A DNA stretch of 64,000 nucleotides from Rhizobium sp. EC-SD404. Lineage in GTDB: Bacteria > Pseudomonadota > Alphaproteobacteria > Rhizobiales > Rhizobiaceae. The notes under the pieces are model-generated. The model worked only from the letters and a program-made list of their open reading frames with translations, ran no database searches and was not told the origin of the DNA. Made by a program: the position numbers and the translations under genes. Below are positions 1 to 64,000 of this stretch, in pieces. Position 1 is the first letter of the stretch. The number at the start of each line of letters is the position of its first letter. The DNA lies in assembly GCF_902498825.1 (NCBI RefSeq), contig NZ_LR701458.1:1-64000 (forward strand), in the 5' to 3' direction.

Positions 1-2
1 GG

Positions 3-107
3 TGGGTGGGCCGCCGCACCATGTCTCCGGTCGCATCCGGCATCGGGCTCGGCCTGATATTGGCGTGGTCGCTGGGCGTCAGCTTTCCACTCTTCTCGCC
101 CGGCTGA
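3..107 (+). CDS. C-terminal end of an unidentified membrane protein (partial)
   Basis: An open frame enters from the left edge and stops at TGA 105-107. The last residues form a hydrophobic stretch (GIGLGLILAWSLGVSF) followed by PLFSPG, which looks like a final transmembrane helix with a short tail. It converges on the bciA gene. Only about 34 residues are visible, so the family cannot be assigned. A chance open frame is possible. Confidence 0.35.
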   Translation, partial: WVGRRTMSPVASGIGLGLILAWSLGVSFPLFSPG

Positions 108-119
108 GGTCGATGGCCG

Positions 120-1148
120 TCAGAAAACGGCGTGATCGCCGCGGTCGACCGATACGTCGCCCCGGATGACCCGCGCATAAAAGTCGAACAGAGTTTCAGA
201 CCCAGTCGAGGGCGTCATCGCGGCATCGTAGCGCCCGCTTTCGGGATCGAGCACGAGCATCGATTCCGTCGCGTAATAGCGCCCGATGCGGGCCAACTCG
301 GCTTTGTCTGCAAGTGAGGGGAGGACGCGCCCGGATACGCTCAGTGTCTTGATGATCGCATCGAGCAGCGCCACCGGCACGTGGCTGAACTTCGGTTCCT
401 TGCCGAGCAGCCTGAAGAGATGCTCGCCCTGCTGCTTCGGCGTTACGGCGTCGCCCGGCCCGCCGATCGGCAGCATACGGTTATGGAGGCTTTCGTCGTC
501 GAGGCACTGCGCAAGGTAGGCCCCGAGATCGCCATCGCTGATCGGCTTGCAGGCGGTCAGCGTGCCATCGCCGAAGACGAGGAAGGGCTTGCCCTTTCTC
601 AGCCGATCGATCTGTCCGGACAAGGATTTGAAGAACGCGGTCGGTCGGACGATCGAATAGGTCACATCGGATTGCATGAGCTGCGTTTCGAAGGCGAGTT
701 TCGCCTGCTGGAACGCGAGCAGCGGCTTCTGCACGCAGATCGCCGACAGAAGCACGAAATGCGAGATGCCGGATTTCTGTCCGGCGGCCAGGGCATCGGC
801 GTTGGCCTTGTGGTCAATCGCCCACGCGTCTCTCGGAACGCCGGTCCGCGACGCAATGCAGGAGACGACCGCGTCGAACCGCTCCCCGGCAAATCCAACC
901 TGCTCGATGGACCGGGCATCGGTCACGTCGCCGAAGCGCAGGCTTGCCCCACGCAGTGCTGCCGACGCCTTTGTCGGTGTCGGCAGGTCGCGGGTTTGGG
1001 CAGGGCGGCGAAGGAAGCAGACGACGTCGTGACCGGAAGCGACCAGTGCCGGCACGGTAGCCTGGCCGATCGTGCCGGTGGCGCCAAGAACCATGACGCG
1101 CTTTGGTCTGGAGGAAAACGAGAGCGTGGGCGAAATTGCGTTGGTCAT
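120..1148 (-). CDS. bciA: Divinyl (bacterio)chlorophyllide a 8-vinyl reductase, BciA type
   Basis: Predicted NADPH-dependent reductase that converts the C8 vinyl group of divinyl chlorophyllide to ethyl in (bacterio)chlorophyll synthesis. The protein is about 342 aa. A Rossmann dinucleotide motif GATGTIGQ lies at residues 22-28 in an NmrA/atypical-SDR fold. Characteristic BciA/DVR stretches follow: a Ser-Ile-Val-Arg-Pro-Thr-Ala-Phe-Phe-Lys-Ser segment, a phenylalanine-rich FGDGTLTACKPI segment and an IGGPG motif before the C-terminal half. The ATG at 1148 is preferred over an in-frame TTG 57 bases upstream because the extra residues look non-coding. No other pigment gene is visible, so the link to phototrophy rests on this protein family. 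A generic NmrA-family oxidoreductase is the alternative. Confidence 0.85.
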   Translation of the reverse strand: MTNAISPTLSFSSRPKRVMVLGATGTIGQATVPALVASGHDVVCFLRRPAQTRDLPTPTKASAALRGASLRFGDVTDARSIEQVGFAGERFDAVVSCIASRTGVPRDAWAIDHKANADALAAGQKSGISHFVLLSAICVQKPLLAFQQAKLAFETQLMQSDVTYSIVRPTAFFKSLSGQIDRLRKGKPFLVFGDGTLTACKPISDGDLGAYLAQCLDDESLHNRMLPIGGPGDAVTPKQQGEHLFRLLGKEPKFSHVPVALLDAIIKTLSVSGRVLPSLADKAELARIGRYYATESMLVLDPESGRYDAAMTPSTGSETLFDFYARVIRGDVSVDRGDHAVF

Positions 1149-1261
1149 CGTCACCCGAGCGCCAAGAACGAAATCGATCCTAGCTGCTGCCGGTGCTGAG
1201 CTCAATTCCGCTCAGCGTTGGAAAGGCCGGCACCAGACAGGCCCCTCCAACGCGTTGACGA

Positions 1262-1708
1262 TCAGCGTTCGCCGTCCATTTCGGCAAGCTTGCGCACCCG
1301 GCGGCGAAAGTCTTCATCCGTCGAGAACTCGGCTTCGAGGTAAGAGGTCACGAGATCCTTGGCGAGCCAGGCGCCAACGATCTGGGCGCCGATGCACATG
1401 ACGTTGACGTCGTCGTGCTCGACCGACTGATGCGCCGAATGGATGTCGTGGCAGACGGCTGCCCGAATGCCCTTCACCTTGTTCGCCGCGATCGACGCGC
1501 CAACGCCGGTGCCGCACACCATCAGGCCGCGCTCGGCCTTGCCCTCGATGATGGAGGAGGTGACGGTTTTGGCGATATCGGGGAAATCGACCGGTTCTGG
1601 ATCGTAGGAGCCGGCGTCGTGGACGTCATGTCCAAGCGACTTGATGTGTTCGATGATGGTTGCCTTGAGCGGGAAGCCGGCGTGGTCGGAACCGATGACG
1701 ATGCGCAT
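1262..1708 (-). CDS. rpiB: RpiB/LacAB-family sugar-phosphate isomerase
   Basis: Cytoplasmic aldose-ketose phosphate isomerase of 148 aa. It starts MRIVIGSDHAG, the typical RpiB N terminus. The family's catalytic cysteine is Cys65 in VCGTGVG, followed by IAANK and a HDIHSAHQSVEHDD segment that carries the phosphate- and ring-opening histidines. The start at 1708 matches the family; a further in-frame start upstream only adds non-conserved residues. It is the last gene of the leftward GntR-dctPQM unit. A paralogue specialised for tetrose or pentose phosphates (as EryI or DerI in erythritol/threitol pathways) is more likely than housekeeping ribose-5-phosphate isomerase. That is inferred from context only. 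Confidence 0.88.
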   Translation of the reverse strand: MRIVIGSDHAGFPLKATIIEHIKSLGHDVHDAGSYDPEPVDFPDIAKTVTSSIIEGKAERGLMVCGTGVGASIAANKVKGIRAAVCHDIHSAHQSVEHDDVNVMCIGAQIVGAWLAKDLVTSYLEAEFSTDEDFRRRVRKLAEMDGER

Positions 1709-1728
1709 TGTTGGGAAGATCTCCGGAG

Positions 1729-3006
1729 TTACTGAGCGATCATGCGGGGCAGCCACAGCGTGAAATCCTTGGCGAAGGTTAGGATCGCAAGCGTGGTCAG
1801 CAGTGGAATGTAGAAGGGCAGCAGGGCTTTGAGCAGCTGTCGGATCGACACCTTGGCGATGTCGGCGACGAGGAAAAGCGACAGGCCCATCGGTGGTGTC
1901 AAAAGCCCGAGCATCAGGTTGAAGATGGTCACGATGCCGAGCTGGACGGGATCCACGCCTGCCATGACGAGCGGCGGCGCAATGATGGGAACGAGAAGCA
2001 GCGTCGCCGTCGTGGAATCGAGGAACATCCCCGCGACGAAGAAGATCAAATTGGCGATGATGAGCAGCATCAGGGGATCGCTCGACAGCGTCAAAAGTGC
2101 CGCCGCAAAGGTCTGCGGAATCTGCTCGACGGCGAGGATCCAGCCAAAGAGTGCCGCAGCCGCCACGATGATGAGAATGGCGGAGGAACTACGCGCCGTC
2201 AGAATGGCCGAGTCCCACAAATGCTGGAGCGTCAGTTCGCGATAGACGAAGGTGCTGATGAGAATGACGTAGACCGCTGTCATCGCGGCAGCTTCCGTCG
2301 GTGTGAAGGCACCGTAGGTCATACCGGCGATCATCAGAGCGGGTGCGATGATGGCAGGCAGGGCGGGCAGCAGGCTCTTGATGATTTCGACAAAGGTCGG
2401 CCAGCGTTCGGCCCTCGGGTGCTTGTGCCGAATTGCGACGATGAGCACCGTCAGCATGAGCAAGAATGTGCAGGCGATTGCAGGCATGATCCCCGCAACG
2501 AGCAATTGCACGATCGAAACGCTCGTTACCGAGCCGTAGACGATAAGCGGGATCGAGGGCGGAAATATCGGCCCGAGCGTCGCAGACGCTGCTGTGACGG
2601 CACCCGCGAAAGCCGGATTGAAGCCGCGCTTCTTCATGGCATCGATCTCGATGCGTCCGAGGCCACCGATATCGGCGAGCGCTGCGCCTGACATGCCCGA
2701 AAAGATGAGGCTGCCGAAGACATTGACCTGGGCCAGTCCTCCAGGGATGCGTCCAACGACGGTGTAGGCGAAACGGAAGATGCGGTCCGTGATCCCCGAA
2801 AGGTTCATCAGATTGCCGACAAAGATGAAGAGCGGCACGGCGACCAGCGGAAAGGAGTCGAGCGCATAGGTGACGCGCTGCGCCAAGAGCCCGAGCGGCA
2901 GTCCTTCGATCAACACATAGGCGATCGAAGGGAGCAGCACGGCGTAGACCACCGGGAAGCCCATCATGAAAAGCGCCAGGAAGGCGACGACGACGACAAA
3001 ACCCAT
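1729..3006 (-). CDS. dctM: TRAP transporter large permease (DctM)
   Basis: Large membrane subunit of a tripartite ATP-independent periplasmic transporter, which drives solute uptake with the sodium or proton gradient. It is 425 aa with about a dozen hydrophobic segments, the usual size and N terminus of DctM. A conserved IFPPSIPLIVYG loop lies near the middle and TPPMGLSLF near the C terminus. The gene begins 5 bases after the dctQ stop and ends 20 bases before rpiB, so co-transcription is likely. The substrate is not determined by this subunit. Confidence 0.93.
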   Translation of the reverse strand: MGFVVVVAFLALFMMGFPVVYAVLLPSIAYVLIEGLPLGLLAQRVTYALDSFPLVAVPLFIFVGNLMNLSGITDRIFRFAYTVVGRIPGGLAQVNVFGSLIFSGMSGAALADIGGLGRIEIDAMKKRGFNPAFAGAVTAASATLGPIFPPSIPLIVYGSVTSVSIVQLLVAGIMPAIACTFLLMLTVLIVAIRHKHPRAERWPTFVEIIKSLLPALPAIIAPALMIAGMTYGAFTPTEAAAMTAVYVILISTFVYRELTLQHLWDSAILTARSSSAILIIVAAAALFGWILAVEQIPQTFAAALLTLSSDPLMLLIIANLIFFVAGMFLDSTTATLLLVPIIAPPLVMAGVDPVQLGIVTIFNLMLGLLTPPMGLSLFLVADIAKVSIRQLLKALLPFYIPLLTTLAILTFAKDFTLWLPRMIAQ

Positions 3007-3011
3007 GATGA

Positions 3012-3479
3012 TCAGACCGCGATGTTGGTGTCAGCCTGCGGCGGTTTGCGCAGGTGCAAAAGGTGAACGATGGCGGCTCCGGCGAAACCGAAGAACGCTG
3101 CGCCAAGGAAAATCCAGAACGGAATGCCGAGCGTCGGCGTCGCATTCGCAAGGTTGCGCGATATGTTGGTCGCCGTGACGTAACCCATGAAGCCTGTCGC
3201 CGCTAAGGCGCTGAGGGAGATCAGCAAGTTCAGCATGCGCTTCGGCCGATCCGGAAGTGCTGCCTTGAACTCGCCCATGACAATGTTCTCGCCGTGCTCC
3301 ACGACGAGCGGGTAGGCGCAGAAGATCAGGCAGATCAGCAGGAAGCGGGTGAACTCTTCAGCACCGATGAACGGCAGGACGAAGACGCCGCGCATGATCA
3401 CCTGTGCCGTCGGAACAAGCACGAGGCCGGCCATGATGATGACCACGAAGACGGTCAGGATACGTTCGGGAAGACGCAT
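3012..3479 (-). CDS. dctQ: TRAP transporter small permease (DctQ)
   Basis: Small integral-membrane subunit that pairs with DctM. It is 155 aa with four predicted helices: residues about 8-30, 42-60 (including AEEFTRFLLICLIF, the usual DctQ signature region), 85-105 and 120-142. The C-terminal tail is cytoplasmic and basic. It lies between dctP and dctM in the same orientation. The 72-base gap to dctP contains a strong stem-loop. Confidence 0.92.
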   Translation of the reverse strand: MRLPERILTVFVVIIMAGLVLVPTAQVIMRGVFVLPFIGAEEFTRFLLICLIFCAYPLVVEHGENIVMGEFKAALPDRPKRMLNLLISLSALAATGFMGYVTATNISRNLANATPTLGIPFWIFLGAAFFGFAGAAIVHLLHLRKPPQADTNIAV

Positions 3480-3496
3480 GGGTCGTGCTCCATCAT

Positions 3497-3525
3497 GTGC
3501 CCGGCGGCAGGTCGCCGCCAGGCAC
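3497..3525 (-). promoter_or_regulatory. Stem-loop between dctP and dctQ
   Basis: GTGCCCGGCGGC at 3497-3508 faces GCCGCCAGGCAC at 3514-3525 around a five-base loop. The one mismatch on the plus strand becomes a G-U pair in leftward RNA, so the helix is continuous only in the transcript of this operon. No U-run follows. It probably limits 3' decay or read-through and so raises the binding-protein mRNA relative to the permeases. That role is inferred. Confidence 0.6.
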
Positions 3526-3551
3526 GTTTGGAATGGATGAAGATCAGGCGG

Positions 3552-4541
3552 TTATTCGACAGCCTGAATCTGCTCGATGAGCGGTGTGAAGGTCGGGAAG
3601 TCCTGAGCGATCTGAGCACTCACGCCTTCTTCGAAGGCGGCGAGATCCAGACCTTCAGCTTCCGTGATGACGGTCATGCCGCGGCCCTTGAGCTCCTCGA
3701 CGAGTTCAGCTTCGCCTTCCGTCGCCATCTGCAGAGACTTTTCCGCTTCCTCGTCGAGCACCGTGGTGATGGCAGTGCGCTGCTCTTCGGTCAGTCCCTG
3801 CCAGACTTCCTCGTTGACGAAGACGGCGAGCACGGCCCGCATGTGTCCGGTCATCGAAACGTGTGACTGAACCTCGTTGAGGTTGTTGGAAGTGATCATC
3901 GTCAGCGGGTTTTCCTGGCCGACGACGACGCCCGTCATCAGCGCGGTCGGCAGCTCGGCCACTTCAACCGGCGTCGGAATGGCGCCGAACCCTTTGACCA
4001 TCGAGACCCAAAGCTCGAGCGGCACGGCGCGGAACGGCTTGCCTGCCAGATCTTCCGGGGACTTGACCTCGAAATTGGACGAGATGTGGCGATCGCCGCG
4101 ATAGATGCGGCCGATGATGCGTACACCCTGCGCAATGAGCTGCTCGTTGATGGCCTGCAGCGCCGGTGACGTGTCAGGGTCGGTTGCAGCGAGCGCATGG
4201 GCGCCGTCGCGGTAGATGAAAGGCGCGTTGAACACGGCGACTTCGGGAACGAGGCGTGCGAGCGACGCGAAGTCGTGGTGACCCATGGAGATCGACCCCA
4301 TCCGGACGCCGTCGACCATCTCGGCGACGCCGCCCAACTGGCTGGCCGGGTAGACCGTCAGGGTGACTTCGTCGTTGGTGGCGGCGGCAATGCCTTCGGC
4401 TGCCTGCGTCGCGAAGATCGTCTGGATGTCACCCTCGGCGCCCACATGCGCATAGCGCAGTTCGGCGGCCGATGCCGCACCGGTTAAGGTCAGCGCGATG
4501 GCCGCGCCGGTCAAAAGGTTGATGATGGACTTGTGTAGCAT
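3552..4541 (-). CDS. dctP: TRAP transporter substrate-binding protein (DctP family)
   Basis: Periplasmic solute receptor of 329 aa. A Sec signal peptide covers about residues 1-25 (hydrophobic core ending ASA before AELRYAHVG). The mature part shows DctP hallmarks: a VTLTVYPASQLGG strand, a GFGAIPTPVEVAELPTAL region that usually contains the carboxylate-binding arginine environment, and GQENPLTMI. Members bind sugar acids, dicarboxylates or related anions. The linked RpiB-type isomerase and GntR regulator suggest a sugar acid or polyol-derived ligand, but the sequence does not settle this. Confidence 0.92.
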   Translation of the reverse strand: MLHKSIINLLTGAAIALTLTGAASAAELRYAHVGAEGDIQTIFATQAAEGIAAATNDEVTLTVYPASQLGGVAEMVDGVRMGSISMGHHDFASLARLVPEVAVFNAPFIYRDGAHALAATDPDTSPALQAINEQLIAQGVRIIGRIYRGDRHISSNFEVKSPEDLAGKPFRAVPLELWVSMVKGFGAIPTPVEVAELPTALMTGVVVGQENPLTMITSNNLNEVQSHVSMTGHMRAVLAVFVNEEVWQGLTEEQRTAITTVLDEEAEKSLQMATEGEAELVEELKGRGMTVITEAEGLDLAAFEEGVSAQIAQDFPTFTPLIEQIQAVE

Positions 4542-4588
4542 GTTGAAAATCCTCCCATTCGTTCATGCTGGTTGAGTAGGCCAGTTAC

Positions 4589-5329
4589 TTAGATCTGCGG
4601 CCTCCTGGTGAAGGCCGAGATGAGGCTCCGGCGACGGAATTCGTCGCCGATCGAGAAATGGTCCCTGAGCTTGCGGTCGGCCGCATCCGCGTTCCTGTCG
4701 ACGATCGAAAGGAACACCTCCCGATGTGCCTCGACCAGGTAATCGACGATGCCCGGCTCCGAGATCGTCACTTCACGTCGCTGCACGTGGCTTCGACGCA
4801 GCAATTCGCCGATCGCGCCGTAGAGCGTGGTCAACGCCTCGCTATGGCCCGCCTCGACGATCGCTTGGTGGAACGCGAAATCGGCGGCGGCGCCTTCAAC
4901 GGGGTCGTGCAGCGTGTCCATCAGCCGGGTGAGTTTAGAGCCGATACCCTTGAGATCGCTTTCCGTCGCGCGGGCACAGGCAAGCCGGATGGCCTGGCAC
5001 TCGATCGCGACACGCGCCTGCATGACGTCGTCGAGAATGTCGGGCTGCTGGGCGAGGCTGAAGGTGAAGAAATCCGAGAGCACGGTGATATCTGCCTGGC
5101 GCACATAGGCGCCCTTGCCGTGGCGGATATCGAGAAAGCCGAGCATCGCGAGCGAACGCAGCGCTTCGCGCAGGAGTGGACGGGAGATGCCAAGCGACAG
5201 CGAGAGTTCACGCTCGCCGAGCAGCCGCTCGCCGGGCTTCAGCGAGCCATCGATCAACGCGTCGCGGAAGAAGCCGAACACCTTTTCGGCACCCGAGACG
5301 TCGCTGTTCTCGGCAAGCATCGTGGACAT
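4589..5329 (-). CDS. GntR-family regulator, FadR/FCD subgroup
   Basis: Ligand-controlled DNA-binding protein of 246 aa. A winged helix occupies residues about 15-80, with the family pattern PGERLLGERELSLSLGISRPLLREALRSL. An all-helical FCD effector domain follows, in which the metal/ligand histidine pattern (FHQAIVEAGHSEAL, later HREVF) can be seen. The start at 5329 is chosen because GGGAGGGG-like Shine-Dalgarno bases precede it; an in-frame ATG at 5356 would begin beside the operator. It is the first gene of the unit with dctPQM and rpiB, so it probably controls its own operon through the palindrome at 5360-5372. Confidence 0.92.
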   Translation of the reverse strand: MSTMLAENSDVSGAEKVFGFFRDALIDGSLKPGERLLGERELSLSLGISRPLLREALRSLAMLGFLDIRHGKGAYVRQADITVLSDFFTFSLAQQPDILDDVMQARVAIECQAIRLACARATESDLKGIGSKLTRLMDTLHDPVEGAAADFAFHQAIVEAGHSEALTTLYGAIGELLRRSHVQRREVTISEPGIVDYLVEAHREVFLSIVDRNADAADRKLRDHFSIGDEFRRRSLISAFTRRPQI

Positions 5330-5359
5330 CGCAGATAAGCCCCTCCCAGTGGCCATACT

Positions 5360-5372
5360 GTGGTCTGACCAC
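5360..5372. promoter_or_regulatory. Probable GntR/FadR-type operator
   Basis: GTGGTCTGACCAC is a perfect 13-base inverted repeat around a central T. FadR-subgroup GntR proteins typically bind TGGT-N(2-3)-ACCA, and the core TGGTCTGACCA fits. It lies about 30 bases upstream of the gntR start and inside the divergent region shared with the DeoR gene. Confidence 0.7.
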
Positions 5373-5489
5373 TGATCTCTCAACTTAGACCTCGCTGTCA
5401 AGTCACCGATTGTTTCTCCGAGATCGCGTTTCCATCGTCCACAGGCCGACCGATTGACCGACCCCAAAACAATCACTAATGATCATGCC

Positions 5490-6308
5490 ATGGAGAACGA
5501 GCGCGGACGGGAGATAAGGTTTCCGCAGGAACGTCATCGCAAGATGGCGGATCTCATCGCGCTGCGTGGCCATATTAGCGTCGACGAACTCATCGAGACA
5601 TTCGCGGTATCGGGGCCGACGGTTCGTCGTGACCTGGATTTTCTTGCGCGCGCGGGCATCGCCGTGCGCACTCATGGCGGCGTGACCGCGTCCGACCGGG
5701 CAGCGGGGCAGGAGCCGCTCTTCATGGAGAAGCTTCGCCGGCAGCAATCGGCGAAAAGCACCATTGCCCAGGCTGCCGCGCGCCACGTGGAAAACGGCAT
5801 GCGGGTGACGCTCGATTCCGGTACCACGGCGCTGGCGCTTGCACGGCTACTCGCAGGCAAGTCCATCAGGATGACCGCGACCGACATCAAGGCAGCCGAA
5901 ATCGCCGCCACCGGCGATACCGAGGTTGTCATTGCCGGCGGTACGTTGCGCAACGGCTATTTCAGCATCGTCGGCGATGAGACCGCAGCCGCGATCGCGG
6001 CCCAGCCAACGGCCGACATCTTCTTCCTCTCCGCCGACGCGGTGGACGGCAGCGGCGTGTCGAACGTCACCATCGAAGAGGCGCGCGTGAAGCGTGCGGC
6101 CATCGCAAATGCAAAGCGCACGGTGCTGATCGCCGACCATACCAAACTCGATCGGCGCGAGCCGGCGGAGGTGTGCGCCTGGGGCGCCATCGACCTGTTC
6201 ATCACTGACCGCCACTCAGGCGCCGTCGCCCAGTCTTATGCAGGCGCGGCGACCCGAGTGGAACTATGCGGCCCCGGTCCGGGCAAAGAAGGAAAAACAA
6301 AAACATGA
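5490..6308 (+). CDS. DeoR-family transcriptional regulator
   Basis: Sugar-catabolism regulator of about 272 aa. The N-terminal DeoR helix-turn-helix covers residues about 8-62 (pattern ISVDELIETFAVSGPTVRRDLDFL followed by HGGV). The C-terminal DeoR sensor domain resembles a sugar-phosphate isomerase and contains DSGTTALALARLLAG and a KRAAIANAKRTVLIADHTK segment. ATG 5490 is preferred over TTG 5454. Its stop overlaps the next start by 4 bp (ATGA), so it leads the rightward operon and is the likely repressor. The probable inducer is a phosphorylated sugar made by that operon. Confidence 0.92.
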   Translation: MENERGREIRFPQERHRKMADLIALRGHISVDELIETFAVSGPTVRRDLDFLARAGIAVRTHGGVTASDRAAGQEPLFMEKLRRQQSAKSTIAQAAARHVENGMRVTLDSGTTALALARLLAGKSIRMTATDIKAAEIAATGDTEVVIAGGTLRNGYFSIVGDETAAAIAAQPTADIFFLSADAVDGSGVSNVTIEEARVKRAAIANAKRTVLIADHTKLDRREPAEVCAWGAIDLFITDRHSGAVAQSYAGAATRVELCGPGPGKEGKTKT

Positions 6309-7114
6309 AAAAGTTCAGCGCGCTTTTCGGCGGCACCAAGCCCGTCATCGCCATGGTGCACCTGGCCCCCATGCCGGGGACGCCGCTTTACGACGCCGAA
6401 GGCGGGGTCGAGGCGATTGTCGAGGCCGCACGCCGCGATCTCAAGGCGCTGCAGGATGCCGATGTCGATGCCGTGATGTTCGGCAATGAGAACGACCGGC
6501 CCTACGAACTCGAGGTCGACACCGCCTCGACCGCAACGATGGCCTTCGTGATCGGCCAGTTGCGCAAGGATATCCAGAAGCCGTTCGGCGTGAACGTCCT
6601 ATGGGACCCGATGGCATCCGTCGCGCTCGCGACCGCAACCGGTGCATCCTTCATGCGCGAAATCCTGACGGGCACCTATGCGTCCGACATGGGACCCTGG
6701 ACGCCGAATGCCGGCAAGGCCATGCGCTACCGCGATCGCCTGGACCGGTCGGACTTGGTGATGCTCGCCAATGTCTCGGCCGAATTCGCCTATTCGCTCG
6801 ATCGCCGCGACCTGTCCGACCGTGCACGCTCCGCGGTCTTCTCGTCGATACCCGACGCGATCCTCGTATCGGGAGCCATCACCGGGGAGGCAGCCGAGAT
6901 GGCCGACCTCGTCGCGGTTAAGAAGGTTCTTCCCGATACCCCGGTCCTTGCCAACACCGGGGTCAAGCATTCGACCATCGCCGACGTTTTCAAGGTTGCC
7001 GATGGCTGCATCGTAGGATCATCTCTGAAAGTGGACGGCGATACGTGGAAGGCCGTCGATGCCGCACGGGCCGCCGAGTTCATGCGGCTTGCCAAGGCCG
7101 CTCGAGGAGATTGA
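6305..7114 (+). CDS. BtpA/SgcQ-family TIM-barrel protein
   Basis: 269-aa protein of the BtpA family, named after a cyanobacterial photosystem I biogenesis protein and including E. coli SgcQ. It begins MKKFSALFGG with the family signature KPVIAMVHLAPMPG at residues about 11-24. Later motifs are MFGNENDRPY, GVNVLWDP, FMREILTGTY and the phosphate-binding-like end ANTGVKHSTI ... DGCIVGSSLKVDG. The fold resembles phosphate-binding TIM barrels. No reaction is established for the family. It lies in a sugar-kinase/transporter operon directly after a DeoR gene, with a 4-bp overlap. A catabolic aldolase, isomerase or hydrolase role is inferred, not shown. Confidence 0.88.
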   Translation: MKKFSALFGGTKPVIAMVHLAPMPGTPLYDAEGGVEAIVEAARRDLKALQDADVDAVMFGNENDRPYELEVDTASTATMAFVIGQLRKDIQKPFGVNVLWDPMASVALATATGASFMREILTGTYASDMGPWTPNAGKAMRYRDRLDRSDLVMLANVSAEFAYSLDRRDLSDRARSAVFSSIPDAILVSGAITGEAAEMADLVAVKKVLPDTPVLANTGVKHSTIADVFKVADGCIVGSSLKVDGDTWKAVDAARAAEFMRLAKAARGD

Positions 7115-7118
7115 TGGC

Positions 7119-8102
7119 ATGAATGCCAGGCGCGACACGACGACCCAATACACGATCGGCCTGGGCGTGCTCGCGCTGGCGATCTTCGTGACGCTGACCT
7201 TTTACGCACCGAACTTCCTGTCGCGCGCCAACATCAATTCGATGGGGTCGCAGTTTCCGGAATTCGGTCTTCTGGCGCTCGGACTGCTCCCGGCGATGAT
7301 CACCGGCGGCATCGATCTTTCGGTGGTCGCCATTGCCAATCTGGCATCGATCGTCGCTGCTCTGCTCCTCGGCGCCGGGCCTGGATACGCCTTGCTGGCT
7401 ATCCCGGCCGCGCTTCTCACCGGTCTCGCTTGCGGGGTATTAAACGGCTGCCTCATCGCCTATCTGCGGCTACCGCCGATCCTGGCGACGCTCGGGACGC
7501 TGCAACTCTTCGGCGGCATCGCGATCGTCATCACCGGCGGGCCATCGATCACCGGCCTGCCGGCCTGGTACAGCGCCTGGGGAACCTGGTCGATCGGCGG
7601 GTTCCTTCCGGTGCCGCTGATCGTCTTCACCATCGTCGCGATCTGTATGGGTCTGTTCCTGCGCTTGTCCGCAACCGGCATACGGGCCAGGCTCTATGGC
7701 GCAAATCCGCTCGCGGCGCGCTTCGTCGGCATCCAGGAGCGCAAGCTCGTCATCAAGATCTACGCGACCGCCGGCGTCATCGCCTCCATCGCCGGTCTGG
7801 TGATCCTGGCGCGCGCCAATTCAGCGACCGCGGACTACGGTGCGTCCTACCTGCTGCTGGTCATCCTCATCAACATCCTCGCCGGTGTCAGCCCGTTCGG
7901 CGGCGTCGGGTCGACCATGGGTGTCGTGCTTGCGGTAATCACCCTGCAGCTCATTTCGTCCGGCCTCAACTTCCTCGCCTTCACGGCCTTCACCCGCGAC
8001 CTTTTCTTCGGCGGCCTGCTCATTGCCATCATGTCGATCCGCGTCATCGCGGAAGGCCGGTTGGGCGATTTCAGGGCGCTCATCTCAAGACGGCAGACAT
8101 GA
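7119..8102 (+). CDS. Sugar ABC transporter permease 1 (RbsC/LsrC-like)
   Basis: Membrane subunit of 327 aa with 8-10 predicted helices, in the branched-chain/ribose permease family. The conserved region MITGGIDLSVVAIANLASIV lies at residues about 50-70, and a NPLAARFVGI loop followed by LILARANSATADYG lies further on. GAGGAGA precedes the ATG at 7119. The start is 4 bases after the btpA stop, and the stop overlaps the M42 gene by 4 bp. It probably forms a heterodimer with the second permease at 13290-14303, as LsrC does with LsrD. Confidence 0.9.
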   Translation: MNARRDTTTQYTIGLGVLALAIFVTLTFYAPNFLSRANINSMGSQFPEFGLLALGLLPAMITGGIDLSVVAIANLASIVAALLLGAGPGYALLAIPAALLTGLACGVLNGCLIAYLRLPPILATLGTLQLFGGIAIVITGGPSITGLPAWYSAWGTWSIGGFLPVPLIVFTIVAICMGLFLRLSATGIRARLYGANPLAARFVGIQERKLVIKIYATAGVIASIAGLVILARANSATADYGASYLLLVILINILAGVSPFGGVGSTMGVVLAVITLQLISSGLNFLAFTAFTRDLFFGGLLIAIMSIRVIAEGRLGDFRALISRRQT

Positions 8103-9199
8103 CCCAGCAATTGCGCAAAGACCTCCACGACCTGATGCTCATCCCCGGCCTTTCCGGCCATGAGGACCGGGTGCGCCGCCATCTGCGTGACCTGATGGAG
8201 AAGGAAGGCTTCGACTGTCGCACCGATACGCTCGGCAACCTGATCGCGACCCTCGATGGCGACGAGGGCGCGCCGAGCGTGATGCTGTTTGCTCACACCG
8301 ACCAGTTGGGCTTTGTGGTGCGCAAGATCGAGGCCAGCGGCCTGATCCGCGTCGAGCGGCTTGGAGGCATCCCCGAAAAGGCGCTGCCGGCACAGAGCGT
8401 GCTTCTGTGCGTCGGCGAAGGCCGCGACGTGAAGGGGATCATCGCCAACAAGAGCCACCACGCCACCCCGCCGGAAGAGAAGTACAAGGTCACGCCCTAC
8501 GCCGAACTCTTCATTGATATCGGTGCGGAAAGCGCCGACGCCGTGCGCAAGCTCGGCATCGAGATCGGTACGGCGGTCGTTTACGAACCCAACGTCTTCG
8601 ATCTCGGCGAGCATCGCGTTGCCGGCACGTCGGTGGACGACCGGGCCGGCTGCGCCGTCATCGTGGAAGCCGCACGCCGGCTGAAGAAGGAAGCGTCGCG
8701 CCCGACGGTTCATTTCGTCTTCGCCGTCCTGGAAGAATTCAACCTGCGTGGCGCAATGGTGGCAGCGCAGGCGCTGCGACCCGACATCGCGATCCAGCTG
8801 GATCTCGCTCTGACGTCGGATACGCCGGACATGGCCCATCGCGGCGAAGTGCATATGGGCGCCGGCCCTGCGATTTCGCATTACTCGTTCCATGGACGCG
8901 GCACGCTCAACGGCACGATCCCGCATCCGGCGGTTGTCGACGCGGTGCAGCGCACCGCCAGCGAAGACGGCATCCCGCTGCAGCACACCGCCCATGTCGG
9001 CGCGCTGACCGATTCCTCCTACGTTCAGCTGGTCGGCGAGGGCGTCGCCTGCGTCGATCTATGCTTCCCCAGCCGCTACACGCATACCTCGCTCGAAGTT
9101 TGCGACATGCGTGATCTCGAGGGTCTGACCGCGCTCGTCACGGGCGCCATCACCCGCATGGGAACCGGCTTCGATCTGGACAGGGACAGCTATACATGA
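8099..9199 (+). CDS. M42-family metallopeptidase homologue (SgcX/FrvX-like)
   Basis: 366-aa cytoplasmic dinuclear-metal hydrolase of the M42 glutamyl-aminopeptidase/endoglucanase-M family. All metal and catalytic positions appear intact: His66 and Asp68 in FAHTDQLG, a bridging Asp in SVDDRAG (180-181), the Glu-Glu pair 212-213, Asp235 and His329 in SRYTHTS. The usual EExGLRG motif here reads EEFNLRG. Some M42 members are peptidases, but E. coli SgcX and FrvX sit in sugar operons with unknown substrates. Its place between a permease and a sugar kinase argues for an acylated or amide-linked sugar substrate. It overlaps both neighbours by 4 bp. Confidence 0.88.
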   Translation: MTQQLRKDLHDLMLIPGLSGHEDRVRRHLRDLMEKEGFDCRTDTLGNLIATLDGDEGAPSVMLFAHTDQLGFVVRKIEASGLIRVERLGGIPEKALPAQSVLLCVGEGRDVKGIIANKSHHATPPEEKYKVTPYAELFIDIGAESADAVRKLGIEIGTAVVYEPNVFDLGEHRVAGTSVDDRAGCAVIVEAARRLKKEASRPTVHFVFAVLEEFNLRGAMVAAQALRPDIAIQLDLALTSDTPDMAHRGEVHMGAGPAISHYSFHGRGTLNGTIPHPAVVDAVQRTASEDGIPLQHTAHVGALTDSSYVQLVGEGVACVDLCFPSRYTHTSLEVCDMRDLEGLTALVTGAITRMGTGFDLDRDSYT

Positions 9200-10698
9200 G
9201 CCGCGCCTTCCTCGGGATCGATATCGGGACCTTCGAGACCAAAGGCGTCGTCGTATCGGACGAGGGCGCGATCCTGGCGTCGGCGCGTCGCGCGCACCGT
9301 ATGATCGTGCCGCGCGCCGGCTGGGCCGAGCACGATGCCGAGGTGAATTGGTGGCAGGAGTTTCGCGACATCGCCCGCGAGGTGATCGCGGCGTCCGGGC
9401 TCCCCGCATCGGCGATTGCCGGCGTTGGAGCAAGCGGCATCGGCCCTTGCATGCTGCCGGTGGATGAAAAAGGCGCGCCGTTGATGAACGCCGTGCTTTA
9501 CGGCGTCGACACGCGTGCCCATGCCGAAATCGAAGATCTCACCGCAAAAATAGGGGAAGAGACGCTGTTGCGGCGCACCGGCAACGGTCTGACGTCCCAG
9601 TCCGTGGGGCCGAAGATCCTGTGGCTGAAGCGCAATCGGCCGGAGATCTACGAAAAGGCCGCAGGCTTCGTGAATTCCTCCACCTTCCTCGTCGAGCGGC
9701 TGACCGGAGAGCGCGTGCTCGACCATTATTCGGCGGCAAGCTTTTCGCCGCTCTACGACGTCTCGACCAATGACTGGGCCGACGATCTCATGGACGGCAT
9801 CGTCGAGCGTGACCGCCTGCCGCGTCTCCTGTGGTCTTCGGATATCGCCGGCCATGTCACGCAATGGGCTGCCGAGGAGACCGGTCTGGCCGAAGGCACG
9901 CCCGTCATTGCGGGAACCATCGATGCGGCTGCCGAGGCTTTGAGTGTCGGTGTTTCACGCCCCGGCGAGATGATGCTGATGTATGGCTCCACCATTTTCA
10001 TCATCATGGTCACCGACAAGCCGTCGCAGGACGCCCGTCTGTGGTATGCGCCATGGCTCTTTGCCGGCCGCCACGCCATCATGTCCGGCCTGGCGACGAG
10101 CGGAACGCTGACGCATTGGTTCCGCGATCGCTTTGCCCGTGAATTGCCTCCAGAAGACGCGATGCGAAAGCTGGCAGAAGAGGCAGCGGCGACGCCGGCA
10201 GGAGCCAATGGCCTTTTCGTACTGCCCTATTTCTCGGGCGAACGCACGCCGATCCATGACCCGCACGCCAAGGGCATGATCTTCGGGCTCGATCTCACGC
10301 ATGAGCGCGGCGACATCTACCGCGCGGTGCTCGAGGGGATCGCCTATGGCGTGCGGCACGTGCTGGAAACATACGGCGAGACCGGCAATGCGCCTTCCAC
10401 TATCACTGCGGTCGGCGGCGGCGTGCGCAACACCGTCTGGCTTCAGGCTGTTTCAGATATTTCCGGCAGCGCGCAGACGCTGCGCCGGGAAAGCTTCGGA
10501 GCGAGCTATGGCAGCGCCTTTCTTGCTGCGATCGGCACGGGCGCGGCAAGCGAGGGCGACATCGACACGTGGAACCCACCCGCCGGGCATATCGATGCGG
10601 ATCGCGCCTTGGCGCCGCTCTATGGCCACGGGTTCAAGACATATCGTGGCCTCTACGAGGCGACGCGGAGCTTCATGCACGCCGAGCGCAGGGCATGA
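9196..10698 (+). CDS. FGGY-family carbohydrate kinase
   Basis: ATP-dependent sugar kinase of 500 aa, the normal length of the family. The N-terminal FGGY domain begins FLGIDIGTFETKGVVV (first phosphate-binding loop). The presumed catalytic aspartate lies in AGTIDAAAEAL near residue 240. The C-terminal domain carries the adenosine-site pattern AVGGGVRNTVWLQAVSDI. Family substrates include xylulose, ribulose, glycerol, erythritol and AI-2, and sequence alone does not tell them apart. The start overlaps the M42 stop by 4 bp. It likely phosphorylates the sugar imported by the surrounding ABC transporter or released by the M42 enzyme. Confidence 0.93.
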   Translation: MSRAFLGIDIGTFETKGVVVSDEGAILASARRAHRMIVPRAGWAEHDAEVNWWQEFRDIAREVIAASGLPASAIAGVGASGIGPCMLPVDEKGAPLMNAVLYGVDTRAHAEIEDLTAKIGEETLLRRTGNGLTSQSVGPKILWLKRNRPEIYEKAAGFVNSSTFLVERLTGERVLDHYSAASFSPLYDVSTNDWADDLMDGIVERDRLPRLLWSSDIAGHVTQWAAEETGLAEGTPVIAGTIDAAAEALSVGVSRPGEMMLMYGSTIFIIMVTDKPSQDARLWYAPWLFAGRHAIMSGLATSGTLTHWFRDRFARELPPEDAMRKLAEEAAATPAGANGLFVLPYFSGERTPIHDPHAKGMIFGLDLTHERGDIYRAVLEGIAYGVRHVLETYGETGNAPSTITAVGGGVRNTVWLQAVSDISGSAQTLRRESFGASYGSAFLAAIGTGAASEGDIDTWNPPAGHIDADRALAPLYGHGFKTYRGLYEATRSFMHAERRA

Positions 10699-10742
10699 GT
10701 GGGGAACGGCCTTCCCGAAAGGCTACAACAGGGAGAGTGAAC

Positions 10743-11738
10743 ATGGCGTTTGGTTTGAAGAAGATGCTGATGGGAGCGGCAGCCGTTTCCGTTCTCGCCG
10801 GTGGTGTTGCGATCACTGCCAACGCGCAGGACACCCGCGAGATCGTCACCGTCGTGAAGCTGTCGGGCATCGCATGGTTCAATCGCATGGAAGAAGGCGT
10901 GCAGCAGTATGCCGAGGCGACCGGCAACAATGCCACGCAGGTCGGCGCGGCAACGGCTGACGCAGCCCTTCAGGTCCAGCTCATCGAGGATCTGATCGCA
11001 CGCGGCGTCGATGCCATCACTGTGGTGCCGAACTCGCCACAGGCGCTCGAGCCCGTCCTGGCCCGTGCGCTCGAGAACGACATCGTCGTCATCGGCCACG
11101 AAGGCGCAACGCTGGAGAACGTGACTTACGATCTCGAAGCCTTCGACAACGCAGCCTATGGCGAGCATCTGATGGAAGCACTGGCGACCCAGATGGGCGG
11201 CGAGGGCGAATACGCCGTATTCGTCGGCTATCTGACGTCGGTGACCCACAACGAGTGGGTCGACGCGGCGATTGCCTACCAGGAAGAAAACTATCCGAAC
11301 ATGACGCTCGTCGGCGGCAAGCAGGAGTCTGCAGAACAGCAGCAGACTGCCTACCAGAAGATGCGCGAATTGCTGCGCACCTACCCCGACATCAAGGGAA
11401 TGCAGGGCTCCGCCGGTGAAGATGTGGTCGGCGCAGCACTCGCAGTCGAGGAAGCTGGTCTGTCCGACCAGGTTTCGATCGTCGGTACCAGCCTTGCGTC
11501 TGTTGCCGGACCTTACGTCGAAACGGGCGAAATCGATCTCATTTCGTTCTGGGACCCGGCACTCGCCGGCTATGCCATGAACGTTTTGGCAGAAAAGGCT
11601 TTGAACGGCGAAACGGTTGCAACCGGTGACGACCTCGGCGTCGATGGTTACAACGAAGTGCGTGTCGACGGTAAGGTCGTCTACGGTCAGGCATGGGTCG
11701 ACGTTACGGCCGACAACCTGGACGAATACGACTTCTAA
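10743..11738 (+). CDS. LsrB/RbsB-like periplasmic sugar-binding protein
   Basis: 331-aa binding protein with a Sec signal peptide (residues 1-28, ending ITANA). The mature protein is a Peripla_BP_4 sugar receptor. The start of the mature region (REIVTVVKLSGIAWF) and the end (NLDEYDF) resemble LsrB, the AI-2 receptor. The corresponding lysine (Lys39) is present, but the positions that are Asp and Asp-Gln in LsrB appear as GHEGA and VTHNEW here. The ligand is therefore probably not AI-2. This comparison was made by eye from memory. A stem-loop follows the gene. Confidence 0.92.
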   Translation: MAFGLKKMLMGAAAVSVLAGGVAITANAQDTREIVTVVKLSGIAWFNRMEEGVQQYAEATGNNATQVGAATADAALQVQLIEDLIARGVDAITVVPNSPQALEPVLARALENDIVVIGHEGATLENVTYDLEAFDNAAYGEHLMEALATQMGGEGEYAVFVGYLTSVTHNEWVDAAIAYQEENYPNMTLVGGKQESAEQQQTAYQKMRELLRTYPDIKGMQGSAGEDVVGAALAVEEAGLSDQVSIVGTSLASVAGPYVETGEIDLISFWDPALAGYAMNVLAEKALNGETVATGDDLGVDGYNEVRVDGKVVYGQAWVDVTADNLDEYDF

Positions 11739-11747
11739 GAGGACAAC

Positions 11748-11777
11748 ACGGGGCTGCCGCATCCGTGGCGGCCCCGT
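11748..11777 (+). promoter_or_regulatory. Stem-loop between binding-protein and ATPase genes
   Basis: ACGGGGCTGCCGC at 11748-11760 pairs with GTGGCGGCCCCGT at 11765-11777 around an ATCC loop, with G-U pairs in the upper part. It begins about 10 bases after the binding-protein stop and lacks a U-run. It is more likely an mRNA-stabilising or partially attenuating hairpin than a full terminator, because transporter genes continue downstream. Confidence 0.6.
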
Positions 11778-11802
11778 ACCATCAATCTGACTCGGAGCCC
11801 CG

Positions 11803-13293
11803 ATGTCCGACCCCGTTCTTCAGATCGACGGCATTCACAAAGCCTATGGCCCCGTTCAGGTGCTCGCCGATGTGGCGCTGACCTTGCAGGCGGGCGAAGT
11901 GCGCTGCCTTGCGGGCGAAAACGGATCCGGCAAGTCGACGCTGATCAAGATCATGTCGGGCGTGGTGCCGAAGGACGCCGGGACGGTCCGCATCGCCGGA
12001 CACGATCTGTCCAATGACCCGACTGCTGCCATCAACGCAGGGCTGTCGGTCATCTATCAGGATTTCTCGCTCTTCCCTAATCTCACCGTCGCCGAGAACA
12101 TCGCATTCCTGCGCAGCGTTGCGCGTGGTGATCGCTGGCACCGGCGGGGCAGTGACCGGCAGATCGCAGCCGACACGCTGAAGCGCATGGGCGTCGAAAT
12201 CGATCCCGCGCTGCCGGTCGAGTTCCTGCCCGTCGCCTCCAAGCAATTGATCGCGATCGCGCGCGCGCTCGCCAACGACGCGCGCATCATCGTCATGGAC
12301 GAGCCGACCACCGCCTTGACGCGCAGCGAAGTGAAGCGCCTGCAGGGTATCATCGAAGCGCTGAAGAAGGATGGCGTCGCGTTCCTGTTCGTCAGCCACA
12401 AGACCGAAGAGATATTCGCCTTCTGCGACACGATCACCGTGCTGCGCGACGGACGAGTCGTCTCGCAAGGCAATGCAGACGAATTCGACGCCGATCGCCT
12501 CGGCCGCGATATGACCGGCCGCGATATAGAGACCCATCGTCTTCCGCGTGAGCTCGCGCCTTCAGCAGCGCCGATCATGGCGACACGCGGCCTGACACGG
12601 CACGGCGTCTACTCCAATGTCGATCTTTCGATCGCGCCGGGCGAGATCGTTGCGCTTGTCGGCCTGCTCGGGTCCGGGCGAACGGAACTGGCTCTGTCTC
12701 TCTTCGGGCAGATCGAGCCGGACGAAGGTGCGATCGAATTCAAGGGCATTGTCCGCCGCTTCCGCGAACCACTGGAAGCAATGGACGCGGGGATCGCCTA
12801 TGTGCCCGAAGATCGCCTGACGGAGGGATTGTTTCTCGACCAGCCGATCGGCGACAACATCTCGGTGGCGTCCCTGAAGCAGTCGGGAATCGTGGATCGC
12901 TCGGCATTGCGCGAGCGGGCGCGCGAGGCGGTCAAGCGCTTGCGCATCAAGACGCCCGGCATCGAACCTTCGGTGGCGACCCTGTCCGGCGGCAACCAGC
13001 AGCGCGTGGTCCTTGCACGCTGGATGGAACGCAATCCCGAACTGATGATCCTCAACGGTCCGACGGTCGGTGTCGACATCGGCTCCAAGCGCGAGATCCA
13101 CGAAATATTGCTGGATCTGCGCAAGAGCGGCACCGCTGTACTCGTCGTCACCGACGATCTCGGCGAGGCGCTGGCGCTTTCCGACCGTATACTCGTCATG
13201 GTACGCGGACGGATCACGGGTGAGTTCAAGGCCGACGAGATTGACGAGGAACGGCTGTCGCTTGCCGTGACCGAGGAGGCACCGGCACGATGA
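11803..13293 (+). CDS. Sugar ABC transporter ATP-binding protein (RbsA/LsrA-like, two ABC domains)
   Basis: 496-aa cytoplasmic ATPase with two fused nucleotide-binding domains, typical of ribose/rhamnose/AI-2 importers. The first Walker A is GENGSGKSTL and its Walker B is IIVMDEPTTAL. The second domain has a degenerate P-loop, LLGSGRTELA, followed by the signature LSGGNQQRVVLARWM. The degenerate second site is normal for this class. It is followed by permease 2 with a 4-bp overlap. Together with both permeases and the LsrB-like receptor it forms a complete importer. Confidence 0.94.
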   Translation: MSDPVLQIDGIHKAYGPVQVLADVALTLQAGEVRCLAGENGSGKSTLIKIMSGVVPKDAGTVRIAGHDLSNDPTAAINAGLSVIYQDFSLFPNLTVAENIAFLRSVARGDRWHRRGSDRQIAADTLKRMGVEIDPALPVEFLPVASKQLIAIARALANDARIIVMDEPTTALTRSEVKRLQGIIEALKKDGVAFLFVSHKTEEIFAFCDTITVLRDGRVVSQGNADEFDADRLGRDMTGRDIETHRLPRELAPSAAPIMATRGLTRHGVYSNVDLSIAPGEIVALVGLLGSGRTELALSLFGQIEPDEGAIEFKGIVRRFREPLEAMDAGIAYVPEDRLTEGLFLDQPIGDNISVASLKQSGIVDRSALRERAREAVKRLRIKTPGIEPSVATLSGGNQQRVVLARWMERNPELMILNGPTVGVDIGSKREIHEILLDLRKSGTAVLVVTDDLGEALALSDRILVMVRGRITGEFKADEIDEERLSLAVTEEAPAR

Positions 13294-14303
13294 ATGCCGC
13301 CACACGCATGTTCATGTCGCCTCAAGGCGTGGTGCTGATCGCAGCCTTGCTGTTTGCGCTCGTCGTCGGCTTCATCAACCCCAATTTCCTGTCGCTCGCG
13401 ACGGTCATCGATCTGTTGCGCAATTCGCTGGTGACCGCGATCTTTGCGCTCGGCGTCATGATGGTGCTCGCCTCGGGCGGCATCGACGTGTCGTTTCCTG
13501 CGATTGCCGCCTTCGCCATGTACACGACCATGTCGATGGTTCTCGGCGTCGATTTCGACGTGCCGATCGTCGCGCTGTTCGTCGTCAGTGCCGCCATCGG
13601 CGCGTCACTCGGCCTCGTCAACGGCATTCTGATCGGCGGGCTCGGCCTGCCGACGCTGATCGTCACGCTTGGCACGCTCAGCCTGTTTCGCGGCGCGCTT
13701 CTGACATTCGTCGGCACGACTTACATCACCAACGTCCCGCGCAACGTCATCTCGTTTGCGCGCACGATGATCGTGCGTATGGAGAACGCGGTGGGTCAGC
13801 TCGCCTCGCTGCCACTGTCCTTCGTCGTCCTTGTCGGCGTCACCGCCTTCGTCGCCGTCATCATGAACCTCACCAAGTTCGGCCGCGCGATCTACGCGAT
13901 CGGCGGATCGGAAGAGGGGGCACGACGGATCGGCATCAAGGTCGGCCGCACCAAGGTGCTCATCTACGTGATCGTCGGTGCGATCGCCGGCCTCGCCGGC
14001 ATGACCCACATGACACTGTCGCGCATGGCCAACCCGTTCGATCTCGTCGGCATGGAACTGAACGTCATCGCTGCCGTCGTGCTCGGCGGCGCGCGGATCA
14101 CCGGTGGTCACGGCACGGTCACAGGCACCCTGCTTGGCGCGCTTTTGATCACGATGATCAACACGTCTCTGCTCAGCGCGGGCGTGCCGTCCTATTGGCA
14201 ACGCGTCGTCGTCGGCGCCCTCATCATCATCGGTACCGGTCTGCCGATCGTCATCGATCGGCTGGCCAAGCGCCGCGAGCGCCTGGCACAGGCTGCGGTT
14301 TGA
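13290..14303 (+). CDS. Sugar ABC transporter permease 2 (RbsC/LsrD-like)
   Basis: 337-aa membrane subunit with about ten helices and the family segment VMMVLASGGIDVSFPAIAAF at residues about 50-70. GSEEGARRIGIKV is the conserved cytoplasmic loop that contacts the ATPase. It starts inside the end of the ATPase gene (ATGA overlap) and is followed after 22 bases by dhaK. Two different permease genes flanking the receptor/ATPase pair suggest a heterodimeric channel. Confidence 0.92.
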   Translation: MNAATRMFMSPQGVVLIAALLFALVVGFINPNFLSLATVIDLLRNSLVTAIFALGVMMVLASGGIDVSFPAIAAFAMYTTMSMVLGVDFDVPIVALFVVSAAIGASLGLVNGILIGGLGLPTLIVTLGTLSLFRGALLTFVGTTYITNVPRNVISFARTMIVRMENAVGQLASLPLSFVVLVGVTAFVAVIMNLTKFGRAIYAIGGSEEGARRIGIKVGRTKVLIYVIVGAIAGLAGMTHMTLSRMANPFDLVGMELNVIAAVVLGGARITGGHGTVTGTLLGALLITMINTSLLSAGVPSYWQRVVVGALIIIGTGLPIVIDRLAKRRERLAQAAV

Positions 14304-14325
14304 AATTCGGGAAGGAGCCCAAACT

Positions 14326-15324
14326 ATGAAGAAGATTCTGAACAACCCGGCCGACTATGTGGACGAGATGCTGGAGGGCTTCGTCGCCGCGCATCCCGAG
14401 TTTTACGCCCAGCCGGAGCGGCGCGTGATCGCGCGGCCGGAAGGTGCCACAACCGGCAAGGTCGGCATCGTGAGCGGTGGCGGATCGGGCCATCTTCCGG
14501 TCTTCACCGGCTATGTCGGTCCCGGCTTCCTCGACGCCTGCGCCGTTGGCGACGTGTTCGCGAGCCCCTCTGCCGAGCAGATGGCGAGCGCCATCCGTCA
14601 TGCCGATGGCGGCGCCGGTGTCCTGCGGCTTTACGGAAACTACGGCGGCGACGTCATGAACTTCGACATGGCCGGCGAGATGGTCGACATGGAAAACGAC
14701 ATCCGCACGACCACCGTGCTTCTGGCCGACGACATCGTCTCGGCCGGCAAGGACGAAGCGGAAAAGCGCCGCGGTGTCGCCGGTATGATCTATGCGTTCA
14801 AGATCGCCGGCGCCTGCGCCGATACCAAGGCCGATCTCGACGAGGTCACGCGCGTGGCGCAGAAGGCGGCCGATGCCTGCCGCTCGATCGGCATGGCGCT
14901 GACGCCCTGCATCGTGCCGCAGGCCGGCAAGGCCAATTTCGAGCTCGGCGAGAACGAGATGGAAATGGGCATGGGCATCCATGGCGAACCGGGCATCTGG
15001 CGCGATGCGCTGCGTCCGGCCGACCAGATCGTCGACGAGATGATCGACCGGATCCTTGCCGACCGTCCCTTCTCGAAGGGCGACCGGCTCTCCGTCCTCG
15101 TCAATTCGCTCGGCGCGACGCCGCTCGAAGAGCTCTACATCATGTACCGCAAGGTGAAGCAGCGCTTCGACGACATCGGTGCCGAGATCGTCATGCCGCT
15201 CGTCGGGCGCTACGCGACCTCCATGGAGATGACCGGCGCGACCATCACGACCATCGCTCTGGATGAAGAGCTCGAACGCTACCTCCATGCGCCGGCGGCC
15301 TGCGCCTATTGGCGCGTCGGGTGA
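14326..15324 (+). CDS. dhaK: Dihydroxyacetone/tetrulose kinase subunit DhaK
   Basis: Substrate-binding subunit of a DhaK-type kinase, 332 aa. The residues known from E. coli DhaK are all present: His56 in GGGSGHLP, Asp109 in YGNYGGDVMNF and the covalent substrate-binding histidine, His219, in GMGIHGEPG. GGAGCC precedes the ATG. The gene follows permease 2 and precedes dhaL. No dhaM (PTS phosphodonor) gene is visible, so phosphate may come from ATP, as in the erythrulose kinases (LerK/DerK types). Dihydroxyacetone and D- or L-erythrulose are the plausible substrates; choosing between them is inference. Confidence 0.92.
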   Translation: MKKILNNPADYVDEMLEGFVAAHPEFYAQPERRVIARPEGATTGKVGIVSGGGSGHLPVFTGYVGPGFLDACAVGDVFASPSAEQMASAIRHADGGAGVLRLYGNYGGDVMNFDMAGEMVDMENDIRTTTVLLADDIVSAGKDEAEKRRGVAGMIYAFKIAGACADTKADLDEVTRVAQKAADACRSIGMALTPCIVPQAGKANFELGENEMEMGMGIHGEPGIWRDALRPADQIVDEMIDRILADRPFSKGDRLSVLVNSLGATPLEELYIMYRKVKQRFDDIGAEIVMPLVGRYATSMEMTGATITTIALDEELERYLHAPAACAYWRVG

Positions 15325-15335
15325 GGGCGAAGATC

Positions 15336-15944
15336 ATGGCGACACTCGACGGCGCGAGTCTCAAAGCGGCCCTGCAGCGGGTGGCTGAAGGTGCCGCGAC
15401 CGCTGCGGCCGAACTCAATGCCGCCGACGGCCAGCTCGGCGATGGCGATCTCGGCATCACGGTCTCCAAGGGCTTCGCTGCGGCGGCGGAGGCTGACCTT
15501 CCCAACGATCTCGGCATGGCATTCCTGGAATGCTCGAAAGCCTTCCAGCGCGTGTCGTCCTCCTCCTACGGCACGCTCGTCGCCACCGGCTTCATGGCGG
15601 CTGCAAAAAGCACGAAGGGCTCGGAAAGCCTCGAAGCCTCCGCGATCCCGGCGCTGGTCGCTGCGGCGCGGGACGCAATGATGGCGCGCGGCAAGGGCGA
15701 GCTCGGCGCCAAGTCGGTGCTCGACAGCCTCGATGCGTGTGCAAAAGCGATCGAGGGCGCAGACGCCGCCGAGATGGGCGAGACGGCCGTCGCAGCCGCC
15801 CGCCAGACGCTGCAGGACTTCAAGGGCAAGCCCTGCAAGCTCGGCCGCGCCCGGATGTTTGCTGAGAAGAGCGCTGAACTCGACGACCCCGGCCAACTGG
15901 CGTTTCTGCGCATCGTCGAAGCAGCCGTTCCAGCGGCCAAATAG
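15336..15944 (+). CDS. dhaL: Dihydroxyacetone/tetrulose kinase subunit DhaL
   Basis: Nucleotide-binding subunit of 202 aa, all-helical DhaL fold. The magnesium-binding aspartates Asp31, Asp36 and Asp38 lie in the motif DGQLGDGDLG, at almost the same numbering as E. coli DhaL. SSSYGTLVATGF corresponds to the nucleotide-contacting SGxxG loop. The start at 15336 begins 12 bases after the dhaK stop; an in-frame GTG upstream would overlap dhaK. It partners with DhaK to phosphorylate a short ketose. Confidence 0.91.
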   Translation: MATLDGASLKAALQRVAEGAATAAAELNAADGQLGDGDLGITVSKGFAAAAEADLPNDLGMAFLECSKAFQRVSSSSYGTLVATGFMAAAKSTKGSESLEASAIPALVAAARDAMMARGKGELGAKSVLDSLDACAKAIEGADAAEMGETAVAAARQTLQDFKGKPCKLGRARMFAEKSAELDDPGQLAFLRIVEAAVPAAK

Positions 15945-15954
15945 GAAACAACAC

Positions 15955-17016
15955 ATGCAGTATCGCACGCTCGGCCGCTCGGGCCTGAAGGTTTCCGCCA
16001 TCGCGATGGGGACGTTCTCCTTCGGCGGCAAAGGTGACTTTGCCATGGTCGCCAATCAGGGCGTCGCGGAAGCGCGTCGTCTAGTCGACACCTGCATCGA
16101 CGGTGGCATCAATCTCTTCGACACCGCCAACATGTATTCACTCGGCCGCTCCGAAGAGATCCTGGGCGAGGTGCTGGAGGGCAAGCGCGACGAGGTGCTA
16201 ATCTGCTCCAAGGCGCGCATGAAGATCGGCGACGGGATCAATGACGAGGGCGCTTCGCGCTATCACATCATCCGCGAGTGCGAACGCAGCCTAAAGCGCC
16301 TGCGCACGGACCGTATCGATCTTTATCTGATGCATGAATGGGACGGGCTGACGCCGCTCGAAGAGACGCTCGCAGCGTTCGAAACTCTGCAGGCGCAGGG
16401 CAAGATCCGCTATGCCGGCTGTTCGAACTATGCCGGCTGGCAGTTGATGAAGGCGCTCGGCATCGCCGAACGCGACCGCCTCCCGCGGTTCGCGGCCCAG
16501 CAGATCCACTACACGCTGGAGGCCCGCGAGGCGGAATACGAGCTTTTGCCGATCGCGGTCGACCAGGGCGTCGGCATCATGATCTGGTCGCCGCTCGCAG
16601 CGGGTCTCCTGTCGGGCGCGTTCACCCGCGATACGTTCCCGCAGGATTCACGCCAGGCGGCGGGCTGGTCCGAGCCGCCCATCCGCGACCAAGAGCGTCT
16701 CTGGGCCATCGTCGACGTTCTCAATGAGATTGCAGAAGAGCGATCGCTGACCGCCGCTCAGGTGTCGCTGGCATGGACGCTGTCGCGCCCGGGCATCGCG
16801 ACGCTCGTGACCGGCGGACTGACGCCGGAGCAGTTCCAGCAAAACATCGCGGCAGCATCGGTGGAACTGAGTGCCGCCGAACTTGAACGCCTGAACCAGG
16901 TCAGCCGCCCGCCATACCTTTACCCTTATTGGCACCAACACAATTTCGCCGCCGACCGCTTCAGCCCCGCCGACTGGGCGCTGCACGACAGCTATCGCGA
17001 TCTGGGCAAGATTTGA
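15955..17016 (+). CDS. Aldo/keto reductase
   Basis: NADP-dependent TIM-barrel oxidoreductase of 353 aa. The catalytic tetrad is recognisable: Asp in FDTANMYS, Tyr within the same motif, Lys in CSKARMKIGDG and His in LYLMHEWD. The C-terminal cofactor-binding part contains ATLVTGGLTPEQF. It is 11 bases after dhaL and closes the rightward operon. It probably interconverts a sugar aldehyde or ketone with an alcohol in the pathway. The AKR family is broad, so the substrate is open. Confidence 0.9.
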   Translation: MQYRTLGRSGLKVSAIAMGTFSFGGKGDFAMVANQGVAEARRLVDTCIDGGINLFDTANMYSLGRSEEILGEVLEGKRDEVLICSKARMKIGDGINDEGASRYHIIRECERSLKRLRTDRIDLYLMHEWDGLTPLEETLAAFETLQAQGKIRYAGCSNYAGWQLMKALGIAERDRLPRFAAQQIHYTLEAREAEYELLPIAVDQGVGIMIWSPLAAGLLSGAFTRDTFPQDSRQAAGWSEPPIRDQERLWAIVDVLNEIAEERSLTAAQVSLAWTLSRPGIATLVTGGLTPEQFQQNIAAASVELSAAELERLNQVSRPPYLYPYWHQHNFAADRFSPADWALHDSYRDLGKI

Positions 17017-17046
17017 GCTTTTCGACGAGCTGCTCATGACGTTCGG

Positions 17047-17063
17047 AGCCTCTGATCGAGGCT
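17047..17063. terminator. Weak stem-loop between convergent operons
   Basis: AGCCTC and GAGGCT form a six-base-pair stem with loop TGATC in the 59-base gap between the aldo/keto reductase and the convergent gene at 17076. There is no U-run in either direction. It could be a modest bidirectional terminator. Confidence 0.3.
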
Positions 17064-17075
17064 TAGACGATGAGC

Positions 17076-18059
17076 CTAGGTGTCAAGCAGGCTTGAATGG
17101 AAGAGATCGGAGGGCGCGATCGCGTTGGTGATCAGCCCGTCTTCGCGAGCATAACGCAACATCGCCTCGACTTCCTTTTCGTTGCGGCGAAAGCCATAGG
17201 CCCAATAATCGTCGCCCAAAAGGCGCGACGTTTCCTCGAAATGGGCGGCGACCCAGGGCAGAGAGATGCGCAGGAAGTTGATCTTCTGAAGGTCGTCCAT
17301 CGCCGACTGTTTGGCTGCCGAAAACGCATCGAACAGTGCCTTCGGCAGCCAGGGGTGCGCATCGGCAAGGCTTCGACGCAATGCAATGCAATGCATGATC
17401 GGGAAGAAGCCAGTCGCCCGGTGATACGCGATTTCCGCCGCTTTGAAGTCGGGAAAGAGCCTTTTTACGGACCCATCGCCCCGCAAATAGCCGCTTGGTG
17501 GGCGCGGGGTGATGATGGCGTCTATGTTGCCGCTGGCGAGCAGTCCACTCAACGTTTCATCAGTCGCGATCCGCTTCAGCCGGATGCGGTCCGGCAGCGT
17601 GATCGGGGTTCTCTCGGTCCCGCCGGCCTCTTCCTGGCTGCCGATGACCCATTCGACGTCTTCGGGTTTCACGCCGTACTGGTCGGACAGGATGCCGCGT
17701 ACCCATAATGCTGCGGTCTGCTGGTACTCCGGCAATCCGATCCGCCGACCGGCCAGGTCCTCCGGCCGTTCGATACCGGCACCGCTTCGGATGAACACGC
17801 CCGAATGGCGAAAGGCGCGGGAGGGGAAGACCGGTATACCGATATAGTGGCTGTCGCCCCTGGCCGTCGTCACCATGTGGCTGCCCATCGACAGCTCGGT
17901 GACGTCGAAGGTCTGCTCGCGCACTGCCTGGCGGAAAAGATCCTCCGGCTCGCCCGTGGTGAACTGTGCATCGACGCCCTCGATCTTCACGCGCCCGTCC
18001 AGCACGGGGCGTGTTCGGTCGGACGAGGTGCAGGCGACGGTCAGGGCAAGCTCGGTCAT
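17076..18059 (-). CDS. 4,5-dihydroxyphthalate decarboxylase-like / periplasmic-binding-fold protein
   Basis: 327-aa protein without a signal peptide. It resembles proteins annotated as 4,5-dihydroxyphthalate decarboxylase, which share a type-2 periplasmic-binding fold. Recognisable stretches are FDVTELSMGSHMVTTARGD, IGIPVFPSRAFRHSGVFI, PEDLAGRRIGLPEYQQTAALWVRG and a central EEAGGTERTPI. It follows the FAH-family gene by 22 bases on the same strand, so the two likely act in one pathway. Decarboxylation of an aromatic or heterocyclic acid is plausible. A soluble binding-protein relative with no catalytic role cannot be excluded. Confidence 0.75.
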   Translation of the reverse strand: MTELALTVACTSSDRTRPVLDGRVKIEGVDAQFTTGEPEDLFRQAVREQTFDVTELSMGSHMVTTARGDSHYIGIPVFPSRAFRHSGVFIRSGAGIERPEDLAGRRIGLPEYQQTAALWVRGILSDQYGVKPEDVEWVIGSQEEAGGTERTPITLPDRIRLKRIATDETLSGLLASGNIDAIITPRPPSGYLRGDGSVKRLFPDFKAAEIAYHRATGFFPIMHCIALRRSLADAHPWLPKALFDAFSAAKQSAMDDLQKINFLRISLPWVAAHFEETSRLLGDDYWAYGFRRNEKEVEAMLRYAREDGLITNAIAPSDLFHSSLLDT

Positions 18060-18081
18060 GTGTGCAAAGTCCTCCCAGGCG

Positions 18082-18945
18082 TCAGGCGCAGCGATTTTCG
18101 AGCGTGCCGATGCCGCTGATCGTCACGGCGATGATGTCGCCGCTCTTCAGGAACACCGGTGGATCGAGGCCGATGCCGACACCGGCAGGCGTGCCCGTGG
18201 CAATGATGTCGCCCGGCTGCAGCGTGATCCCGGCCGACAGCGTGGCGATCAAGGTCGGGATGTCGAAGATGAGATCGCGCGTGTTGGCGTTCTGGCGCAA
18301 TTCGCCGTTCACATGGCACTGCACCGTCGTGTTTTCCGGATCGATCTCGTCCGCGGTCACGACGTAGGGGCCCATCGGTGCGAAGGTGTCGAGCGATTTG
18401 CCCAGAAACCACTGCTTGTGGTTCTTCTGCAGATCGCGCGCCGTCACGTCGTTGACGATCGTGTAGCCCCAGATATGCCCGTAGGCATCTTCCTTGCTGA
18501 TGCCGCGGCCGCCCTTGCCGATGATGACCGCAAGCTCCGCCTCGTAATCCACCTTCTGGGTGATGGACGGATGCAGTTCGATCGCTGCATTTGGCGCGAT
18601 GACGCTGCTTGGCAGCTTGGAGAAGAGCGCCGGATGGTCATCGATGTCCTTGCCAGCGACAGCGCCCGCTTCGTAGCCGCTGCGCGCGAATTCCTTTGCA
18701 TGCTCGCTGTAGTTCTTGCCGACGCACATGATGTTGCGGCGCGGCTGAGGGATCGGAGCGAGAAGCTCGATCTCGCCGCGTTTAACCGTGTCGACCAGAT
18801 CGGAATCTGCGTCGACCGCAGTTCCGGTTTCGATCAAGGCGATCAGGTCCGTGTGGCGCGGGTCCAGCAGTCCGAAGCGCTCGCCTCCATCCAGAACGAC
18901 GGCCAGGCGACGGCTTCCCTTATAGGTCACGGATGCGAGCTTCAT
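18082..18945 (-). CDS. Fumarylacetoacetate hydrolase (FAH)-family protein
   Basis: 287-aa metal-dependent C-C hydrolase or oxaloacetate-decarboxylase-like enzyme. The family signature CVGKNYSEHAKEF lies near residue 75. DYEAELAVIIGKGGR supplies the metal-binding glutamate, and NDVTARDLQ and ATGTPAGVGIGL are the later conserved motifs. GGAG occurs before the ATG at 18945. FAH members cleave acylpyruvates or decarboxylate 2-oxo diacids in aromatic and sugar-acid pathways. It is the first gene of the leftward pair and divergent from the GntR gene. Confidence 0.9.
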   Translation of the reverse strand: MKLASVTYKGSRRLAVVLDGGERFGLLDPRHTDLIALIETGTAVDADSDLVDTVKRGEIELLAPIPQPRRNIMCVGKNYSEHAKEFARSGYEAGAVAGKDIDDHPALFSKLPSSVIAPNAAIELHPSITQKVDYEAELAVIIGKGGRGISKEDAYGHIWGYTIVNDVTARDLQKNHKQWFLGKSLDTFAPMGPYVVTADEIDPENTTVQCHVNGELRQNANTRDLIFDIPTLIATLSAGITLQPGDIIATGTPAGVGIGLDPPVFLKSGDIIAVTISGIGTLENRCA

Positions 18946-18993
18946 GATATGGATCTCCTCGAAATGGTCCGTCGTTCATCGCCTCGGCGAACC

Positions 18994-19029
18994 ATATTGT
19001 CAACCACATCCATTATTGGTTGACAATAT
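18994..19029. promoter_or_regulatory. 13-bp inverted repeat carrying both divergent -35 elements
   Basis: ATATTGTCAACCA at 18994-19006 and TGGTTGACAATAT at 19017-19029 are perfect inverted copies separated by 10 bases. Each arm contains a consensus -35 hexamer TTGACA, one reading toward the GntR/transporter genes and one toward the FAH gene. A protein bound here would cover both promoters. The matching -10 elements are not obvious. Confidence 0.65.
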
Positions 19030-19038
19030 TTATCCATC

Positions 19039-19048
19039 TGGTCTACCA
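19039..19048. promoter_or_regulatory. FadR/GntR-type operator half-site pair TGGT-CT-ACCA
   Basis: TGGTCTACCA has perfect TGGT/ACCA arms with a two-base centre and lies 22 bases upstream of the GntR start codon. It matches the general FadR-subgroup consensus and is a good candidate for autoregulation by the adjacent gene product. Confidence 0.6.
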
Positions 19049-19070
19049 ATTTGGCAACAAGGAACGATCC

Positions 19071-19733
19071 ATGCAGCGCGCAAACCACGGTGTGCGGGAC
19101 TATATTTTGGAAGGCATCGAGGCAGGTCGGTTCGGACCGGGCGTCCGTCTGCCGACGGAGCGTGCGCTGTGCGAAACGCTTTCGGTGACGCGCACCGCGG
19201 TGCGAAACGCCCTTGCGGTTCTGGAAGGGGAGGGTCGTGTGGTCAGGGCGCCGGGCAGCGGGACCTTCGTGGCAGACAGCCAGCCGAAAAGAGTGGCGCG
19301 CACGAACGACATCGCATCGAGCCCCGCGCAGGTGATGGAGGCGCGGTTGGCGTTCGAACCGCAGATGGCGCATCTCGTCGTCGCCAACGGCACGGCGTCC
19401 GATTTCGCAAGGTTCCAGGAATGCGTCGAGCGCGGTGGTTCCGCCGAACTCATGGAAGATTTCGAGCATTGGGACGCGGCACTTCACGAGGCGATCGCCG
19501 AAGCCGCCCGCAATCCCCTGATCGTCGCCGCCTACGGGCTCATCACCCAGGCGCGCGAGCAGGGCGAATGGGGTGACCTGAAGCGTCGCAGCCTCACCGA
19601 TGAACGGCGTGCCCATTATCAGGCCGAGCACGAGCGCATCGTCACCGCCCTGCGGCGGCGCGATGCCCAGCAGGCCGAAGAGGAGATCCGTGCGCACCTC
19701 ATTCGCGTGCGCTCGAACCTGCTCGGTATCTGA
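19071..19733 (+). CDS. GntR-family regulator, FadR/FCD subgroup
   Basis: 220-aa regulator. The winged helix at residues about 5-70 contains RLPTERALCETLSVTRTAVRNALAVLEGEGRV. The FCD domain shows the metal-ligand pattern WDAALHEAIAEAARN and, near the end, YQAEHERIVTALRRRD. ATG 19071 is chosen because candidate operators lie just upstream; earlier in-frame codons would place them inside the gene. It probably represses both the divergent FAH pair and the downstream importer until a pathway intermediate binds. Confidence 0.9.
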   Translation: MQRANHGVRDYILEGIEAGRFGPGVRLPTERALCETLSVTRTAVRNALAVLEGEGRVVRAPGSGTFVADSQPKRVARTNDIASSPAQVMEARLAFEPQMAHLVVANGTASDFARFQECVERGGSAELMEDFEHWDAALHEAIAEAARNPLIVAAYGLITQAREQGEWGDLKRRSLTDERRAHYQAEHERIVTALRRRDAQQAEEEIRAHLIRVRSNLLGI

Positions 19734-19809
19734 GAGGATGCCGCAACGTCGGTCAGTGCCGTGAGGAAACGGCCGGATCGGCGCAAGAACAATCGATCGG
19801 GAGGATCGC

Positions 19810-20631
19810 GTGACGGCAATTGCATCGACGATATCAGGCCTTCATGGAAGGTCGGATGTGCCTTCCGGAAGCCCGCAGGCGGCCGCAGTCATATCCGCCG
19901 ACCACGTCACCAAGACCTTTGGTGGCGGCCGGGTCGTCGCGCTGGAGGATGCCTCCTTCGACATCCGCCCCGGCGAATTCATCTCTCTGGTAGGCCCGTC
20001 CGGCTGTGGCAAGTCGACTCTGCTGCGCATCATTGCAGGCTTGATCGACAAGTCCGGCGGCTCGCTCAAGGTGCACGGCCAGGAAACCACTGCGCCGCGC
20101 CGCGATGTCGCCATGATGTTCCAAAAGCCGACGCTGCTGGAATGGCGCACGGCGGTCGAAAACGTGCTGCTGCCGAGCGAAATTGCAGGCACCGTTACCG
20201 ATGACGACCGCCGTCGCGCGCTTGGCCTGTTGAAACTCGCAGGCTTGAAGGATTTCGCGTTCTCGTTTCCCCAGCAATTGTCGGGTGGAATGCAGCAGCG
20301 CGTCGCTCTTGCCCGCTTGCTGCAGACGGGCGCGGACATCCTGCTTCTCGACGAACCGTTCGGCGCGCTCGACGAGTTCACGCGCGAACATCTCAACGTC
20401 GAACTGATGCGGATTGTTGGCGAAGTCGGCGCGACCACGCTGTTCGTTACTCACAATATCGGCGAGGCGATCTTTCTGGCGGACCGCGTTTTCGTGATGA
20501 CGCCGCGACCCGGCCGCCTTGCCGAAATCATCGACGTGCCGTTCGACCGACCCCGACAGCCCGCGCTGCAACTGACGACCGAATTCAACCAATTGGTTGC
20601 CCGCGTCCGTTCTGTGCTGGGAGGTCATTGA
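19810..20631 (+). CDS. ABC transporter ATP-binding protein (SsuB/TauB/NrtD type)
   Basis: 273-aa ATPase with Walker A GPSGCGKSTL, Q-loop MMFQKPTLLEWRTA, signature LSGGMQQRVALARLL and Walker [18 protein letters not shown]. It starts with GTG at 19810 behind GGGAGGA. About 30 extra N-terminal residues precede the ABC core. The stop overlaps the following permease start (TGATG), which fits one importer operon with 20631-23445. Confidence 0.92.
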   Translation: MTAIASTISGLHGRSDVPSGSPQAAAVISADHVTKTFGGGRVVALEDASFDIRPGEFISLVGPSGCGKSTLLRIIAGLIDKSGGSLKVHGQETTAPRRDVAMMFQKPTLLEWRTAVENVLLPSEIAGTVTDDDRRRALGLLKLAGLKDFAFSFPQQLSGGMQQRVALARLLQTGADILLLDEPFGALDEFTREHLNVELMRIVGEVGATTLFVTHNIGEAIFLADRVFVMTPRPGRLAEIIDVPFDRPRQPALQLTTEFNQLVARVRSVLGGH

Positions 20632-21509
20632 TGGTCGATCCAGCGACGACCAATGTCGACCAGTTGCCGAGCGACGACCGCAAGGCCGGGATCGGCGTCG
20701 TCGCCACCCATGCCGCGATCTTTCTGGCGCTGATGGGGCTATGGGAGCTTGCCGCGCGCGGAGGGCTGCTCGACCCGCTGTTCTTTCCCTTGCCCAGCGA
20801 TATCGTCGTTTCGTTCTATCGGCTCTACATCACTCAGGCCAATATCTGGTGGCATCTCGGGATGACGATGACGGAGGTCGCCGTCGGGTTCGTCGCCGGC
20901 TCCGCGCTCGGGATTGGGCTGGCGCTGGTTGTCGGCATGTTCGATCGGGTACGCCGCTATTTGAAGCCCTACATCATCATCCTTGAGGCGACGCCCCGCA
21001 TCGCCATCGGCCCGATCGTCATCGCCGCATTCGGCTTCGGTTGGACGTCGAAGACCGTCATCGTGATGCTGGTTTGCTTCTTCGCTCCCTTCGTCAACAC
21101 GCTGAACGGTATGGCCAGCGTCGACGACGAGGAGCTTGCGATGATGCGCTCGATGCGTGCGAGCCGCTGGCAGACCTTCACGAAACTCATGCTGCCCGAT
21201 GCGCTTCCGGAAATCATGGCCGGCCTTCGCCTCGCCATGGCATCGGCTCTCGGCGGCGCGTTGGTGGCGGAGTTCATTTCGGCCAATGAAGGCATCGGCG
21301 TTCTGCTTGCGCAATATACCGGCACGCTGAACATGGCGTCCGCCTTTGTCTGCGTCTTCACGCTGACCGGCCTTGGCTATCTGATCTTCCGCTCCATGGA
21401 GGCGCTCGACCGCTACATCGTCTTCTGGACCGACCGCGACCGGACGGAAGTGATGGGCCGTGTGCGCGCTGCCAAGTGGAAAGGTCTCGTCAAGGAGGCC
21501 TACGCATGA
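20631..21509 (+). CDS. ABC transporter permease (SsuC/TauC type), first of two
   Basis: 292-aa inner-membrane subunit with about six helices and the cytoplasmic EAA-like loop MMRSMRASRWQTFTKLMLPDALPEIMAGLRLA. GGGAGG precedes the ATG. It ends with an ATGA overlap into the second permease gene. The two different permeases probably form a heterodimer served by the single ATPase. Confidence 0.9.
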   Translation: MVDPATTNVDQLPSDDRKAGIGVVATHAAIFLALMGLWELAARGGLLDPLFFPLPSDIVVSFYRLYITQANIWWHLGMTMTEVAVGFVAGSALGIGLALVVGMFDRVRRYLKPYIIILEATPRIAIGPIVIAAFGFGWTSKTVIVMLVCFFAPFVNTLNGMASVDDEELAMMRSMRASRWQTFTKLMLPDALPEIMAGLRLAMASALGGALVAEFISANEGIGVLLAQYTGTLNMASAFVCVFTLTGLGYLIFRSMEALDRYIVFWTDRDRTEVMGRVRAAKWKGLVKEAYA

Positions 21510-22390
21510 GCGCTGCCTCGATCGAATCCCAACCCGAAACGCAAGCGGCCCGGGGCTTCAGAGGCCTCACTATCGGCGTCGCCATCGCCAAGCATCTGGC
21601 CGTTTTCGCCGTCATCATCATCGTCTGGGAAAGCGCCTCGGCGCTCGGACTCATCGATACCATCCTGCTGCCGACACCGACCGACATCGCGCGCGGCATC
21701 GTCGACCTCTACGTGACGAACCGGCAGATCTACGGCCATTTCCTGATCACCTTCTACGAAGCCTTTGCCGGATTCCTCATCGCAGCGGGTGTCGGCATCG
21801 CGATAGCGGTCGGCTCGACATTGAGCAGGCGCTTCCGGCGCTACGTTTCGCCCTATGCGGTCATATTGAACGTCACGCCGGGGCTGGCGCTGACGCCCAT
21901 CATCATCGCCTGGTTCGGCTTCGGATACAGCTCCAAGATCGCCCTCGGCGCGATCGTCTCGTTTTTCCCGGTATTCGTGAACGCGCTGATCGGCCTAACG
22001 CGGGTCGATCGCGAGATGGACGAGATGTTCCAATCGCTGGGTGCAACGCGGCTGCAGCGCTTCTTCAAGCTGCAGGTGCCGGAAGCGCTGCCCCTCATTT
22101 TCGCGGGCTTCAAAATCGCGATTACCACGGCGCTCGTCGGCGCGGTCGTCTCGGAATTCTCGCAAGGGACGGCTGGGATCGGCGTTTTGATGCAGCGCTT
22201 CGCCTTCTCGCTCGACATGGGCTCGGCGATCGCGGCTCTGCTCAGCATGTCGCTGCTCGGGCTTTTGCTCTTCACCATCATCGAATTGCTCGACGTGCAG
22301 GTGGTCTTCTGGCGCAGGGAGGCGCGCAGGAACCAGGTGAGCCGCAAGCGCCAGCAGCGCTGGGCGCAGCTTTTGAACGACAACAACTGA
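21506..22390 (+). CDS. ABC transporter permease (SsuC/TauC type), second of two
   Basis: 294-aa membrane protein homologous in plan to its neighbour. The EAA-like loop reads MFQSLGATRLQRFFKLQVPEALPLIFAGFKIA, and the C terminus is basic. It overlaps the first permease by 4 bp and precedes the binding-protein gene by 17 bases with AACCGGAGGAGA as ribosome-binding region. Confidence 0.9.
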   Translation: MSAASIESQPETQAARGFRGLTIGVAIAKHLAVFAVIIIVWESASALGLIDTILLPTPTDIARGIVDLYVTNRQIYGHFLITFYEAFAGFLIAAGVGIAIAVGSTLSRRFRRYVSPYAVILNVTPGLALTPIIIAWFGFGYSSKIALGAIVSFFPVFVNALIGLTRVDREMDEMFQSLGATRLQRFFKLQVPEALPLIFAGFKIAITTALVGAVVSEFSQGTAGIGVLMQRFAFSLDMGSAIAALLSMSLLGLLLFTIIELLDVQVVFWRREARRNQVSRKRQQRWAQLLNDNN

Positions 22391-22407
22391 AAACCGGAGG
22401 AGAAACC

Positions 22408-23445
22408 ATGGGACGTGCAGTAAAGATGAGCCTTCTCGCCGCAACGGCGATGATCATCGGCGGAACGGCGGTGGCGCAGGACGTCACCCAGATCAACGCC
22501 ATCATGCCGAAGCAGCGTTCAGCCAACTATTTCCCGCTGATCGTCGGCGAGGCGTTGGGTTATTTCGAGGAGGAGGGTGTCAGCGTCAATTTGCTGCCAT
22601 CGACGACGCCGATCCCGTTCGTGAGCTTCATCCGCAACGGTCAGGCCGACATCGCCATGCTCGACCCGGCCGAAGTGCTGCAGGCAAAAGCTGCGGGTGC
22701 CGACGTGCGCGTCGTCTACGAGGTCATGCAGCAGGCGCCCGATGGCATCGCCATTTCCGGTGAGAGCGCCATCACGGACGTCGCCGAACTCGAGGGCGAA
22801 ACGGTCGGTCTCGTGTCCGACCGCGATCTGGTGACGCTGAAGATAGCGCTCGATGCGCGCGGCTTGACCGAAAACGACGTCACCAGCGTGGTGGTGGGCG
22901 AAGCGGGCCCGACGCTTGCTGCGGCGTTCCGGGATCAGACGGTCGCTGCCATCGCCGGATCGGGACCGGACTGGCTCGCGATCCAGGCCAACGGCATACC
23001 GATCAAACTGATCACGCCGGAGGAAGTATCGGCAAAGCCCGGCAACACGTTCGTCATTTCCGGTGAAGCAGACGAAGCCAAGCGTGAGGCGATCCAAGGC
23101 TATCTGCGGGCATGGTCGAAGGCGATGTATGTCGCCGAGGTCGATCCGGAAGTGGTGGCAGCGATTGCCCGCGAGGCGGTGCCGGAAGAGTGGGAAGATC
23201 CCGAGTTCGGCCAGCAATATCTCGACAACGCGATCCGGCTGAATGTTTCGGTGACCGAGAATCTCGGCGATCTGCAAACTGACATCTGGCAGAACATCCA
23301 GCCCGCGATGCAGAAATTCGGCGTGATCGACGAGGTATTCGCCAACGAGGAATTCCTCGATCCATCTCTCATCGAACCAGCCAACGAGTGGGATCGTGCC
23401 GAAGTGGAAGCGGAAGTCGAAGCCTGGCGCGCCGAGAATATGTAG
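22408..23445 (+). CDS. NMT1/THI5-like ABC transporter substrate-binding protein
   Basis: 345-aa periplasmic receptor. A signal peptide covers about residues 1-23 (ending TAVAQ). The mature part has the NMT1-like opening YFPLIVGEALGYFEEEGVSVNLLP and the QADIAMLDPAEVLQAKAAGADVRVVYE region. Relatives bind pyrimidine precursors, taurine, aromatic acids or nitrate. The linked FAH and decarboxylase-like enzymes favour an aromatic or heterocyclic acid, which is inference. The real start is the ATG at 22408 after the upstream permease stop. Confidence 0.9.
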   Translation: MGRAVKMSLLAATAMIIGGTAVAQDVTQINAIMPKQRSANYFPLIVGEALGYFEEEGVSVNLLPSTTPIPFVSFIRNGQADIAMLDPAEVLQAKAAGADVRVVYEVMQQAPDGIAISGESAITDVAELEGETVGLVSDRDLVTLKIALDARGLTENDVTSVVVGEAGPTLAAAFRDQTVAAIAGSGPDWLAIQANGIPIKLITPEEVSAKPGNTFVISGEADEAKREAIQGYLRAWSKAMYVAEVDPEVVAAIAREAVPEEWEDPEFGQQYLDNAIRLNVSVTENLGDLQTDIWQNIQPAMQKFGVIDEVFANEEFLDPSLIEPANEWDRAEVEAEVEAWRAENM

Positions 23446-23460
23446 GCTCCACGCTGGTCT

Positions 23461-23491
23461 GAAAACAAAAACTTGGCCGTGCGGCCAAGTT
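23461..23491 (-). terminator. Intrinsic terminator on the minus strand
   Basis: AACTTGGCCG at 23470-23479 and CGGCCAAGTT at 23482-23491 make a perfect ten-base-pair stem with a two-base loop. On the minus strand it is followed by TTTGTTTTC, giving with the stem end a run TTTTTGTTTT. It ends transcription coming from the peroxidase gene and the structured element. On the plus strand no U-run follows. Confidence 0.85.
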
Positions 23492-23509
23492 GATGCGGAA
23501 AAGAGGGTC

Positions 23510-23624
23510 GGCGGTATCACCGGATAGGGGGAAAGGCGTGGTGACCGGAGTGCTGCGGCCTATCGCTGCCGCAGCCTGAAGGGCTAGTTCCTCCGGTAAC
23601 ACGCACAAGGCCGATGATACCGCC
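23510..23624 (-). ncRNA. Candidate structured RNA (sRNA or 3'-UTR element)
   Basis: Three nested helices can be drawn. P1 pairs GGCGGTATCACCGG (23510-23523) with CCGATGATACCGCC (23611-23624). P2 pairs ACCGGAG (544-550 of 23 kb) with CTCCGGT (591-597). P3 pairs GCTGCGGC (23552-23559) with GCCGCAGC (23568-23575). The one P1 mismatch on the plus strand becomes a G-U pair on the minus strand, so leftward RNA folds better. The minus-strand terminator lies 19 bases beyond. The element has no open frame worth calling. No known RNA family was recognised. Whether it has its own promoter is unknown. Confidence 0.5.
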
Positions 23625-23630
23625 TATGGA

Positions 23631-23655
23631 CCTGCCGGCGCTTCTTGCCGGCAGG
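23631..23655 (-). other. Stem-loop just after the peroxidase gene stop
   Basis: CCTGCCGGC at 23631-23639 and GCCGGCAGG at 23647-23655 form a perfect nine-base-pair hairpin with a seven-base loop, 15 bases beyond the stop codon at 23670. No U-run follows. It directly precedes the larger structured element and may be part of the same 3' UTR. Confidence 0.5.
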
Positions 23656-23669
23656 CGGTCGCCTTAGGC

Positions 23670-26600
23670 TCAGTTGAGCCCGATGAAGTCGTCCTCCGTC
23701 AGGTTGATCCGACCCTTGAGGCCGAACTGGAACTCGGCCGCGTTGTCGGCATCGACATTGCCGCGCACGATCGTGAATTCACCGTCTTCGCGGGTGACAT
23801 GCTCGAAGGTGATCTGGCCGGCGGCGGTAAAGGTCGTGCCGCTTGCCATCGAGAAGCTCTGCTTGCCGCTCGCCGACACATTCGCGTCGATCGCCGAGAT
23901 ATCGATCCGGTCGCCCGGCGCGAAGTTCATGATCGTGTCGCCGTTGGCGCTCGTGGCCGACAGGAAGCGGAACGTGTCGCTTCCATCCCCGCCATCGAGC
24001 ACGTTGATCGCGTCGCTTGCGGTGATGGTGTCATTGCCGCCACCGCCGATCGCGTTCTCGATCGAGTAAATGACGTCGCGGATACCCGCCGCCGTGGTCA
24101 CGCTGCCCCGCTCGTTGAGGCCGTTGCCGAGATTGATCGTCAGGGCCTCGGTGAGAGCGGCGTAGTCGATCGTGTCGATGCCTTCGCCGCCCCAATAGGT
24201 GTCGGCTTCGTCGCCGACAGAGGCAAGGAACAGATCGTCGCCAGCGCCGCCGAAGAGCTTGTCGCTGCCTTCGGCACCGGTGAGGATGTCGTCGCCATCC
24301 TCGCCATAGACCGTGTCATGGCCCCAGCCGGCATCGATCTGGTCGTTTCCGGACCCGCCGAAGACTTCATCCTGGTTGCCATGGGCATGGATGATGTCGT
24401 TGCCATCGCCACCGAAGATCGCGTCCTCGCCATCGCCGGCACTGATCTTGTCGTTGCCGCCAAGACCGATGATCGTGTCCGCCACTGCCCGGCCGACAAG
24501 GATATCCTCGCCTTCGGTCCCGATGATCTCGCCGGGATTGGTCCCGCCGATCACGACAACAGGCGGCACGCTTGGCGTGGGCGGAGGAGGCGTGACAGTG
24601 CCAGACCCGCTGCCATTACCCGCATCCGATCCAGAACCTGAGCCGGAGCCCGCGCCAGACCCAGCGTCGACATCGTCGTCGTCGTCGCTGTCATCGCCAT
24701 CGCCATCATGATGATCATCATCGTCGTGGTCATCGTCGTCCTGACCATGATCGTCGTCACCTTCGTCGTCTTCCTCCTCGTGTGGAGGGAGGCCGCCGAA
24801 GCCTGGCATGCCGTTCGGTGCGACGAAGCTGATCGTTCGGCCATCGGCCCCGGTGAGCGTGGTCGCGCCGTCATCGTCCGTCTCGACGGCGTAGTCGGCA
24901 ATCGTGGTCCCTGCCGGCAGTTGGATCACGTCCTGCGGCCGCAAGGCACCGACGATGGTGTCATTGCCGCCGTTGGAGCGGAACACGATGCGGTGGGCGG
25001 ATGTCAGGTTCGAAATATCCACCGTGTCGTCGCCGGTTCCGCCATCGATGGTGATGGTGGAGAAGTTCAGGCTGGTCGGGTCGAAGTTGCCGAACACCTG
25101 AACCGTGTCGCCGTTCGAAACACCGGCATCCAAGCCTCCGCCATTGTTCGCTGTGACATTGAGCGTGTTGATCACCAACTCCTCGATATTGTCGAGTTCG
25201 GCGATGATCGACGCGTTGTCGGTGCCATTGCGTGTAATCACGATCTCCGTGGTGATCGCGGCGGCGTTTCCTTGGATCGCAACCCACGCATCACGCGTAT
25301 AAATGCGGAAGCTTTCAGACGTCGTATCTCCCGAAACATGGAAGGTGTCGGCGTCGGCCCCGCCATCGACGAGATCACGGCCATCCCCCGCGCTCCAATA
25401 GGCGATGTCGTTCCCGGCCCCGCCATTGATCGTGTCGTTACCAAGGCCACCGATCAGCAGATCGTTGCCTGCCCCACCATTCAGGCTGTCGTTCCCGGCA
25501 AAGCCAAAGACAGCCTGTGAGCCTGCCGCTCCGGCAGCACCGTTCAGGTTCGCATTGTTGCCTGTCGTGCCGGCCACGACACTGTAGTTGACGCCGGCAA
25601 ACCGCAGCGTCTCGATGGCCGTCAGAGTATCGCTGCCCTCGGCCCCCGTTACATCCGTGACGATAATGTTGGTGCCGGAGTGAGCCAGTGCAAAGTTGCC
25701 GGCAGCACCGGCGAATACCGCCACATCGGTTCCGGCACCGCCATTGATCGTATCGTTGCCGGCACCACCATTGATGGTGTCGTTGCCACCGTTGCCATTG
25801 AGAATGTCGTTGCCGCCATTACCATTCAGGGTGTCAGCTCCGCCAAAGATAATTGGGCTGACCCCGTCGGCGATGTCATCACCCGCCGTGCCGTTGAAGG
25901 TATTGTTCACGAAGGGTATGCCGTTCCAATCGTCACCTACCACCTGCGTCGGGCCGGAGAACACCGTCTCGCTGTAGCCGTCACCGTCCGTGAAGCTGAC
26001 GCCGACGCGCAGAATGTTGCCGACTTGGCCGCCGATGCCGAGCAGGCCGTCATTGGGCGTGAAATTGCCAGCCGTCGCCCCACCGATGTTGGTCCAGCTT
26101 TGCCCGCCGTTGGAAGATTGCTGCCACTGATAGCTGAACGTGCCGAGGCCGTTGCCATCCTGGATGCCAGTGGTGTTGACCGTCAGCTGCACGCCCTCGG
26201 TCGGCGAAACCAGCCCGTTGGTCGGCGTCGGATCGATGATGATCGGCGCCCCCGTGGCAAGGCTGTTCGGCGGAGGCGCAATCACGCTCATGGCGACCTC
26301 GCCATCGGCGAAGCGCACCCGCTCGATGTTGAACAGCCGATCGGTGCCTTCTGCCTCCAGCGCCCGCCCTGTGGTGGGATCGACCACCGCATCGCTGACG
26401 GTCGTGTGCTCGATGGTCACGCTGCCATCGGCATTGCGTGTCGCCGTGTAGTTAGCCCGAATATCCCAGTAGACCGCGACGTCAACGTCCGTGGCGCTGC
26501 CGCCATCGACAATTTCACGCACGATCTGCAGCGTGCCCGGATTGACCTCGCGGCTGAACATGAGCTGATCGAGGGTCTTCCCGGCAAAAGCTGGCGATGC

Positions 26601-28553
26601 GTCCGTGGTCGGAGCACCATCGACGTACTGAGACGCCAGGTACACCTTTTCGCCAAGGCCATCGGTCGTGTAATCCACCCCATTCTGAGTGAAGGCGATC
26701 CGAACGTTGAGCCACTGGTCGCCATCGATGATGTCGTTGCCGCCCATGCCACGGATCACATCGGAACCGGCGCCGCCAAGCAGGATGTCTCCCGCTTCCG
26801 TCGTATCCATCACGATCGTTTCTGTCTTGCCCGCCACCGTGACCGTTTGGCGTACGAGATGCGCGGTAAGTTCCTCAAGTCCATCAACCAGATTGAGGTT
26901 CTTGGCGAGCAGCGCGTTCGAATAACTGTCGAGCGGTGCTGTCGGGTCGACCTGCGTGCCGTTGCCGTTGGCGTCATAGGCACCGATGACAACGTCACGC
27001 CCCGTAAGCGTGTCGTTACCATCCCAGCCGGACAGACCTTCCACCAGATCGAAGCGATCGCGCAGGATGTTGTTCTGCTGGTTCGTGAAGATGGAGACGT
27101 TCATGTCGCTGTTGGCGGCGGTGGGGTTGTCACGATCGTCGGGATCACCCTTGTGGATTGCCCAGTCGAAGCCGGCCATGCCGTTGTTGCGCTGAATGCC
27201 GAGGCCCTGGAACATGATGTCGTCGCCGGACTCGGCATCGTAGTCGTTGTCGTTGCCACGGCCGTTGAGGACGTCATGGCCGATGATCGTGGAGTTGAAG
27301 AACAGTTCTGAATTTTCGCCGGCGAGCGTATCGAAGCTGTCGCCCCCCTCGAGCCAGTCGTCACCTTCGTTGCCAAGCAGGAAGCCGAAGCCGTCCCCCC
27401 CGCGTATGAAGTCGTTGCCGAGCCCGCCGGAAATGTGTTTGTCTTCGCCACCCCCGAAGATGAAGTCCTGACCTTCGCCGCCGAAGACGAGGTCGATGCC
27501 CATGCCGGGATTGATGACGTCGTTGCCTTCGTCGCCATGAATGACGTCGAATTCGCCGATATCTGAACCGCGATCGGTGATGATGTCATCGCCGGCACCG
27601 CCGAAGATGTGGTCGACGCCGAAGCCGCCTTCGAGCGTATCGTCGCCGCCTTCGCCCCAAAGCGTATCGTCGCCCGAGCCGCCGGTGATCTTGTCGGCAC
27701 CGTCCGTGCCGCCGATCACGACATGCTGGTCGCCGAGGAATGTGATCGAACCAGGCCCACGCTGTACGAGCGAGTTTCCGTTAGCCAGCATTCCACCAAG
27801 GACCGGATCGTCCGATTCCGGATCGGCGGAGCCGAGACCGTCGTTCCATTGCTGCGACAGGTTCATTTCGAGGATGAAGTCCGCAGTCTGGAAGGATGCA
27901 CCATTGACGTGAAGACCGCTGTGCTCGGTATCGGTGTTGCGGCGAAGCAGCTCCGCGAAGGAGTCCGCTTCCAGTTCGTTGAGCAGGTTCAAGCCTTGGA
28001 CACGGCTGAGGTAGTAGAAGCGATCGCCGTCCTGAAGGCGCTCCATCTGGTTTTCGAAGACGAGTGTGAAGGTGGAGCCGAGCATGCCGCCGAACGCCAT
28101 CTTGGCTTCGGCAAGGCCGCCGATCCAGAAGTCGACGTCGTTCAGGCCGCCGAGCTTGCCGCCGGCGTAGTCCCCGGTTGCATTCAGGAAGTCGAGCCGA
28201 TCGGCGGGTGCTCCATCGCCGCCCAGCACCAGCTTCATGGCCGCATCGCGCTTGGCTTCGACGGTCGTCGCACTGGTGATGGTGCTGTGGGTGCCATAGG
28301 CGGCGATGAAATTGACGACCGAGAGTGGGTTCTTGATGTTGTGGGCGAAATCCGTCCAGCTCTCATAAGGCTTGAGATAGGTGTCGTTGGTCTGGGCGTA
28401 GAACTGGGAACGGGCCTCGTTCAGCGAAGGGATCCCAGTTTCACGGGCACGCGCCATGTTGAGGGCCGCAAGGTCGAGCGGCAGGCCGACGAGGTTGTTG
28501 CGCAACGCATCGGTCATGAACTCGTCGATTTCGTTGCCGCGCTGGCGGCCCAT
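23670..28553 (-). CDS. C-terminal part of a frameshifted haem peroxidase with RTX calcium-binding repeats
   Basis: 1627-codon frame that continues the peroxidase of 28514-31339 after a frameshift. It begins within the peroxidase domain (MGRQRGNEIDEFMTDALRNN, up to about residue 230). Many GGxGxDxLxGG nonapeptide RTX repeats follow (about 260-420), then a peroxidase-associated region with further repeats. An Ig-like module (FSYQWQQSSNGGQSW) lies near residue 825, with more RTX repeats to about 1040. A striking Asp/His-rich linker with Gly-Ser and Pro stretches follows, then a final RTX block and a C-terminal domain ending EDDFIGLN. Such proteins are exported by type I secretion and fold on calcium outside the cell. 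No type I secretion genes are in the window. Confidence 0.88.
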   Translation of the reverse strand: MGRQRGNEIDEFMTDALRNNLVGLPLDLAALNMARARETGIPSLNEARSQFYAQTNDTYLKPYESWTDFAHNIKNPLSVVNFIAAYGTHSTITSATTVEAKRDAAMKLVLGGDGAPADRLDFLNATGDYAGGKLGGLNDVDFWIGGLAEAKMAFGGMLGSTFTLVFENQMERLQDGDRFYYLSRVQGLNLLNELEADSFAELLRRNTDTEHSGLHVNGASFQTADFILEMNLSQQWNDGLGSADPESDDPVLGGMLANGNSLVQRGPGSITFLGDQHVVIGGTDGADKITGGSGDDTLWGEGGDDTLEGGFGVDHIFGGAGDDIITDRGSDIGEFDVIHGDEGNDVINPGMGIDLVFGGEGQDFIFGGGEDKHISGGLGNDFIRGGDGFGFLLGNEGDDWLEGGDSFDTLAGENSELFFNSTIIGHDVLNGRGNDNDYDAESGDDIMFQGLGIQRNNGMAGFDWAIHKGDPDDRDNPTAANSDMNVSIFTNQQNNILRDRFDLVEGLSGWDGNDTLTGRDVVIGAYDANGNGTQVDPTAPLDSYSNALLAKNLNLVDGLEELTAHLVRQTVTVAGKTETIVMDTTEAGDILLGGAGSDVIRGMGGNDIIDGDQWLNVRIAFTQNGVDYTTDGLGEKVYLASQYVDGAPTTDASPAFAGKTLDQLMFSREVNPGTLQIVREIVDGGSATDVDVAVYWDIRANYTATRNADGSVTIEHTTVSDAVVDPTTGRALEAEGTDRLFNIERVRFADGEVAMSVIAPPPNSLATGAPIIIDPTPTNGLVSPTEGVQLTVNTTGIQDGNGLGTFSYQWQQSSNGGQSWTNIGGATAGNFTPNDGLLGIGGQVGNILRVGVSFTDGDGYSETVFSGPTQVVGDDWNGIPFVNNTFNGTAGDDIADGVSPIIFGGADTLNGNGGNDILNGNGGNDTINGGAGNDTINGGAGTDVAVFAGAAGNFALAHSGTNIIVTDVTGAEGSDTLTAIETLRFAGVNYSVVAGTTGNNANLNGAAGAAGSQAVFGFAGNDSLNGGAGNDLLIGGLGNDTINGGAGNDIAYWSAGDGRDLVDGGADADTFHVSGDTTSESFRIYTRDAWVAIQGNAAAITTEIVITRNGTDNASIIAELDNIEELVINTLNVTANNGGGLDAGVSNGDTVQVFGNFDPTSLNFSTITIDGGTGDDTVDISNLTSAHRIVFRSNGGNDTIVGALRPQDVIQLPAGTTIADYAVETDDDGATTLTGADGRTISFVAPNGMPGFGGLPPHEEEDDEGDDDHGQDDDDHDDDDHHDGDGDDSDDDDDVDAGSGAGSGSGSGSDAGNGSGSGTVTPPPPTPSVPPVVVIGGTNPGEIIGTEGEDILVGRAVADTIIGLGGNDKISAGDGEDAIFGGDGNDIIHAHGNQDEVFGGSGNDQIDAGWGHDTVYGEDGDDILTGAEGSDKLFGGAGDDLFLASVGDEADTYWGGEGIDTIDYAALTEALTINLGNGLNERGSVTTAAGIRDVIYSIENAIGGGGNDTITASDAINVLDGGDGSDTFRFLSATSANGDTIMNFAPGDRIDISAIDANVSASGKQSFSMASGTTFTAAGQITFEHVTREDGEFTIVRGNVDADNAAEFQFGLKGRINLTEDDFIGLN

Positions 28554-31339
28554 GCCGCGCAGGATCGCGCCGGCCGCTTCTTCGGCATTCGTGCCGTAGC
28601 TTCGAAGAGAACCGGGTTGAGAAACGCTTCGATAAGGCCTGGATCGTCGCGGTTGGCAGCGTCGCCGCCGATGCCGAACACATCGACCTTTTCGTTCAAC
28701 ATCGAGTGGCCGAAGCGATAGACGACCTGCGCGAATTCCTGGCTGATCGCAGGATCGATGTCGATCGAGTTGGAGAAGAGGAATGCATCGACCTGCGGAG
28801 CGACCGCACGGGCGAACTCTTCGAAGACGAGATGCTGGTAGACCATTTCGGTCGAGAAGCGTGATGCCTGGAACAGCCGCTCACCATCCCACACGAGATC
28901 GGCGCCGGCTGTCGGCAGTGCCGTCAGCTTGTGGCCGTCGAGCAGCCATTCATTGATGAAGGCGAGATCGTTCGAAGCAAGAACCGTCGCCTTGATCTCG
29001 TCCACTTGGCGGTTGTGTTCGCCATGGAACACGGTGTGGATCGAGGTGAGGGCGATGTTCTCGTTGCCGCGCCCGTCGCCGACGATGAAGTGTCGATCGA
29101 GAAGCTCGTTGTCGTAGGCCACTTTGTTGAACCGACCATCGACGCCGATCGCGTTGCCGGTATCCGTGTCGGTATCCGGCTGTACAACGATGTTCGGTGT
29201 CGACGGGCTGCCATCATGATCGTAGGTCGTCCCAGGCGCCGCATTATGCGCGATGTCGTTCAGGAATGCCCGGCCCGCAGAAGCGAAGGAGAAGGCGACG
29301 CTCGCGCCAGCTGGCACAGTGATGCCTGCGGCTGCAAGATCGGCAAGGGTGAGTTCGGAGGGATGCAGGCCACCGGCATGACCTTCCTTGACGAAGGCGG
29401 TGCGGCCAACGACCGCGCCGTTGACGGTGAAGGTCACGCCAATAGTTGCCATTGCGAAGCCGTTCGGGCCGCGCATGAACTCGCCATAGAGATCGGTCGC
29501 TAGGAGTGGCACGCTGTTGACGTCAGCATCCTTCAACTCGATGCCGAGCATGGTCTGTGCCTGTGCCTTGACGTCGGCCCAGGTGGGCGGGCCGCCGGCT
29601 TCGCCTTCCAGCATGTCACCGGTTGAAACGGCTCTGCCGTTCACCGATGCGTATTCCCTGAGGAACGTCTGGTGCGAGGCATTGGAGGTGTAGACCTGGT
29701 TCAGGTCGATCCACGGCGTCGTCTCATTGGCGTTTTCGCGGATGTCGTCGGCCGTGCCGAGCCTGCCATCGGGGCCAGGCTGGTTGGTCGCACGCGTCAG
29801 CACCATGAAATTGGTCGGACCCTGGCCGTAGAGCGGGTCGTCCGGATGGAGCGGGATCAGAACCTGGCCGCTTCCGCCCTTGGTCGTCAGGTCGAGACCG
29901 TGATCGAAGAACTGGCCGAAGATCGTGAAGAAGCCGTTATAGGGCGCCGTGTCGCCAAGGTCGGCCGAGACGTTCGGGATGAGTACATTGATGCCATCCA
30001 TCTGGACGCCATGCGACGTGACGAGGTCGATAACGGCCTGGTCTGCCGCATCCGCGGCAGCCTGGGCGGCGGTGGTCGCTGCCGTGCCGGTCGGGATGGC
30101 CGCGAGGTCGGCCACAGCCTCGGTGAGGGCGGCTTCAGCGGCGGTCAGCGCAGTCGTTGCGGTAGCCAGAGCGGCAGTGGCCTGGGCAAGCGCCAGTTCG
30201 GCGGAAGAGACGGTCGCCTGGGCACCGCTTACTGCTGCGGCCAGCAAAGCTTGCGTCGCGATTGCGGCCTGCAGCGTCGACAAGGCGGTGGCATGGGTCG
30301 ACTGTGCCGCGACCAGCGTCTGGTCGGCGGACTGATCGGCATCGACAGCTTGCGCATAGGCAAGAGCCGCGTCGTCACGAGCTTCGTCCGCGGCTGCATA
30401 GGCGGCGGCGTTCGCGGTATTTGGTGCAAGCTGGAAAGCATCCAGCGCGGCCTGGGCAGATGCTTCCGCAATGGCCAATTCTGCGAAAGACACGTTCTTT
30501 GCGTCTTCGGTTACGATTGCGGCATCCTGCGCGGTGCTGAGCGCAGCCAGAGCTACCGCGGCGGCATCTTGCGCGACGGTCACTTCTCCGGCTTGTAGAT
30601 CGCGCGCAGCTATCGCGTCCTGCAGCACCTGCTGCGCTGCAGCCAGATTGGTCTCTGCCGTCGTCTCGGACGCCAGCGCCAGATCATATGCCGATTGGGC
30701 TGAGGCTTCATCGGCGGTCGCCGCGTTGACGATCGCCTGTGCCGCTGCGACCGCAGCGTCGGCGGTCTCATCAGCGGCAGCAACGGCATCATGCGCTGCC
30801 TCGGCGGCGGCGAGCAGGCTCTGCACCTGCTGGACGATCGCCAGTGCAGGCCCGCCGGTGATCCCTTCGACCGCCAGCGCCGCCATGAGTGCAGCGGGGT
30901 TCTTGAGCGTTTGATCAGCAACCAGGTTGGAAATCACGCGCGGCTGGGAATCGTATACGATGCCATTCGGCTGCGTATAGGATGTCGGCGCACCGGCCGG
31001 CGTGCCAGGCGCATGGAGACCAGCCGGTGACCCTTCGGCGGGACGGAAAACGGGATCGAGCAACCGGTCCATCATCTGGCCGGACGAGCCGAGCAGTTCG
31101 CCGCCCGGCGTGAAATTGTTGAAGCTGCCGTCGACCGTGCGCAAGCCGAAAGGCATCAAGCCGGCCTGCGCCTGGCCAACTACGCCGCCTGGTGTGCCGC
31201 CAGCGCCATTGACGAGCGCCGAGAGCTTGGCGGCAATATCCGCAGGCGTGTCGTTGGCATCGATAGCGGCGCTATGTGCTTCCGAGATCTTGATCTGTTT
31301 CAGGATGAATTCCAGATCGTGTTGAACCAGCTTGACCAT
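28514..31339 (-). CDS. N-terminal part of the animal-type haem peroxidase (frameshifted gene)
   Basis: 941-codon frame preceded by GAGGAGG. Residues 1-170 are a non-catalytic N-terminal region, and 173-440 an Ala-rich, probably coiled-coil insert. The peroxidase domain starts near 445 with the distal haem histidine His480 in FGQFFDHGLD. The proximal histidine is about residue 878 in VYRFGHSML. There is no Sec signal. After about residue 914 the frame reads unrelated residues (RMPKKRPARSC) to a stop. In the next frame the same bases read TNAEEAAGAILRG and run into the downstream frame. One missing base near 28592-28600 would restore a protein of about 2556 aa. This is either a genuine mutation or a sequence error. 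Confidence 0.88.
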   Translation of the reverse strand: MVKLVQHDLEFILKQIKISEAHSAAIDANDTPADIAAKLSALVNGAGGTPGGVVGQAQAGLMPFGLRTVDGSFNNFTPGGELLGSSGQMMDRLLDPVFRPAEGSPAGLHAPGTPAGAPTSYTQPNGIVYDSQPRVISNLVADQTLKNPAALMAALAVEGITGGPALAIVQQVQSLLAAAEAAHDAVAAADETADAAVAAAQAIVNAATADEASAQSAYDLALASETTAETNLAAAQQVLQDAIAARDLQAGEVTVAQDAAAVALAALSTAQDAAIVTEDAKNVSFAELAIAEASAQAALDAFQLAPNTANAAAYAAADEARDDAALAYAQAVDADQSADQTLVAAQSTHATALSTLQAAIATQALLAAAVSGAQATVSSAELALAQATAALATATTALTAAEAALTEAVADLAAIPTGTAATTAAQAAADAADQAVIDLVTSHGVQMDGINVLIPNVSADLGDTAPYNGFFTIFGQFFDHGLDLTTKGGSGQVLIPLHPDDPLYGQGPTNFMVLTRATNQPGPDGRLGTADDIRENANETTPWIDLNQVYTSNASHQTFLREYASVNGRAVSTGDMLEGEAGGPPTWADVKAQAQTMLGIELKDADVNSVPLLATDLYGEFMRGPNGFAMATIGVTFTVNGAVVGRTAFVKEGHAGGLHPSELTLADLAAAGITVPAGASVAFSFASAGRAFLNDIAHNAAPGTTYDHDGSPSTPNIVVQPDTDTDTGNAIGVDGRFNKVAYDNELLDRHFIVGDGRGNENIALTSIHTVFHGEHNRQVDEIKATVLASNDLAFINEWLLDGHKLTALPTAGADLVWDGERLFQASRFSTEMVYQHLVFEEFARAVAPQVDAFLFSNSIDIDPAISQEFAQVVYRFGHSMLNEKVDVFGIGGDAANRDDPGLIEAFLNPVLFEATARMPKKRPARSCAAWAASAATKSTSS

Positions 31340-31739
31340 CGTATCCTCCTCGCGAGCACAGAGCTCCGGTTGTTCGGGTCGAGAGGAGACAAAGCGGGGC
31401 CGTCGGCAGAATGGCGTCCATCCTGACCCGTCGGAGTTCCCTTAGAGTTGGCTTGCCCCGCCGCTCTCGGTTCTCGAAGTGAGGTGAGGATAGGCCGGGC
31501 GATCAATCCGCGTAACGCCTGATCGTCCGGCTGATCGGGTAGCGCTTCGTAGGAGTGCAACTCAGGCGTTTGTGCCGCGGCAGGCGTGACCGAGGCCATG
31601 GATGGACCATGGACCTAGTCTATGTTCGACCATGGACCGCTTGCGGAACCGGAGACTTCAGGGCTTTCTTCTCCTCGGATCATTGGTGGCGAGGCGAAAA
31701 GCGTCTTGCGACCATGGATTTTTGGCCTTGGGGTCGACC
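31340..31739. other. Divergent intergenic region, peroxidase / two-component system
   Basis: About 400 bases between the divergent peroxidase and histidine-kinase starts. It holds the peroxidase ribosome-binding site next to 31340 and the (C)GACCATGGA repeats near the kinase gene. No convincing protein-coding gene is seen; short open frames overlap the peroxidase start and lack family character. Confidence 0.5.
31605..31718. repeat. Repeated GACCATGGA motif upstream of the histidine kinase
   Basis: GACCATGGA occurs at 31605-31613 and 31628-31636, and the core ACCATGGA at 31711-31718. CGACCATG recurs at 31735-31742 over the kinase start. The first two are 23 bases apart, near two helical turns. 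The core CCATGG is itself palindromic. They could be binding sites for the adjacent response regulator. That is a guess from position. Confidence 0.4.
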
Positions 31740-33101
31740 ATGCTGGTACTGGATGCCGATATAGCAAGGCGCTTTGCGCTGTTTGGCGGCGCCGTCGTCA
31801 TTGCGACCACGGCGCTGGTCGGCTGGATGAGCACGACGCTGATCACCCGGAACGTCCTGGGCACGGCCGCGTCGTCGACTGCGCTCTTCGTCGACAGCAT
31901 CGTCACGCCGCACGTGCAGGATCTTGCCAACGCTTCGATCCTTCAAGAGACCGCAATCGAAGTCCTGGATCGCACCTTTCTCGATCCTGCGCTGCGCGAT
32001 CGTTTCCCCTTCATCGAGATCTGGAAGGCCGACGGCACGATCGCCTATTCGAACCACCGCGAAATGATCGGCAAAACTTACCCGCCGCCGCCCAGCCTTG
32101 CAGTGGCATTCGCAGGTGAAATCGCCTCCGACTTCACCGATCTGAGGGCGCAGGAACATACGGCGCGCCATTTCAACGAGGAATATCTGGAAATCTACAC
32201 ACCGATTCGCGATCTTGGCGGCGGAACGATCATCGCCGTAGCGGAAATTCACGAAAGCGCGGAAGCGGTGCGGCAGGAACTGGATTTTGCGACGCGGCGC
32301 AACTGGGCACTCGTCGTCACCCTGGCGTTCCTCGTCATGGCCGGGTTGTTGACCGTCGTGATGCGCGGCAACGCGATCATTCGTGCCCAGCAGCGCGGGC
32401 TTGTCGAGCGTATCGAGGAAACGGAGCGCGCCCTGGACGAAGTGCGCCGACTGAAGGATGCGGTGCAATCGGCAACGGCTCGCCTCGTCGAACGCGAAGA
32501 AAAGGCCTACAGGCGCATCGGCGCGGATCTGCATGACGGACCGGCCCAACTGATCAGCTATTCGACGTTGAAACTCGAGCAGATCAGACGCGCGAGGTCG
32601 ATCGCCGAGCGCTCGGCGATGATCGAAGACGTCGAGCGGGCACTTGTCGAAGCCGTTGGCGAAATCCGCAACATGTCGCAAGGCCTCGTCTTGCCGGACC
32701 TCGATCGGATGCCGGTGCCGAAATTGATCGACGCGGCTATCGGCGCCCATGAGGAGCGGACGGGAAGCACGGTCGACCGGTTCATCACCATCGACGATCC
32801 GGTGCTGTCGCGATCATTCAAGATCTGCGTCTATCGTTTCCTGCAGGAAGCGCTCTGGAACGTTCATCGCCACGCGCCTGGAACGGCAACCACGGCCTGT
32901 TGCGATATCGATGCCGAGACGGTGCGCGTCAGCGTGTCGAACCTGCCAGAAGAGAACAGCGCATCTTGGGACGGCCGCCCCGGTCTCGGTATTTCCGGTC
33001 TGAAGGAGCGCGTCGAAAGCCTGGGCGGAACCTTCACGATTGCCCATGACGGACATACGCCGACGAAACTCGAAATGACCTTGCTGAAAGAGAATGTCTA
33101 A
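31740..33101 (+). CDS. Sensor histidine kinase, NarX/DegS type (HisKA_3)
   Basis: Membrane sensor of 453 aa from the ATG at 31740. TM1 is at about 13-35 and TM2 at about 188-208, with a periplasmic sensor region of about 150 residues between them. A coiled coil lies at 215-255. The HisKA_3 dimerisation motif RIGADLHDGPAQL has the phosphoacceptor His265. A HATPase domain follows, with GLGISGLKERVESLGG near the end. Longer in-frame starts back to 31602 exist but would run through the motif repeats upstream. Its stop overlaps the response-regulator start by one base (TAATG). The divergent secreted peroxidase is a plausible target. Confidence 0.9.
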   Translation: MLVLDADIARRFALFGGAVVIATTALVGWMSTTLITRNVLGTAASSTALFVDSIVTPHVQDLANASILQETAIEVLDRTFLDPALRDRFPFIEIWKADGTIAYSNHREMIGKTYPPPPSLAVAFAGEIASDFTDLRAQEHTARHFNEEYLEIYTPIRDLGGGTIIAVAEIHESAEAVRQELDFATRRNWALVVTLAFLVMAGLLTVVMRGNAIIRAQQRGLVERIEETERALDEVRRLKDAVQSATARLVEREEKAYRRIGADLHDGPAQLISYSTLKLEQIRRARSIAERSAMIEDVERALVEAVGEIRNMSQGLVLPDLDRMPVPKLIDAAIGAHEERTGSTVDRFITIDDPVLSRSFKICVYRFLQEALWNVHRHAPGTATTACCDIDAETVRVSVSNLPEENSASWDGRPGLGISGLKERVESLGGTFTIAHDGHTPTKLEMTLLKENV

Positions 33102-33769
33102 TGGCCAGATCGGTTTCCGTTATCGTCGTCGACGATCACTCCATCTTCCGGGCCGGGGTGGTCCAATCGCTGTCGCTGGATCCGCAGATCCGCGTCGTTG
33201 CGGAAGGAAGCTCCGCCGACGAAGCCGAGGAACTGGCCGGAAGGCTGCGGCCCGATATAGCGCTCATCGACGTCTCCATGCCGGGAGGCGGCATCGAGGC
33301 CGCACGGGCGATCACGCGGATGGTGCCGGAAACCAAGGTGGTCATGTTGACCGTCTCTGAGAACGACGACGATGTTTTCGATGCGGTGGAGGCAGGTGCT
33401 ATCGGATACATCCTCAAGGGCACTTCCGCCCGCGACCTTATTTCCGCAGTCCAGAGTGTCGCCTCCGGCCAGACGCATATGGCGCCGAAGCTCGCCTTAG
33501 CGCTTTTGGCGCGAGCACGGCGGCGCGACCAGATCGATCCGCAATGGGTGGCGCTCGAAAGTCTGACGCCGCGCGAGCGCTCCGTACTCAGCCTCGTCGC
33601 CAGGGGGCTCAGCAACCGGGAAGTGGCGGCGACGCTTCAGGTCGGAGAAAAGGCGGTCAAATCCCATCTCACCGGCATTTTCGGCAAACTCAAGGTGCGC
33701 AATCGCACCGAAGCAAGCCTCATCGCCAAGGCCTACGAAAAGCAGATAGCCCAGTGGCACGCGGGCTGA
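33101..33769 (+). CDS. LuxR/NarL-family response regulator
   Basis: 222-aa two-domain regulator. The receiver domain at 1-120 carries the acidic pair Asp11-Asp12, the phosphoacceptor Asp57 in IALIDVSMPG and the lysine in YILKGTS. The C-terminal LuxR helix-turn-helix reads LTPRERSVLSLVARGLSNREVAATLQ, followed by VKSHLTGIFGKL. It is translationally coupled to the histidine kinase upstream and should be its cognate partner. Confidence 0.93.
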   Translation: MARSVSVIVVDDHSIFRAGVVQSLSLDPQIRVVAEGSSADEAEELAGRLRPDIALIDVSMPGGGIEAARAITRMVPETKVVMLTVSENDDDVFDAVEAGAIGYILKGTSARDLISAVQSVASGQTHMAPKLALALLARARRRDQIDPQWVALESLTPRERSVLSLVARGLSNREVAATLQVGEKAVKSHLTGIFGKLKVRNRTEASLIAKAYEKQIAQWHAG

Positions 33770-33790
33770 AGTCTGCGCGCCGTGCCCGGC

Positions 33791-34141
33791 TCAATGCCGC
33801 AGGATCTTCGTCATCGCCTTGCCCTTGGCCAGTTCGTCGATCAATTTGTCCAGATAGCGGATCTTCTGCATTAGCGGATCTTCGACCGCTTCCACACGCA
33901 CGCCGCAGACCACGCCGGTGATGAGCGTGCTGTTCGGATTGAAAGCGGGCGCCTGCGCAAAGAATGAGGTGAAGTCGGTTTCCAGTTCGATTTGCCTTTC
34001 CAGCCCGGCCTGGTCGTAACCGGTGAGCCAGCGGATCACCTGATCGACCTCATCCTTCGTGCGCTGCTTGCGTTCGGCCTTCTGCACGTAAAGCGGATAG
34101 ACCTTGGAAAACTTCATCGCAAAGACGCGGTCGTTGGACAT
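33791..34141 (-). CDS. DUF2200 family protein
   Basis: 116-aa cytoplasmic protein that matches the DUF2200 family in length and in its core: [21 protein letters not shown] near the start, [28 protein letters not shown] and [36 protein letters not shown] precedes the ATG at 34141. Its function is unknown. It stands alone, convergent with the response-regulator gene and downstream of the AraC gene on the same strand. Confidence 0.88.
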
Positions 34142-34245
34142 CGACATTCCTCGTTCAGATGGCGCGGAGACCATGCGCGCCGGATGACGAACACCAGAAT
34201 AAACGGAAATCGACGACGAATGCACCCCCCAGTCGGCGAACGGGA

Positions 34246-35193
34246 TCAGGCGATGGCGCCGTTGAATTCATCCGCCGTCATTCCGGCAGGGATTGCAGCA
34301 GCATCGCGCGCGTAGCGGGCCGGGGAAACGCCGACGCCGCGCATGAAGGCGACGCTGAATGCGCTTGCCGACCGATAGCCCACCTGACGGGCGATCTCGC
34401 CGACGCTTCCCTCGCGCCTGCGCAACAGATCCTTGGCGAGCGCCAGGCGCCATGCCTTCAGGTACTCCATCGGCGCCATTCCCACCTCGTCCTGGAAGCG
34501 CTCATGGAATCCCGAGCGCGACAGGGCGGCTTCGCGTGCCAGTTCTGCGACCGTCCACCCACGTCCGGGCTTGGCATGCATGCTTCTGATCGCCACGGCC
34601 AGCCGATCGTCCGAAAGTCCGCGCAACAATCCAGGCGCGTCGCCAAGATCAGCGGCCGATCGCAGCGCCTCTATGAGGAGCACTTCCAGCAGATGCTGCA
34701 AAACCACGTCGCGCCCCGGCTTGTTGTCCACGGCCTCCTCACCAAGCAATTGCATCAGCATTGCGAGCCGATGCTCGCCTCGCACCACGACGAGTTCAGG
34801 CAGGAGCGACGACAGCAACGTCGCATCGTCTGATTGGAACATGCAGTAGCCGACCAGCGCCCGCATATCGATCGGGCCGTCGATGCTGCCGACCCTATAG
34901 CCGCCCCCGGGGAGGATGATGGGATCGACCACCATGTCGTTATCGGCGCTGGGGGCCTCGCTCCACATCATGAAGTCCCGGGCAGAGGGAATGAGGATGA
35001 AATCGCCTGCGTCGACGACCACTTCGCCATTTCTCGGATCGCTGTAACGCAGGCTGCCCATGATCACGGCGACATAGTAGGGATTGGGCGATTGCGTCCG
35101 TCGCACGCGCCAGGGACCAGAGCCGGTGACGCATTTCGAGAAGGGCGCGCCCGGTTGCAGCAGGCCGACGATTTGCGCGAGTGGATCCGCCAT
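34246..35193 (-). CDS. AraC-family regulator with N-terminal cupin domain
   Basis: 315-aa regulator. The N-terminal Cupin_6-type sensor spans about 10-180 ([27 protein letters not shown]). Two helix-turn-helix motifs lie at the C terminus: [21 protein letters not shown] and [34 protein letters not shown] 35193 (MADPLAQIV) is favoured over 35256 because an operator-like palindrome lies at 35195-35242. It is divergent from an SDR gene, the standard arrangement for this regulator class with its target. Confidence 0.88.
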
Positions 35194-35194
35194 T

Positions 35195-35242
35195 CTGGAC
35201 GCTTTCGAAAGTTTGCTGGACGTTTGAATATAGAACGTCCAG
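35195..35242. promoter_or_regulatory. Three-half-site operator between AraC and SDR genes
   Basis: CTGGACGTT (35216-35224) and AACGTCCAG (35234-35242) are a perfect nine-base inverted repeat with a nine-base spacer. A third copy, CTGGACG, sits at 35195-35201 in direct orientation, 21 bases from the first. Direct half-sites about 21 bases apart are typical of AraC-type binding. The position fits control of both divergent genes. Confidence 0.65.
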
Positions 35243-35289
35243 TCATCCGTGGCCATCTCCTGTTTTCCACTCAAGAACAGGACCTAGTC

Positions 35290-36048
35290 ATGACTGAGAA
35301 CAAGCGCATCGCACTCGTTACGGGTGCAAACCAGGGCATCGGGCTTCAGATCGCAAAAGACCTTGCCGCCGACGGCCTTACTGTCTTGCTCGCCTCGCGT
35401 AACCTCGACCGGGGCAACGCCGCGGCCGAGACGATCGATGGCGATGTCCACCCGATCCAGCTCGACGTGACCGAGGAGGCTTCGATCCGTTCAGCCGTCA
35501 AGCAGGTCGAGGACAAGTTCGGCCGCCTCGATATTCTCATCAATAACGCTGCCATTTCCCGCGCCAACGGCGAGCAGTCGGAAACGATGCAGGACTATAT
35601 CAAACGCTCGCGCGCGACGGTGATTGACGTCGATGAGGTGAGGACCATCTGGGAAACGAATGTCTTCGGCGTTCTCGCCGTCACTCAGGCATTCGTCCCC
35701 CTGCTGCGCAAATCGGAAGCCGCGCGCATCGTCAACGTGTCTAGCGGCCTCGGCTCGCTCGCAGTCAATGCCGCGCCCCATCCGCACCGTGCGACGTTCA
35801 ACCCCGGCTACGGCGCGTCGAAGACCGCACTGAACGCGATCACGTTGGCATTTGCCATCGACCTCGAGGCGGAGAACATCAAGGTCAACGCCGTCACCCC
35901 CGGTTACACCAGCACCGCGCTCAACAATTACGAAGGCAACGAAACCGTCGAGCAGGGGGCCGCTGAAGCCGTGCGCGTCGCGCTTCTCGGCAGCGACGGC
36001 CCTACGGGCACCTTTACGGGATCGGTCAACGAAGCCTATCCCTGGTGA
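35290..36048 (+). CDS. Short-chain dehydrogenase/reductase (classical SDR)
   Basis: 252-aa NAD(P)-dependent oxidoreductase. The cofactor motif TGANQGIG lies at residues about 11-18, NNAA at 84-87, the catalytic serine in VNVSSGLGSL, and the YGASK motif with active-site Tyr and Lys in NPGYGASKTALNAI. The C-terminal part resembles carbonyl-reductase-like plant/bacterial SDRs. It is controlled, probably, by the divergent AraC protein. Substrate unknown. Confidence 0.92.
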   Translation: MTENKRIALVTGANQGIGLQIAKDLAADGLTVLLASRNLDRGNAAAETIDGDVHPIQLDVTEEASIRSAVKQVEDKFGRLDILINNAAISRANGEQSETMQDYIKRSRATVIDVDEVRTIWETNVFGVLAVTQAFVPLLRKSEAARIVNVSSGLGSLAVNAAPHPHRATFNPGYGASKTALNAITLAFAIDLEAENIKVNAVTPGYTSTALNNYEGNETVEQGAAEAVRVALLGSDGPTGTFTGSVNEAYPW

Positions 36049-36107
36049 TCTCATCAGGATCCGCCGGCTCAAGGTCGGCGGATCGCTTTTGAATATCGGA
36101 GGGCAGC

Positions 36108-37121
36108 ATGCGGGTAGTGAAGGTCGCAATCGCCGGGCTGGGCGGCGTGGGGCGCGCCACGGCCGAACTGCTTCTGTCGCGGCGGGGACGGTATCGTGAG
36201 GTGTACGCGACCGATGTCCGCCTCGCGGCAGCCTGTGGCTCCCGGTCCGGTCGAGCCGATCCTGATGGACTCGAAGCGTCGGACCTGGATGCTCTCGAAG
36301 ATGGCCGGACGGGGCCGGATTTCATCGCAGCCAGTGGCGCGGACATCCTGATCGAGGCGGGACCGAGCGATTTCCGCACCGGAGGCCCTGGGCTTGTCTA
36401 CATCCACGCTTCCCTTTCAGCCGGCCTCGACACGATCGTGGTGTCGAAAGGTGCGCTCGTGCACAGCGGATCAGCGTTGCGCCAGCTCGCCAAGAGCACC
36501 GGCGCGACGCTGAAGTTGAGCGGCGCAGCTGCCTCGGCGCTGCCGACGATCGATCTCCTCGAACACAGTCTCAAGGGATGCAGGGTCGTCCGCGTCGAGG
36601 GGATACTCAACGCAACGACCAATTACCTGCTCGACGCAATGACCACACGGGGCATCGATTTCCACGAGGCGCTCCGCCAAGCGCAGGCCGGCGGGTTCGC
36701 CGAGGCCAATCCGAGCAACGACGTCGATGGCTGGGATACCGCCGCCAAGCTCGTCCTCATTGCCAATTTCGGTCTCGGAGCCGATCTGACCATGGAGGAC
36801 GTGCAAGTCGAAGGCATTGGATCGGTCACGATGGACCGCGTCCAGGCTTGGCGCGCCGATGGCGTCGTCCCGAAGCTCGTCGGTGAATTGAGTTGGCCGG
36901 ACGGTTTGCTGCGCGCCACCGTCGGGATCAGAACCTATCCCACAAAGGACCCGCTATCGCAGGTCGGCGGCAAGGACAAAGCGATCCGAATCCTAACGGA
37001 AGAGATGGGAGAAACGATCGCCATCGCATCAGGCAAGGAACCGATGGCCACCGCGGCGGCAGCGCTGAAGGATCTGGAGTCTCTCTTGGCAATGCGGGCT
37101 GCCGGGCCGTCGTCGGATTGA
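36108..37121 (+). CDS. Homoserine dehydrogenase-like oxidoreductase
   Basis: 337-aa protein with an N-terminal Rossmann fold (VKVAIAGLGGVGRATAELL) and the catalytic homoserine-dehydrogenase core: GILNATTNYLLDAM, then QAQAGGFAEANPSNDVDGWDTAAKLVLIAN. It lacks the C-terminal ACT domain of biosynthetic enzymes and is shorter than Hom. It stands beside SDR and AraC genes rather than thr genes, so a catabolic or specialised dehydrogenase is likely. The gene starts 59 bases after the SDR stop. Confidence 0.85.
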   Translation: MRVVKVAIAGLGGVGRATAELLLSRRGRYREVYATDVRLAAACGSRSGRADPDGLEASDLDALEDGRTGPDFIAASGADILIEAGPSDFRTGGPGLVYIHASLSAGLDTIVVSKGALVHSGSALRQLAKSTGATLKLSGAAASALPTIDLLEHSLKGCRVVRVEGILNATTNYLLDAMTTRGIDFHEALRQAQAGGFAEANPSNDVDGWDTAAKLVLIANFGLGADLTMEDVQVEGIGSVTMDRVQAWRADGVVPKLVGELSWPDGLLRATVGIRTYPTKDPLSQVGGKDKAIRILTEEMGETIAIASGKEPMATAAAALKDLESLLAMRAAGPSSD

Positions 37122-37125
37122 CCGA

Positions 37126-38043
37126 TTACATCGTGGCGGTTTGGCGGCGCGCGCCTGGTTCCGGCAAATGCGCTGCACGCAGCGAAGCGGCATCGCCGCT
37201 CGGCGTCAGGTTGAACAGGCGCCGATAATCGCGGTTGAACTGCGAGATGCTTTCATAGCCGACTTCGTATGCCACCGCCGAGATCGTATCGGCTGATGCC
37301 AGGCCACGACGCGCTTCCTGCAGGCGCACCCGCTTGTGGAATTGCACCGGCGTCATCGATGTCACCGCCTTGAAGTGACGGTGAAAGCTGGGGACGCTCA
37401 TGCTTGCCCGAGCGGCGAGATCGGGAATGCTGAGCGGTTCGGCGAAATTGTCTCTGATCCAGGCGGTCGCTCGTCCGATGCGCGCCGCGTGACCGTTTGC
37501 AAACGCGAGCTGGCTGAGCATAGGACCATGATCGCTGTGAAGCAGCCGCCACGTGATCTCGCGGAGGATCAGCGGCGCCATGACCGGGATGTCGCTCGGT
37601 CTATCGATGAGTGACAGCAATCGGATCAAAGGATCGATCAATTCCGGATCGAGCAGATGCTTGCTCGCAACCGACGTGACCGGCGTGTTGGCCGATACGT
37701 CGACCTGTTCGCGAAGAAGCTCCGCAACGGTCGAAGGGTCGATCTCGATATGGATCGCGAGATAGGGCGCTTCGGGGCTGGCTTCGGTGACCTGCGACGT
37801 GACCGGAACGTCGGCCGTGCACAGCAGGCTCTCGCCTGCCGCGTAGTGAAAGGGAATCTCGCCGACCATAAGTTCCTTGACACCCCGCGCCACCAACCCG
37901 AACGATGGCTGGTAGATCGAATGCGCTGGCTCGGTCGGCCGATCGGTACGGCCGACCTTGAGCCCGGTGATCGGGGTCACATAGTCGTGGCGCGCATGGC
38001 GCTCGATAAGCGCAAGAAGGTCCGAGAATATCGGTTTCATCAT
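37126..38043 (-). CDS. AraC-family regulator with AraC_N domain (YqhC-like)
   Basis: 305-aa regulator. The AraC-type N-terminal domain (AraC_N) contains SIYQPSFGLVARGVKELMVGE and YAAGESLLCTADVPVTSQV. The C-terminal helix-turn-helix pair reads LSIPDLAARASMSVPSFHRHFKAVTSMTPVQFHKRVRLQEAR, then ISQFNRDYRRLF. Either of two adjacent ATGs (38043 or 38040) could be used. It is divergent from a Gfo/Idh/MocA and an aldo/keto reductase gene. YqhC-like regulators often control such reductases. Confidence 0.9.
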   Translation of the reverse strand: MMKPIFSDLLALIERHARHDYVTPITGLKVGRTDRPTEPAHSIYQPSFGLVARGVKELMVGEIPFHYAAGESLLCTADVPVTSQVTEASPEAPYLAIHIEIDPSTVAELLREQVDVSANTPVTSVASKHLLDPELIDPLIRLLSLIDRPSDIPVMAPLILREITWRLLHSDHGPMLSQLAFANGHAARIGRATAWIRDNFAEPLSIPDLAARASMSVPSFHRHFKAVTSMTPVQFHKRVRLQEARRGLASADTISAVAYEVGYESISQFNRDYRRLFNLTPSGDAASLRAAHLPEPGARRQTATM

Positions 38044-38138
38044 GGTTGGAATGTCTCCGTCGCGCCTTGGTGTCAGGCCAACTCGTCCCAAGGGATGTGC
38101 GACCGACTGCCCAGTTCACCATCCAAAAATGTCGTGCG

Positions 38139-38257
38139 CTATGCAGATCCTATCAAGGGTATGCCCATTCCTCTCAAATCCCGGACTTGGATCAAGCCAA
38201 GAGTCGGGAGCATCTAAAATGAGAGAAGCAGGCAAGTCCTTGATAGGATCTGCATAG
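38139..38257. repeat. 20-bp perfect inverted repeat with 79-base spacer in a divergent regulatory region
   Basis: CTATGCAGATCCTATCAAGG at 38139-38158 is exactly inverted at 38238-38257. The spacer contains a smaller dyad, CTTGG-ATCAAG-CCAAG, near its centre. The element fills the middle of the 291-base gap between the AraC gene and the divergent reductase operon. It may be a pair of AraC sites spaced for looping, or a small inverted-repeat (MITE-like) insertion. No clear target-site duplication was found. The rest of the gap holds no gene. Confidence 0.6.
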
Positions 38258-38334
38258 GGTCGCCGCCGCCCTGTCACTAGGTTTCCAGCATCGCGCCGAT
38301 CCCAGGCGAACCGCATGAATGCTGGAGCAAAGAC

Positions 38335-39438
38335 ATGTCGAACAAGCAATTTCGCGTTGGTATCATCGGCGCAGACACCCAGGCCAGTTGGGCAGGCGCG
38401 TCACACGTGCCCGCTCTAGCGGCACAGCAGTCCCTTGTCCTTCACGCTGTGGCGACGCGGCGGGAAGAAAGCGCCAAGGCGGCAGCCGAGGCTTTCGGTG
38501 CGGAGCGCTGGTTTGCCGATCCGTACGCCATGATCCGGGACGACGACATCGATATCGTGACCGTTGCCGTCAAGGTGCCAGCGCACCGCGACCTTGTCAT
38601 GGCGGCGCTTGCGGCCGGCAAGGCCGTCTACAGTGAATCGCCGCTGGGCGCGACGCTCGTCGAAACCGAGGAAATGGCGTCGGCGGCAAAGGGCCTTCAC
38701 ACGGCGATCGGCCTGCAGGGGCGACACAACCCCGCCGTCCGCCGCGCCGCTGAAATTGTTGCCTCGGGTCGGCTCGGTCGGTTGATGTCGGCACGGGTGG
38801 GCGCGACCACCTTCGGCTATGGGCCTGAAGCGCCGAGCGTCTACGATTATTTCAACAAGGCCGCATCCGGCGCGAGCTTCATGACGATCACGACGGGTCA
38901 CGTTCTCGACGTCATCGAGGCGGTGCTCGGCACCATCACAGAAGTCGATGCGCGCACCGAACTGCTCTGGCCGCAGATCAGGATCGTGGATACGGGCGAA
39001 ATCTCGGTCCGCGAAATTCCCGATCATCTCGACCTCATCGCCAAGACGGCGAGCAACGCACCCGTCTCCGTGCAAGTTCTGGCAGGCGTATCGCCGGATC
39101 AGGCGAACTTCAGCTTCGAGGTTCGCGGATCCGAAGGTTGGCTGAAGCTCACTGGCAATCATCCCGCCGGTGTCCAGGTTGGCGACCTCAAGCTTGCATC
39201 CAGTCCCGAATTCGTTGAACCGGATGCGCCGGTGGCCTCCGGTTCGGGGCCGACGGCGGCCGACTTCTGGACCGGTGCATCGATCAATGTCGGTGAGGTC
39301 TATGCCGCGCTCGCCCGCGATCTGCTGGCTGGAACGTCCAAGACGCCCGGCTTTGCCCATGCCCTTCACAACAGCCGTCTCGTCGACACCGTCGAACGCG
39401 CTGCCAAGACCGGCCACCGTCAGAGCCTCGCGGCCTGA
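38335..39438 (+). CDS. Gfo/Idh/MocA-family oxidoreductase
   Basis: 367-aa NAD(P)-dependent oxidoreductase with an N-terminal Rossmann domain (FRVGIIGADTQASWAG) and the family's EKP-like motif here reading ESPLG near residue 101. The C-terminal alpha/beta domain spans about 140-330. The lysine usual at EKP is replaced by Ser, seen also in galactose-1-dehydrogenase-like fungal/bacterial members. It forms an operon with the aldo/keto reductase 31 bases downstream and is probably controlled by the divergent AraC protein. Confidence 0.87.
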   Translation: MSNKQFRVGIIGADTQASWAGASHVPALAAQQSLVLHAVATRREESAKAAAEAFGAERWFADPYAMIRDDDIDIVTVAVKVPAHRDLVMAALAAGKAVYSESPLGATLVETEEMASAAKGLHTAIGLQGRHNPAVRRAAEIVASGRLGRLMSARVGATTFGYGPEAPSVYDYFNKAASGASFMTITTGHVLDVIEAVLGTITEVDARTELLWPQIRIVDTGEISVREIPDHLDLIAKTASNAPVSVQVLAGVSPDQANFSFEVRGSEGWLKLTGNHPAGVQVGDLKLASSPEFVEPDAPVASGSGPTAADFWTGASINVGEVYAALARDLLAGTSKTPGFAHALHNSRLVDTVERAAKTGHRQSLAA

Positions 39439-39468
39439 TCGAGCCTTCATTTGAAAGCGAGAATTGAG

Positions 39469-40491
39469 ATGCGTATTCGAAAATTCGGAAGCAGTGGACT
39501 GTTCGTCTCCGAGCTCTGCTTCGGCACCATGACCTTCGGTGGAGAAGGCGGGATCTGGGGCAAGGTCGGACGATTGGGCCAAGGCGAGGCCGACACGCTC
39601 GTGGCGGCTGCGCTTGAAGCCGGGATCAATTTCTTCGATACGGCCAATGCCTATGCCGAGGGTCGCAGTGAAACCATTCTTGGGCAATCGTTGAAGAACC
39701 TCGGCATTGCGCGTGACGAAGTCATCATCTCCACCAAAGTCGCCTCATCCATGGGGCGGGGTCCGAACATGCATGGCGCGTCGCGTCATCATATCATCAG
39801 CCAAAGCCGCGCCAGCCTGAAACGGCTCGGTCTCGATCATGTAGACCTCTACAACATCCACGCCTTCGACCCCGCAACACCGATCGTGGAGACGCTCGAA
39901 GCCCTCGACACATTGGTTCGCGCAGGCGACGTGCGGTATATCGGCCTGTCCAACTGGGCAGCCTGGCAGATCATGAAGGCCATCGGAATCTCCGAAGCGC
40001 GGCAGCTGGCACCGATCACGTCGGTCCAGGCTTATTACACTCTTGTGGGCCGCGACCTGGAGCGCGAAATCGTCCCGCTTCTGCGATCGGAAAAACTGGG
40101 CCTGATGGTTTGGAGCCCGCTCGCCGGCGGCTATCTCACCGGCAAGTATTCCGGAGCGAACTCTGGAGAGGGCGGACGGCAGACCGAGCTGGATTTCCCA
40201 CCCATCGATCGCGTGCGCGGCGAGCCCCTGATCGAAATCCTGCGCGGGGTGGCGGACAAGCACGGGCGCACACCTGCGCAGATCGCCATCGCCTGGCTGC
40301 TGCACCAGAAGGTGGTCTCGACCGTGCTCATCGGTGCCAAGCGCGTCGAGCAACTGCGTGAAAACGTGGAGGCGACAACGGTCGTCCTCGATGACGAAGA
40401 CATGGCCGCTCTCGATGCCGTGAGCCGTCTGCCCGTCGAATATCCCCACTGGTTGTTGGATGGCGACAGCGATCGGGCGGTCACGGACTGA
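39469..40491 (+). CDS. Aldo/keto reductase
   Basis: 340-aa NADP-dependent TIM barrel. Motifs: LCFGTMTFGG at the start, FFDTANAYAEGRSE with catalytic Asp and Tyr, STKVASSMGRG with the Lys, and LYNIHAFDP with the His. The C-terminal cofactor region contains STVLIGAKRVEQLREN. ATG 39469 is used, since upstream residues are not family-like. It pairs with the Gfo/Idh/MocA gene. Confidence 0.9.
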   Translation: MRIRKFGSSGLFVSELCFGTMTFGGEGGIWGKVGRLGQGEADTLVAAALEAGINFFDTANAYAEGRSETILGQSLKNLGIARDEVIISTKVASSMGRGPNMHGASRHHIISQSRASLKRLGLDHVDLYNIHAFDPATPIVETLEALDTLVRAGDVRYIGLSNWAAWQIMKAIGISEARQLAPITSVQAYYTLVGRDLEREIVPLLRSEKLGLMVWSPLAGGYLTGKYSGANSGEGGRQTELDFPPIDRVRGEPLIEILRGVADKHGRTPAQIAIAWLLHQKVVSTVLIGAKRVEQLRENVEATTVVLDDEDMAALDAVSRLPVEYPHWLLDGDSDRAVTD

Positions 40492-40517
40492 GCGGCAAAT
40501 TCGGAGGTTATGCGGCT

Positions 40518-40548
40518 GATCCGGTGCGGTTTCCAACTGCGCCGGATC
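40518..40548 (+). terminator. Stem-loop downstream of the aldo/keto reductase
   Basis: GATCCGGTGC at 40518-40527 pairs with GCGCCGGATC at 40539-40548 with one G-U pair and an eleven-base loop. It stands 27 bases after the operon's stop codon. The following bases are only mildly T-rich, so it may terminate inefficiently or depend on Rho. The rest of the gap up to 40784 has no gene that I can support. Confidence 0.45.
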
Positions 40549-40784
40549 ATACTTGTACCCAGAGAGCATTGTGATCACCGCAGAACTGTCACTTTCGAAC
40601 GGAACACGAGGCTCAAGAATGACTTTCGTCCGAGGTCTTTCAGCGACCAGCGAAAACGAGCGTTGATGACGGGGCGCCATCGCCTGCAGGACATGCCATC
40701 GCGCTTCAGTGCTGGTCGTGCTGCCCCAGAACGAAACCCCTTCGCGCGCTGGAAGTTATCGACCGTCGGGCAGGGAGATCACGA

Positions 40785-41420
40785 ATGCCACTTCTCATCG
40801 ATTGCCCGGACGACGCCTTCGCCACGCTCCTTCTTGCTCACGGCGCGGGTGCGCCGATGGATTCCGATGCGATGAATTCAGTGACCGATGCCCTGATGCT
40901 TGCCGGCTTCAGGGTCGCGCGGTTCGAATTCGGCTACATGGCCGCCCGCCGGCAGGGTGCGCGCAAGCCGCCGCCGAAAGCCGACCTGCTCCAGGACGAG
41001 TACCGCCAGGCGGTGGCAGAGCTTAATTGCGGCGGCCCGCTTTTCATCGGCGGCAAGTCGATGGGCGGCCGCGTGGCGTCGATGGTTGCCGATGGGCTTC
41101 ATGATGCCGGTGTGGTCGCCGGGTTGTTGTGTCTCGGCTATCCCTTCCACCCCCCGGCGAAGCCTGAGCAACTGCGCACGGCCCATCTGGAACATCTCAA
41201 GACGCCGACGCTGATCTGCCAGGGCACGCGCGATCCCTTCGGCACGCGCGAGGAAGTCGGAACATACGCGCTCTCGGATCGCATCGAAATTCTCTGGCTC
41301 GAAGACGGCGACCACGATCTGAAGCCGCGCAAGAAGTTCTCCGGCTTCTCCGTTTCCGACCATCTTGCGACGCTCGCCCAAGCGACGCGGAACTGGGCAG
41401 AGCGTCTGCTGCGCCCATGA
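40785..41420 (+). CDS. Alpha/beta hydrolase of the KANL3/TEX30 family
   Basis: 211-aa small hydrolase. A LLLAHGAGAPMDSD oxyanion region lies near the N terminus and the nucleophile Ser in GGKSMGG near residue 88. The acid Asp lies in QGTRDPFG, and the base His in DGDHDLKPRK. These match the bacterial KANL3/TEX30 alpha/beta hydrolases of unknown substrate. AGGGAG precedes the ATG. It overlaps the exonuclease gene by 4 bp. Confidence 0.88.
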   Translation: MPLLIDCPDDAFATLLLAHGAGAPMDSDAMNSVTDALMLAGFRVARFEFGYMAARRQGARKPPPKADLLQDEYRQAVAELNCGGPLFIGGKSMGGRVASMVADGLHDAGVVAGLLCLGYPFHPPAKPEQLRTAHLEHLKTPTLICQGTRDPFGTREEVGTYALSDRIEILWLEDGDHDLKPRKKFSGFSVSDHLATLAQATRNWAERLLRP

Positions 41421-42193
41421 AGATCGCGACCTTCAACATCAATGCCATCAACAAGCGCCTGCCGAATCTCCTGTCATGGCTGGACGTTACGCGGCCGGAC
41501 ATCGTCTGCCTGCAGGAGCTCAAGGCGGAGCAGGGCGCCTTTCCGGAAGAGGCCATTTCCGAAGCCGGTTATGACGCTGTCTGGGTCGGCCAGCGCAGCT
41601 GGAACGGCGTCGCGATCCTGTCGCGGATCGGCCAGCCAGTCATGACCCGCGCGTCGCTCCCCGGGGATACATCCGACCTGCAGGCTCGGTACATCGAGGC
41701 TGCCGTCGCCGGCATTCTCGTCGCGTCGATCTACGCCCCCAACGGCAACCCGCAGCCCGGTCCGAAATTCGACTACAAGCTCGCCTGGCTGGAGAGGCTT
41801 GCAAAACATGCGACTTCGCTGCGCAAGACGGGCGCGCCTATCGTCCTCGCCGGCGACTACAACGTGGCGCCGACCGATCTCGATATCTATCCGACCAAAT
41901 CCTGGGACGACGACGCGTTGATCCATCCCGAAAGCCGCGCAGCGTTCAAGAAGCTCGTCGGCCGCAGCTGGACCGACGCGATGCGGCATCTTCATCCCGA
42001 CGAACGCATCTACACGTTCTGGCACTACAAGCGCATGCGCTGGCCGCGCGACGCCGGCCTGCGGCTCGACCATCTGCTGCTCAGCGCCAATCTGCGCGAC
42101 AGGCTCGAGGACGCAGGTATCGACAGGGATGTGCGAGGGCTGGATGGCGCGAGCGACCACGCACCCGCCTGGATCAGGCTCCGCCCGTCCTGA
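41417..42193 (+). CDS. xth: Exodeoxyribonuclease III
   Basis: 258-aa Mg-dependent AP endonuclease and 3'-5' exonuclease for base-excision repair. Motifs: MKIATFNINAINKRL with the catalytic-site Asn, CLQELKAEQ with the metal-binding Glu, IYAPNG, LAGDYNVAPTDLDIY with the catalytic Asp and Asn, and LDHLLLS then GASDHAP at the end with the Asp-His pair. Normal length for XthA of alphaproteobacteria. Coupled to the upstream hydrolase by ATGA. Confidence 0.95.
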   Translation: MKIATFNINAINKRLPNLLSWLDVTRPDIVCLQELKAEQGAFPEEAISEAGYDAVWVGQRSWNGVAILSRIGQPVMTRASLPGDTSDLQARYIEAAVAGILVASIYAPNGNPQPGPKFDYKLAWLERLAKHATSLRKTGAPIVLAGDYNVAPTDLDIYPTKSWDDDALIHPESRAAFKKLVGRSWTDAMRHLHPDERIYTFWHYKRMRWPRDAGLRLDHLLLSANLRDRLEDAGIDRDVRGLDGASDHAPAWIRLRPS

Positions 42194-42278
42194 GGCCGCG
42201 GTATGAATTCTCCGGTGTTCTGAAATCCGGCCATCTGATGACACGAGGTGCGGCCGAGCTTATTCATCCCAAGGCATA

Positions 42279-42297
42279 ATCAATCGGCAAGCTTGAT
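42279..42297. promoter_or_regulatory. Weak dyad upstream of the Rrf2 gene
   Basis: ATCAA and TTGAT flank a nine-base centre (TCGGCAAGC) about 70 bases before the Rrf2 start. The arms are short and chance is possible, but an Rrf2 protein would be expected to bind a dyad of this size. Nothing else was recognised in the 172-base gap. Confidence 0.25.
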
Positions 42298-42365
42298 ATC
42301 GAGAGAAAATGCCGATCTTTTTGTTAGGTTCGCATGTTCGCCATTGAGCCACGAGGCAGGGACGA

Positions 42366-42812
42366 ATGATCTCTCAGAAAGCCAAATACGCGCTGCGGGC
42401 TTTGGTGGCGTTGGCGCGGGCCGAACCCGACGAACCGGTCATGATCGGCCAGATCGCTGAAGAGCAGGATATTCCGAAGAAGTTCCTCGAGCAGATCCTG
42501 CTGGACCTGAAACATCACGGCATCGTCGCAAGCCGACGGGGCAAGATGGGCGGCTATCTGCTGCTGAAAGACGCGTCCGACATCTCGTTCGGCGAAGTTC
42601 TGCGCATCATCGATGGGCCGTTGGCGCCGCTGCCCTGCCTCAGCCGCATCGCCTACCAGCGCTGCGACGACTGCAATGACGAAGAGACATGTGAAGTGCG
42701 TCGCGTGTTCGAGAAGGTGGCCAATGCTACGCGCGGCGTGCTTGACTCAACGACGATCGCGGACAGTCTCGTTATCCCGGCCGAAAAATTCATTGCGCGA
42801 AACCTCGGCTGA
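42366..42812 (+). CDS. Rrf2-family transcriptional regulator with a four-cysteine loop
   Basis: 148-aa regulator. The Rrf2 winged helix covers residues about 1-82 (KAKYALRALVALA, IPKKFLEQILLDLKHHGIVASRRGKMGGYLL). Cysteines 91, 100, 103 and 109 follow in a pattern that resembles the cluster-binding loop of IscR/NsrR-type proteins but with an extra cysteine. The adjacent sulfate transporter operon makes it a likely sulfur regulator of the CymR kind. Whether it binds an Fe-S cluster or a sulfur metabolite is not shown. Confidence 0.9.
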   Translation: MISQKAKYALRALVALARAEPDEPVMIGQIAEEQDIPKKFLEQILLDLKHHGIVASRRGKMGGYLLLKDASDISFGEVLRIIDGPLAPLPCLSRIAYQRCDDCNDEETCEVRRVFEKVANATRGVLDSTTIADSLVIPAEKFIARNLG

Positions 42813-42862
42813 GCGGCAAAGCGTTTCCCGCATGAGATTGCCAACAGTGGAAAACTACGTTC

Positions 42863-42889
42863 TTATACACGACCAAACCGATAGAGTTT
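42863..42889 (+). promoter_or_regulatory. Possible promoter/operator of the sulfate operon
   Basis: TTATAC at 42863-42868 could be a -10 element. AAACCGATAGAGTTT at 42875-42889, with AAAC/GTTT arms, would overlap the transcription start and might bind the neighbouring Rrf2 protein. No good -35 was found. Weak evidence. Confidence 0.25.
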
Positions 42890-42914
42890 AAAGGCATTCC
42901 ACTCGGAGGTTCCT

Positions 42915-43934
42915 ATGCGCACTCGGTTTTCGAAAATCTTCACAGCGGCCCTTCTGGCCGGCACCGTCCAGTTCGGAGCGCTGGGCATGGCGTTCTCGCA
43001 GGAGACCCTGATCAACGTCTCCTACGATCCGACCCGCGAACTCTACCGCGAATTCAACGCCGCTTTCGTTGAAAAGTGGAAGGCCGATACGGGCGAGGAT
43101 GTCACGATCCAGATGTCTCATGGCGGTTCGGGCGCACAGGCCCGCACCGTGATCGACGGCCTTGCAGCCGACGTCGTGACGCTCGCACTCGAAGCCGACA
43201 TCAACGCCATCGCCGAGGAGTCCGGCAAGATCCCGGCCGACTGGCGCGGCACGCTTGAAAACAACAACGCGCCCTACACATCGACGATCGTGTTCCTCGT
43301 GCGCAAGGGCAATCCCAAGCAGATCGAAGACTGGGACGATCTGATCCGCGAAGACATCGAGGTCATCACACCGAACCCGAAGACGTCCGGTGGCGCTCGC
43401 TGGAACTTCCTGGCCGCATGGGCATGGGCCCGCGCCGAATTCGGCGATGAAGAACAGGCCAAGGAGTTCGTCGGTCAGGTCTACCGCAACGTTCCGGTGC
43501 TCGACACCGGTGCCCGCGGTTCCACGACGACCTTCGTGCAGCGCCAGATTGGCGATGTTCTGCTGGCCTGGGAAAACGAGGCCTATCTCGCAATCGAAGA
43601 ACTCGGTCCCGATGCATTCGACATCGTGACGCCATCGATCTCGATTTTGGCCGAACCGCCGGTTGCCATCGTCGACGGCAATGTCGACGAAAAGGGCACC
43701 CGCGAACTCGCCGAAGCCTATCTCGACTATCTGTATTCGGACGAAGGCCAGGCGCTCGCCGCCAAGCACTTCTACCGTCCCTTCCGTTCGGAAGCGGCAG
43801 CTCCAGAAGACATCGAGCGCTTCGGCGACGTCGAACTGGTCACGATCGAGGATTTCGGTGGCTGGGGTGAAGCGCAGCCCTTCTATTTCGGTGACGGCGG
43901 CGTCTTCGATGAAATCTATCGTCCGGGCCAATAA
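42915..43934 (+). CDS. cysP: Sulfate/thiosulfate-binding protein
   Basis: 339-aa periplasmic receptor. The signal peptide covers about residues 1-28 (ending MAFSQ). Family motifs: LINVSYDPTRELYREFNAAF at the mature start, MSHGGSGAQARTVIDGLAADVVTLAL, ITPNPKTSGGARWNFLAAWAWA and GARGSTTTFVQRQIGDVLLAWENEA. It binds sulfate for the CysTWA importer encoded next. GGAGG precedes the ATG. Sbp and CysP cannot be separated reliably here. Confidence 0.94.
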   Translation: MRTRFSKIFTAALLAGTVQFGALGMAFSQETLINVSYDPTRELYREFNAAFVEKWKADTGEDVTIQMSHGGSGAQARTVIDGLAADVVTLALEADINAIAEESGKIPADWRGTLENNNAPYTSTIVFLVRKGNPKQIEDWDDLIREDIEVITPNPKTSGGARWNFLAAWAWARAEFGDEEQAKEFVGQVYRNVPVLDTGARGSTTTFVQRQIGDVLLAWENEAYLAIEELGPDAFDIVTPSISILAEPPVAIVDGNVDEKGTRELAEAYLDYLYSDEGQALAAKHFYRPFRSEAAAPEDIERFGDVELVTIEDFGGWGEAQPFYFGDGGVFDEIYRPGQ

Positions 43935-43940
43935 TCACCA

Positions 43941-44801
43941 ATGGCATCATCTGCAACCGCATCCGGTTGGAGGTTCAGGCAGCCGAGCGTCATCCCGGGC
44001 TTCGGGCTGACGCTCGGCTTCACACTGACCTACCTGACCCTCATCGTCCTCATCCCGCTCGCGGGCCTCGGCATTCGATCCGCGGCCCTCGGCTGGTCGG
44101 GTATCTGGACAATCGCCACCGATCCACGCGTCGTTCAGGCGTTGAGGGTCAGTTTCAGCACCTCGCTCATCGCTGCGCTCATCAACGCCGTCTTCGGCGT
44201 GATCGTCGCTTGGGTGCTGGTGCGCTACCGCTTCCCCGGACGCCGCATTCTGGATGCGATCGTCGACCTTCCTTTCGCACTGCCGACGGCCGTTGCGGGG
44301 ATTGCGCTGACAGCGCTCTACGCCCCCAACGGATGGATCGGCCAGCATCTTGCGCCCTACGGCATCCGACTGGCCTACACGCCGACCGGTATCGTCATTG
44401 CACTAATCTTCATCGGGCTTCCGTTCATGGTGCGGACGGTCCAGCCGGTAATGGAAGAGATCAGCCGTGAGGTGGAAGAAGCTGCCGCGACGCTTGGCGC
44501 AAACCGCTTCCAGACGATCAGCCGCATCATCCTTCCAGGCCTCGCCCCGGCGATCCTGACAGGCTTTGCCCTCGCCTTCGGTCGAGCGGTCGGCGAATAT
44601 GGCTCGGTCATCTTCATTGCGGGCAATATTCCCTACGTATCGGAAATCGCACCGCTGCTGATCGTCATCCGGCTGGAAGAGTTCAACTACGCCGGCGCCA
44701 CGACGATCGCCTCGATCATGCTCATCTTCGCCTTCGCGGTGCTTCTCGCGATCAACCTCATTCAGGCCTGGAGCAGGAGGCGGTACGGCTATGGCAACTG
44801 A
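43941..44801 (+). CDS. cysT: Sulfate ABC transporter permease CysT
   Basis: 286-aa inner-membrane subunit (CysU/CysT) with six predicted helices. The region [26 protein letters not shown] and the EAA loop [28 protein letters not shown] identify the family. It starts 6 bases after cysP and overlaps cysW by 11 bases. Confidence 0.95.
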
Positions 44802-45666
44802 CATCACGCCCGCCGTTGTCGATCGGCGCCGCGGCTGGAGCGATCCCGTCGCAGAAAGACCGTTGGCCAAGGCGATCCTGATCGGCATCGCGCTGATCTT
44901 CATGGCGCTGGTGCTCGTCGTTCCGCTCGTTGCGGTCTTTACCGAAGCGCTGCGCAACGGCCTCGGTGCCGCGCTCGCAGCGCTTCGCGAGCCGGATGCG
45001 CTGGCGGCCATCAAGCTCACCTTGCTGGTTGCAGCCATCGCGGTACCACTCAATCTCGTCTTCGGCGTCGCCGCAGCCTGGGCGATCGCTAAGTTCGAGT
45101 TCAAGGGCAAGGCGTTCCTGATCACCCTGATCGATCTGCCTTTCTCGGTCTCGCCGGTCATCGCCGGATTGATCTACATCCTGCTGTTCGGCGCAGGCAG
45201 CGTTCTCGGGCCATACATGCAGTCGGCCGGCATCCAGATCCTCTTTGCTGTGCCGGGCATCGTGCTCGCGACGATCTTCGTCACTTTTCCCTTCGTCGCG
45301 CGCGAACTCATCCCGCTCATGCAGGACCAGGGAACGGGCGAGGAAGAGGCTGCGATCTCGCTTGGAGCCAATGGATGGCAGACCTTCTGGCGCGTAACGC
45401 TGCCGAACATCAAATGGGGCCTGCTCTACGGCGTGTTACTTTGCAATGCCCGCGCGATGGGCGAATTCGGAGCCGTGTCGGTCATTTCGGGGCGCTTGCG
45501 CGGCCAAACCAACACGATGCCGCTGCATGTCGAGATTCTCTACAACGAGTATAATTTCTCGGCTGCCTTTGCCGTTGCGTCGCTGCTTGCCCTACTGGCG
45601 CTGGTGACGCTCGTCCTCAAAGCCCTTCTCGAACTTCGATACAGCCGCGACGTCGTCGGTCACTGA
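44791..45666 (+). CDS. cysW: Sulfate ABC transporter permease CysW
   Basis: 291-aa membrane subunit. Motifs: [23 protein letters not shown], then the EAA loop [31 protein letters not shown] and [21 protein letters not shown], typical of CysW. The extended N terminus is normal. It forms the heteromeric channel with CysT. Confidence 0.95.
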
Positions 45667-45694
45667 CGCCGAACCGCGACAAGGAAAAGCATTC

Positions 45695-46750
45695 ATGGAA
45701 CTGAGAATTGACAAGGTCCGGAAGGAATTCGACCGCTTTCCGGCGCTGCATGAAACGTCGCTCGACATCCGCTCCGGTGAACTGATCGCGCTGCTCGGCC
45801 CTTCCGGATCGGGCAAGACAACTTTGCTGCGACTGATCGCCGGGCTGGAACGGCCGACGGAAGGCGCGATCTTCTTCGGGGACGAGGATGCCTCGCACCG
45901 GTCCGTGCAGGATCGCAATGTCGGCTTCGTTTTCCAGCATTACGCCCTCTTCCGGCACATGACGGTGCTCGACAACATCGCCTTCGGGCTCAACGTGCGC
46001 CCTGCAGCGATCCGCCCGCCCAAGCGCAAGATCGAGCGGCGGGTGCTCGAACTTCTGGACCTCGTGCAGTTGCCGGGGCTGGAAAAGCGCTATCCGAACC
46101 AGCTGTCCGGCGGCCAACGCCAGCGTGTGGCGCTTGCACGTGCGCTTGCTATCGAACCGCGCGTCCTTTTGCTCGACGAGCCGTTCGGTGCGCTCGATGC
46201 ACAAGTCCGCAAGGGCCTGCGAAAGTGGCTTCGCGAGATCCACGACAAGACCGGGCATACGACGGTGTTCGTGACGCACGACCAGGAAGAAGCGTTGGAG
46301 CTCGCCGACCGCGTCGTGGTGATGAGCCAGGGACGGATCGAACAGGTGGGCACCGCCGACGACATCTACGATCGTCCGACTTCGCCCTTCGTCTTCTCCT
46401 TCATCGGCGAATCCAACGCGCTGCCGATCAGGATCGAAACCGGCCAGGCATGGCTGGCCGACCGGCCCCTGGGCATCGATGTGTCCGGCGAAGCCGAAGG
46501 TCCGGCAACCTTGTACTTCCGCCCGCAGGACATCGAGATTCTGAGCGGGTGCGGCGGTTGCCTCGCCGGCCCGGTCGCAGCACAGCGACGCGTGGCCGGA
46601 ACGCGCCATCTCGAACTGGAAATCGGCGGAGACCGAACGCGCGTCGAGATCGAGGTCCCGGCGGATTACCCGATCGGCGAGACCGGCAGGGTTGCGTTCA
46701 GGCCGAAGCGCTGGCGACTCTATCGCAGTGGCGGGGTGAGCGGAAATTAG
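45695..46750 (+). CDS. cysA: Sulfate ABC transporter ATP-binding protein CysA
   Basis: 351-aa ATPase. Walker [12 protein letters not shown] at about residue 35, Q-loop [22 protein letters not shown], signature [16 protein letters not shown], Walker [18 protein letters not shown], and a C-terminal TOBE-like regulatory domain from about 240. It energises CysT/CysW. It ends 4 bases before the next gene. Confidence 0.95.
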
Positions 46751-46754
46751 AGGT

Positions 46755-48140
46755 ATGAGCGGCGGCGCAGCAGCGGGTTCCCGATTGTCGTCGCGACCCT
46801 TGCGGGTTGCGATCGTCGGGCGGGGTTTCACCGGCGCTGCTGCCGCCATCGCGATCGCCGAAACGGGGGTCGCGCCGGCGGAGCTGCTTCTGATCGACCC
46901 TTCGCCGGACTTCGGTAAAGGGCTGGCCTATGGCAAGGCGCGCGACGGCGAATTGCTGAATGTGCGCAGCCGCGACGCGAGCATTTTTCCCGATCGGCCC
47001 GACGATTTTCTGAACTGGCTCGGCGTCCGCAATCAGACCGGTTCGCCTTCGCCTGATAACCTCGGCGACACGTTCATGTCCCGTGCCACCTATGGCGACT
47101 ATGTTGCGGACCGGGCTATGGCCTGCATCGCCAAGGCGCCGCTGTCGCACCGCTTCATCCAGGCGCAAGTGACGGCTGTCGAGCGCGATGCGGAGGGTCG
47201 TATCGCCGTGGTCGCCGGCACCGAACGCCTGTCAGTCGACATTGTCGTCATCGCAACCGGTTATGGCATCTTCAGTTCCGAGGCTCGCTTCGGGCGAGCA
47301 GCTTTTTCCAGCTTGGATGATGCCGACCTGGCGCACGGTCGCCACGCCGTGCTCGTCGGCACCGGTCTGACCATGGTGGACATGCTGTTCCGGCTTCGCG
47401 ACATGGGCATTTCGGGCACGATCGACCTGGTGTCCCGTCGCGGCATTCTGCCGGCGCCACATACGGAGCGCGCTGTGACGGCCATACCGTTCGCGCCCGG
47501 CGCCCACGATGAACGTCCAAGCGAGATCCTCCACGCCTTTCGTAGGAGCGCGCGAGAGTCCGTCGCCGAAGGCCAGAACTGGCAAGGCCTGATGAACGGA
47601 TTTCGTCCGATCGCCCGCCAGACGTGGCAAGCGCTCGGCACTGCACACCAGAACACGTTCCTTCGTCACCTGAAGCCCTATTATTTCTCTCACCGCCATC
47701 GCCTTCCCCCGGCTTCGGCCCGACGCCTGCGACAGGAGCTATCGCGCGAGGACACGCGACTTCGCCGCGCCGCGGTTCTCGAAGTCGACCAGGACGTCGT
47801 CGTCCTGAAGGATCGAAGGACTGGGACGACCCAGCGCGTGACGGCGGACCTCGTCATCGATTGCAGCGGCCATCAATCGTCTGCGCAAACACCGCTGATG
47901 AAAAGCCTGCTGGAAGACGGGCTGGCTTGCCGTCCGCGCGCGGGCGCTGGGATCGATGTGGCGCCCGACGGACGCGTGCTCGCAGCAGACGGGAGGCCGC
48001 AATCCGACCTCTTCGCGCTTGGCCCGCTCGGTCAGGGAGCACTCTTGGAAATCACCGGCATCCGCGAGATCGTCGAACAGTCCCGCGCGATGGCCGCCAT
48101 CGTCGCTGCGCAGACACGCAAAGGGCTCGACGCAGATTAG
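46755..48140 (+). CDS. FAD/NAD(P)-binding protein (NAD_binding_9 family)
   Basis: 461-aa flavin-dependent protein. The N-terminal dinucleotide motif is VAIVGRGFTGAAAAIAIAE; GKGLAYGKARDGELLNVRS is the hallmark of the NAD_binding_9/HcaC-like group. A second site IVVIATGYGIF and VLVGTGLTMVDMLFRLR lies in the middle. Its position directly after cysA suggests co-transcription and perhaps a role in sulfur redox chemistry, though many members have no assigned reaction. Confidence 0.85.
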   Translation: MSGGAAAGSRLSSRPLRVAIVGRGFTGAAAAIAIAETGVAPAELLLIDPSPDFGKGLAYGKARDGELLNVRSRDASIFPDRPDDFLNWLGVRNQTGSPSPDNLGDTFMSRATYGDYVADRAMACIAKAPLSHRFIQAQVTAVERDAEGRIAVVAGTERLSVDIVVIATGYGIFSSEARFGRAAFSSLDDADLAHGRHAVLVGTGLTMVDMLFRLRDMGISGTIDLVSRRGILPAPHTERAVTAIPFAPGAHDERPSEILHAFRRSARESVAEGQNWQGLMNGFRPIARQTWQALGTAHQNTFLRHLKPYYFSHRHRLPPASARRLRQELSREDTRLRRAAVLEVDQDVVVLKDRRTGTTQRVTADLVIDCSGHQSSAQTPLMKSLLEDGLACRPRAGAGIDVAPDGRVLAADGRPQSDLFALGPLGQGALLEITGIREIVEQSRAMAAIVAAQTRKGLDAD

Positions 48141-48198
48141 CACTTGCCGTTGCCCGATAGCCCTGTAACCCTCGCCGTTGGCAGCGAGGGTTAGAGGC

Positions 48199-49935
48199 AT
48201 GAGTTTTGAACAGGTCGGGATCATCGCCATCCTGCTTGGCATGCTCGGCTGCTTTGCCCTGGAGCGGCCGAGGATCGAGGTTACGGCTCTCTGCGGGCTC
48301 GGCCTTGCTTTCCTCATCGGCATCGTTCCGGCCGAGACGATCTTCTCCGGCATTTCCAATCCGGCGGTCATCACCGTCATCGAGATCCTCATCATCGTCC
48401 AAGTCATCGGACGGACGCCGCTCATCGAAGTGCTCGCCACGCGCATTCAGCGTCTCGGCGTCGGCAAGCTGCGGATCACCATGGCGCTCTGCGCGCTCAC
48501 GGCGGGAATTTCGGTCTTCGTCAACAATATCGGCGCTTTTGTCATGGTCCTGCCCATCGCGCTCAGCGTCGCGCGTTCGACCGGCATGGACCCGCGGCAA
48601 TTGATCATGCCGATTTCCTTCGCCGCGCTGCTCGGCGGGCTCGGCTCCATCATCGGAACACCGGCCAACCTGCTTGTCAGCAACGCCCTCTCCGAACGAA
48701 CAGGAGCCGGCTTCGCCTTCTTCGACTTCGCCTGGGTGGGCGTGCCGGTCGCTCTGGCCGGTCTTGCGGTCGTAGCGCTCTGGTCGGCACCGCGCATCGC
48801 GGGGTTTCGGATCGATCAGGTCGCCCTTGGCGCGGTGGATCGCGCCTTGACGACGGAGGTGTCGATCACTCCAGCCTCACCTCTTATCGGGATGACTCCG
48901 CGTGATCTGCAGGCATCCCACGAGGCCCAGACCTTCGCCATCATCAGGAACGGGCAGCACGTGTTCGGGCGGCCCGACACGATCCATCTCGCTGCGGGCG
49001 ACCTCTGCGTCATACGCATCGCGCACAGTCGACTGGAACGGATGATCGACGCGAGCCAACTCGGCTGGACGGGCTTCATTCGGGCGCGGGAGATGGCGGA
49101 GATGGTGGTGACACCCGGGTCTCTCCTTGTCGGTTCGCTGCCGCGCACCGCCGCCGTCTTCGAAGAGTTCTCGGTCACGGTGCGGGCCATCGCGACCCGC
49201 AGCACCCGGGTCGAGGGGCGGCTGTCGGACATTCGTCTGTCGGTCGGCGACATCCTCTATGTCGAGGGCGATCGGACCGCCATCCTGTCGGCGGTGGACG
49301 AGGCCGAAGCGCTGCTGATTGCGCCTGCCAGCCGATCGACCGGTCCCTCCGATGGCTCCATGATGCCGCTGTTCTTCTTTGCCGCCGGCATCGCAGGTGC
49401 GGTGAGCGGCCTTGTCCCGCCCGAAGTCGCATTCGGCGGCACCATTCTCGCCATGCTGATCGGCGGCCATCTCAATCTGCGCACCGCGCTCGCAGATCTC
49501 GATTGGCCGATCCTGATCATGCTGGCCGCGATGATCCCGCTTGGCGATGCCGTTCGCCACACCGGCACTGCCGATCTCATCGCTGCGGGCATCATCGGCT
49601 TTCTTCCGGGAACGCATGAGCTCATGCTGTCCGTCGCCATGCTGGTCGTCGCGGTGATCATCACGCCGTTCGTCAACAATGCTTCGACGGCGATCATCCT
49701 CGCCCCGATCGCGCTCGAACTCAGCGCACGCACGGGTGCTGCGCCCGAACCGCTGCTGATGGCGGTGGCGATCGGCGCTTCCATCGATTTCATGACGCCT
49801 TTCGGCCATCACAACAACACGCTCGCAATGAGCCTCGGCGGCTATCGCTTCCGGGACTTCGTGATTGCCGGCGGCCCGGCGACAGTCACCGCCTTCGTCA
49901 CGGCCGCCGTGGCCATAGCTCTCTTCTGGACCTGA
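48199..49935 (+). CDS. SLC13/DASS-type anion permease with TrkA_C domains
   Basis: 578-aa membrane transporter. About five N-terminal helices include NNIGAFVMVLPIALSVA and FAALLGGLGSIIGTPANLLVSNAL (a sodium/substrate-binding hairpin). Two soluble TrkA_C domains lie at about 200-370. The C-terminal half repeats the NNASTAIILAPIALEL and MTPFGHHNNTLAM hairpins. Relatives carry sulfate, dicarboxylates or other anions. Proximity to cysPTWA makes sulfate a reasonable guess. The ATG at 48199 follows GAGG. Confidence 0.88.
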   Translation: MSFEQVGIIAILLGMLGCFALERPRIEVTALCGLGLAFLIGIVPAETIFSGISNPAVITVIEILIIVQVIGRTPLIEVLATRIQRLGVGKLRITMALCALTAGISVFVNNIGAFVMVLPIALSVARSTGMDPRQLIMPISFAALLGGLGSIIGTPANLLVSNALSERTGAGFAFFDFAWVGVPVALAGLAVVALWSAPRIAGFRIDQVALGAVDRALTTEVSITPASPLIGMTPRDLQASHEAQTFAIIRNGQHVFGRPDTIHLAAGDLCVIRIAHSRLERMIDASQLGWTGFIRAREMAEMVVTPGSLLVGSLPRTAAVFEEFSVTVRAIATRSTRVEGRLSDIRLSVGDILYVEGDRTAILSAVDEAEALLIAPASRSTGPSDGSMMPLFFFAAGIAGAVSGLVPPEVAFGGTILAMLIGGHLNLRTALADLDWPILIMLAAMIPLGDAVRHTGTADLIAAGIIGFLPGTHELMLSVAMLVVAVIITPFVNNASTAIILAPIALELSARTGAAPEPLLMAVAIGASIDFMTPFGHHNNTLAMSLGGYRFRDFVIAGGPATVTAFVTAAVAIALFWT

Positions 49936-50401
49936 GGCGTGTCGATCGTTCGGCAGCAACGCGCTGGTCCCGGCTTCTGAATCAGAAGTCCTCAATTCCG
50001 AGTGGGATGACCACAAATCAGCGGACAACGCTTGCGTAAAGGCACTAAGTGCAGCCATCGATCCGGATCGACATCAAAGCTCGATATGGCGCCGACGCTT
50101 GAAAACGCGGGTGGCGGGGCGGGCAGAAGCTTTTGCAGACTGTACTGACCTTCGCCGATGCGCACGGCTTCGGCAAACCCATCGCTGACTTTCGCTGGCC
50201 TCGATGCTGCCCGGCACCTTTACGAGGCGTCCGGGTTTTCACTGTCCGAAAAGCGCCCGGGATCGCTATGGGGAAAGCAGGTTCTGGAACAGCGGTTCCA
50301 GAGAAAATGACCTTAGTATCGGGGACCTCACCCACGAAAGGTGAGGGCAGCCGCAGCGTCGACAGCAACGGCTCGTCCTACACCTCGTTCGCGACAAGTT
50401 C
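49936..50401. other. Intergenic region with two hairpins, no gene recognised
   Basis: Convergent gap of 466 bases. CTGGAAC (50284-50290) pairs with GTTCCAG (50295-50301), and CCTCACC (50326-50332) with GGTGAGG (50340-50346). Neither has a good U-run. Open frames here encode no recognisable protein and resemble intergenic sequence. Confidence 0.45.
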
Positions 50402-51196
50402 TCAGACGCCGTAGCGAGGGGCGGGTGTTCCCGTCTGGCTGGCGGCGAACAACGTGTCGCTGGCCGCGGCATATTTGGTCCACAGATCTGCATCGCCAAC
50501 GGAGGGAAAGGTGATCGTTTCTCCGCTGTCGAGGCCCGCCAGTGCCGCATCGACCATCGTGTCGACATCCATGACCAGATCGGCCGGGATCTGGTCGAGC
50601 GGCATGATCGTTCCGTCATAAATCTCGGTTGCGACGCCGGCCGGCAAGACCGCCTGAACCCGAACGGCCGTCTCCTTGAGCTCTTCCTGTAAGCCGCGCG
50701 TGAAAAGCAGCACATAGGCCTTGCTGCCGCCATAGGCCGACGTGATGGGAGAGGCATTGATTGCCATCACGGAGCCGATATTGACGATCGTGCCCCGATT
50801 GCGCGCGATGAAGCCAGGCAGTGCAGCCCGCGAGAGCCGGGTCAGCGCAGTGATATTGATCGCCAGCATGGAATCTAGCGCTTCCATATCAAGGTCCGCG
50901 GTGGCGCCGAGGCGCGCAACGCCCGCATTGTTGATCAGCATGTCGATGGAAGCATCTGCGGTCAGAATGTCTGCCACTTGCCGCAACCCATCCGCACTCG
51001 CCAGATCGGCAGCCACGGTCTGCACGGCTATGCCATGCGTGCCGGTCAGTTCGCTGGCCAGCTTTTCAAGCCGGTCACCGCGGCGGGCGACCAGGATCAG
51101 ATCATGCCCGCGTGCAGCAAGGCGTTCGGCATAGGCGGCACCGATGCCGGACGAAGCGCCGGTGATGAGGGCGGTAGAACGTGTAACGGTGGACAT
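50402..51196 (-). CDS. Short-chain dehydrogenase/reductase (classical SDR)
   Basis: 264-aa oxidoreductase. The cofactor motif TGASSGIG lies at residues about 12-19, NNAG at about 92, the catalytic Ser in NIGSVMAINAS and Tyr/Lys in SAYGGSKAYVLLF. The start at 51196 is supported by GGAG eight bases upstream; earlier in-frame codons run into the regulatory region. It is divergent from a LysR gene, its probable regulator. Confidence 0.92.
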   Translation of the reverse strand: MSTVTRSTALITGASSGIGAAYAERLAARGHDLILVARRGDRLEKLASELTGTHGIAVQTVAADLASADGLRQVADILTADASIDMLINNAGVARLGATADLDMEALDSMLAINITALTRLSRAALPGFIARNRGTIVNIGSVMAINASPITSAYGGSKAYVLLFTRGLQEELKETAVRVQAVLPAGVATEIYDGTIMPLDQIPADLVMDVDTMVDAALAGLDSGETITFPSVGDADLWTKYAAASDTLFAASQTGTPAPRYGV

Positions 51197-51238
51197 TGTG
51201 CATCTCCAGATGATGGAAGACTGGAGATAGGAAAGGCC

Positions 51239-51289
51239 TCGCTCCTGCATTAGACTGAATAGTATGATTGGGTTCATCGGCAGGAGCGA
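51239..51289. promoter_or_regulatory. 10-bp inverted repeat in the SDR/LysR divergent region
   Basis: TCGCTCCTGC at 51239-51248 and GCAGGAGCGA at 51280-51289 are perfect inverted copies 31 bases apart. The right arm contains the likely ribosome-binding bases of the LysR gene. It could be a LysR-type site or an mRNA structure controlling LysR translation. Confidence 0.4.
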
Positions 51290-51292
51290 TAA

Positions 51293-52186
51293 ATGAAGCG
51301 GGAAGATTTGAGCGATCTTGCGGTCTTTCTGGCTGTTGCGGAGGAGCGCAGCTTCACCCGCGGCGCGATCCGGCTTGGCTTGTCGCAGGCAACGCTGAGC
51401 CAGACGGTCAGCAATCTCGAACGCCGTCTCGGCATCAGGCTGCTGGCGCGCACCACGCGCAGCGTCCGTACCACCGAAGCGGGCGAGCGACTGCTGGAAA
51501 CGCTACGCCCTGCGCTTGCCGATCTCGACGCGCAAATCCAGACGCTGGCCGCCATGAGCGATACCCCGACGGGCACCCTCCGGCTGACCACCATCGGCTA
51601 TCCAGCAAGAGCCTTGGTCCTGCCGGCACTGTCCGGCTTTCATGAGGCTTATCCCGGTGTGAAGCTGGAAATCTCCGTGGACGATGCTTTCACCGATATC
51701 GTCGCCGGTGGGTTCGACGCTGGGATCCGCTTTGGCCACAGGGTCGAAAAGGACATGATCGCGGTGCCGATCGGCCCGGATATCCGCGTCGCGGTGGTGG
51801 CGACGCCCAACTATTTCGAGCGTTGTTCCAAACCGGAGAACCCGCGCGACCTGTCCCGGCACGACTGCATTAATTTCCGTCTGGCAAGCGCCGGCAACAT
51901 CTTTCGCTGGCAGTTCTGGGACAAGGGCCGCCCGCTCGACGTCAAGGTCGAGGGCTCCTTGACCGTCAATGACGGCGACACGCTTGAAGCGGCGGCGCTG
52001 TGCGGGCTGGGACTCGCCTATCTCTTCGAAGACCAAGTCGCGCCGCATCTCGAAAGCGGGGCGTTGGTAAGATGCCTCGAGAAATGGTGCCCGCCCGCGC
52101 CGGGTTATCATCTCTACTATCCCACAAGGCGGCAGAAAACGCCGGCTTTGGCAGCGCTCGTGGAGACGCTTCGCTACAGATCCTAG
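51293..52186 (+). CDS. LysR-family transcriptional regulator
   Basis: 297-aa regulator. The N-terminal winged helix at residues 4-62 reads [39 protein letters not shown]. The substrate-binding domain spans about 90-295. It begins 96 bases from the divergent SDR start and probably regulates that gene. Inducer unknown. Confidence 0.93.
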
Positions 52187-52383
52187 CTTCGAAAGCCATC
52201 CTGAGTACGGCTGCAGGCGCGCGCCGTCGAACGTGGACGTGCAGCCCTATCACGCCATCCACAAGCTCAGCGAGCTTTGCCGGGGAAATGTCGAGCAGGG
52301 TAGCCGACAGCAGTGGTGGCGCGCATCAAGCTTGCCTTCGCTGCTTCGCCCGGCCTGAAAACGTTATGCTTCTGGTGGTGACG

Positions 52384-54582
52384 TCACATGAGGTGCTCGA
52401 TCCGTATCGGCAGGTCGCGCAGGCGGCGTCCGGTGGCGTGGAAGATCGCATTGGAGATGGCTGCCGCGACGCCGACCACGCCGATTTCGCCCACGCCCTT
52501 CACCCCGGCGCGGTTTACCTCGCGATCCTCTTCCTCGACCATGATCGCCTGAACGTCGATGATGTCGGCGTTCACCGGCACCAGATAATCGGCGAGGTTC
52601 GCGTTAATGTAACTCGCGTTTCTGGCGTCGATTTCGCTGTGTTCATGCAGCGCCGACCCGATGCCCCAGATCATCCCTCCAACCAGTTGTCCATGCGCCG
52701 TGCGGGGATTGATGATGCGCCCGGCAGCGAAGGCGCCCACCGCGCGCGGCACGCGGATTTCGCGCGTGCGTTCGTGGATGCGGACCTCCACGAACTGCGC
52801 GCCGAGCGCGAACTGCACACGGTCGGGCAGATGCACGCCGCCTGCAGGCACCGCCATGCCGCGGTAAAGTCCGCGCATGCTGTCGGGCGCTGTGCCGTGC
52901 GCCTTCACCTCGGCGAACTCTTCGATGGTGCCGATGCCGCGGGCTTCCATAGCGGGCAATATGTCGGCCGGAGCGCCGTCCTCGACGCCAAGCCGTCTGC
53001 GGATCGCGGCGCAGGCAGCCATGATCGCCGGAGCGACGCTGGCGGTGGACGAAGAGCCGCCGGCAACCACGGCAGGCGGCAAGTTGGTATCGCCGAGAGC
53101 GACGGTGACCTGCTCAACCGGTACCCCAAGCTCTTCGGCAGCGACTTGCGCCATCATGGTGTACATGCCTTGCCCGAGCTCGTGTCCGGCGCTTTCGACA
53201 TGCACTCTGCCATCCGCAGACAGCCCTACGCGAGCCGCCGAGTTGCCGGCATGGGTCGGATAAAAGGCGGTGGCGCAGCCCCAGCCGATCAGCCAATCGC
53301 CATCGCGCATCGTCGAGCGTTGCATCATCCGCGCGTCCCAGCCGAAGGCGGCGGCCGCCGCATCGAAGCAAGGCATCAGCGACCGGCTGGTGTAGGGCAG
53401 GCCTCCGATCGGCTCGGTCGTGGTGTCGTTGACGCGGCGCAGTTCGACCGGGTCCATCTGCAGCTCGTGCGCTAGCTCGTCCAGCGCCGTTTCCATCGCG
53501 AACGCATAGGGCATCTCGCCTGGCGCCCGCATGAAGCCCGGCGTCGATCGGTCTGACGCGACTGCATTCACCCGGCCAATGATGTTGGGGCAGGCATACA
53601 AACGTGCGGTCATCGACACCGCCCCCATCGCGACGGCATCCGCGCGCGAAGTCAGCTCCCAACCTTCATGCCTCATTGCGGTCAGGCGTCCATCCCTTTT
53701 CGCCGCGAGCTGAACGTGATGCCGCGTCTCGGCGCGATAACCAGATACGGTAAAACCCTGCGCGCGGGTCGGAACCAGCTTGACCGGACGGCCGAGCCGC
53801 CGGGCGGCGACCGCGACGATTGCGGTTCGATGTGTCAGGAAGCCCTTCGCGCCGAACGCGCCGCCAACATAGGTGCTGATGACCCGGACGTTCGACGGGT
53901 CCAGTCCAAGTTGCTCGGCCAGTCCAAACTTTATGTTGTTCACATACTGGCTGGGCTCGTGGACGGTCAGTCGACCTGCCTCCCACACGCATTGAGTGGC
54001 AAAGAGCTCCATTGGATTTTGGTGCTGGGCGGGGGTGGTGTAACGGGCTTCGACCGTGACCGGTGCTGCGGCATAGGCCGCGTCGAAATCGCCGACCTCA
54101 ACCGTCATCGGGTCCAGCAGCTGCGAGTTTGCGCCTGGCGCGTCGATACCCGCACTCAGCGCAGAGTTTGGCGCATAGGTGACGCGGATCCGGTTTGCCG
54201 CTTCGCGTGCGGTCTCGTACGTTTCCGCGACGACCATCGCGACCGGCTGGCCCCAGTAAGCTACCGCAGCCGAACCGAGCGGCAGCAACGAGTCAGCCAT
54301 ATATCCGCCGCCGTAGATCGAAGAGATCTGCCGGATTTCGCCCGCCATCGTTTCATGCGTCAGGATGTCAAGCACACCCGGCAGCGATCGCGCCTCAGCC
54401 ATGTTGAACGAAAGGATGCTGCCGCTGCCGATCGGGCTGGTCAGCATGTAGGCGTGGGCCACCCGCGCCAGCTTCACGTCGCTGGCATAGGCTGCACTCC
54501 CGGTCACTTTCTCACGCGCCTCATAACGGCGATTGGGCTGGCCCGAGCTGCCGGTAGCTTTAGGGAAGAGGGTATCAACCAC
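52384..54582 (-). CDS. paoC: Aldehyde oxidoreductase, molybdenum-binding subunit (PaoC type)
   Basis: Catalytic subunit of a xanthine-oxidase-family enzyme. GTG 54582 gives 732 aa, the same length as E. coli PaoC. GGAG lies seven bases upstream, inside the end of the FAD-subunit gene, so translation is coupled. The start of homology is EKVTGSAAYASDVKLARVAHAYML. The molybdopterin-binding GGAFGAKGF region lies in the middle, and the catalytic glutamate in GVKGVGEIGVVGVAAAISNAI near the end. A longer in-frame reading back to 54858 is non-homologous sequence inside the neighbouring gene. It oxidises aldehydes in the periplasm as part of PaoABC. Confidence 0.9.
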   Translation of the reverse strand: MVDTLFPKATGSSGQPNRRYEAREKVTGSAAYASDVKLARVAHAYMLTSPIGSGSILSFNMAEARSLPGVLDILTHETMAGEIRQISSIYGGGYMADSLLPLGSAAVAYWGQPVAMVVAETYETAREAANRIRVTYAPNSALSAGIDAPGANSQLLDPMTVEVGDFDAAYAAAPVTVEARYTTPAQHQNPMELFATQCVWEAGRLTVHEPSQYVNNIKFGLAEQLGLDPSNVRVISTYVGGAFGAKGFLTHRTAIVAVAARRLGRPVKLVPTRAQGFTVSGYRAETRHHVQLAAKRDGRLTAMRHEGWELTSRADAVAMGAVSMTARLYACPNIIGRVNAVASDRSTPGFMRAPGEMPYAFAMETALDELAHELQMDPVELRRVNDTTTEPIGGLPYTSRSLMPCFDAAAAAFGWDARMMQRSTMRDGDWLIGWGCATAFYPTHAGNSAARVGLSADGRVHVESAGHELGQGMYTMMAQVAAEELGVPVEQVTVALGDTNLPPAVVAGGSSSTASVAPAIMAACAAIRRRLGVEDGAPADILPAMEARGIGTIEEFAEVKAHGTAPDSMRGLYRGMAVPAGGVHLPDRVQFALGAQFVEVRIHERTREIRVPRAVGAFAAGRIINPRTAHGQLVGGMIWGIGSALHEHSEIDARNASYINANLADYLVPVNADIIDVQAIMVEEEDREVNRAGVKGVGEIGVVGVAAAISNAIFHATGRRLRDLPIRIEHLM

Positions 54583-55600
54583 GACGAAGCTCCATCGTTG
54601 CCGCTTGCAGCAGGGCGCGCACCAATGTGGCGCGGCCGGTGCCGATCTTGAACGCGTTGTGGGATTGCGGGATGGCGCCGGCAAAGGCAGCGTCTGCTGC
54701 CGCTTGTGCGCTGGCTTCATCGAGGACGGCGCCTTGCAGGGCCACTTCGGCCTCACGTGCGCGCCATGGCACCGATGCAACGCCGCCGAGTGCGATGCGT
54801 GCCTGGGTGATGACATTGTCGTCCAGCTCGAGCGCAACCGCGGCGGAGGCAACGGCATATTCGTAGGACTGCCGATCTCGGACCTTGAGGTAGAGCGAGC
54901 GGTGGGTCCATCCGCCAGCGGGGATCACGAACTCGATGATGATCTCGCCTGGCTGCAGCGTGTTTTCCAGATGCGGTGTTTCGTCGGGCGGAAGGTGCAG
55001 TGCCGCAAAAGGTATCTGCCGCGTGCCTTCGGCCCCTGCCAGCACCACCCTCGCATCGAGTGCGATCAGCGCCTGCGCGAAATCACCGTGATAGGTGGCG
55101 ATGCACCGGCTGCTGGTGCCAAGTACCGCATGTTGCCGGTTGGCACCGTCGATCGCGGCACAGCCGCTGCCCGGGAGACGCTTGTTGCAGGCCGACCAGG
55201 TAGGGTCGCGGAAATAGGCGCAGCGGGTGCGCTGCAGCACGTTGCCGCCGAGCGTTGCCATATTGCGCAACTGCGCGCTTGCCGCGAGTGACAGACTTTG
55301 TGCGATCACCGGGAAGGCATCGAGCACGTCCGGATGGTCTGCGACCTCGGCCATCCTGGCGAAGGCGCCCAGCCGCAGCACGGTGCCATCATAGGCAATA
55401 TGCGAGAACTCGCGGCCCGACGCACGCAGGTCCACGATACGCTCGGGCTGCATCACTTCAAGCTTCATCAGGTCCAGAAGAGTGGTGCCGCCCGCGAGGA
55501 AAGCGGCGGCCTGAATGTCCTGGGTGGCGCCGCGCGCATCGCGTTCGCCGATGATCGCCTCGGCCAGGGTGTCCGGCTGGTGATAGTGGAACGGTCTCAT
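54575..55600 (-). CDS. paoB: Aldehyde oxidoreductase, FAD-binding subunit (PaoB type)
   Basis: 341-aa flavin subunit. It begins MRPFHYHQPDTLAEAI with the FAD_binding_5 motifs FLAGGTTLLDLMKLEVMQPERIVDL and NMATLGGNVLQRTRCAYFRD (the latter with cysteines that can bind an extra cluster, as in PaoB). The C-terminal CO dehydrogenase flavoprotein domain follows. It overlaps the 2Fe-2S subunit gene by 4 bp upstream and paoC by 8 bp downstream. Confidence 0.91.
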   Translation of the reverse strand: MRPFHYHQPDTLAEAIIGERDARGATQDIQAAAFLAGGTTLLDLMKLEVMQPERIVDLRASGREFSHIAYDGTVLRLGAFARMAEVADHPDVLDAFPVIAQSLSLAASAQLRNMATLGGNVLQRTRCAYFRDPTWSACNKRLPGSGCAAIDGANRQHAVLGTSSRCIATYHGDFAQALIALDARVVLAGAEGTRQIPFAALHLPPDETPHLENTLQPGEIIIEFVIPAGGWTHRSLYLKVRDRQSYEYAVASAAVALELDDNVITQARIALGGVASVPWRAREAEVALQGAVLDEASAQAAADAAFAGAIPQSHNAFKIGTGRATLVRALLQAATMELRRG

Positions 55601-56223
55601 GTGTCACTCCCCATCTGCTGGCCGGCCTGGAGCACGGCGGCCACGATGTTTGGGTAGGCGGCACAGCGGCACAGATTGCCGCTCATGTATTCGCGGATTT
55701 CCTCGGGGCTGGTGGCATGACCTTCACGGACGCAGCTGACCGCGGACAGGATCTGCCCCGGCGTGCAATAGCCGCATTGGAAGGCGTCATGCTCGACGAA
55801 GGCTTCCTGCATGGGGTGAAGTGTGCCATCCGGCTCTGCTAATCCTTCGATCGTCGTGATCTCGCGCGATTGCGCGGCGACGGCGAGTGTCAGGCATGAG
55901 AGCTCGCGCCGTCCATCGACCAGCACGGTGCAGGCGCCGCACTGACCGTGATCGCAGCCCTTCTTGGCCCCGGTCAGCCCGATGTTCTCGCGCAGCGCAT
56001 CGAGTAGGGTAGTACGCACGTCGACCTCTAGCCGGTGCAGGCTTCCATTGACTTGCAACCCGATCTCCAGCGGTCTTTGCACATTTGGGGGCGTGACCCC
56101 CACCGCGGCCTGCGTCGGTCCGGTCCAGCCGGTAACTGGCACGACCCCGGCAACCGCCGTTCCGATCAAGAACTTCCGTCGCGGCTTGGAGATGGGGCCG
56201 CCATGATTTTCACTGTCATTCAT
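55597..56223 (-). CDS. paoA: Aldehyde oxidoreductase, 2Fe-2S subunit with Tat signal (PaoA type)
   Basis: 208-aa electron-transfer subunit. A twin-arginine signal (KPRRKFLIGTAVAG, Arg15-Arg16) shows export of the folded complex by Tat. The first cluster ligands lie in GCDHGQCGACTVLVDGRRELSC and the second cluster in FQCGYCTPGQI and LCRCAAYPN. First gene of the paoABC unit. The molybdenum-cofactor chaperone gene usually found next (paoD) is not present in the window. Confidence 0.92.
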   Translation of the reverse strand: MNDSENHGGPISKPRRKFLIGTAVAGVVPVTGWTGPTQAAVGVTPPNVQRPLEIGLQVNGSLHRLEVDVRTTLLDALRENIGLTGAKKGCDHGQCGACTVLVDGRRELSCLTLAVAAQSREITTIEGLAEPDGTLHPMQEAFVEHDAFQCGYCTPGQILSAVSCVREGHATSPEEIREYMSGNLCRCAAYPNIVAAVLQAGQQMGSDT

Positions 56224-56355
56224 CTCAAGAAGACCTCCCGGAGGTTGCTGGTTGATCCCGAAGCCTCATTGGTCTGGGAGAAGGGGGGGCATGCCATCGT
56301 CTTCACCGCCTGCCATGGGCGGCTGGCAGCACTTTGAGTGGCTGACTTCTGTATT

Positions 56356-56583
56356 TCAGACGGATCGGGCTGACGCATTCTGGGCTCCAGAAACCGATGG
56401 AACCGACGCCGCATATATCGGCAGTTCGGCCACCGCGAAGGTCAGAACTAACCCGGCCGAGATCGCCAAGAGATTTTGAAATGTGAAGTTATGTTTCGAG
56501 CTGTGCGACGTCGCAGATGCGCCCTCGCCCTGGTTATCGGTGGACCGGTCAGGTCTGCCTTGAGGCGCAATCTGGCGGGTCAT
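56356..56583 (-). CDS. Small hypothetical protein with one possible membrane segment
   Basis: About 75 codons from ATG 56583. A hydrophobic stretch (NLLAISAGLVLTFAVAELPIY) could be a signal anchor. No family is recognised and no clear ribosome-binding site is visible. It lies in the 708-base gap between paoA and the glycoamylase gene, which otherwise holds only the palindrome at 56761. It may not be real. Confidence 0.2.
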   Translation of the reverse strand: MTRQIAPQGRPDRSTDNQGEGASATSHSSKHNFTFQNLLAISAGLVLTFAVAELPIYAASVPSVSGAQNASARSV

Positions 56584-56760
56584 CGCTTCGGTTGCCTGTC
56601 CAGGGCCGCAAGCAGCTTGCGTGCATGCGGAGATGACGCAGCGTCCTGGCAGCCTCTGGGTCCGGGCAGGCGGCGTGATGTCGCGTGCGTAGCAGGCGAA
56701 ATGATTGCCGCACCTGTGCTCCATCTCTCTTCGACCGTCCCGATCCGGCCCCTAAAACGT

Positions 56761-56781
56761 CTTGGGAAATCATTTCCCAAG
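56761..56781. promoter_or_regulatory. Perfect palindrome upstream of the glycoamylase-domain gene
   Basis: CTTGGGAAA, then TCA, then TTTCCCAAG: nine-base arms around three bases, 150 bases upstream of the start codon at 56932. The size and symmetry fit a dimeric repressor operator. No regulator gene is adjacent. As RNA it would be a stem too tight to fold well (three-base loop), so a DNA site is more likely. Confidence 0.5.
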
Positions 56782-56931
56782 TGCGAGTGCTGGACCGGAC
56801 GTCGATATTGGAGAAGGGGTCGCTGGCCGACTTTCTCAGTGCCTCATCCAACCGGACCCATCCGAAGATGGCCCCAAGGCTACCGGCATGCGGGCCTCTG
56901 CTGGCTCGGTGCCGACTAGCCTGACGGAGCG

Positions 56932-58254
56932 ATGAGCCTTACTGATTTTCCGATGACATTGAAATCTGACGCGCATCCAGGCCAGTTCTCAGAGGCTGAT
57001 GAAGAACTTCTCGAACTGATCCAAAGGCAAACCTTCCGCTTCTTTTGGGAAGGAGCGCATCAGCCAAGCGGCCTAGCACGAGACCGCCAGAAAACGACCG
57101 GTGACCCTGACAACGATCTTGTCGCCATCGGCGGTTCCGGTTTCGGCATCATGTCCATGATCGTTGCGGTCGAACGCAATTGGATTTCGCGCGAAGCCGC
57201 TACCGCCCGGCTTGACACGATGCTGTTCTGTCTGGAGCGGACACCACGCTATCGCGGCATGTTTCCGCATTTCATTAACGGGCGGACAGGCGAGACCATA
57301 CCCTTCGGTCGAAAGGATGATGGCGGCGACGTCGTCGAGAGCACGCTTCTGTTCCAGGGGCTTCTCTGCGCTCGGCAATACTTCGATCGTGAAACCGATG
57401 CCGAAAGATCCCTGCGTGACCGCATCAACCGGCTTTGGCTGGAAGCTGAGTGGAACTGGTACAACCGGGGCCGCGGCAAGCATCTCTATTGGCACTGGAG
57501 CCCCAAATACGGCTGGGCGATGAACCGGAAGATCACTGGTTGGAACGAAGGATTGCTGGCCTTCGTACTTGCTGCCGGCTCTCCCGATCATTCGGTCGAC
57601 GCCGAGGCTTATCATGAAGGCTTCGCGTCCGGCGCCGATTTCCAGAACGGACGAAGATACCACGGCATCGAATTACCCCTGGGCGTGGACCACGGCGGTC
57701 CGCTCTTCATCGCGCAGTATTCCTTCTGTGGGCTCGACCCCCGCGGGCTCATGGATCGCTATGCCGATTACTGGCAACAGAATGTTCGCCATACGCTGAT
57801 CAACCACGCTCACTGCGTCGCAAATCCGCACGGTCACGACGGGTATGGGCCGGACTGTTGGGGGCTGACGTCCAGCCACGGACCTAAGGGCTACGTGGCG
57901 CACGCGCCTGGCAAGGATTTTGGCGTGATCACACCGAGTGCCGCGCTGTCCAGCTTTCCTTATGCACCATACGCGGCGATGCGCGCATTGCGCGGTTTCA
58001 TGACAAAGCCGAAGAACCGGATTTGGGGCCGATTCGGCTTCATTGATGCCTTTTGCGAAAACCTAGATTGGTATGCGCGGACTTATTTGGCAATCAACCA
58101 GGGACCAATCGTCATCATGATTGAAAACTTCAGGAGCGGTCTGCTCTGGAACCTCTTCATGAAGGCACCTGAAGTGCAAGCTGGCTTGCTGAAGTTGGGT
58201 TTCTCCAGCCCCCATCTGGTCGAAGGGCAATTTTGCACTGGTGCGCGGGTGTGA
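56932..58254 (+). CDS. Glycoamylase-domain protein, possible beta-1,2-glucanase
   Basis: 440-aa protein of the PF10091 glycoamylase group, which includes GH144 endo-beta-1,2-glucanases and the hydrolytic domain of cyclic beta-1,2-glucan synthases. Typical features: RQTFRFFWEGAHQPSGLARDR near the N terminus, GGSGFGIMSMIVAVERNWISR, TLLFQGLLCARQYF, HWSPKYGWAMNRKITGWNEGLLAFVLAAGSP (part), and GPIVIMIENFRSGLLWNLFM at the end. No signal peptide is evident, so the enzyme may be cytoplasmic and act on imported glucan pieces. The beta-1,2 specificity is inferred from family. Confidence 0.85.
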   Translation: MSLTDFPMTLKSDAHPGQFSEADEELLELIQRQTFRFFWEGAHQPSGLARDRQKTTGDPDNDLVAIGGSGFGIMSMIVAVERNWISREAATARLDTMLFCLERTPRYRGMFPHFINGRTGETIPFGRKDDGGDVVESTLLFQGLLCARQYFDRETDAERSLRDRINRLWLEAEWNWYNRGRGKHLYWHWSPKYGWAMNRKITGWNEGLLAFVLAAGSPDHSVDAEAYHEGFASGADFQNGRRYHGIELPLGVDHGGPLFIAQYSFCGLDPRGLMDRYADYWQQNVRHTLINHAHCVANPHGHDGYGPDCWGLTSSHGPKGYVAHAPGKDFGVITPSAALSSFPYAPYAAMRALRGFMTKPKNRIWGRFGFIDAFCENLDWYARTYLAINQGPIVIMIENFRSGLLWNLFMKAPEVQAGLLKLGFSSPHLVEGQFCTGARV

Positions 58255-58340
58255 TGCGGAACGGTGTCAACGCTCTTGAATGAACCGACGGTGGCGCCCT
58301 GCATTTTTGTTTTGTGCGAGGTCGGGCCGACGGCGGGCAT

Positions 58341-59282
58341 CTAGTCGTGGTCGCTCAATTTGCGCGCAAGCCGCCGGATTCTCATTGCTCTGTTAAGTTC
58401 ACCTCCGAAGATCAGGACCAGGGCGGCGAGATACATGAAGTAAAGTGCCGCCACGATTCCTGCCAGACCAGCGTAGTAGCTCCCATAAGTCGCAAAGCTA
58501 GACAAATAGAATGAGAACGCAGCGGTGAGGATTATCCAGCTGGTGACGGTGAACGCGACCCCCGGCCAAATGTTTGAAAACCGAGTTCGGCGAGCCGGCA
58601 ATATCAGGTGTGCGACGAACAGTGCCGCAGTGAGGATGACCGCGGAAGCGGGATACCGGATGAGATTGACGGTGACAGAATTTGGATCAAAGCTCGGCAT
58701 GAGTGCGTGCAGCATAGAGCCCGCTCGTGGTGCCAGAACGAGCAGATAGCCGACAAGCACGAGAACCATGCTCGCCAAAATTACCATTGCGACCTGCACA
58801 GAGTAGAGCACTGCGGTGGAGCGTGTTTCTCTGATCCCGTACGCCCGATTAAGTCCGACACGAACCCCGTCAACGCCGCCGACAGCGAACCAGATGGTGA
58901 GCAGAATGCCGAGGCTGAGTATTCCTCCGCGTGGGGTCGTCATCACCTCGTCAACCTCTTGAACGATGGGCCCGACCAGCGCGGGCGGCACGATGGCGAC
59001 GAGAAAGTCGATGAGCGCTTCTGCCATCACGCGGTCACCGATGAATGCGGTTAGCGAACTGGTGAAGATCAAGAAGGGAAAAATTGCAAGCACCGCGCGA
59101 AAAGCGACGTTTCCGGCCAGCCCGAATGCATCGTCGCTCCAAAGCCTCAAGGTCGCTTCACGCAAAACTGCCAACGGCACACGCCAGCCGGTGCCGTTGA
59201 TCAAGTGTTCGGGGTTCTTGCTCGCAACCCCGTAGGTAAGGATTGCATCGCGTCCCGCCAAATGGTCCTGCTTTTTCTTCAC
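58341..59282 (-). CDS. YihY/virulence factor BrkB family membrane protein
   Basis: 313-aa inner-membrane protein with about six helices. Hallmarks: AGNVAFRAVLAIFPFLIFTSSL at about 55-76 (the family's conserved first-helix motif with FPF), an FAVGGVDGVRVGLNRAYGI loop and a C-terminal YYAGLAGIVAALYFMYLAALVLIFGGELN. The last motif (LxxxLxxLYxxxxILIxGAExN) is the family's best-known signature. Function not settled. Convergent with the glycoamylase gene. Confidence 0.92.
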   Translation of the reverse strand: MKKKQDHLAGRDAILTYGVASKNPEHLINGTGWRVPLAVLREATLRLWSDDAFGLAGNVAFRAVLAIFPFLIFTSSLTAFIGDRVMAEALIDFLVAIVPPALVGPIVQEVDEVMTTPRGGILSLGILLTIWFAVGGVDGVRVGLNRAYGIRETRSTAVLYSVQVAMVILASMVLVLVGYLLVLAPRAGSMLHALMPSFDPNSVTVNLIRYPASAVILTAALFVAHLILPARRTRFSNIWPGVAFTVTSWIILTAAFSFYLSSFATYGSYYAGLAGIVAALYFMYLAALVLIFGGELNRAMRIRRLARKLSDHD

Positions 59283-59302
59283 TCGCTTACCAGTCCGCTA
59301 AA

Positions 59303-59554
59303 TCACCACCAAAGGATCAAATGCGCAGCAATGCGGTTGGCTCCTTCGGGGCACCGATAACCAGAGTATTCAATACGGCGTCTTGCCCAAGCAAACGCAT
59401 ACTCGATGACGATTGCCTGTCGCGATAGATAGTCCAGTTCGGTGTGAAGCTTCAGATGCTGAAACCATCGGCCGAACGCGAGGCCGGCATCCTTTGCCGT
59501 CAATCGTGCCGCGGTTTGCTCCGTCGACACGGCACCTGTCGTCAACTCCGCCAA
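59303..59554 (-). CDS. Small hypothetical protein
   Basis: About 83 codons starting at TTG, or fewer from an internal GTG. The protein has an amphipathic helical middle (AGLAFGRWFQHLKLHTELDYLSRQAIVIEYAFAWARRRIEY) and no family I recognise. Start signals are poor. The 380-base gap between the YihY gene and the LysR remnant contains nothing else. Confidence 0.25.
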   Translation of the reverse strand: MAELTTGAVSTEQTAARLTAKDAGLAFGRWFQHLKLHTELDYLSRQAIVIEYAFAWARRRIEYSGYRCPEGANRIAAHLILWW

Positions 59555-59661
59555 GGTTTCTTTGCAGCTGGTCGTAGGATAGCTTTGGTCCGCTGATCAG
59601 GGCCGTATGACGAGAACTCCAGGGTTGGCCATCCGCCGCGGCGAACGATAGCCGGGCCGCC

Positions 59662-60311
59662 TCAGCCGCGCCGCATGATCCTGAACGATTCGACGAAACT
59701 GTCGAAGGCGGCCCGCACCCGCGGCACCCGCGCGAGATTTTCGTGCGCGACGATCCAGGTTTGCAGGATGTCGACCTCGAAGTCGGGCAGCAGCCGCACA
59801 AGTCGTGCGTCGCTTTCGTCCACCGGCACCCGCGCCACGGCGATGCCCAGGCCGGCGCGTGCGGCAGCAAGCTGCGCGGGGTGCCTGTCTGTGCGAAGGA
59901 CTAGCTGTTCGCGCCTCAGCCCCATCTTTTCCGCCAACGCCAGGTCGCTGGGGTTGCGATCAGGCCCTAGAAACCCGTGACGCGCCAGATCGTCGACACC
60001 TGACGGCAGGCCACATCGCTCCACATATGCCGGCGATGCAAACAGCGCGAGCGGGATCGCTGCGACTTTCCGGGCAACAGCGCGCCCTGCTTCGGCGCCA
60101 CGGTACGCACTGCCAGATCAACCTCTTGGTCCAGAAGGTCGGCCGGCAGGTTGCTGAGCGACAGTTCGACCCGGATGGCGGGGTGCTTTCCCAGCAGCCG
60201 CGCAAGCATGGCGGGCACCACCTCGATGGCCATGAACTCCGGCACGCTGATGCGGACCCACCCCGCGATCGCAGCCCCGCTGGCGGAGGCTTGCCGCTTT
60301 CAGGACGGCTG
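59662..60311 (-). pseudogene. Decayed LysR-family regulator
   Basis: The effector domain of a LysR regulator is readable in two frames. Residues WVRISVPEFMAIEVVPAML through DLAVRTVAPKQGALLPGK are in one frame. Starting at bases that read VAAIPLALFASPAYVERCGLP the homology continues in another, to FVESFRIMRRG. The switch is at about 60070 in GGAAAGTCGC, where one lost A would explain it. The N-terminal helix-turn-helix is absent: a stop codon lies just upstream of 60311 and no DNA-binding motif is found beyond it. A truncated and frameshifted remnant. Confidence 0.75.
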
Positions 60312-60519
60312 CAACGCCAGAAATAATCGAGCGTCAACAATTTCGAGACCGTGCCTGATAACAAAGGCCAGAGGCTGGAAAAATCTCGCTATGTCCTAAA
60401 GGCGATCAATAGCAGCAATTTCGTTCGAGTCGCCAAAAGCTGACTGTCAGAAGCCAAGTTTGACAGCGTCGGCTAATCGCAGCAGTGTAAGTCTTTATCG
60501 ATGAAACTCGAATTAAATC

Positions 60520-61386
60520 ATGTCCAACGCATTGCGCATTGCCAGGGGCCGGTTTGGGCGTGTGGCACTTCTTGATATGGACAGGCCCCTCGTGCGCCAT
60601 GCCCATCCGCACTGCCATGTGCTGTTGAAGGTCGAGGGAGCCGATACGCAGTTTTCCGTGCGGGATCGCACCGTCCCGTTGACCGATGAGACTGCCGTGC
60701 TGATCAACGCCTGGGAGCCGCACGCCTACGACCATGATCTGGCGCAGCCGAAGACGGTGATCCTGGCGCTTTATATCGAGCCCCAATGGTTGCAACATTT
60801 CCGCAAGAACTGGGGCGCGAGCGACGCACCGGACTTTTTCGAGGCAGCAGCCGGCTCGATTACCCCCGATATCAGGCGGCTCGCCCGCGAACTGGCAGAG
60901 GCGATGGTGCATGCGCCTGACGCTGCCGCACTGCACGAAGATTTGCTCGGCCGGCTGATGATCACCGTGATCGAGCGGTTCACGGCTTGGCGCAGCGTGC
61001 CCCAGTCGATCAGCGCACTGGCTGCCCGAGAACCCTCCGATTTCCGCATCCGCAAGGCCGTGGTCCTGATGACGGCAAACCCCGGCGTGATCACTGACAT
61101 GGACACGTTGGCGACCGATGTCGGCATGTCACGGGCCCACTTCTTCCGGCAGTTCGAAAGCGTCATGCGCGTCAGCCCGCGGGTCTATCTCAACGTCCAG
61201 CGATTGGAGCGCGCGGTCAGCGCAGTTTCCGACGGCGAAGAGACCTTCGCCGCCATCGGCGAGCGGCTGGGCTTTTCGGTTCCAGCGCATTTCTCGCGCT
61301 TCTTCCACGATCACGCCGGGTCGTCCCCAAGCGTGTTTCGCTCCGTCACACGTCTCGCCGGGTCGCAATTTGAGACTTCTCGGTAA
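60520..61386 (+). CDS. AraC-family transcriptional regulator
   Basis: 288-aa regulator. An N-terminal cupin-like domain contains VRHAHPHCHVLLKVEGADTQF and WEPHAYDHD, with possible metal-binding histidines. The C-terminal helix-turn-helix pair reads MDTLATDVGMSRAHFFRQFESVMRVSPRVYLNVQRLERA, then FAAIGERLGFSVPAHFSRFFHDHAG. No strong ribosome-binding site precedes ATG 60520. It lies 95 bases upstream of the CoxL-like gene on the same strand and probably controls it through the direct repeats at its own 3' end. Confidence 0.92.
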   Translation: MSNALRIARGRFGRVALLDMDRPLVRHAHPHCHVLLKVEGADTQFSVRDRTVPLTDETAVLINAWEPHAYDHDLAQPKTVILALYIEPQWLQHFRKNWGASDAPDFFEAAAGSITPDIRRLARELAEAMVHAPDAAALHEDLLGRLMITVIERFTAWRSVPQSISALAAREPSDFRIRKAVVLMTANPGVITDMDTLATDVGMSRAHFFRQFESVMRVSPRVYLNVQRLERAVSAVSDGEETFAAIGERLGFSVPAHFSRFFHDHAGSSPSVFRSVTRLAGSQFETSR

Positions 61387-61405
61387 GTCATGAGACGTCC
61401 CGGTA
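61371..61405. promoter_or_regulatory. AraC-type direct-repeat operator
   Basis: TGAGACTTCTCGGTA at 61371-61385 and TGAGACGTCCCGGTA at 61391-61405 agree at 13 of 15 positions and are exactly 20 bases apart, two helical turns. AraC proteins typically bind such direct half-sites. The first copy overlaps the last codons of the AraC gene; the second lies 77 bases before the next start codon. Confidence 0.6.
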
Positions 61406-61481
61406 TCGCCGGCTAGGCTCAACGGCTGTTTCCTCAACGGCATGGTGCTGCTTCCAACGCATGCACCAGGGAGGAGACGCC

Positions 61482-64000
61482 ATGAACGAGCAAACGAGGC
61501 CGCAAAGCCTCGTCGGACAGTCCGTCGAACGTGTCGAGGATGCGAGCCTTCTCAAAGGCCGCGGGCGCTTTATCGACGATCTGCCGACGCGCCGCGACAC
61601 GGCATACGCCGCTTTCCTGCGCTCGCCGCACGCCCATGCCGAAATCCGCGCCATCGACATCGACAAGGCCAGGGCCCATTCAGGCGTCTACGCGGTTCTG
61701 ACCGGTGAGGACGTCGCGAGCCTGACCAACAGCCTCGTCGTCGGCGTGAAGGCCGATGTGGAATGTTGGCCGATGGCGCGCGACCGCGTCCGTTATGTCG
61801 GCGAGCCCGTCGTGCTCGTGGTCGCGGAAAGCCGCTATATCGCCGAGGACGCGCTGGATCTCGTGGAGGTCACCTACGAAACGCTATCGCCGGTGATCGA
61901 TCCGCGCGCGGCGCTTGCCGACGAAGCGCCCGTACTCCATCCGTCTCTCGGCACGAACCTGATCAATGAGCGTTCGTTTCGCTACGGCGATCCCGAGGCA
62001 GCCTTCGAGGCCGCCGCACATCGCATTTCGATCACCACGGCCTATCCGCGCAATTCCTGCACGCCCATCGAAACCTATGGCGTGATCGCCGAATACGACC
62101 CCGGCGAAGATGCCTATGACGTCATGGCGAACTTCCAGGGACCGTTTTCAATCCATGCGGTTCTCTCGCGTGCGCTGAAAGTGCCCGGCAACCGCATGCG
62201 TCTGCGCACCCCGCCGGATTCCGGCGGCTCTTTCGGCGTCAAGCAGGGCGTCTTTCCCTATGTGGTGCTCGTTGCCATCGCCGCACGCGTCGCCGATCGG
62301 CCCGTCAAATGGATCGAGGATCGCCTGGAGCACCTGACCGCGTCTGTCTCAGCGACCAACCGGGTGACGACACTTGAAGCGGCGGTGGAGCCGGACGGCC
62401 GGATCACGGCGCTCTCCTGGGATCAGATCGAGGATTGCGGCGCGCATCTGCGGGCGCCGGAGCCGGCGACGCTCTACCGCATGCATGGCAACATGACCGG
62501 CGCCTACGCAATCGACAATGTCGCCATCCGCAACCGGGTCGTTCTGACAAACAAGACACCGACCGGCCTCAACAGGGGCTTCGGCGGCCCTCAGATCTAT
62601 TTTCCGCTGGAGCGGCTCCTCCACAAGATCGCCGACGAACTGGGGCTCGACCGGCTTGATGTGATCCGCAAGAACCTCGTGCCTGGCGACGCCTTTCCCT
62701 ATCGCACCGCGACCGGCGCGCTCCTGGACTCCGGCGATTACGCAGCTGCCCTCGACCGTGCCGTCAACGAAGGCGGTCTCGATGAACTGATCGCGAAGCG
62801 TAAGGCAGCCCGCGCCGAAGGCCGGCTGTACGGCATCGGCTTCACCGCGGCGGTGGAGCCGAGCGTCTCGAACATGGGCTACATCACCACCGTGCTGACG
62901 CCGGAAGCGCGCGCCAAGGCCGGACCGAAGAACGGGGCGCAGGCCGTGGCGACGGTCGGCATCGATCCGCTCGGCTCGGTCACCGTCAAGGTCGCCTCGG
63001 TGCCGCAAGGGCAGGGCCACCGCACGGTGCTCGCCCAAGTGGTCGCCGACCGGCTAGGCCTCCCGCTCGGCGCCGTCAGGGTTAACACTGAACTCGATAC
63101 CAATCGCGACGCCTGGTCGATCGCCTCGGGCAATTATGCCAGCCGTTTCGCACCAGCCGTTGCCGGAACCGCAAGGCTCGCGGCTGACCGGCTGCGCGGT
63201 AGATTGGCCACCATCGCGGCCGCACAGCTGAACGTTGCCGCCGAGCAGGTCGAATTCGCCAACGGCAAGGTATTCGACCGTGGCAATCCCGACAACTCAG
63301 TCTCTTTCGCGCGTGTCGCGGCAGCGAGCCACTGGGCGCCGGGCACCGTGCCGGCAGGCACCGGCCAGACCATCCGGGAAACCGTCTTCTGGACGCCCGA
63401 TGAGCTGGCGGCCCCAACAGCCGAAGACGGTATCAATTCGTCGCTCTGCCACGGCTTCATCTTCGATTTCTGTGGCGTGGAAATCGACCGCGATACGGGC
63501 GTGGCGCGCATCGACAAATACGTGACCATGCACGATTGCGGCACTATCCTGCATCCGGGCATGGTGGACGGCCAGGTCCGTGGGGGCTTTGCCCAGGCAG
63601 TGGGCGCCGCGCTCTACGAAGAATATGCCTACGGCGCCGACGGGTCTTTCCTGACTGGAACACTCGCTGACTATCTGATCCCGACCGTGATGGAGACACC
63701 GGAGCCGGTGATCCTTCACTTCGAGAGCCCTTCGCCCTTCACGCCGCTTGGCGCAAAAGGGGTCGGCGAGGGCAACTGCATGTCGACGCCGGCATGCATC
63801 GCCAACGCCATCGCCGATGCGACAGGCGTCGAGGACCTGACGCTGCCGCTGTCGCCGAGCAAGATCTCGGCGCTCATCCATGCCGACGAGAAGCCATCCG
63901 CACGGCCCAGACGCGAGGTCAAGCCGCTGAAGGCGCGCGAGGGCGAACGCGCACTGTCCGGCGAAGGGTCGGCCGAGGTTTCCGCCACCCGCGAAGAGAT
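61482..64000 (+). CDS. CoxL-like molybdenum hydroxylase large subunit, with a CoxG-like C-terminal domain beginning (partial)
   Basis: Open from ATG 61482 (behind GGGAGGAGA) through the right edge, 839 codons seen. Xanthine dehydrogenase/CO dehydrogenase large-subunit domains occur in order: residues about 10-130 (SVERVEDASLLKGRGRFIDD, AFLRSPHAHAEI) and the molybdopterin domain with PPDSGGSFGVKQG. The active-site loop reads GLNRGFGGPQIY rather than the AYRCSFR of true CODH, and the catalytic Glu lies in GAKGVGEGNCMS. After about residue 810 a linker leads into ALSGEGSAEVSATREE, which resembles the start of a CoxG/SRPBCC domain. Not a true CO dehydrogenase; substrate unknown. Confidence 0.88.
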   Translation, partial: MNEQTRPQSLVGQSVERVEDASLLKGRGRFIDDLPTRRDTAYAAFLRSPHAHAEIRAIDIDKARAHSGVYAVLTGEDVASLTNSLVVGVKADVECWPMARDRVRYVGEPVVLVVAESRYIAEDALDLVEVTYETLSPVIDPRAALADEAPVLHPSLGTNLINERSFRYGDPEAAFEAAAHRISITTAYPRNSCTPIETYGVIAEYDPGEDAYDVMANFQGPFSIHAVLSRALKVPGNRMRLRTPPDSGGSFGVKQGVFPYVVLVAIAARVADRPVKWIEDRLEHLTASVSATNRVTTLEAAVEPDGRITALSWDQIEDCGAHLRAPEPATLYRMHGNMTGAYAIDNVAIRNRVVLTNKTPTGLNRGFGGPQIYFPLERLLHKIADELGLDRLDVIRKNLVPGDAFPYRTATGALLDSGDYAAALDRAVNEGGLDELIAKRKAARAEGRLYGIGFTAAVEPSVSNMGYITTVLTPEARAKAGPKNGAQAVATVGIDPLGSVTVKVASVPQGQGHRTVLAQVVADRLGLPLGAVRVNTELDTNRDAWSIASGNYASRFAPAVAGTARLAADRLRGRLATIAAAQLNVAAEQVEFANGKVFDRGNPDNSVSFARVAAASHWAPGTVPAGTGQTIRETVFWTPDELAAPTAEDGINSSLCHGFIFDFCGVEIDRDTGVARIDKYVTMHDCGTILHPGMVDGQVRGGFAQAVGAALYEEYAYGADGSFLTGTLADYLIPTVMETPEPVILHFESPSPFTPLGAKGVGEGNCMSTPACIANAIADATGVEDLTLPLSPSKISALIHADEKPSARPRREVKPLKAREGERALSGEGSAEVSATREE

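Follow-up and report, generated by a model that had tools for sequence, protein, structure and literature searches.

An operon of eleven genes on the + strand of Rhizobium sp. EC-SD404, at positions 5490-17016 of the window (the whole 64,000-nucleotide stretch of DNA analysed, contig NZ_LR701458.1), combines two protein families of the Escherichia coli sgc operon with an ABC importer and a sugar kinase. The reading that we favor, slightly more likely than not, is that the operon, under DeoR control, serves to take up and degrade one small sugar of ketose type or a conjugate of such a sugar, and that BtpA would act after the kinase. The host is a soil bacterium. The features are as follows.

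5454..5488, + strand: possible promoter/operator TTGACC-18-AATGAT, overlapping the 8-mer TAATGATC
5490..6308, + strand: DeoR/GlpR-family regulator (Pfam HTH_DeoR 7.5e-17, DeoRC 1.2e-36)
6305..7114, + strand: BtpA/SgcQ-family protein, probable (beta-alpha)8 barrel (PF03437 258 bits; TIGR00259 261 bits)
7119..8102, + strand: CUT2 sugar ABC permease 1 (PF02653, BPD_transp_2)
8099..9199, + strand: SgcX-type M42 di-metal hydrolase with HGRGTL insert and EEFNLRG motif (PF05343, Peptidase_M42, 258 bits; SgcX match 216 bits)
9196..10698, + strand: FGGY sugar kinase, XylB-like (PF00370 and PF02782, FGGY_N/C; XylB 309 bits, cut-off 380)
10743..11738, + strand: periplasmic sugar-binding protein with AauA-like pocket (PF13407, Peripla_BP_4)
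11803..13293, + strand: CUT2 ABC ATPase with two ABC domains (PF00005, ABC_tran, two matched stretches)
13290..14303, + strand: CUT2 sugar ABC permease 2 (PF02653, BPD_transp_2)
14326..15324, + strand: DhaK-like ketose kinase subunit (PF02733, Dak1, 390 bits)
15336..15944, + strand: DhaL-like kinase subunit (PF02734, Dak2)
15955..17016, + strand: aldo/keto reductase, AKR (PF00248, Aldo_ket_red)

All eleven genes are present, and the main Pfam family of each scores above its gathering score. With start codons selected by us among the candidates, four joints computed from the coordinates are 4-bp overlaps: deoR/btpA (6305-6308), permease 1/M42 (8099-8102), M42/FGGY (9196-9199) and ATPase/permease 2 (13290-13293). 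The remaining joints are gaps of 4, 44, 64, 22, 11 and 10 bp. The initial annotation took these same-strand, overlapping genes for one unit, and this is borne out. A whole or partial CUT2-type operon was found at 24 of 79 named BtpA loci; these are the best 80 of 431, biased to close relatives, with L059 set aside as it has no complete btpA frame. Since the gene order recurs in relatives, the arrangement is not due to chance.

Of 14 regions upstream of related operons, 11 contain the 8-mer TAATGATC; this count includes the window and one near-identical relative. Promoter-like sites are no commoner than in shuffled sequences (2 found, 2.6 expected). A DeoR operator was considered and set aside: the common 8-mer is suggestive, but the longer pattern TAAYGATCRTTA, allowing two mismatches, has no clear enrichment within the window (5 matches, 2.4 expected).

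The importer has the Pfam composition of the CUT2 type, that is, a Peripla_BP_4 binding protein, a fused double ATPase and BPD_transp_2 permeases. The earlier label of an LsrB-type importer was loose, as the binding protein scores 110 bits with the NCBIfam LsrB model (cut-off 384) and has an AauA-like pocket. Its RhaS score is also low (120 bits, cut-off 342). An AI-2 (Lsr) system was rejected, both the LsrB score and that of LsrK (155 bits, cut-off 528) being below the cut-offs. Among solved proteins, those nearest to it in sequence are 5bra and 9i1m, a D-ribulose binder. When the AauA contacts are mapped through the sequence alignment, residues K39, W45, E120, H169 and E198 match the D-ribulose contacts K37, W43, E118, H167 and E196, and G225 replaces Ser223. 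The same five of six contacts are kept, and the same substitution by glycine is seen, in 21 of 21 aligned proteins, the window protein included.

The BtpA protein scores above the cut-offs of two family models, PF03437 (258 bits, cut-off 30) and TIGR00259 (261 bits, cut-off 153), and below that of the photosystem I biogenesis equivalog NF045918 (161 bits, cut-off 400). The family is large (7773 of 8000 scored candidates matched), and its name and the photosystem I literature connect it with membrane complexes and photosystem I. Residues H19, N61, R118, D184 and K242 are conserved in 98-100% of 184 sequences, and such conserved polar residues suggest that BtpA is an enzyme. It may form a barrel with a phosphate site, judging from general knowledge of such folds, the strand pattern and matches of its C-terminal part to chains of TrpA-like proteins and GGGP synthase, which are non-significant (E 0.02-0.6) and were equalled by an unrelated ribosome-recycling factor. 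A search for the remote fold by profile against PDB sequences gave no significant match. The window BtpA is 45% identical to E. coli SgcQ. In the BtpA tree SgcQ lies outside the window clade and groups with proteins of Sinorhizobium and Phyllobacterium. This tree keeps 121 rows after removal of similar ones; several of its long branches cannot be relied on, and one of the tests gives low support to the fork that places SgcQ (93/31).

Comparison of 347 genomes of the order suggests that BtpA acts directly after a sugar kinase. A kinase of the FGGY or PfkB type is encoded at most 9 kb from BtpA at 95 of 108 strong loci, and the gap between the two genes is below 300 bp at 67 of them; the significance of these counts is optimistic, as the HMMs were partly built from BtpA neighbours and the loci are phylogenetically related, with some stretches overlapping (e.g. 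on G337 C9 and G497 C5). The 108 loci exclude the two of the window genome, the fragmentary strong matches G486, G529 and G323 C4, and every match that scored no more than 91 bits. No kinase was seen at the other 13 loci. In the control, one of 19 arbitrary stretches contained a kinase (two of 20 if L220, which overlaps a BtpA locus, is kept). In another class a kinase was found at only one of five strong BtpA loci; among the loci without a kinase, in the order and in this class taken together, some are short contigs. Counted over 100 order-wide loci, 88 have a sugar kinase and 90 a part of an ABC importer, which fits the proposal that a kinase and an ABC importer replace the PTS. Among 17 unlabelled gene clusters recurring in at least five loci, judged mostly by eye, none resembled an aldolase, and thus the step that follows the kinase falls to BtpA as the remaining candidate.

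A frequent context is the probable polyol type (45 of 100 order-wide loci), whose BtpA proteins form the sister clade of the window BtpA. The second of the FGGY types was found in 40 of these 45 loci, an SDR in 41 and a HAD gene in 26; none contains an M42, M20 or TenA-like gene. These operons share DeoR, BtpA and an FGGY kinase with the window operon and differ from it by the SDR dehydrogenase and the CUT1 importer and by having neither M42 nor DhaKL. An attempt to identify the polyol by NCBIfam models gave generic SDR and XylB-like scores only, and no pathway assignment for this operon type was found in open-licence literature. At five loci of the Brucella/Ochrobactrum type a single BtpA gene stands last in a polyol gene set, opposite a type-A operon without a BtpA of its own at the locus.

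The window M42 protein and SgcX fall in one subfamily: the HGRGTL insert and the EEFN motif are common to both. Neither is present in FrvX or YpdE, nor in any of 15 plain M42 proteins, which we picked among the matches listed (with 300-bp flanks) and whose location away from BtpA was judged from coordinates. The scan recognised the motifs in 67 of 68 cases, missing one fragment of 111 amino acids. In the alignment with SgcX, FrvX and YpdE the residues H, D, E, D and H, which we take to be metal ligands, are kept. All 19 of the genomes of the order listed with an SgcX-type M42, the window genome included, also encode a BtpA; these genomes were chosen among the matches listed (down to about 200 bits) by alignment length of at least 897 bases, and all 19 proved to carry the motif. 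In five of them BtpA is unlinked to the M42 gene and belongs to the polyol clade. BtpA and M42 occur together at 66 of the 79 nearest named loci and at only 13 of the 108 order-wide loci. Thus an obligate pair was rejected. The initial interpretation is supported in part: BtpA and M42 do occur together outside sgc, but in general BtpA is tied to sugar kinases and M42 is dispensable. Rare co-occurrence outside sgc, named in advance as grounds for abandoning the idea, is not observed in the window BtpA clade and is nearly the case for BtpA overall.

DhaK and DhaL belong to the Dak1 and Dak2 families, as first annotated, and score below the NCBIfam equivalog cut-offs (371.6 bits against 406 and 64.4 against 138). 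As in the two-subunit dihydroxyacetone kinase, the carbonyl-binding histidine of DhaK is retained. On the other hand, there is no DhaM among the eleven genes, and the Glu and Lys of a solved DhaK are replaced by Leu and Gly; 17 of 18 aligned copies have Leu (or Met) and Gly at these two positions. DhaKL was found in 17 of 22 relatives with enough sequence and not found in the other five. The AKR gene directly follows dhaL in four of 24 related operons; in the other 20 stretches, some of which end less than about 1 kb past dhaL or earlier, tblastn found no part of it. Given this patchy presence and the altered active site of DhaK, neither DhaKL nor AKR looks like a core step, and the suggestion that they handle a short ketose product is not supported as it was first put. 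For the same reasons we rejected the variant in which DhaKL phosphorylates dihydroxyacetone freed by an FSA-like BtpA.

The operon resembles E. coli sgc (sgcXBCQAER) in its BtpA family, its SgcX-type M42 with the HGRGTL insert and the presence of a regulator gene (DeoR-family here; sgcR there, presumably also of the DeoR family). The E. coli record lists SgcR as a putative regulator, SgcE as a putative epimerase and SgcQ as a putative nucleoside triphosphatase. Instead of the PTS SgcABC and SgcE there are a CUT2 importer, an FGGY kinase and DhaKL. Neither SgcABC nor SgcE is encoded among the eleven genes, and single-sequence HMMs for SgcE and SgcC matched nothing at the 100 order-wide loci or at the 80 named ones. 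The sgc operon itself has had no pathway assigned to it. A 2026 study calls the function of sgc putative, found sgc mutants to grow without defect on 190 Biolog carbon sources, reports induction on nitrogen-containing carbon sources, and mentions PTS chaperone-like features of SgcQ (PMC13343008). No assigned pathway for the window gene set was found in open-licence literature, in agreement with the initial annotation, which knew of no description of the combination.

Gene families, operon layout and conservation are read from the sequences, and from these we infer the following steps. The CUT2 importer would bring in a ketopentose-like sugar or a conjugate through the AauA-like pocket. The SgcX-type hydrolase may strip a group off the compound taken up, or off an intermediate, and the FGGY kinase would phosphorylate the ketose. 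BtpA, as a ribulose-phosphate-type barrel acting as lyase, epimerase or isomerase, would carry the resulting sugar phosphate to central metabolism; aldolase-type cleavage is our single best guess for this reaction, and a tentative one. Where present, DhaK/DhaL may phosphorylate a short carbonyl sugar arising on the way, and AKR may provide an optional redox step. BtpA would be the step common to PTS-type sgc, polyol-type and ribokinase-type operons. Two points run counter to this scheme: a kinase that made ribulose-5-phosphate or xylulose-5-phosphate would render the BtpA step superfluous, and the photosystem I BtpA does not fit in readily.

One alternative is a pathway for an amide- or acyl-linked sugar, where an N- or O-linked conjugate is imported, the ketose that M42 frees by cutting the amide or acyl bond is phosphorylated by the kinase, and BtpA performs a conjugate-specific step. 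This is possible, although we consider it clearly less probable than the scheme above. The M42 metal site is intact, and amidohydrolases beside other BtpA clades give no more than a hint of the acylated or amide-linked sugar proposed initially: M20 carbamoylase-type or TenA-like genes at 22 of 108 BtpA loci, mostly of the phosphotriesterase/ribokinase type, a PIG-L deacetylase next to the SgcQ-like BtpA found in Sinorhizobium and Phyllobacterium, and a creatininase-like gene in 12 of the 80 named loci (best 80 of 431). The induction of sgc on nitrogen-containing carbon sources, described in PMC13343008, is also consistent with it. However, the polyol-type loci lack M42, M20 and TenA-like genes, and the AauA-like pocket points to a ketopentose in free form.

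That pocket would also suit plain uptake of a D-ribulose-type ketose, which the FGGY kinase would pass to the pentose phosphate pathway while BtpA and M42 serve accessory or repair functions. The Rbl system of Citrobacter rodentium consists of an ABC importer, an FGGY D-ribulokinase and an isomerase; both it and the Aau D-ribulose system are described, in the available text, without BtpA, M42 or DhaKL (PMC12307932). The absence of BtpA and M42 from Rbl, the glycine at the Ser223 position in all 21 aligned proteins and the presence of BtpA in all 19 genomes listed with the M42-FGGY module make this explanation unlikely. Least probable, and in our opinion improbable, is a role of BtpA in the folding, assembly or regulation of membrane complexes rather than as a pathway enzyme. 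It would agree with the family name and the photosystem I literature, with the nucleoside triphosphatase entry for SgcQ and with the PTS chaperone-like features mentioned in PMC13343008, but it accounts poorly for the adjacency of BtpA to kinases of both FGGY and PfkB types, the conserved polar residues and the low NF045918 score. On the genomic evidence, BtpA most likely converts the sugar phosphate made by the kinase, and M42 is most likely a hydrolase beside the kinase.

A broader conjecture, which we hold with less than even confidence, is that BtpA/SgcQ proteins make up a so far unrecognised enzyme family acting on sugar phosphates, probably as C-C lyases or isomerases of ketopentose-type phosphates, forming the common node of kinase-fed pathways (polyol-type, ribokinase-type, M42-FGGY and PTS sgc), and that the SgcX-type M42 is no peptidase but a hydrolase dedicated to sugar conjugates, working only in BtpA-containing cells. 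The PTS-free operon pairs the two odd sgc families with an explicit kinase and with a binding protein comparable to a solved ligand complex. This turns the question of what BtpA does into one of bench size, approachable through the ligand and the kinase product. Should BtpA prove to be a sugar-phosphate enzyme, new names would be due for the thousands of proteins that now carry a membrane-complex or photosystem name.

The initial annotation described an eleven-gene set, and all eleven genes lie on one strand at positions 5490-17016, with each family confirmed by Pfam. The gene coordinates give 4-bp overlaps at four joints and gaps of 4 to 64 bp at the others, and thus the genes likely form one transcription unit. 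The flanking genes, all on the opposite strand, look like separate units. Upstream, at 1729-5476 on the minus strand of the window, a TRAP transporter (DctPQM) and its GntR/FCD regulator diverge from the operon; downstream are genes for a weakly NMT1-like protein and an FAA hydrolase.

Directly ahead of the deoR start, at positions 5477-5488, TAATGATCATG overlaps a potential -10 box. A candidate DeoR operator is the 8-mer TAATGATC, which was found in 11 of 14 upstream regions of related operons. Elsewhere in the window, an open frame of 1627 aa lies at 23670-28553 on the minus strand.

The proposed likeness of the M42 protein to SgcX held. Among three E. coli M42 proteins compared, SgcX is the closest (34.6%, 216 bits, as against 168 for FrvX and 129 for YpdE), and SgcX itself scores 216 bits to the window's M42, 156 to FrvX and 137 to YpdE. 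The window protein and SgcX share an HGRGTL(N/A) insert and an EEFN(L/I)RG motif, whereas FrvX and YpdE have neither. The insert is present near BtpA in all 13 order-wide M42 frames and in 67 of the 68 frames of the named loci, the only one without it being a 111-aa fragment. It also occurs in 120/120 nearest M42 homologues among the matches listed and in 5/5 long-type M42s unlinked to BtpA, and in none of 15 plain M42s sampled from other loci. The positions that we take to be metal ligands are kept in the window protein.

The window's BtpA was compared with bacterial and archaeal genomes in one scan; the best 80 of 431 loci were kept, and counts refer to the 79 of these having a btpA frame. 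The expected co-occurrence of BtpA and M42 across genomes proved frequent among these nearest loci (66/79), but infrequent at BtpA loci throughout the order (13/108). A close FGGY kinase accompanies the pair in 59/79 of the nearest loci, and the window's CUT2 importer operon is present, whole or in part, in 24/79. DhaK/DhaL is found in 17 of the 22 CUT2-operon relatives having enough sequence and was not found in the other five (L027, L031, L034, L036, L037). The aldo/keto reductase gene follows dhaL in 4/24 relatives (L005-L008), and tblastn detected no partial copies of it in the remaining ones. At most of the other M42 loci the importer is of the CUT1 type. Some of them have extra genes for an SIS protein near the RuMP-type isomerase 6-phospho-3-hexuloisomerase (154 bits, cut-off 160; L045 7991-8554 and 11 other named loci), a ribokinase (310 bits, above the cut-off of 300), an RbsD/FucU-family protein, a creatininase-like protein or an L-fuconolactonase-like protein (205 bits, cut-off 400). 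In one such locus, L069, the CUT1-type binding protein is a 557-aa frame (18005-19681) with a Tat-like signal judged by eye, and has no Pfam family at E 0.001.

The order-wide set consisted of 108 strong BtpA loci from 347 genomes, taken with flanks of 9 kb, or less where the contig was too short; the BtpAs of the window's own genome and three fragments were left out. Of these loci, 95/108 have an FGGY or PfkB kinase, which lies less than 300 bp away at 67/108. Among 20 stretches picked arbitrarily from these genomes, 2 contain a kinase; one of the two overlaps a BtpA locus and was dropped, which leaves 1/19. The less specific ABC or binding-protein match occurs in 8/20. Among the first 100 loci, 45 are of the type that we call polyol, with a second FGGY type in 40, SDR in 41 and HAD in 26, and none of them has M42, M20 or TenA-like genes. 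Another 24 are of the phosphotriesterase/ribokinase type, with an M20 amidohydrolase in 17 and a TenA-like gene in 8; the rest are 13 M42-type loci, 13 with PfkB only and 5 with none of these. Annotated plasmid records fit these types: Thermus thermophilus has DeoR-BtpA-FGGY-SDR-CUT1, records of Rhizobium leguminosarum, Salipiger, Shinella and Labrenzia also fit, and those of Pantoea, Agrobacterium vitis and R. leguminosarum WSM1325 are of the ribokinase type. In another class, 229 sampled genomes contained only 5 strong BtpA genes, with a kinase at only 1/5 loci, some on short contigs; this counts against a universal link of BtpA with kinases.

The window's genome encodes a second BtpA (G000:C17:85777-86547; L003 13700-14566) on the same contig, 21.8 kb past the window end and 28% identical to the first. 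Its operon encodes ribose-type ABC, phosphotriesterase-like, GATase1-like, ribokinase-like PfkB and TenA-like proteins, and is of the same type as the 24 phosphotriesterase/ribokinase loci.

Genome by genome, BtpA matches occur in 106/347 genomes (92 above the cut-off) and M42 matches in 157/347. The long, SgcX-type M42 is found in 19 genomes among the matches listed, the window's included, and each of these genomes has a strong BtpA as well. For this overlap the hypergeometric chance is 2.5e-12, a value that treats genomes as independent, which they are not. The M42 gene lies away from BtpA in five of the 19, with an FGGY kinase near it in four of these five stretches, and the strong BtpA of all five genomes falls in a clade otherwise seen in polyol-type operons. 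At the Brucella/Ochrobactrum-type loci L020, L027, L031, L034 and L036, where BtpA was read at the locus only, it is the last gene of a polyol set and lies opposite a CUT2-importer operon lacking its own BtpA. Both observations point to a single BtpA being able to serve two kinase-fed modules.

In the BtpA tree (121 rows, midpoint root) the M42-linked proteins form one clade together with some rows lacking M42 or coming from polyol-type operons. Nearest to it is Thermus, then the polyol clade; the ribokinase type is far off. SgcQ groups with Sinorhizobium and Phyllobacterium proteins outside the M42-linked clade. On this tree the link of BtpA with SgcX-type M42, seen both in E. coli and in the window's clade, may be either ancient, with losses, or of two origins. 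At the loci of two such proteins, on Phyllobacterium and Sinorhizobium plasmids (L224, L225; 68-69% identical to SgcQ), the neighbours are a PIG-L deacetylase, an alpha/beta hydrolase, a Gfo/Idh/MocA oxidoreductase, a sugar phosphate isomerase-like gene and a CUT1 importer. The annotation of these loci shows no M42, and its tables list no kinase adjoining BtpA; the Sinorhizobium stretch has one further off.

Across 184 BtpA sequences, identity reaches 97% or more in 23 columns. These include the polar residues H19, N61, D64, R118, R168, D184 and K242, with Ser at 64 in SgcQ. Sequence comparison found no solved relative, only non-significant matches, among them C-terminal matches to barrels of the TrpA-like and GGGP synthase kinds. 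We presume that BtpA belongs among the ribulose-phosphate-binding barrels.

The solved proteins nearest to the window's binding protein by sequence are 5bra and 9i1m. The latter is AauA, which, according to excerpts of PMC12307932, binds D-ribulose with a KD of ~2 uM through K37, W43, E118, H167, E196 and S223. The sequence alignment maps these contacts to K39, W45, E120, H169, E198 and G225, so that five are the same and Ser is replaced by Gly; all six residues are identical in 21/21 aligned binding proteins of this operon type, the window's included. Since the AauA contacts are so kept, our best guess is a ketopentose-like ligand, with a change near C5. The DhaK His that we assume to bind the carbonyl is kept in 18/18 aligned copies. 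The Glu and Lys of a solved DhaK are, in contrast, Leu (or Met) and Gly in 17/18, the exception probably being the separate DhaK of the named locus L033.

Excerpts of PMC13343008 (2026) call the function of sgc putative and describe its induction on nitrogen-containing carbon sources and mutants in which a growth defect was not seen; those of PMC5797941 take sgc to import an unknown sugar. Searches of open-licence literature found nothing linking BtpA to FGGY, M42 or SgcX or citing the family accessions, and broader searches brought up mainly the unrelated Brucella BtpA or nothing relevant. The operon is a real, conserved sugar operon, with an Sgc-like set of genes in a PTS-free variant. Of what is new here, most useful are the signature that marks the SgcX-type M42, the finding that this M42 occurs together with BtpA, and the wide association of BtpA with sugar kinases in this order.
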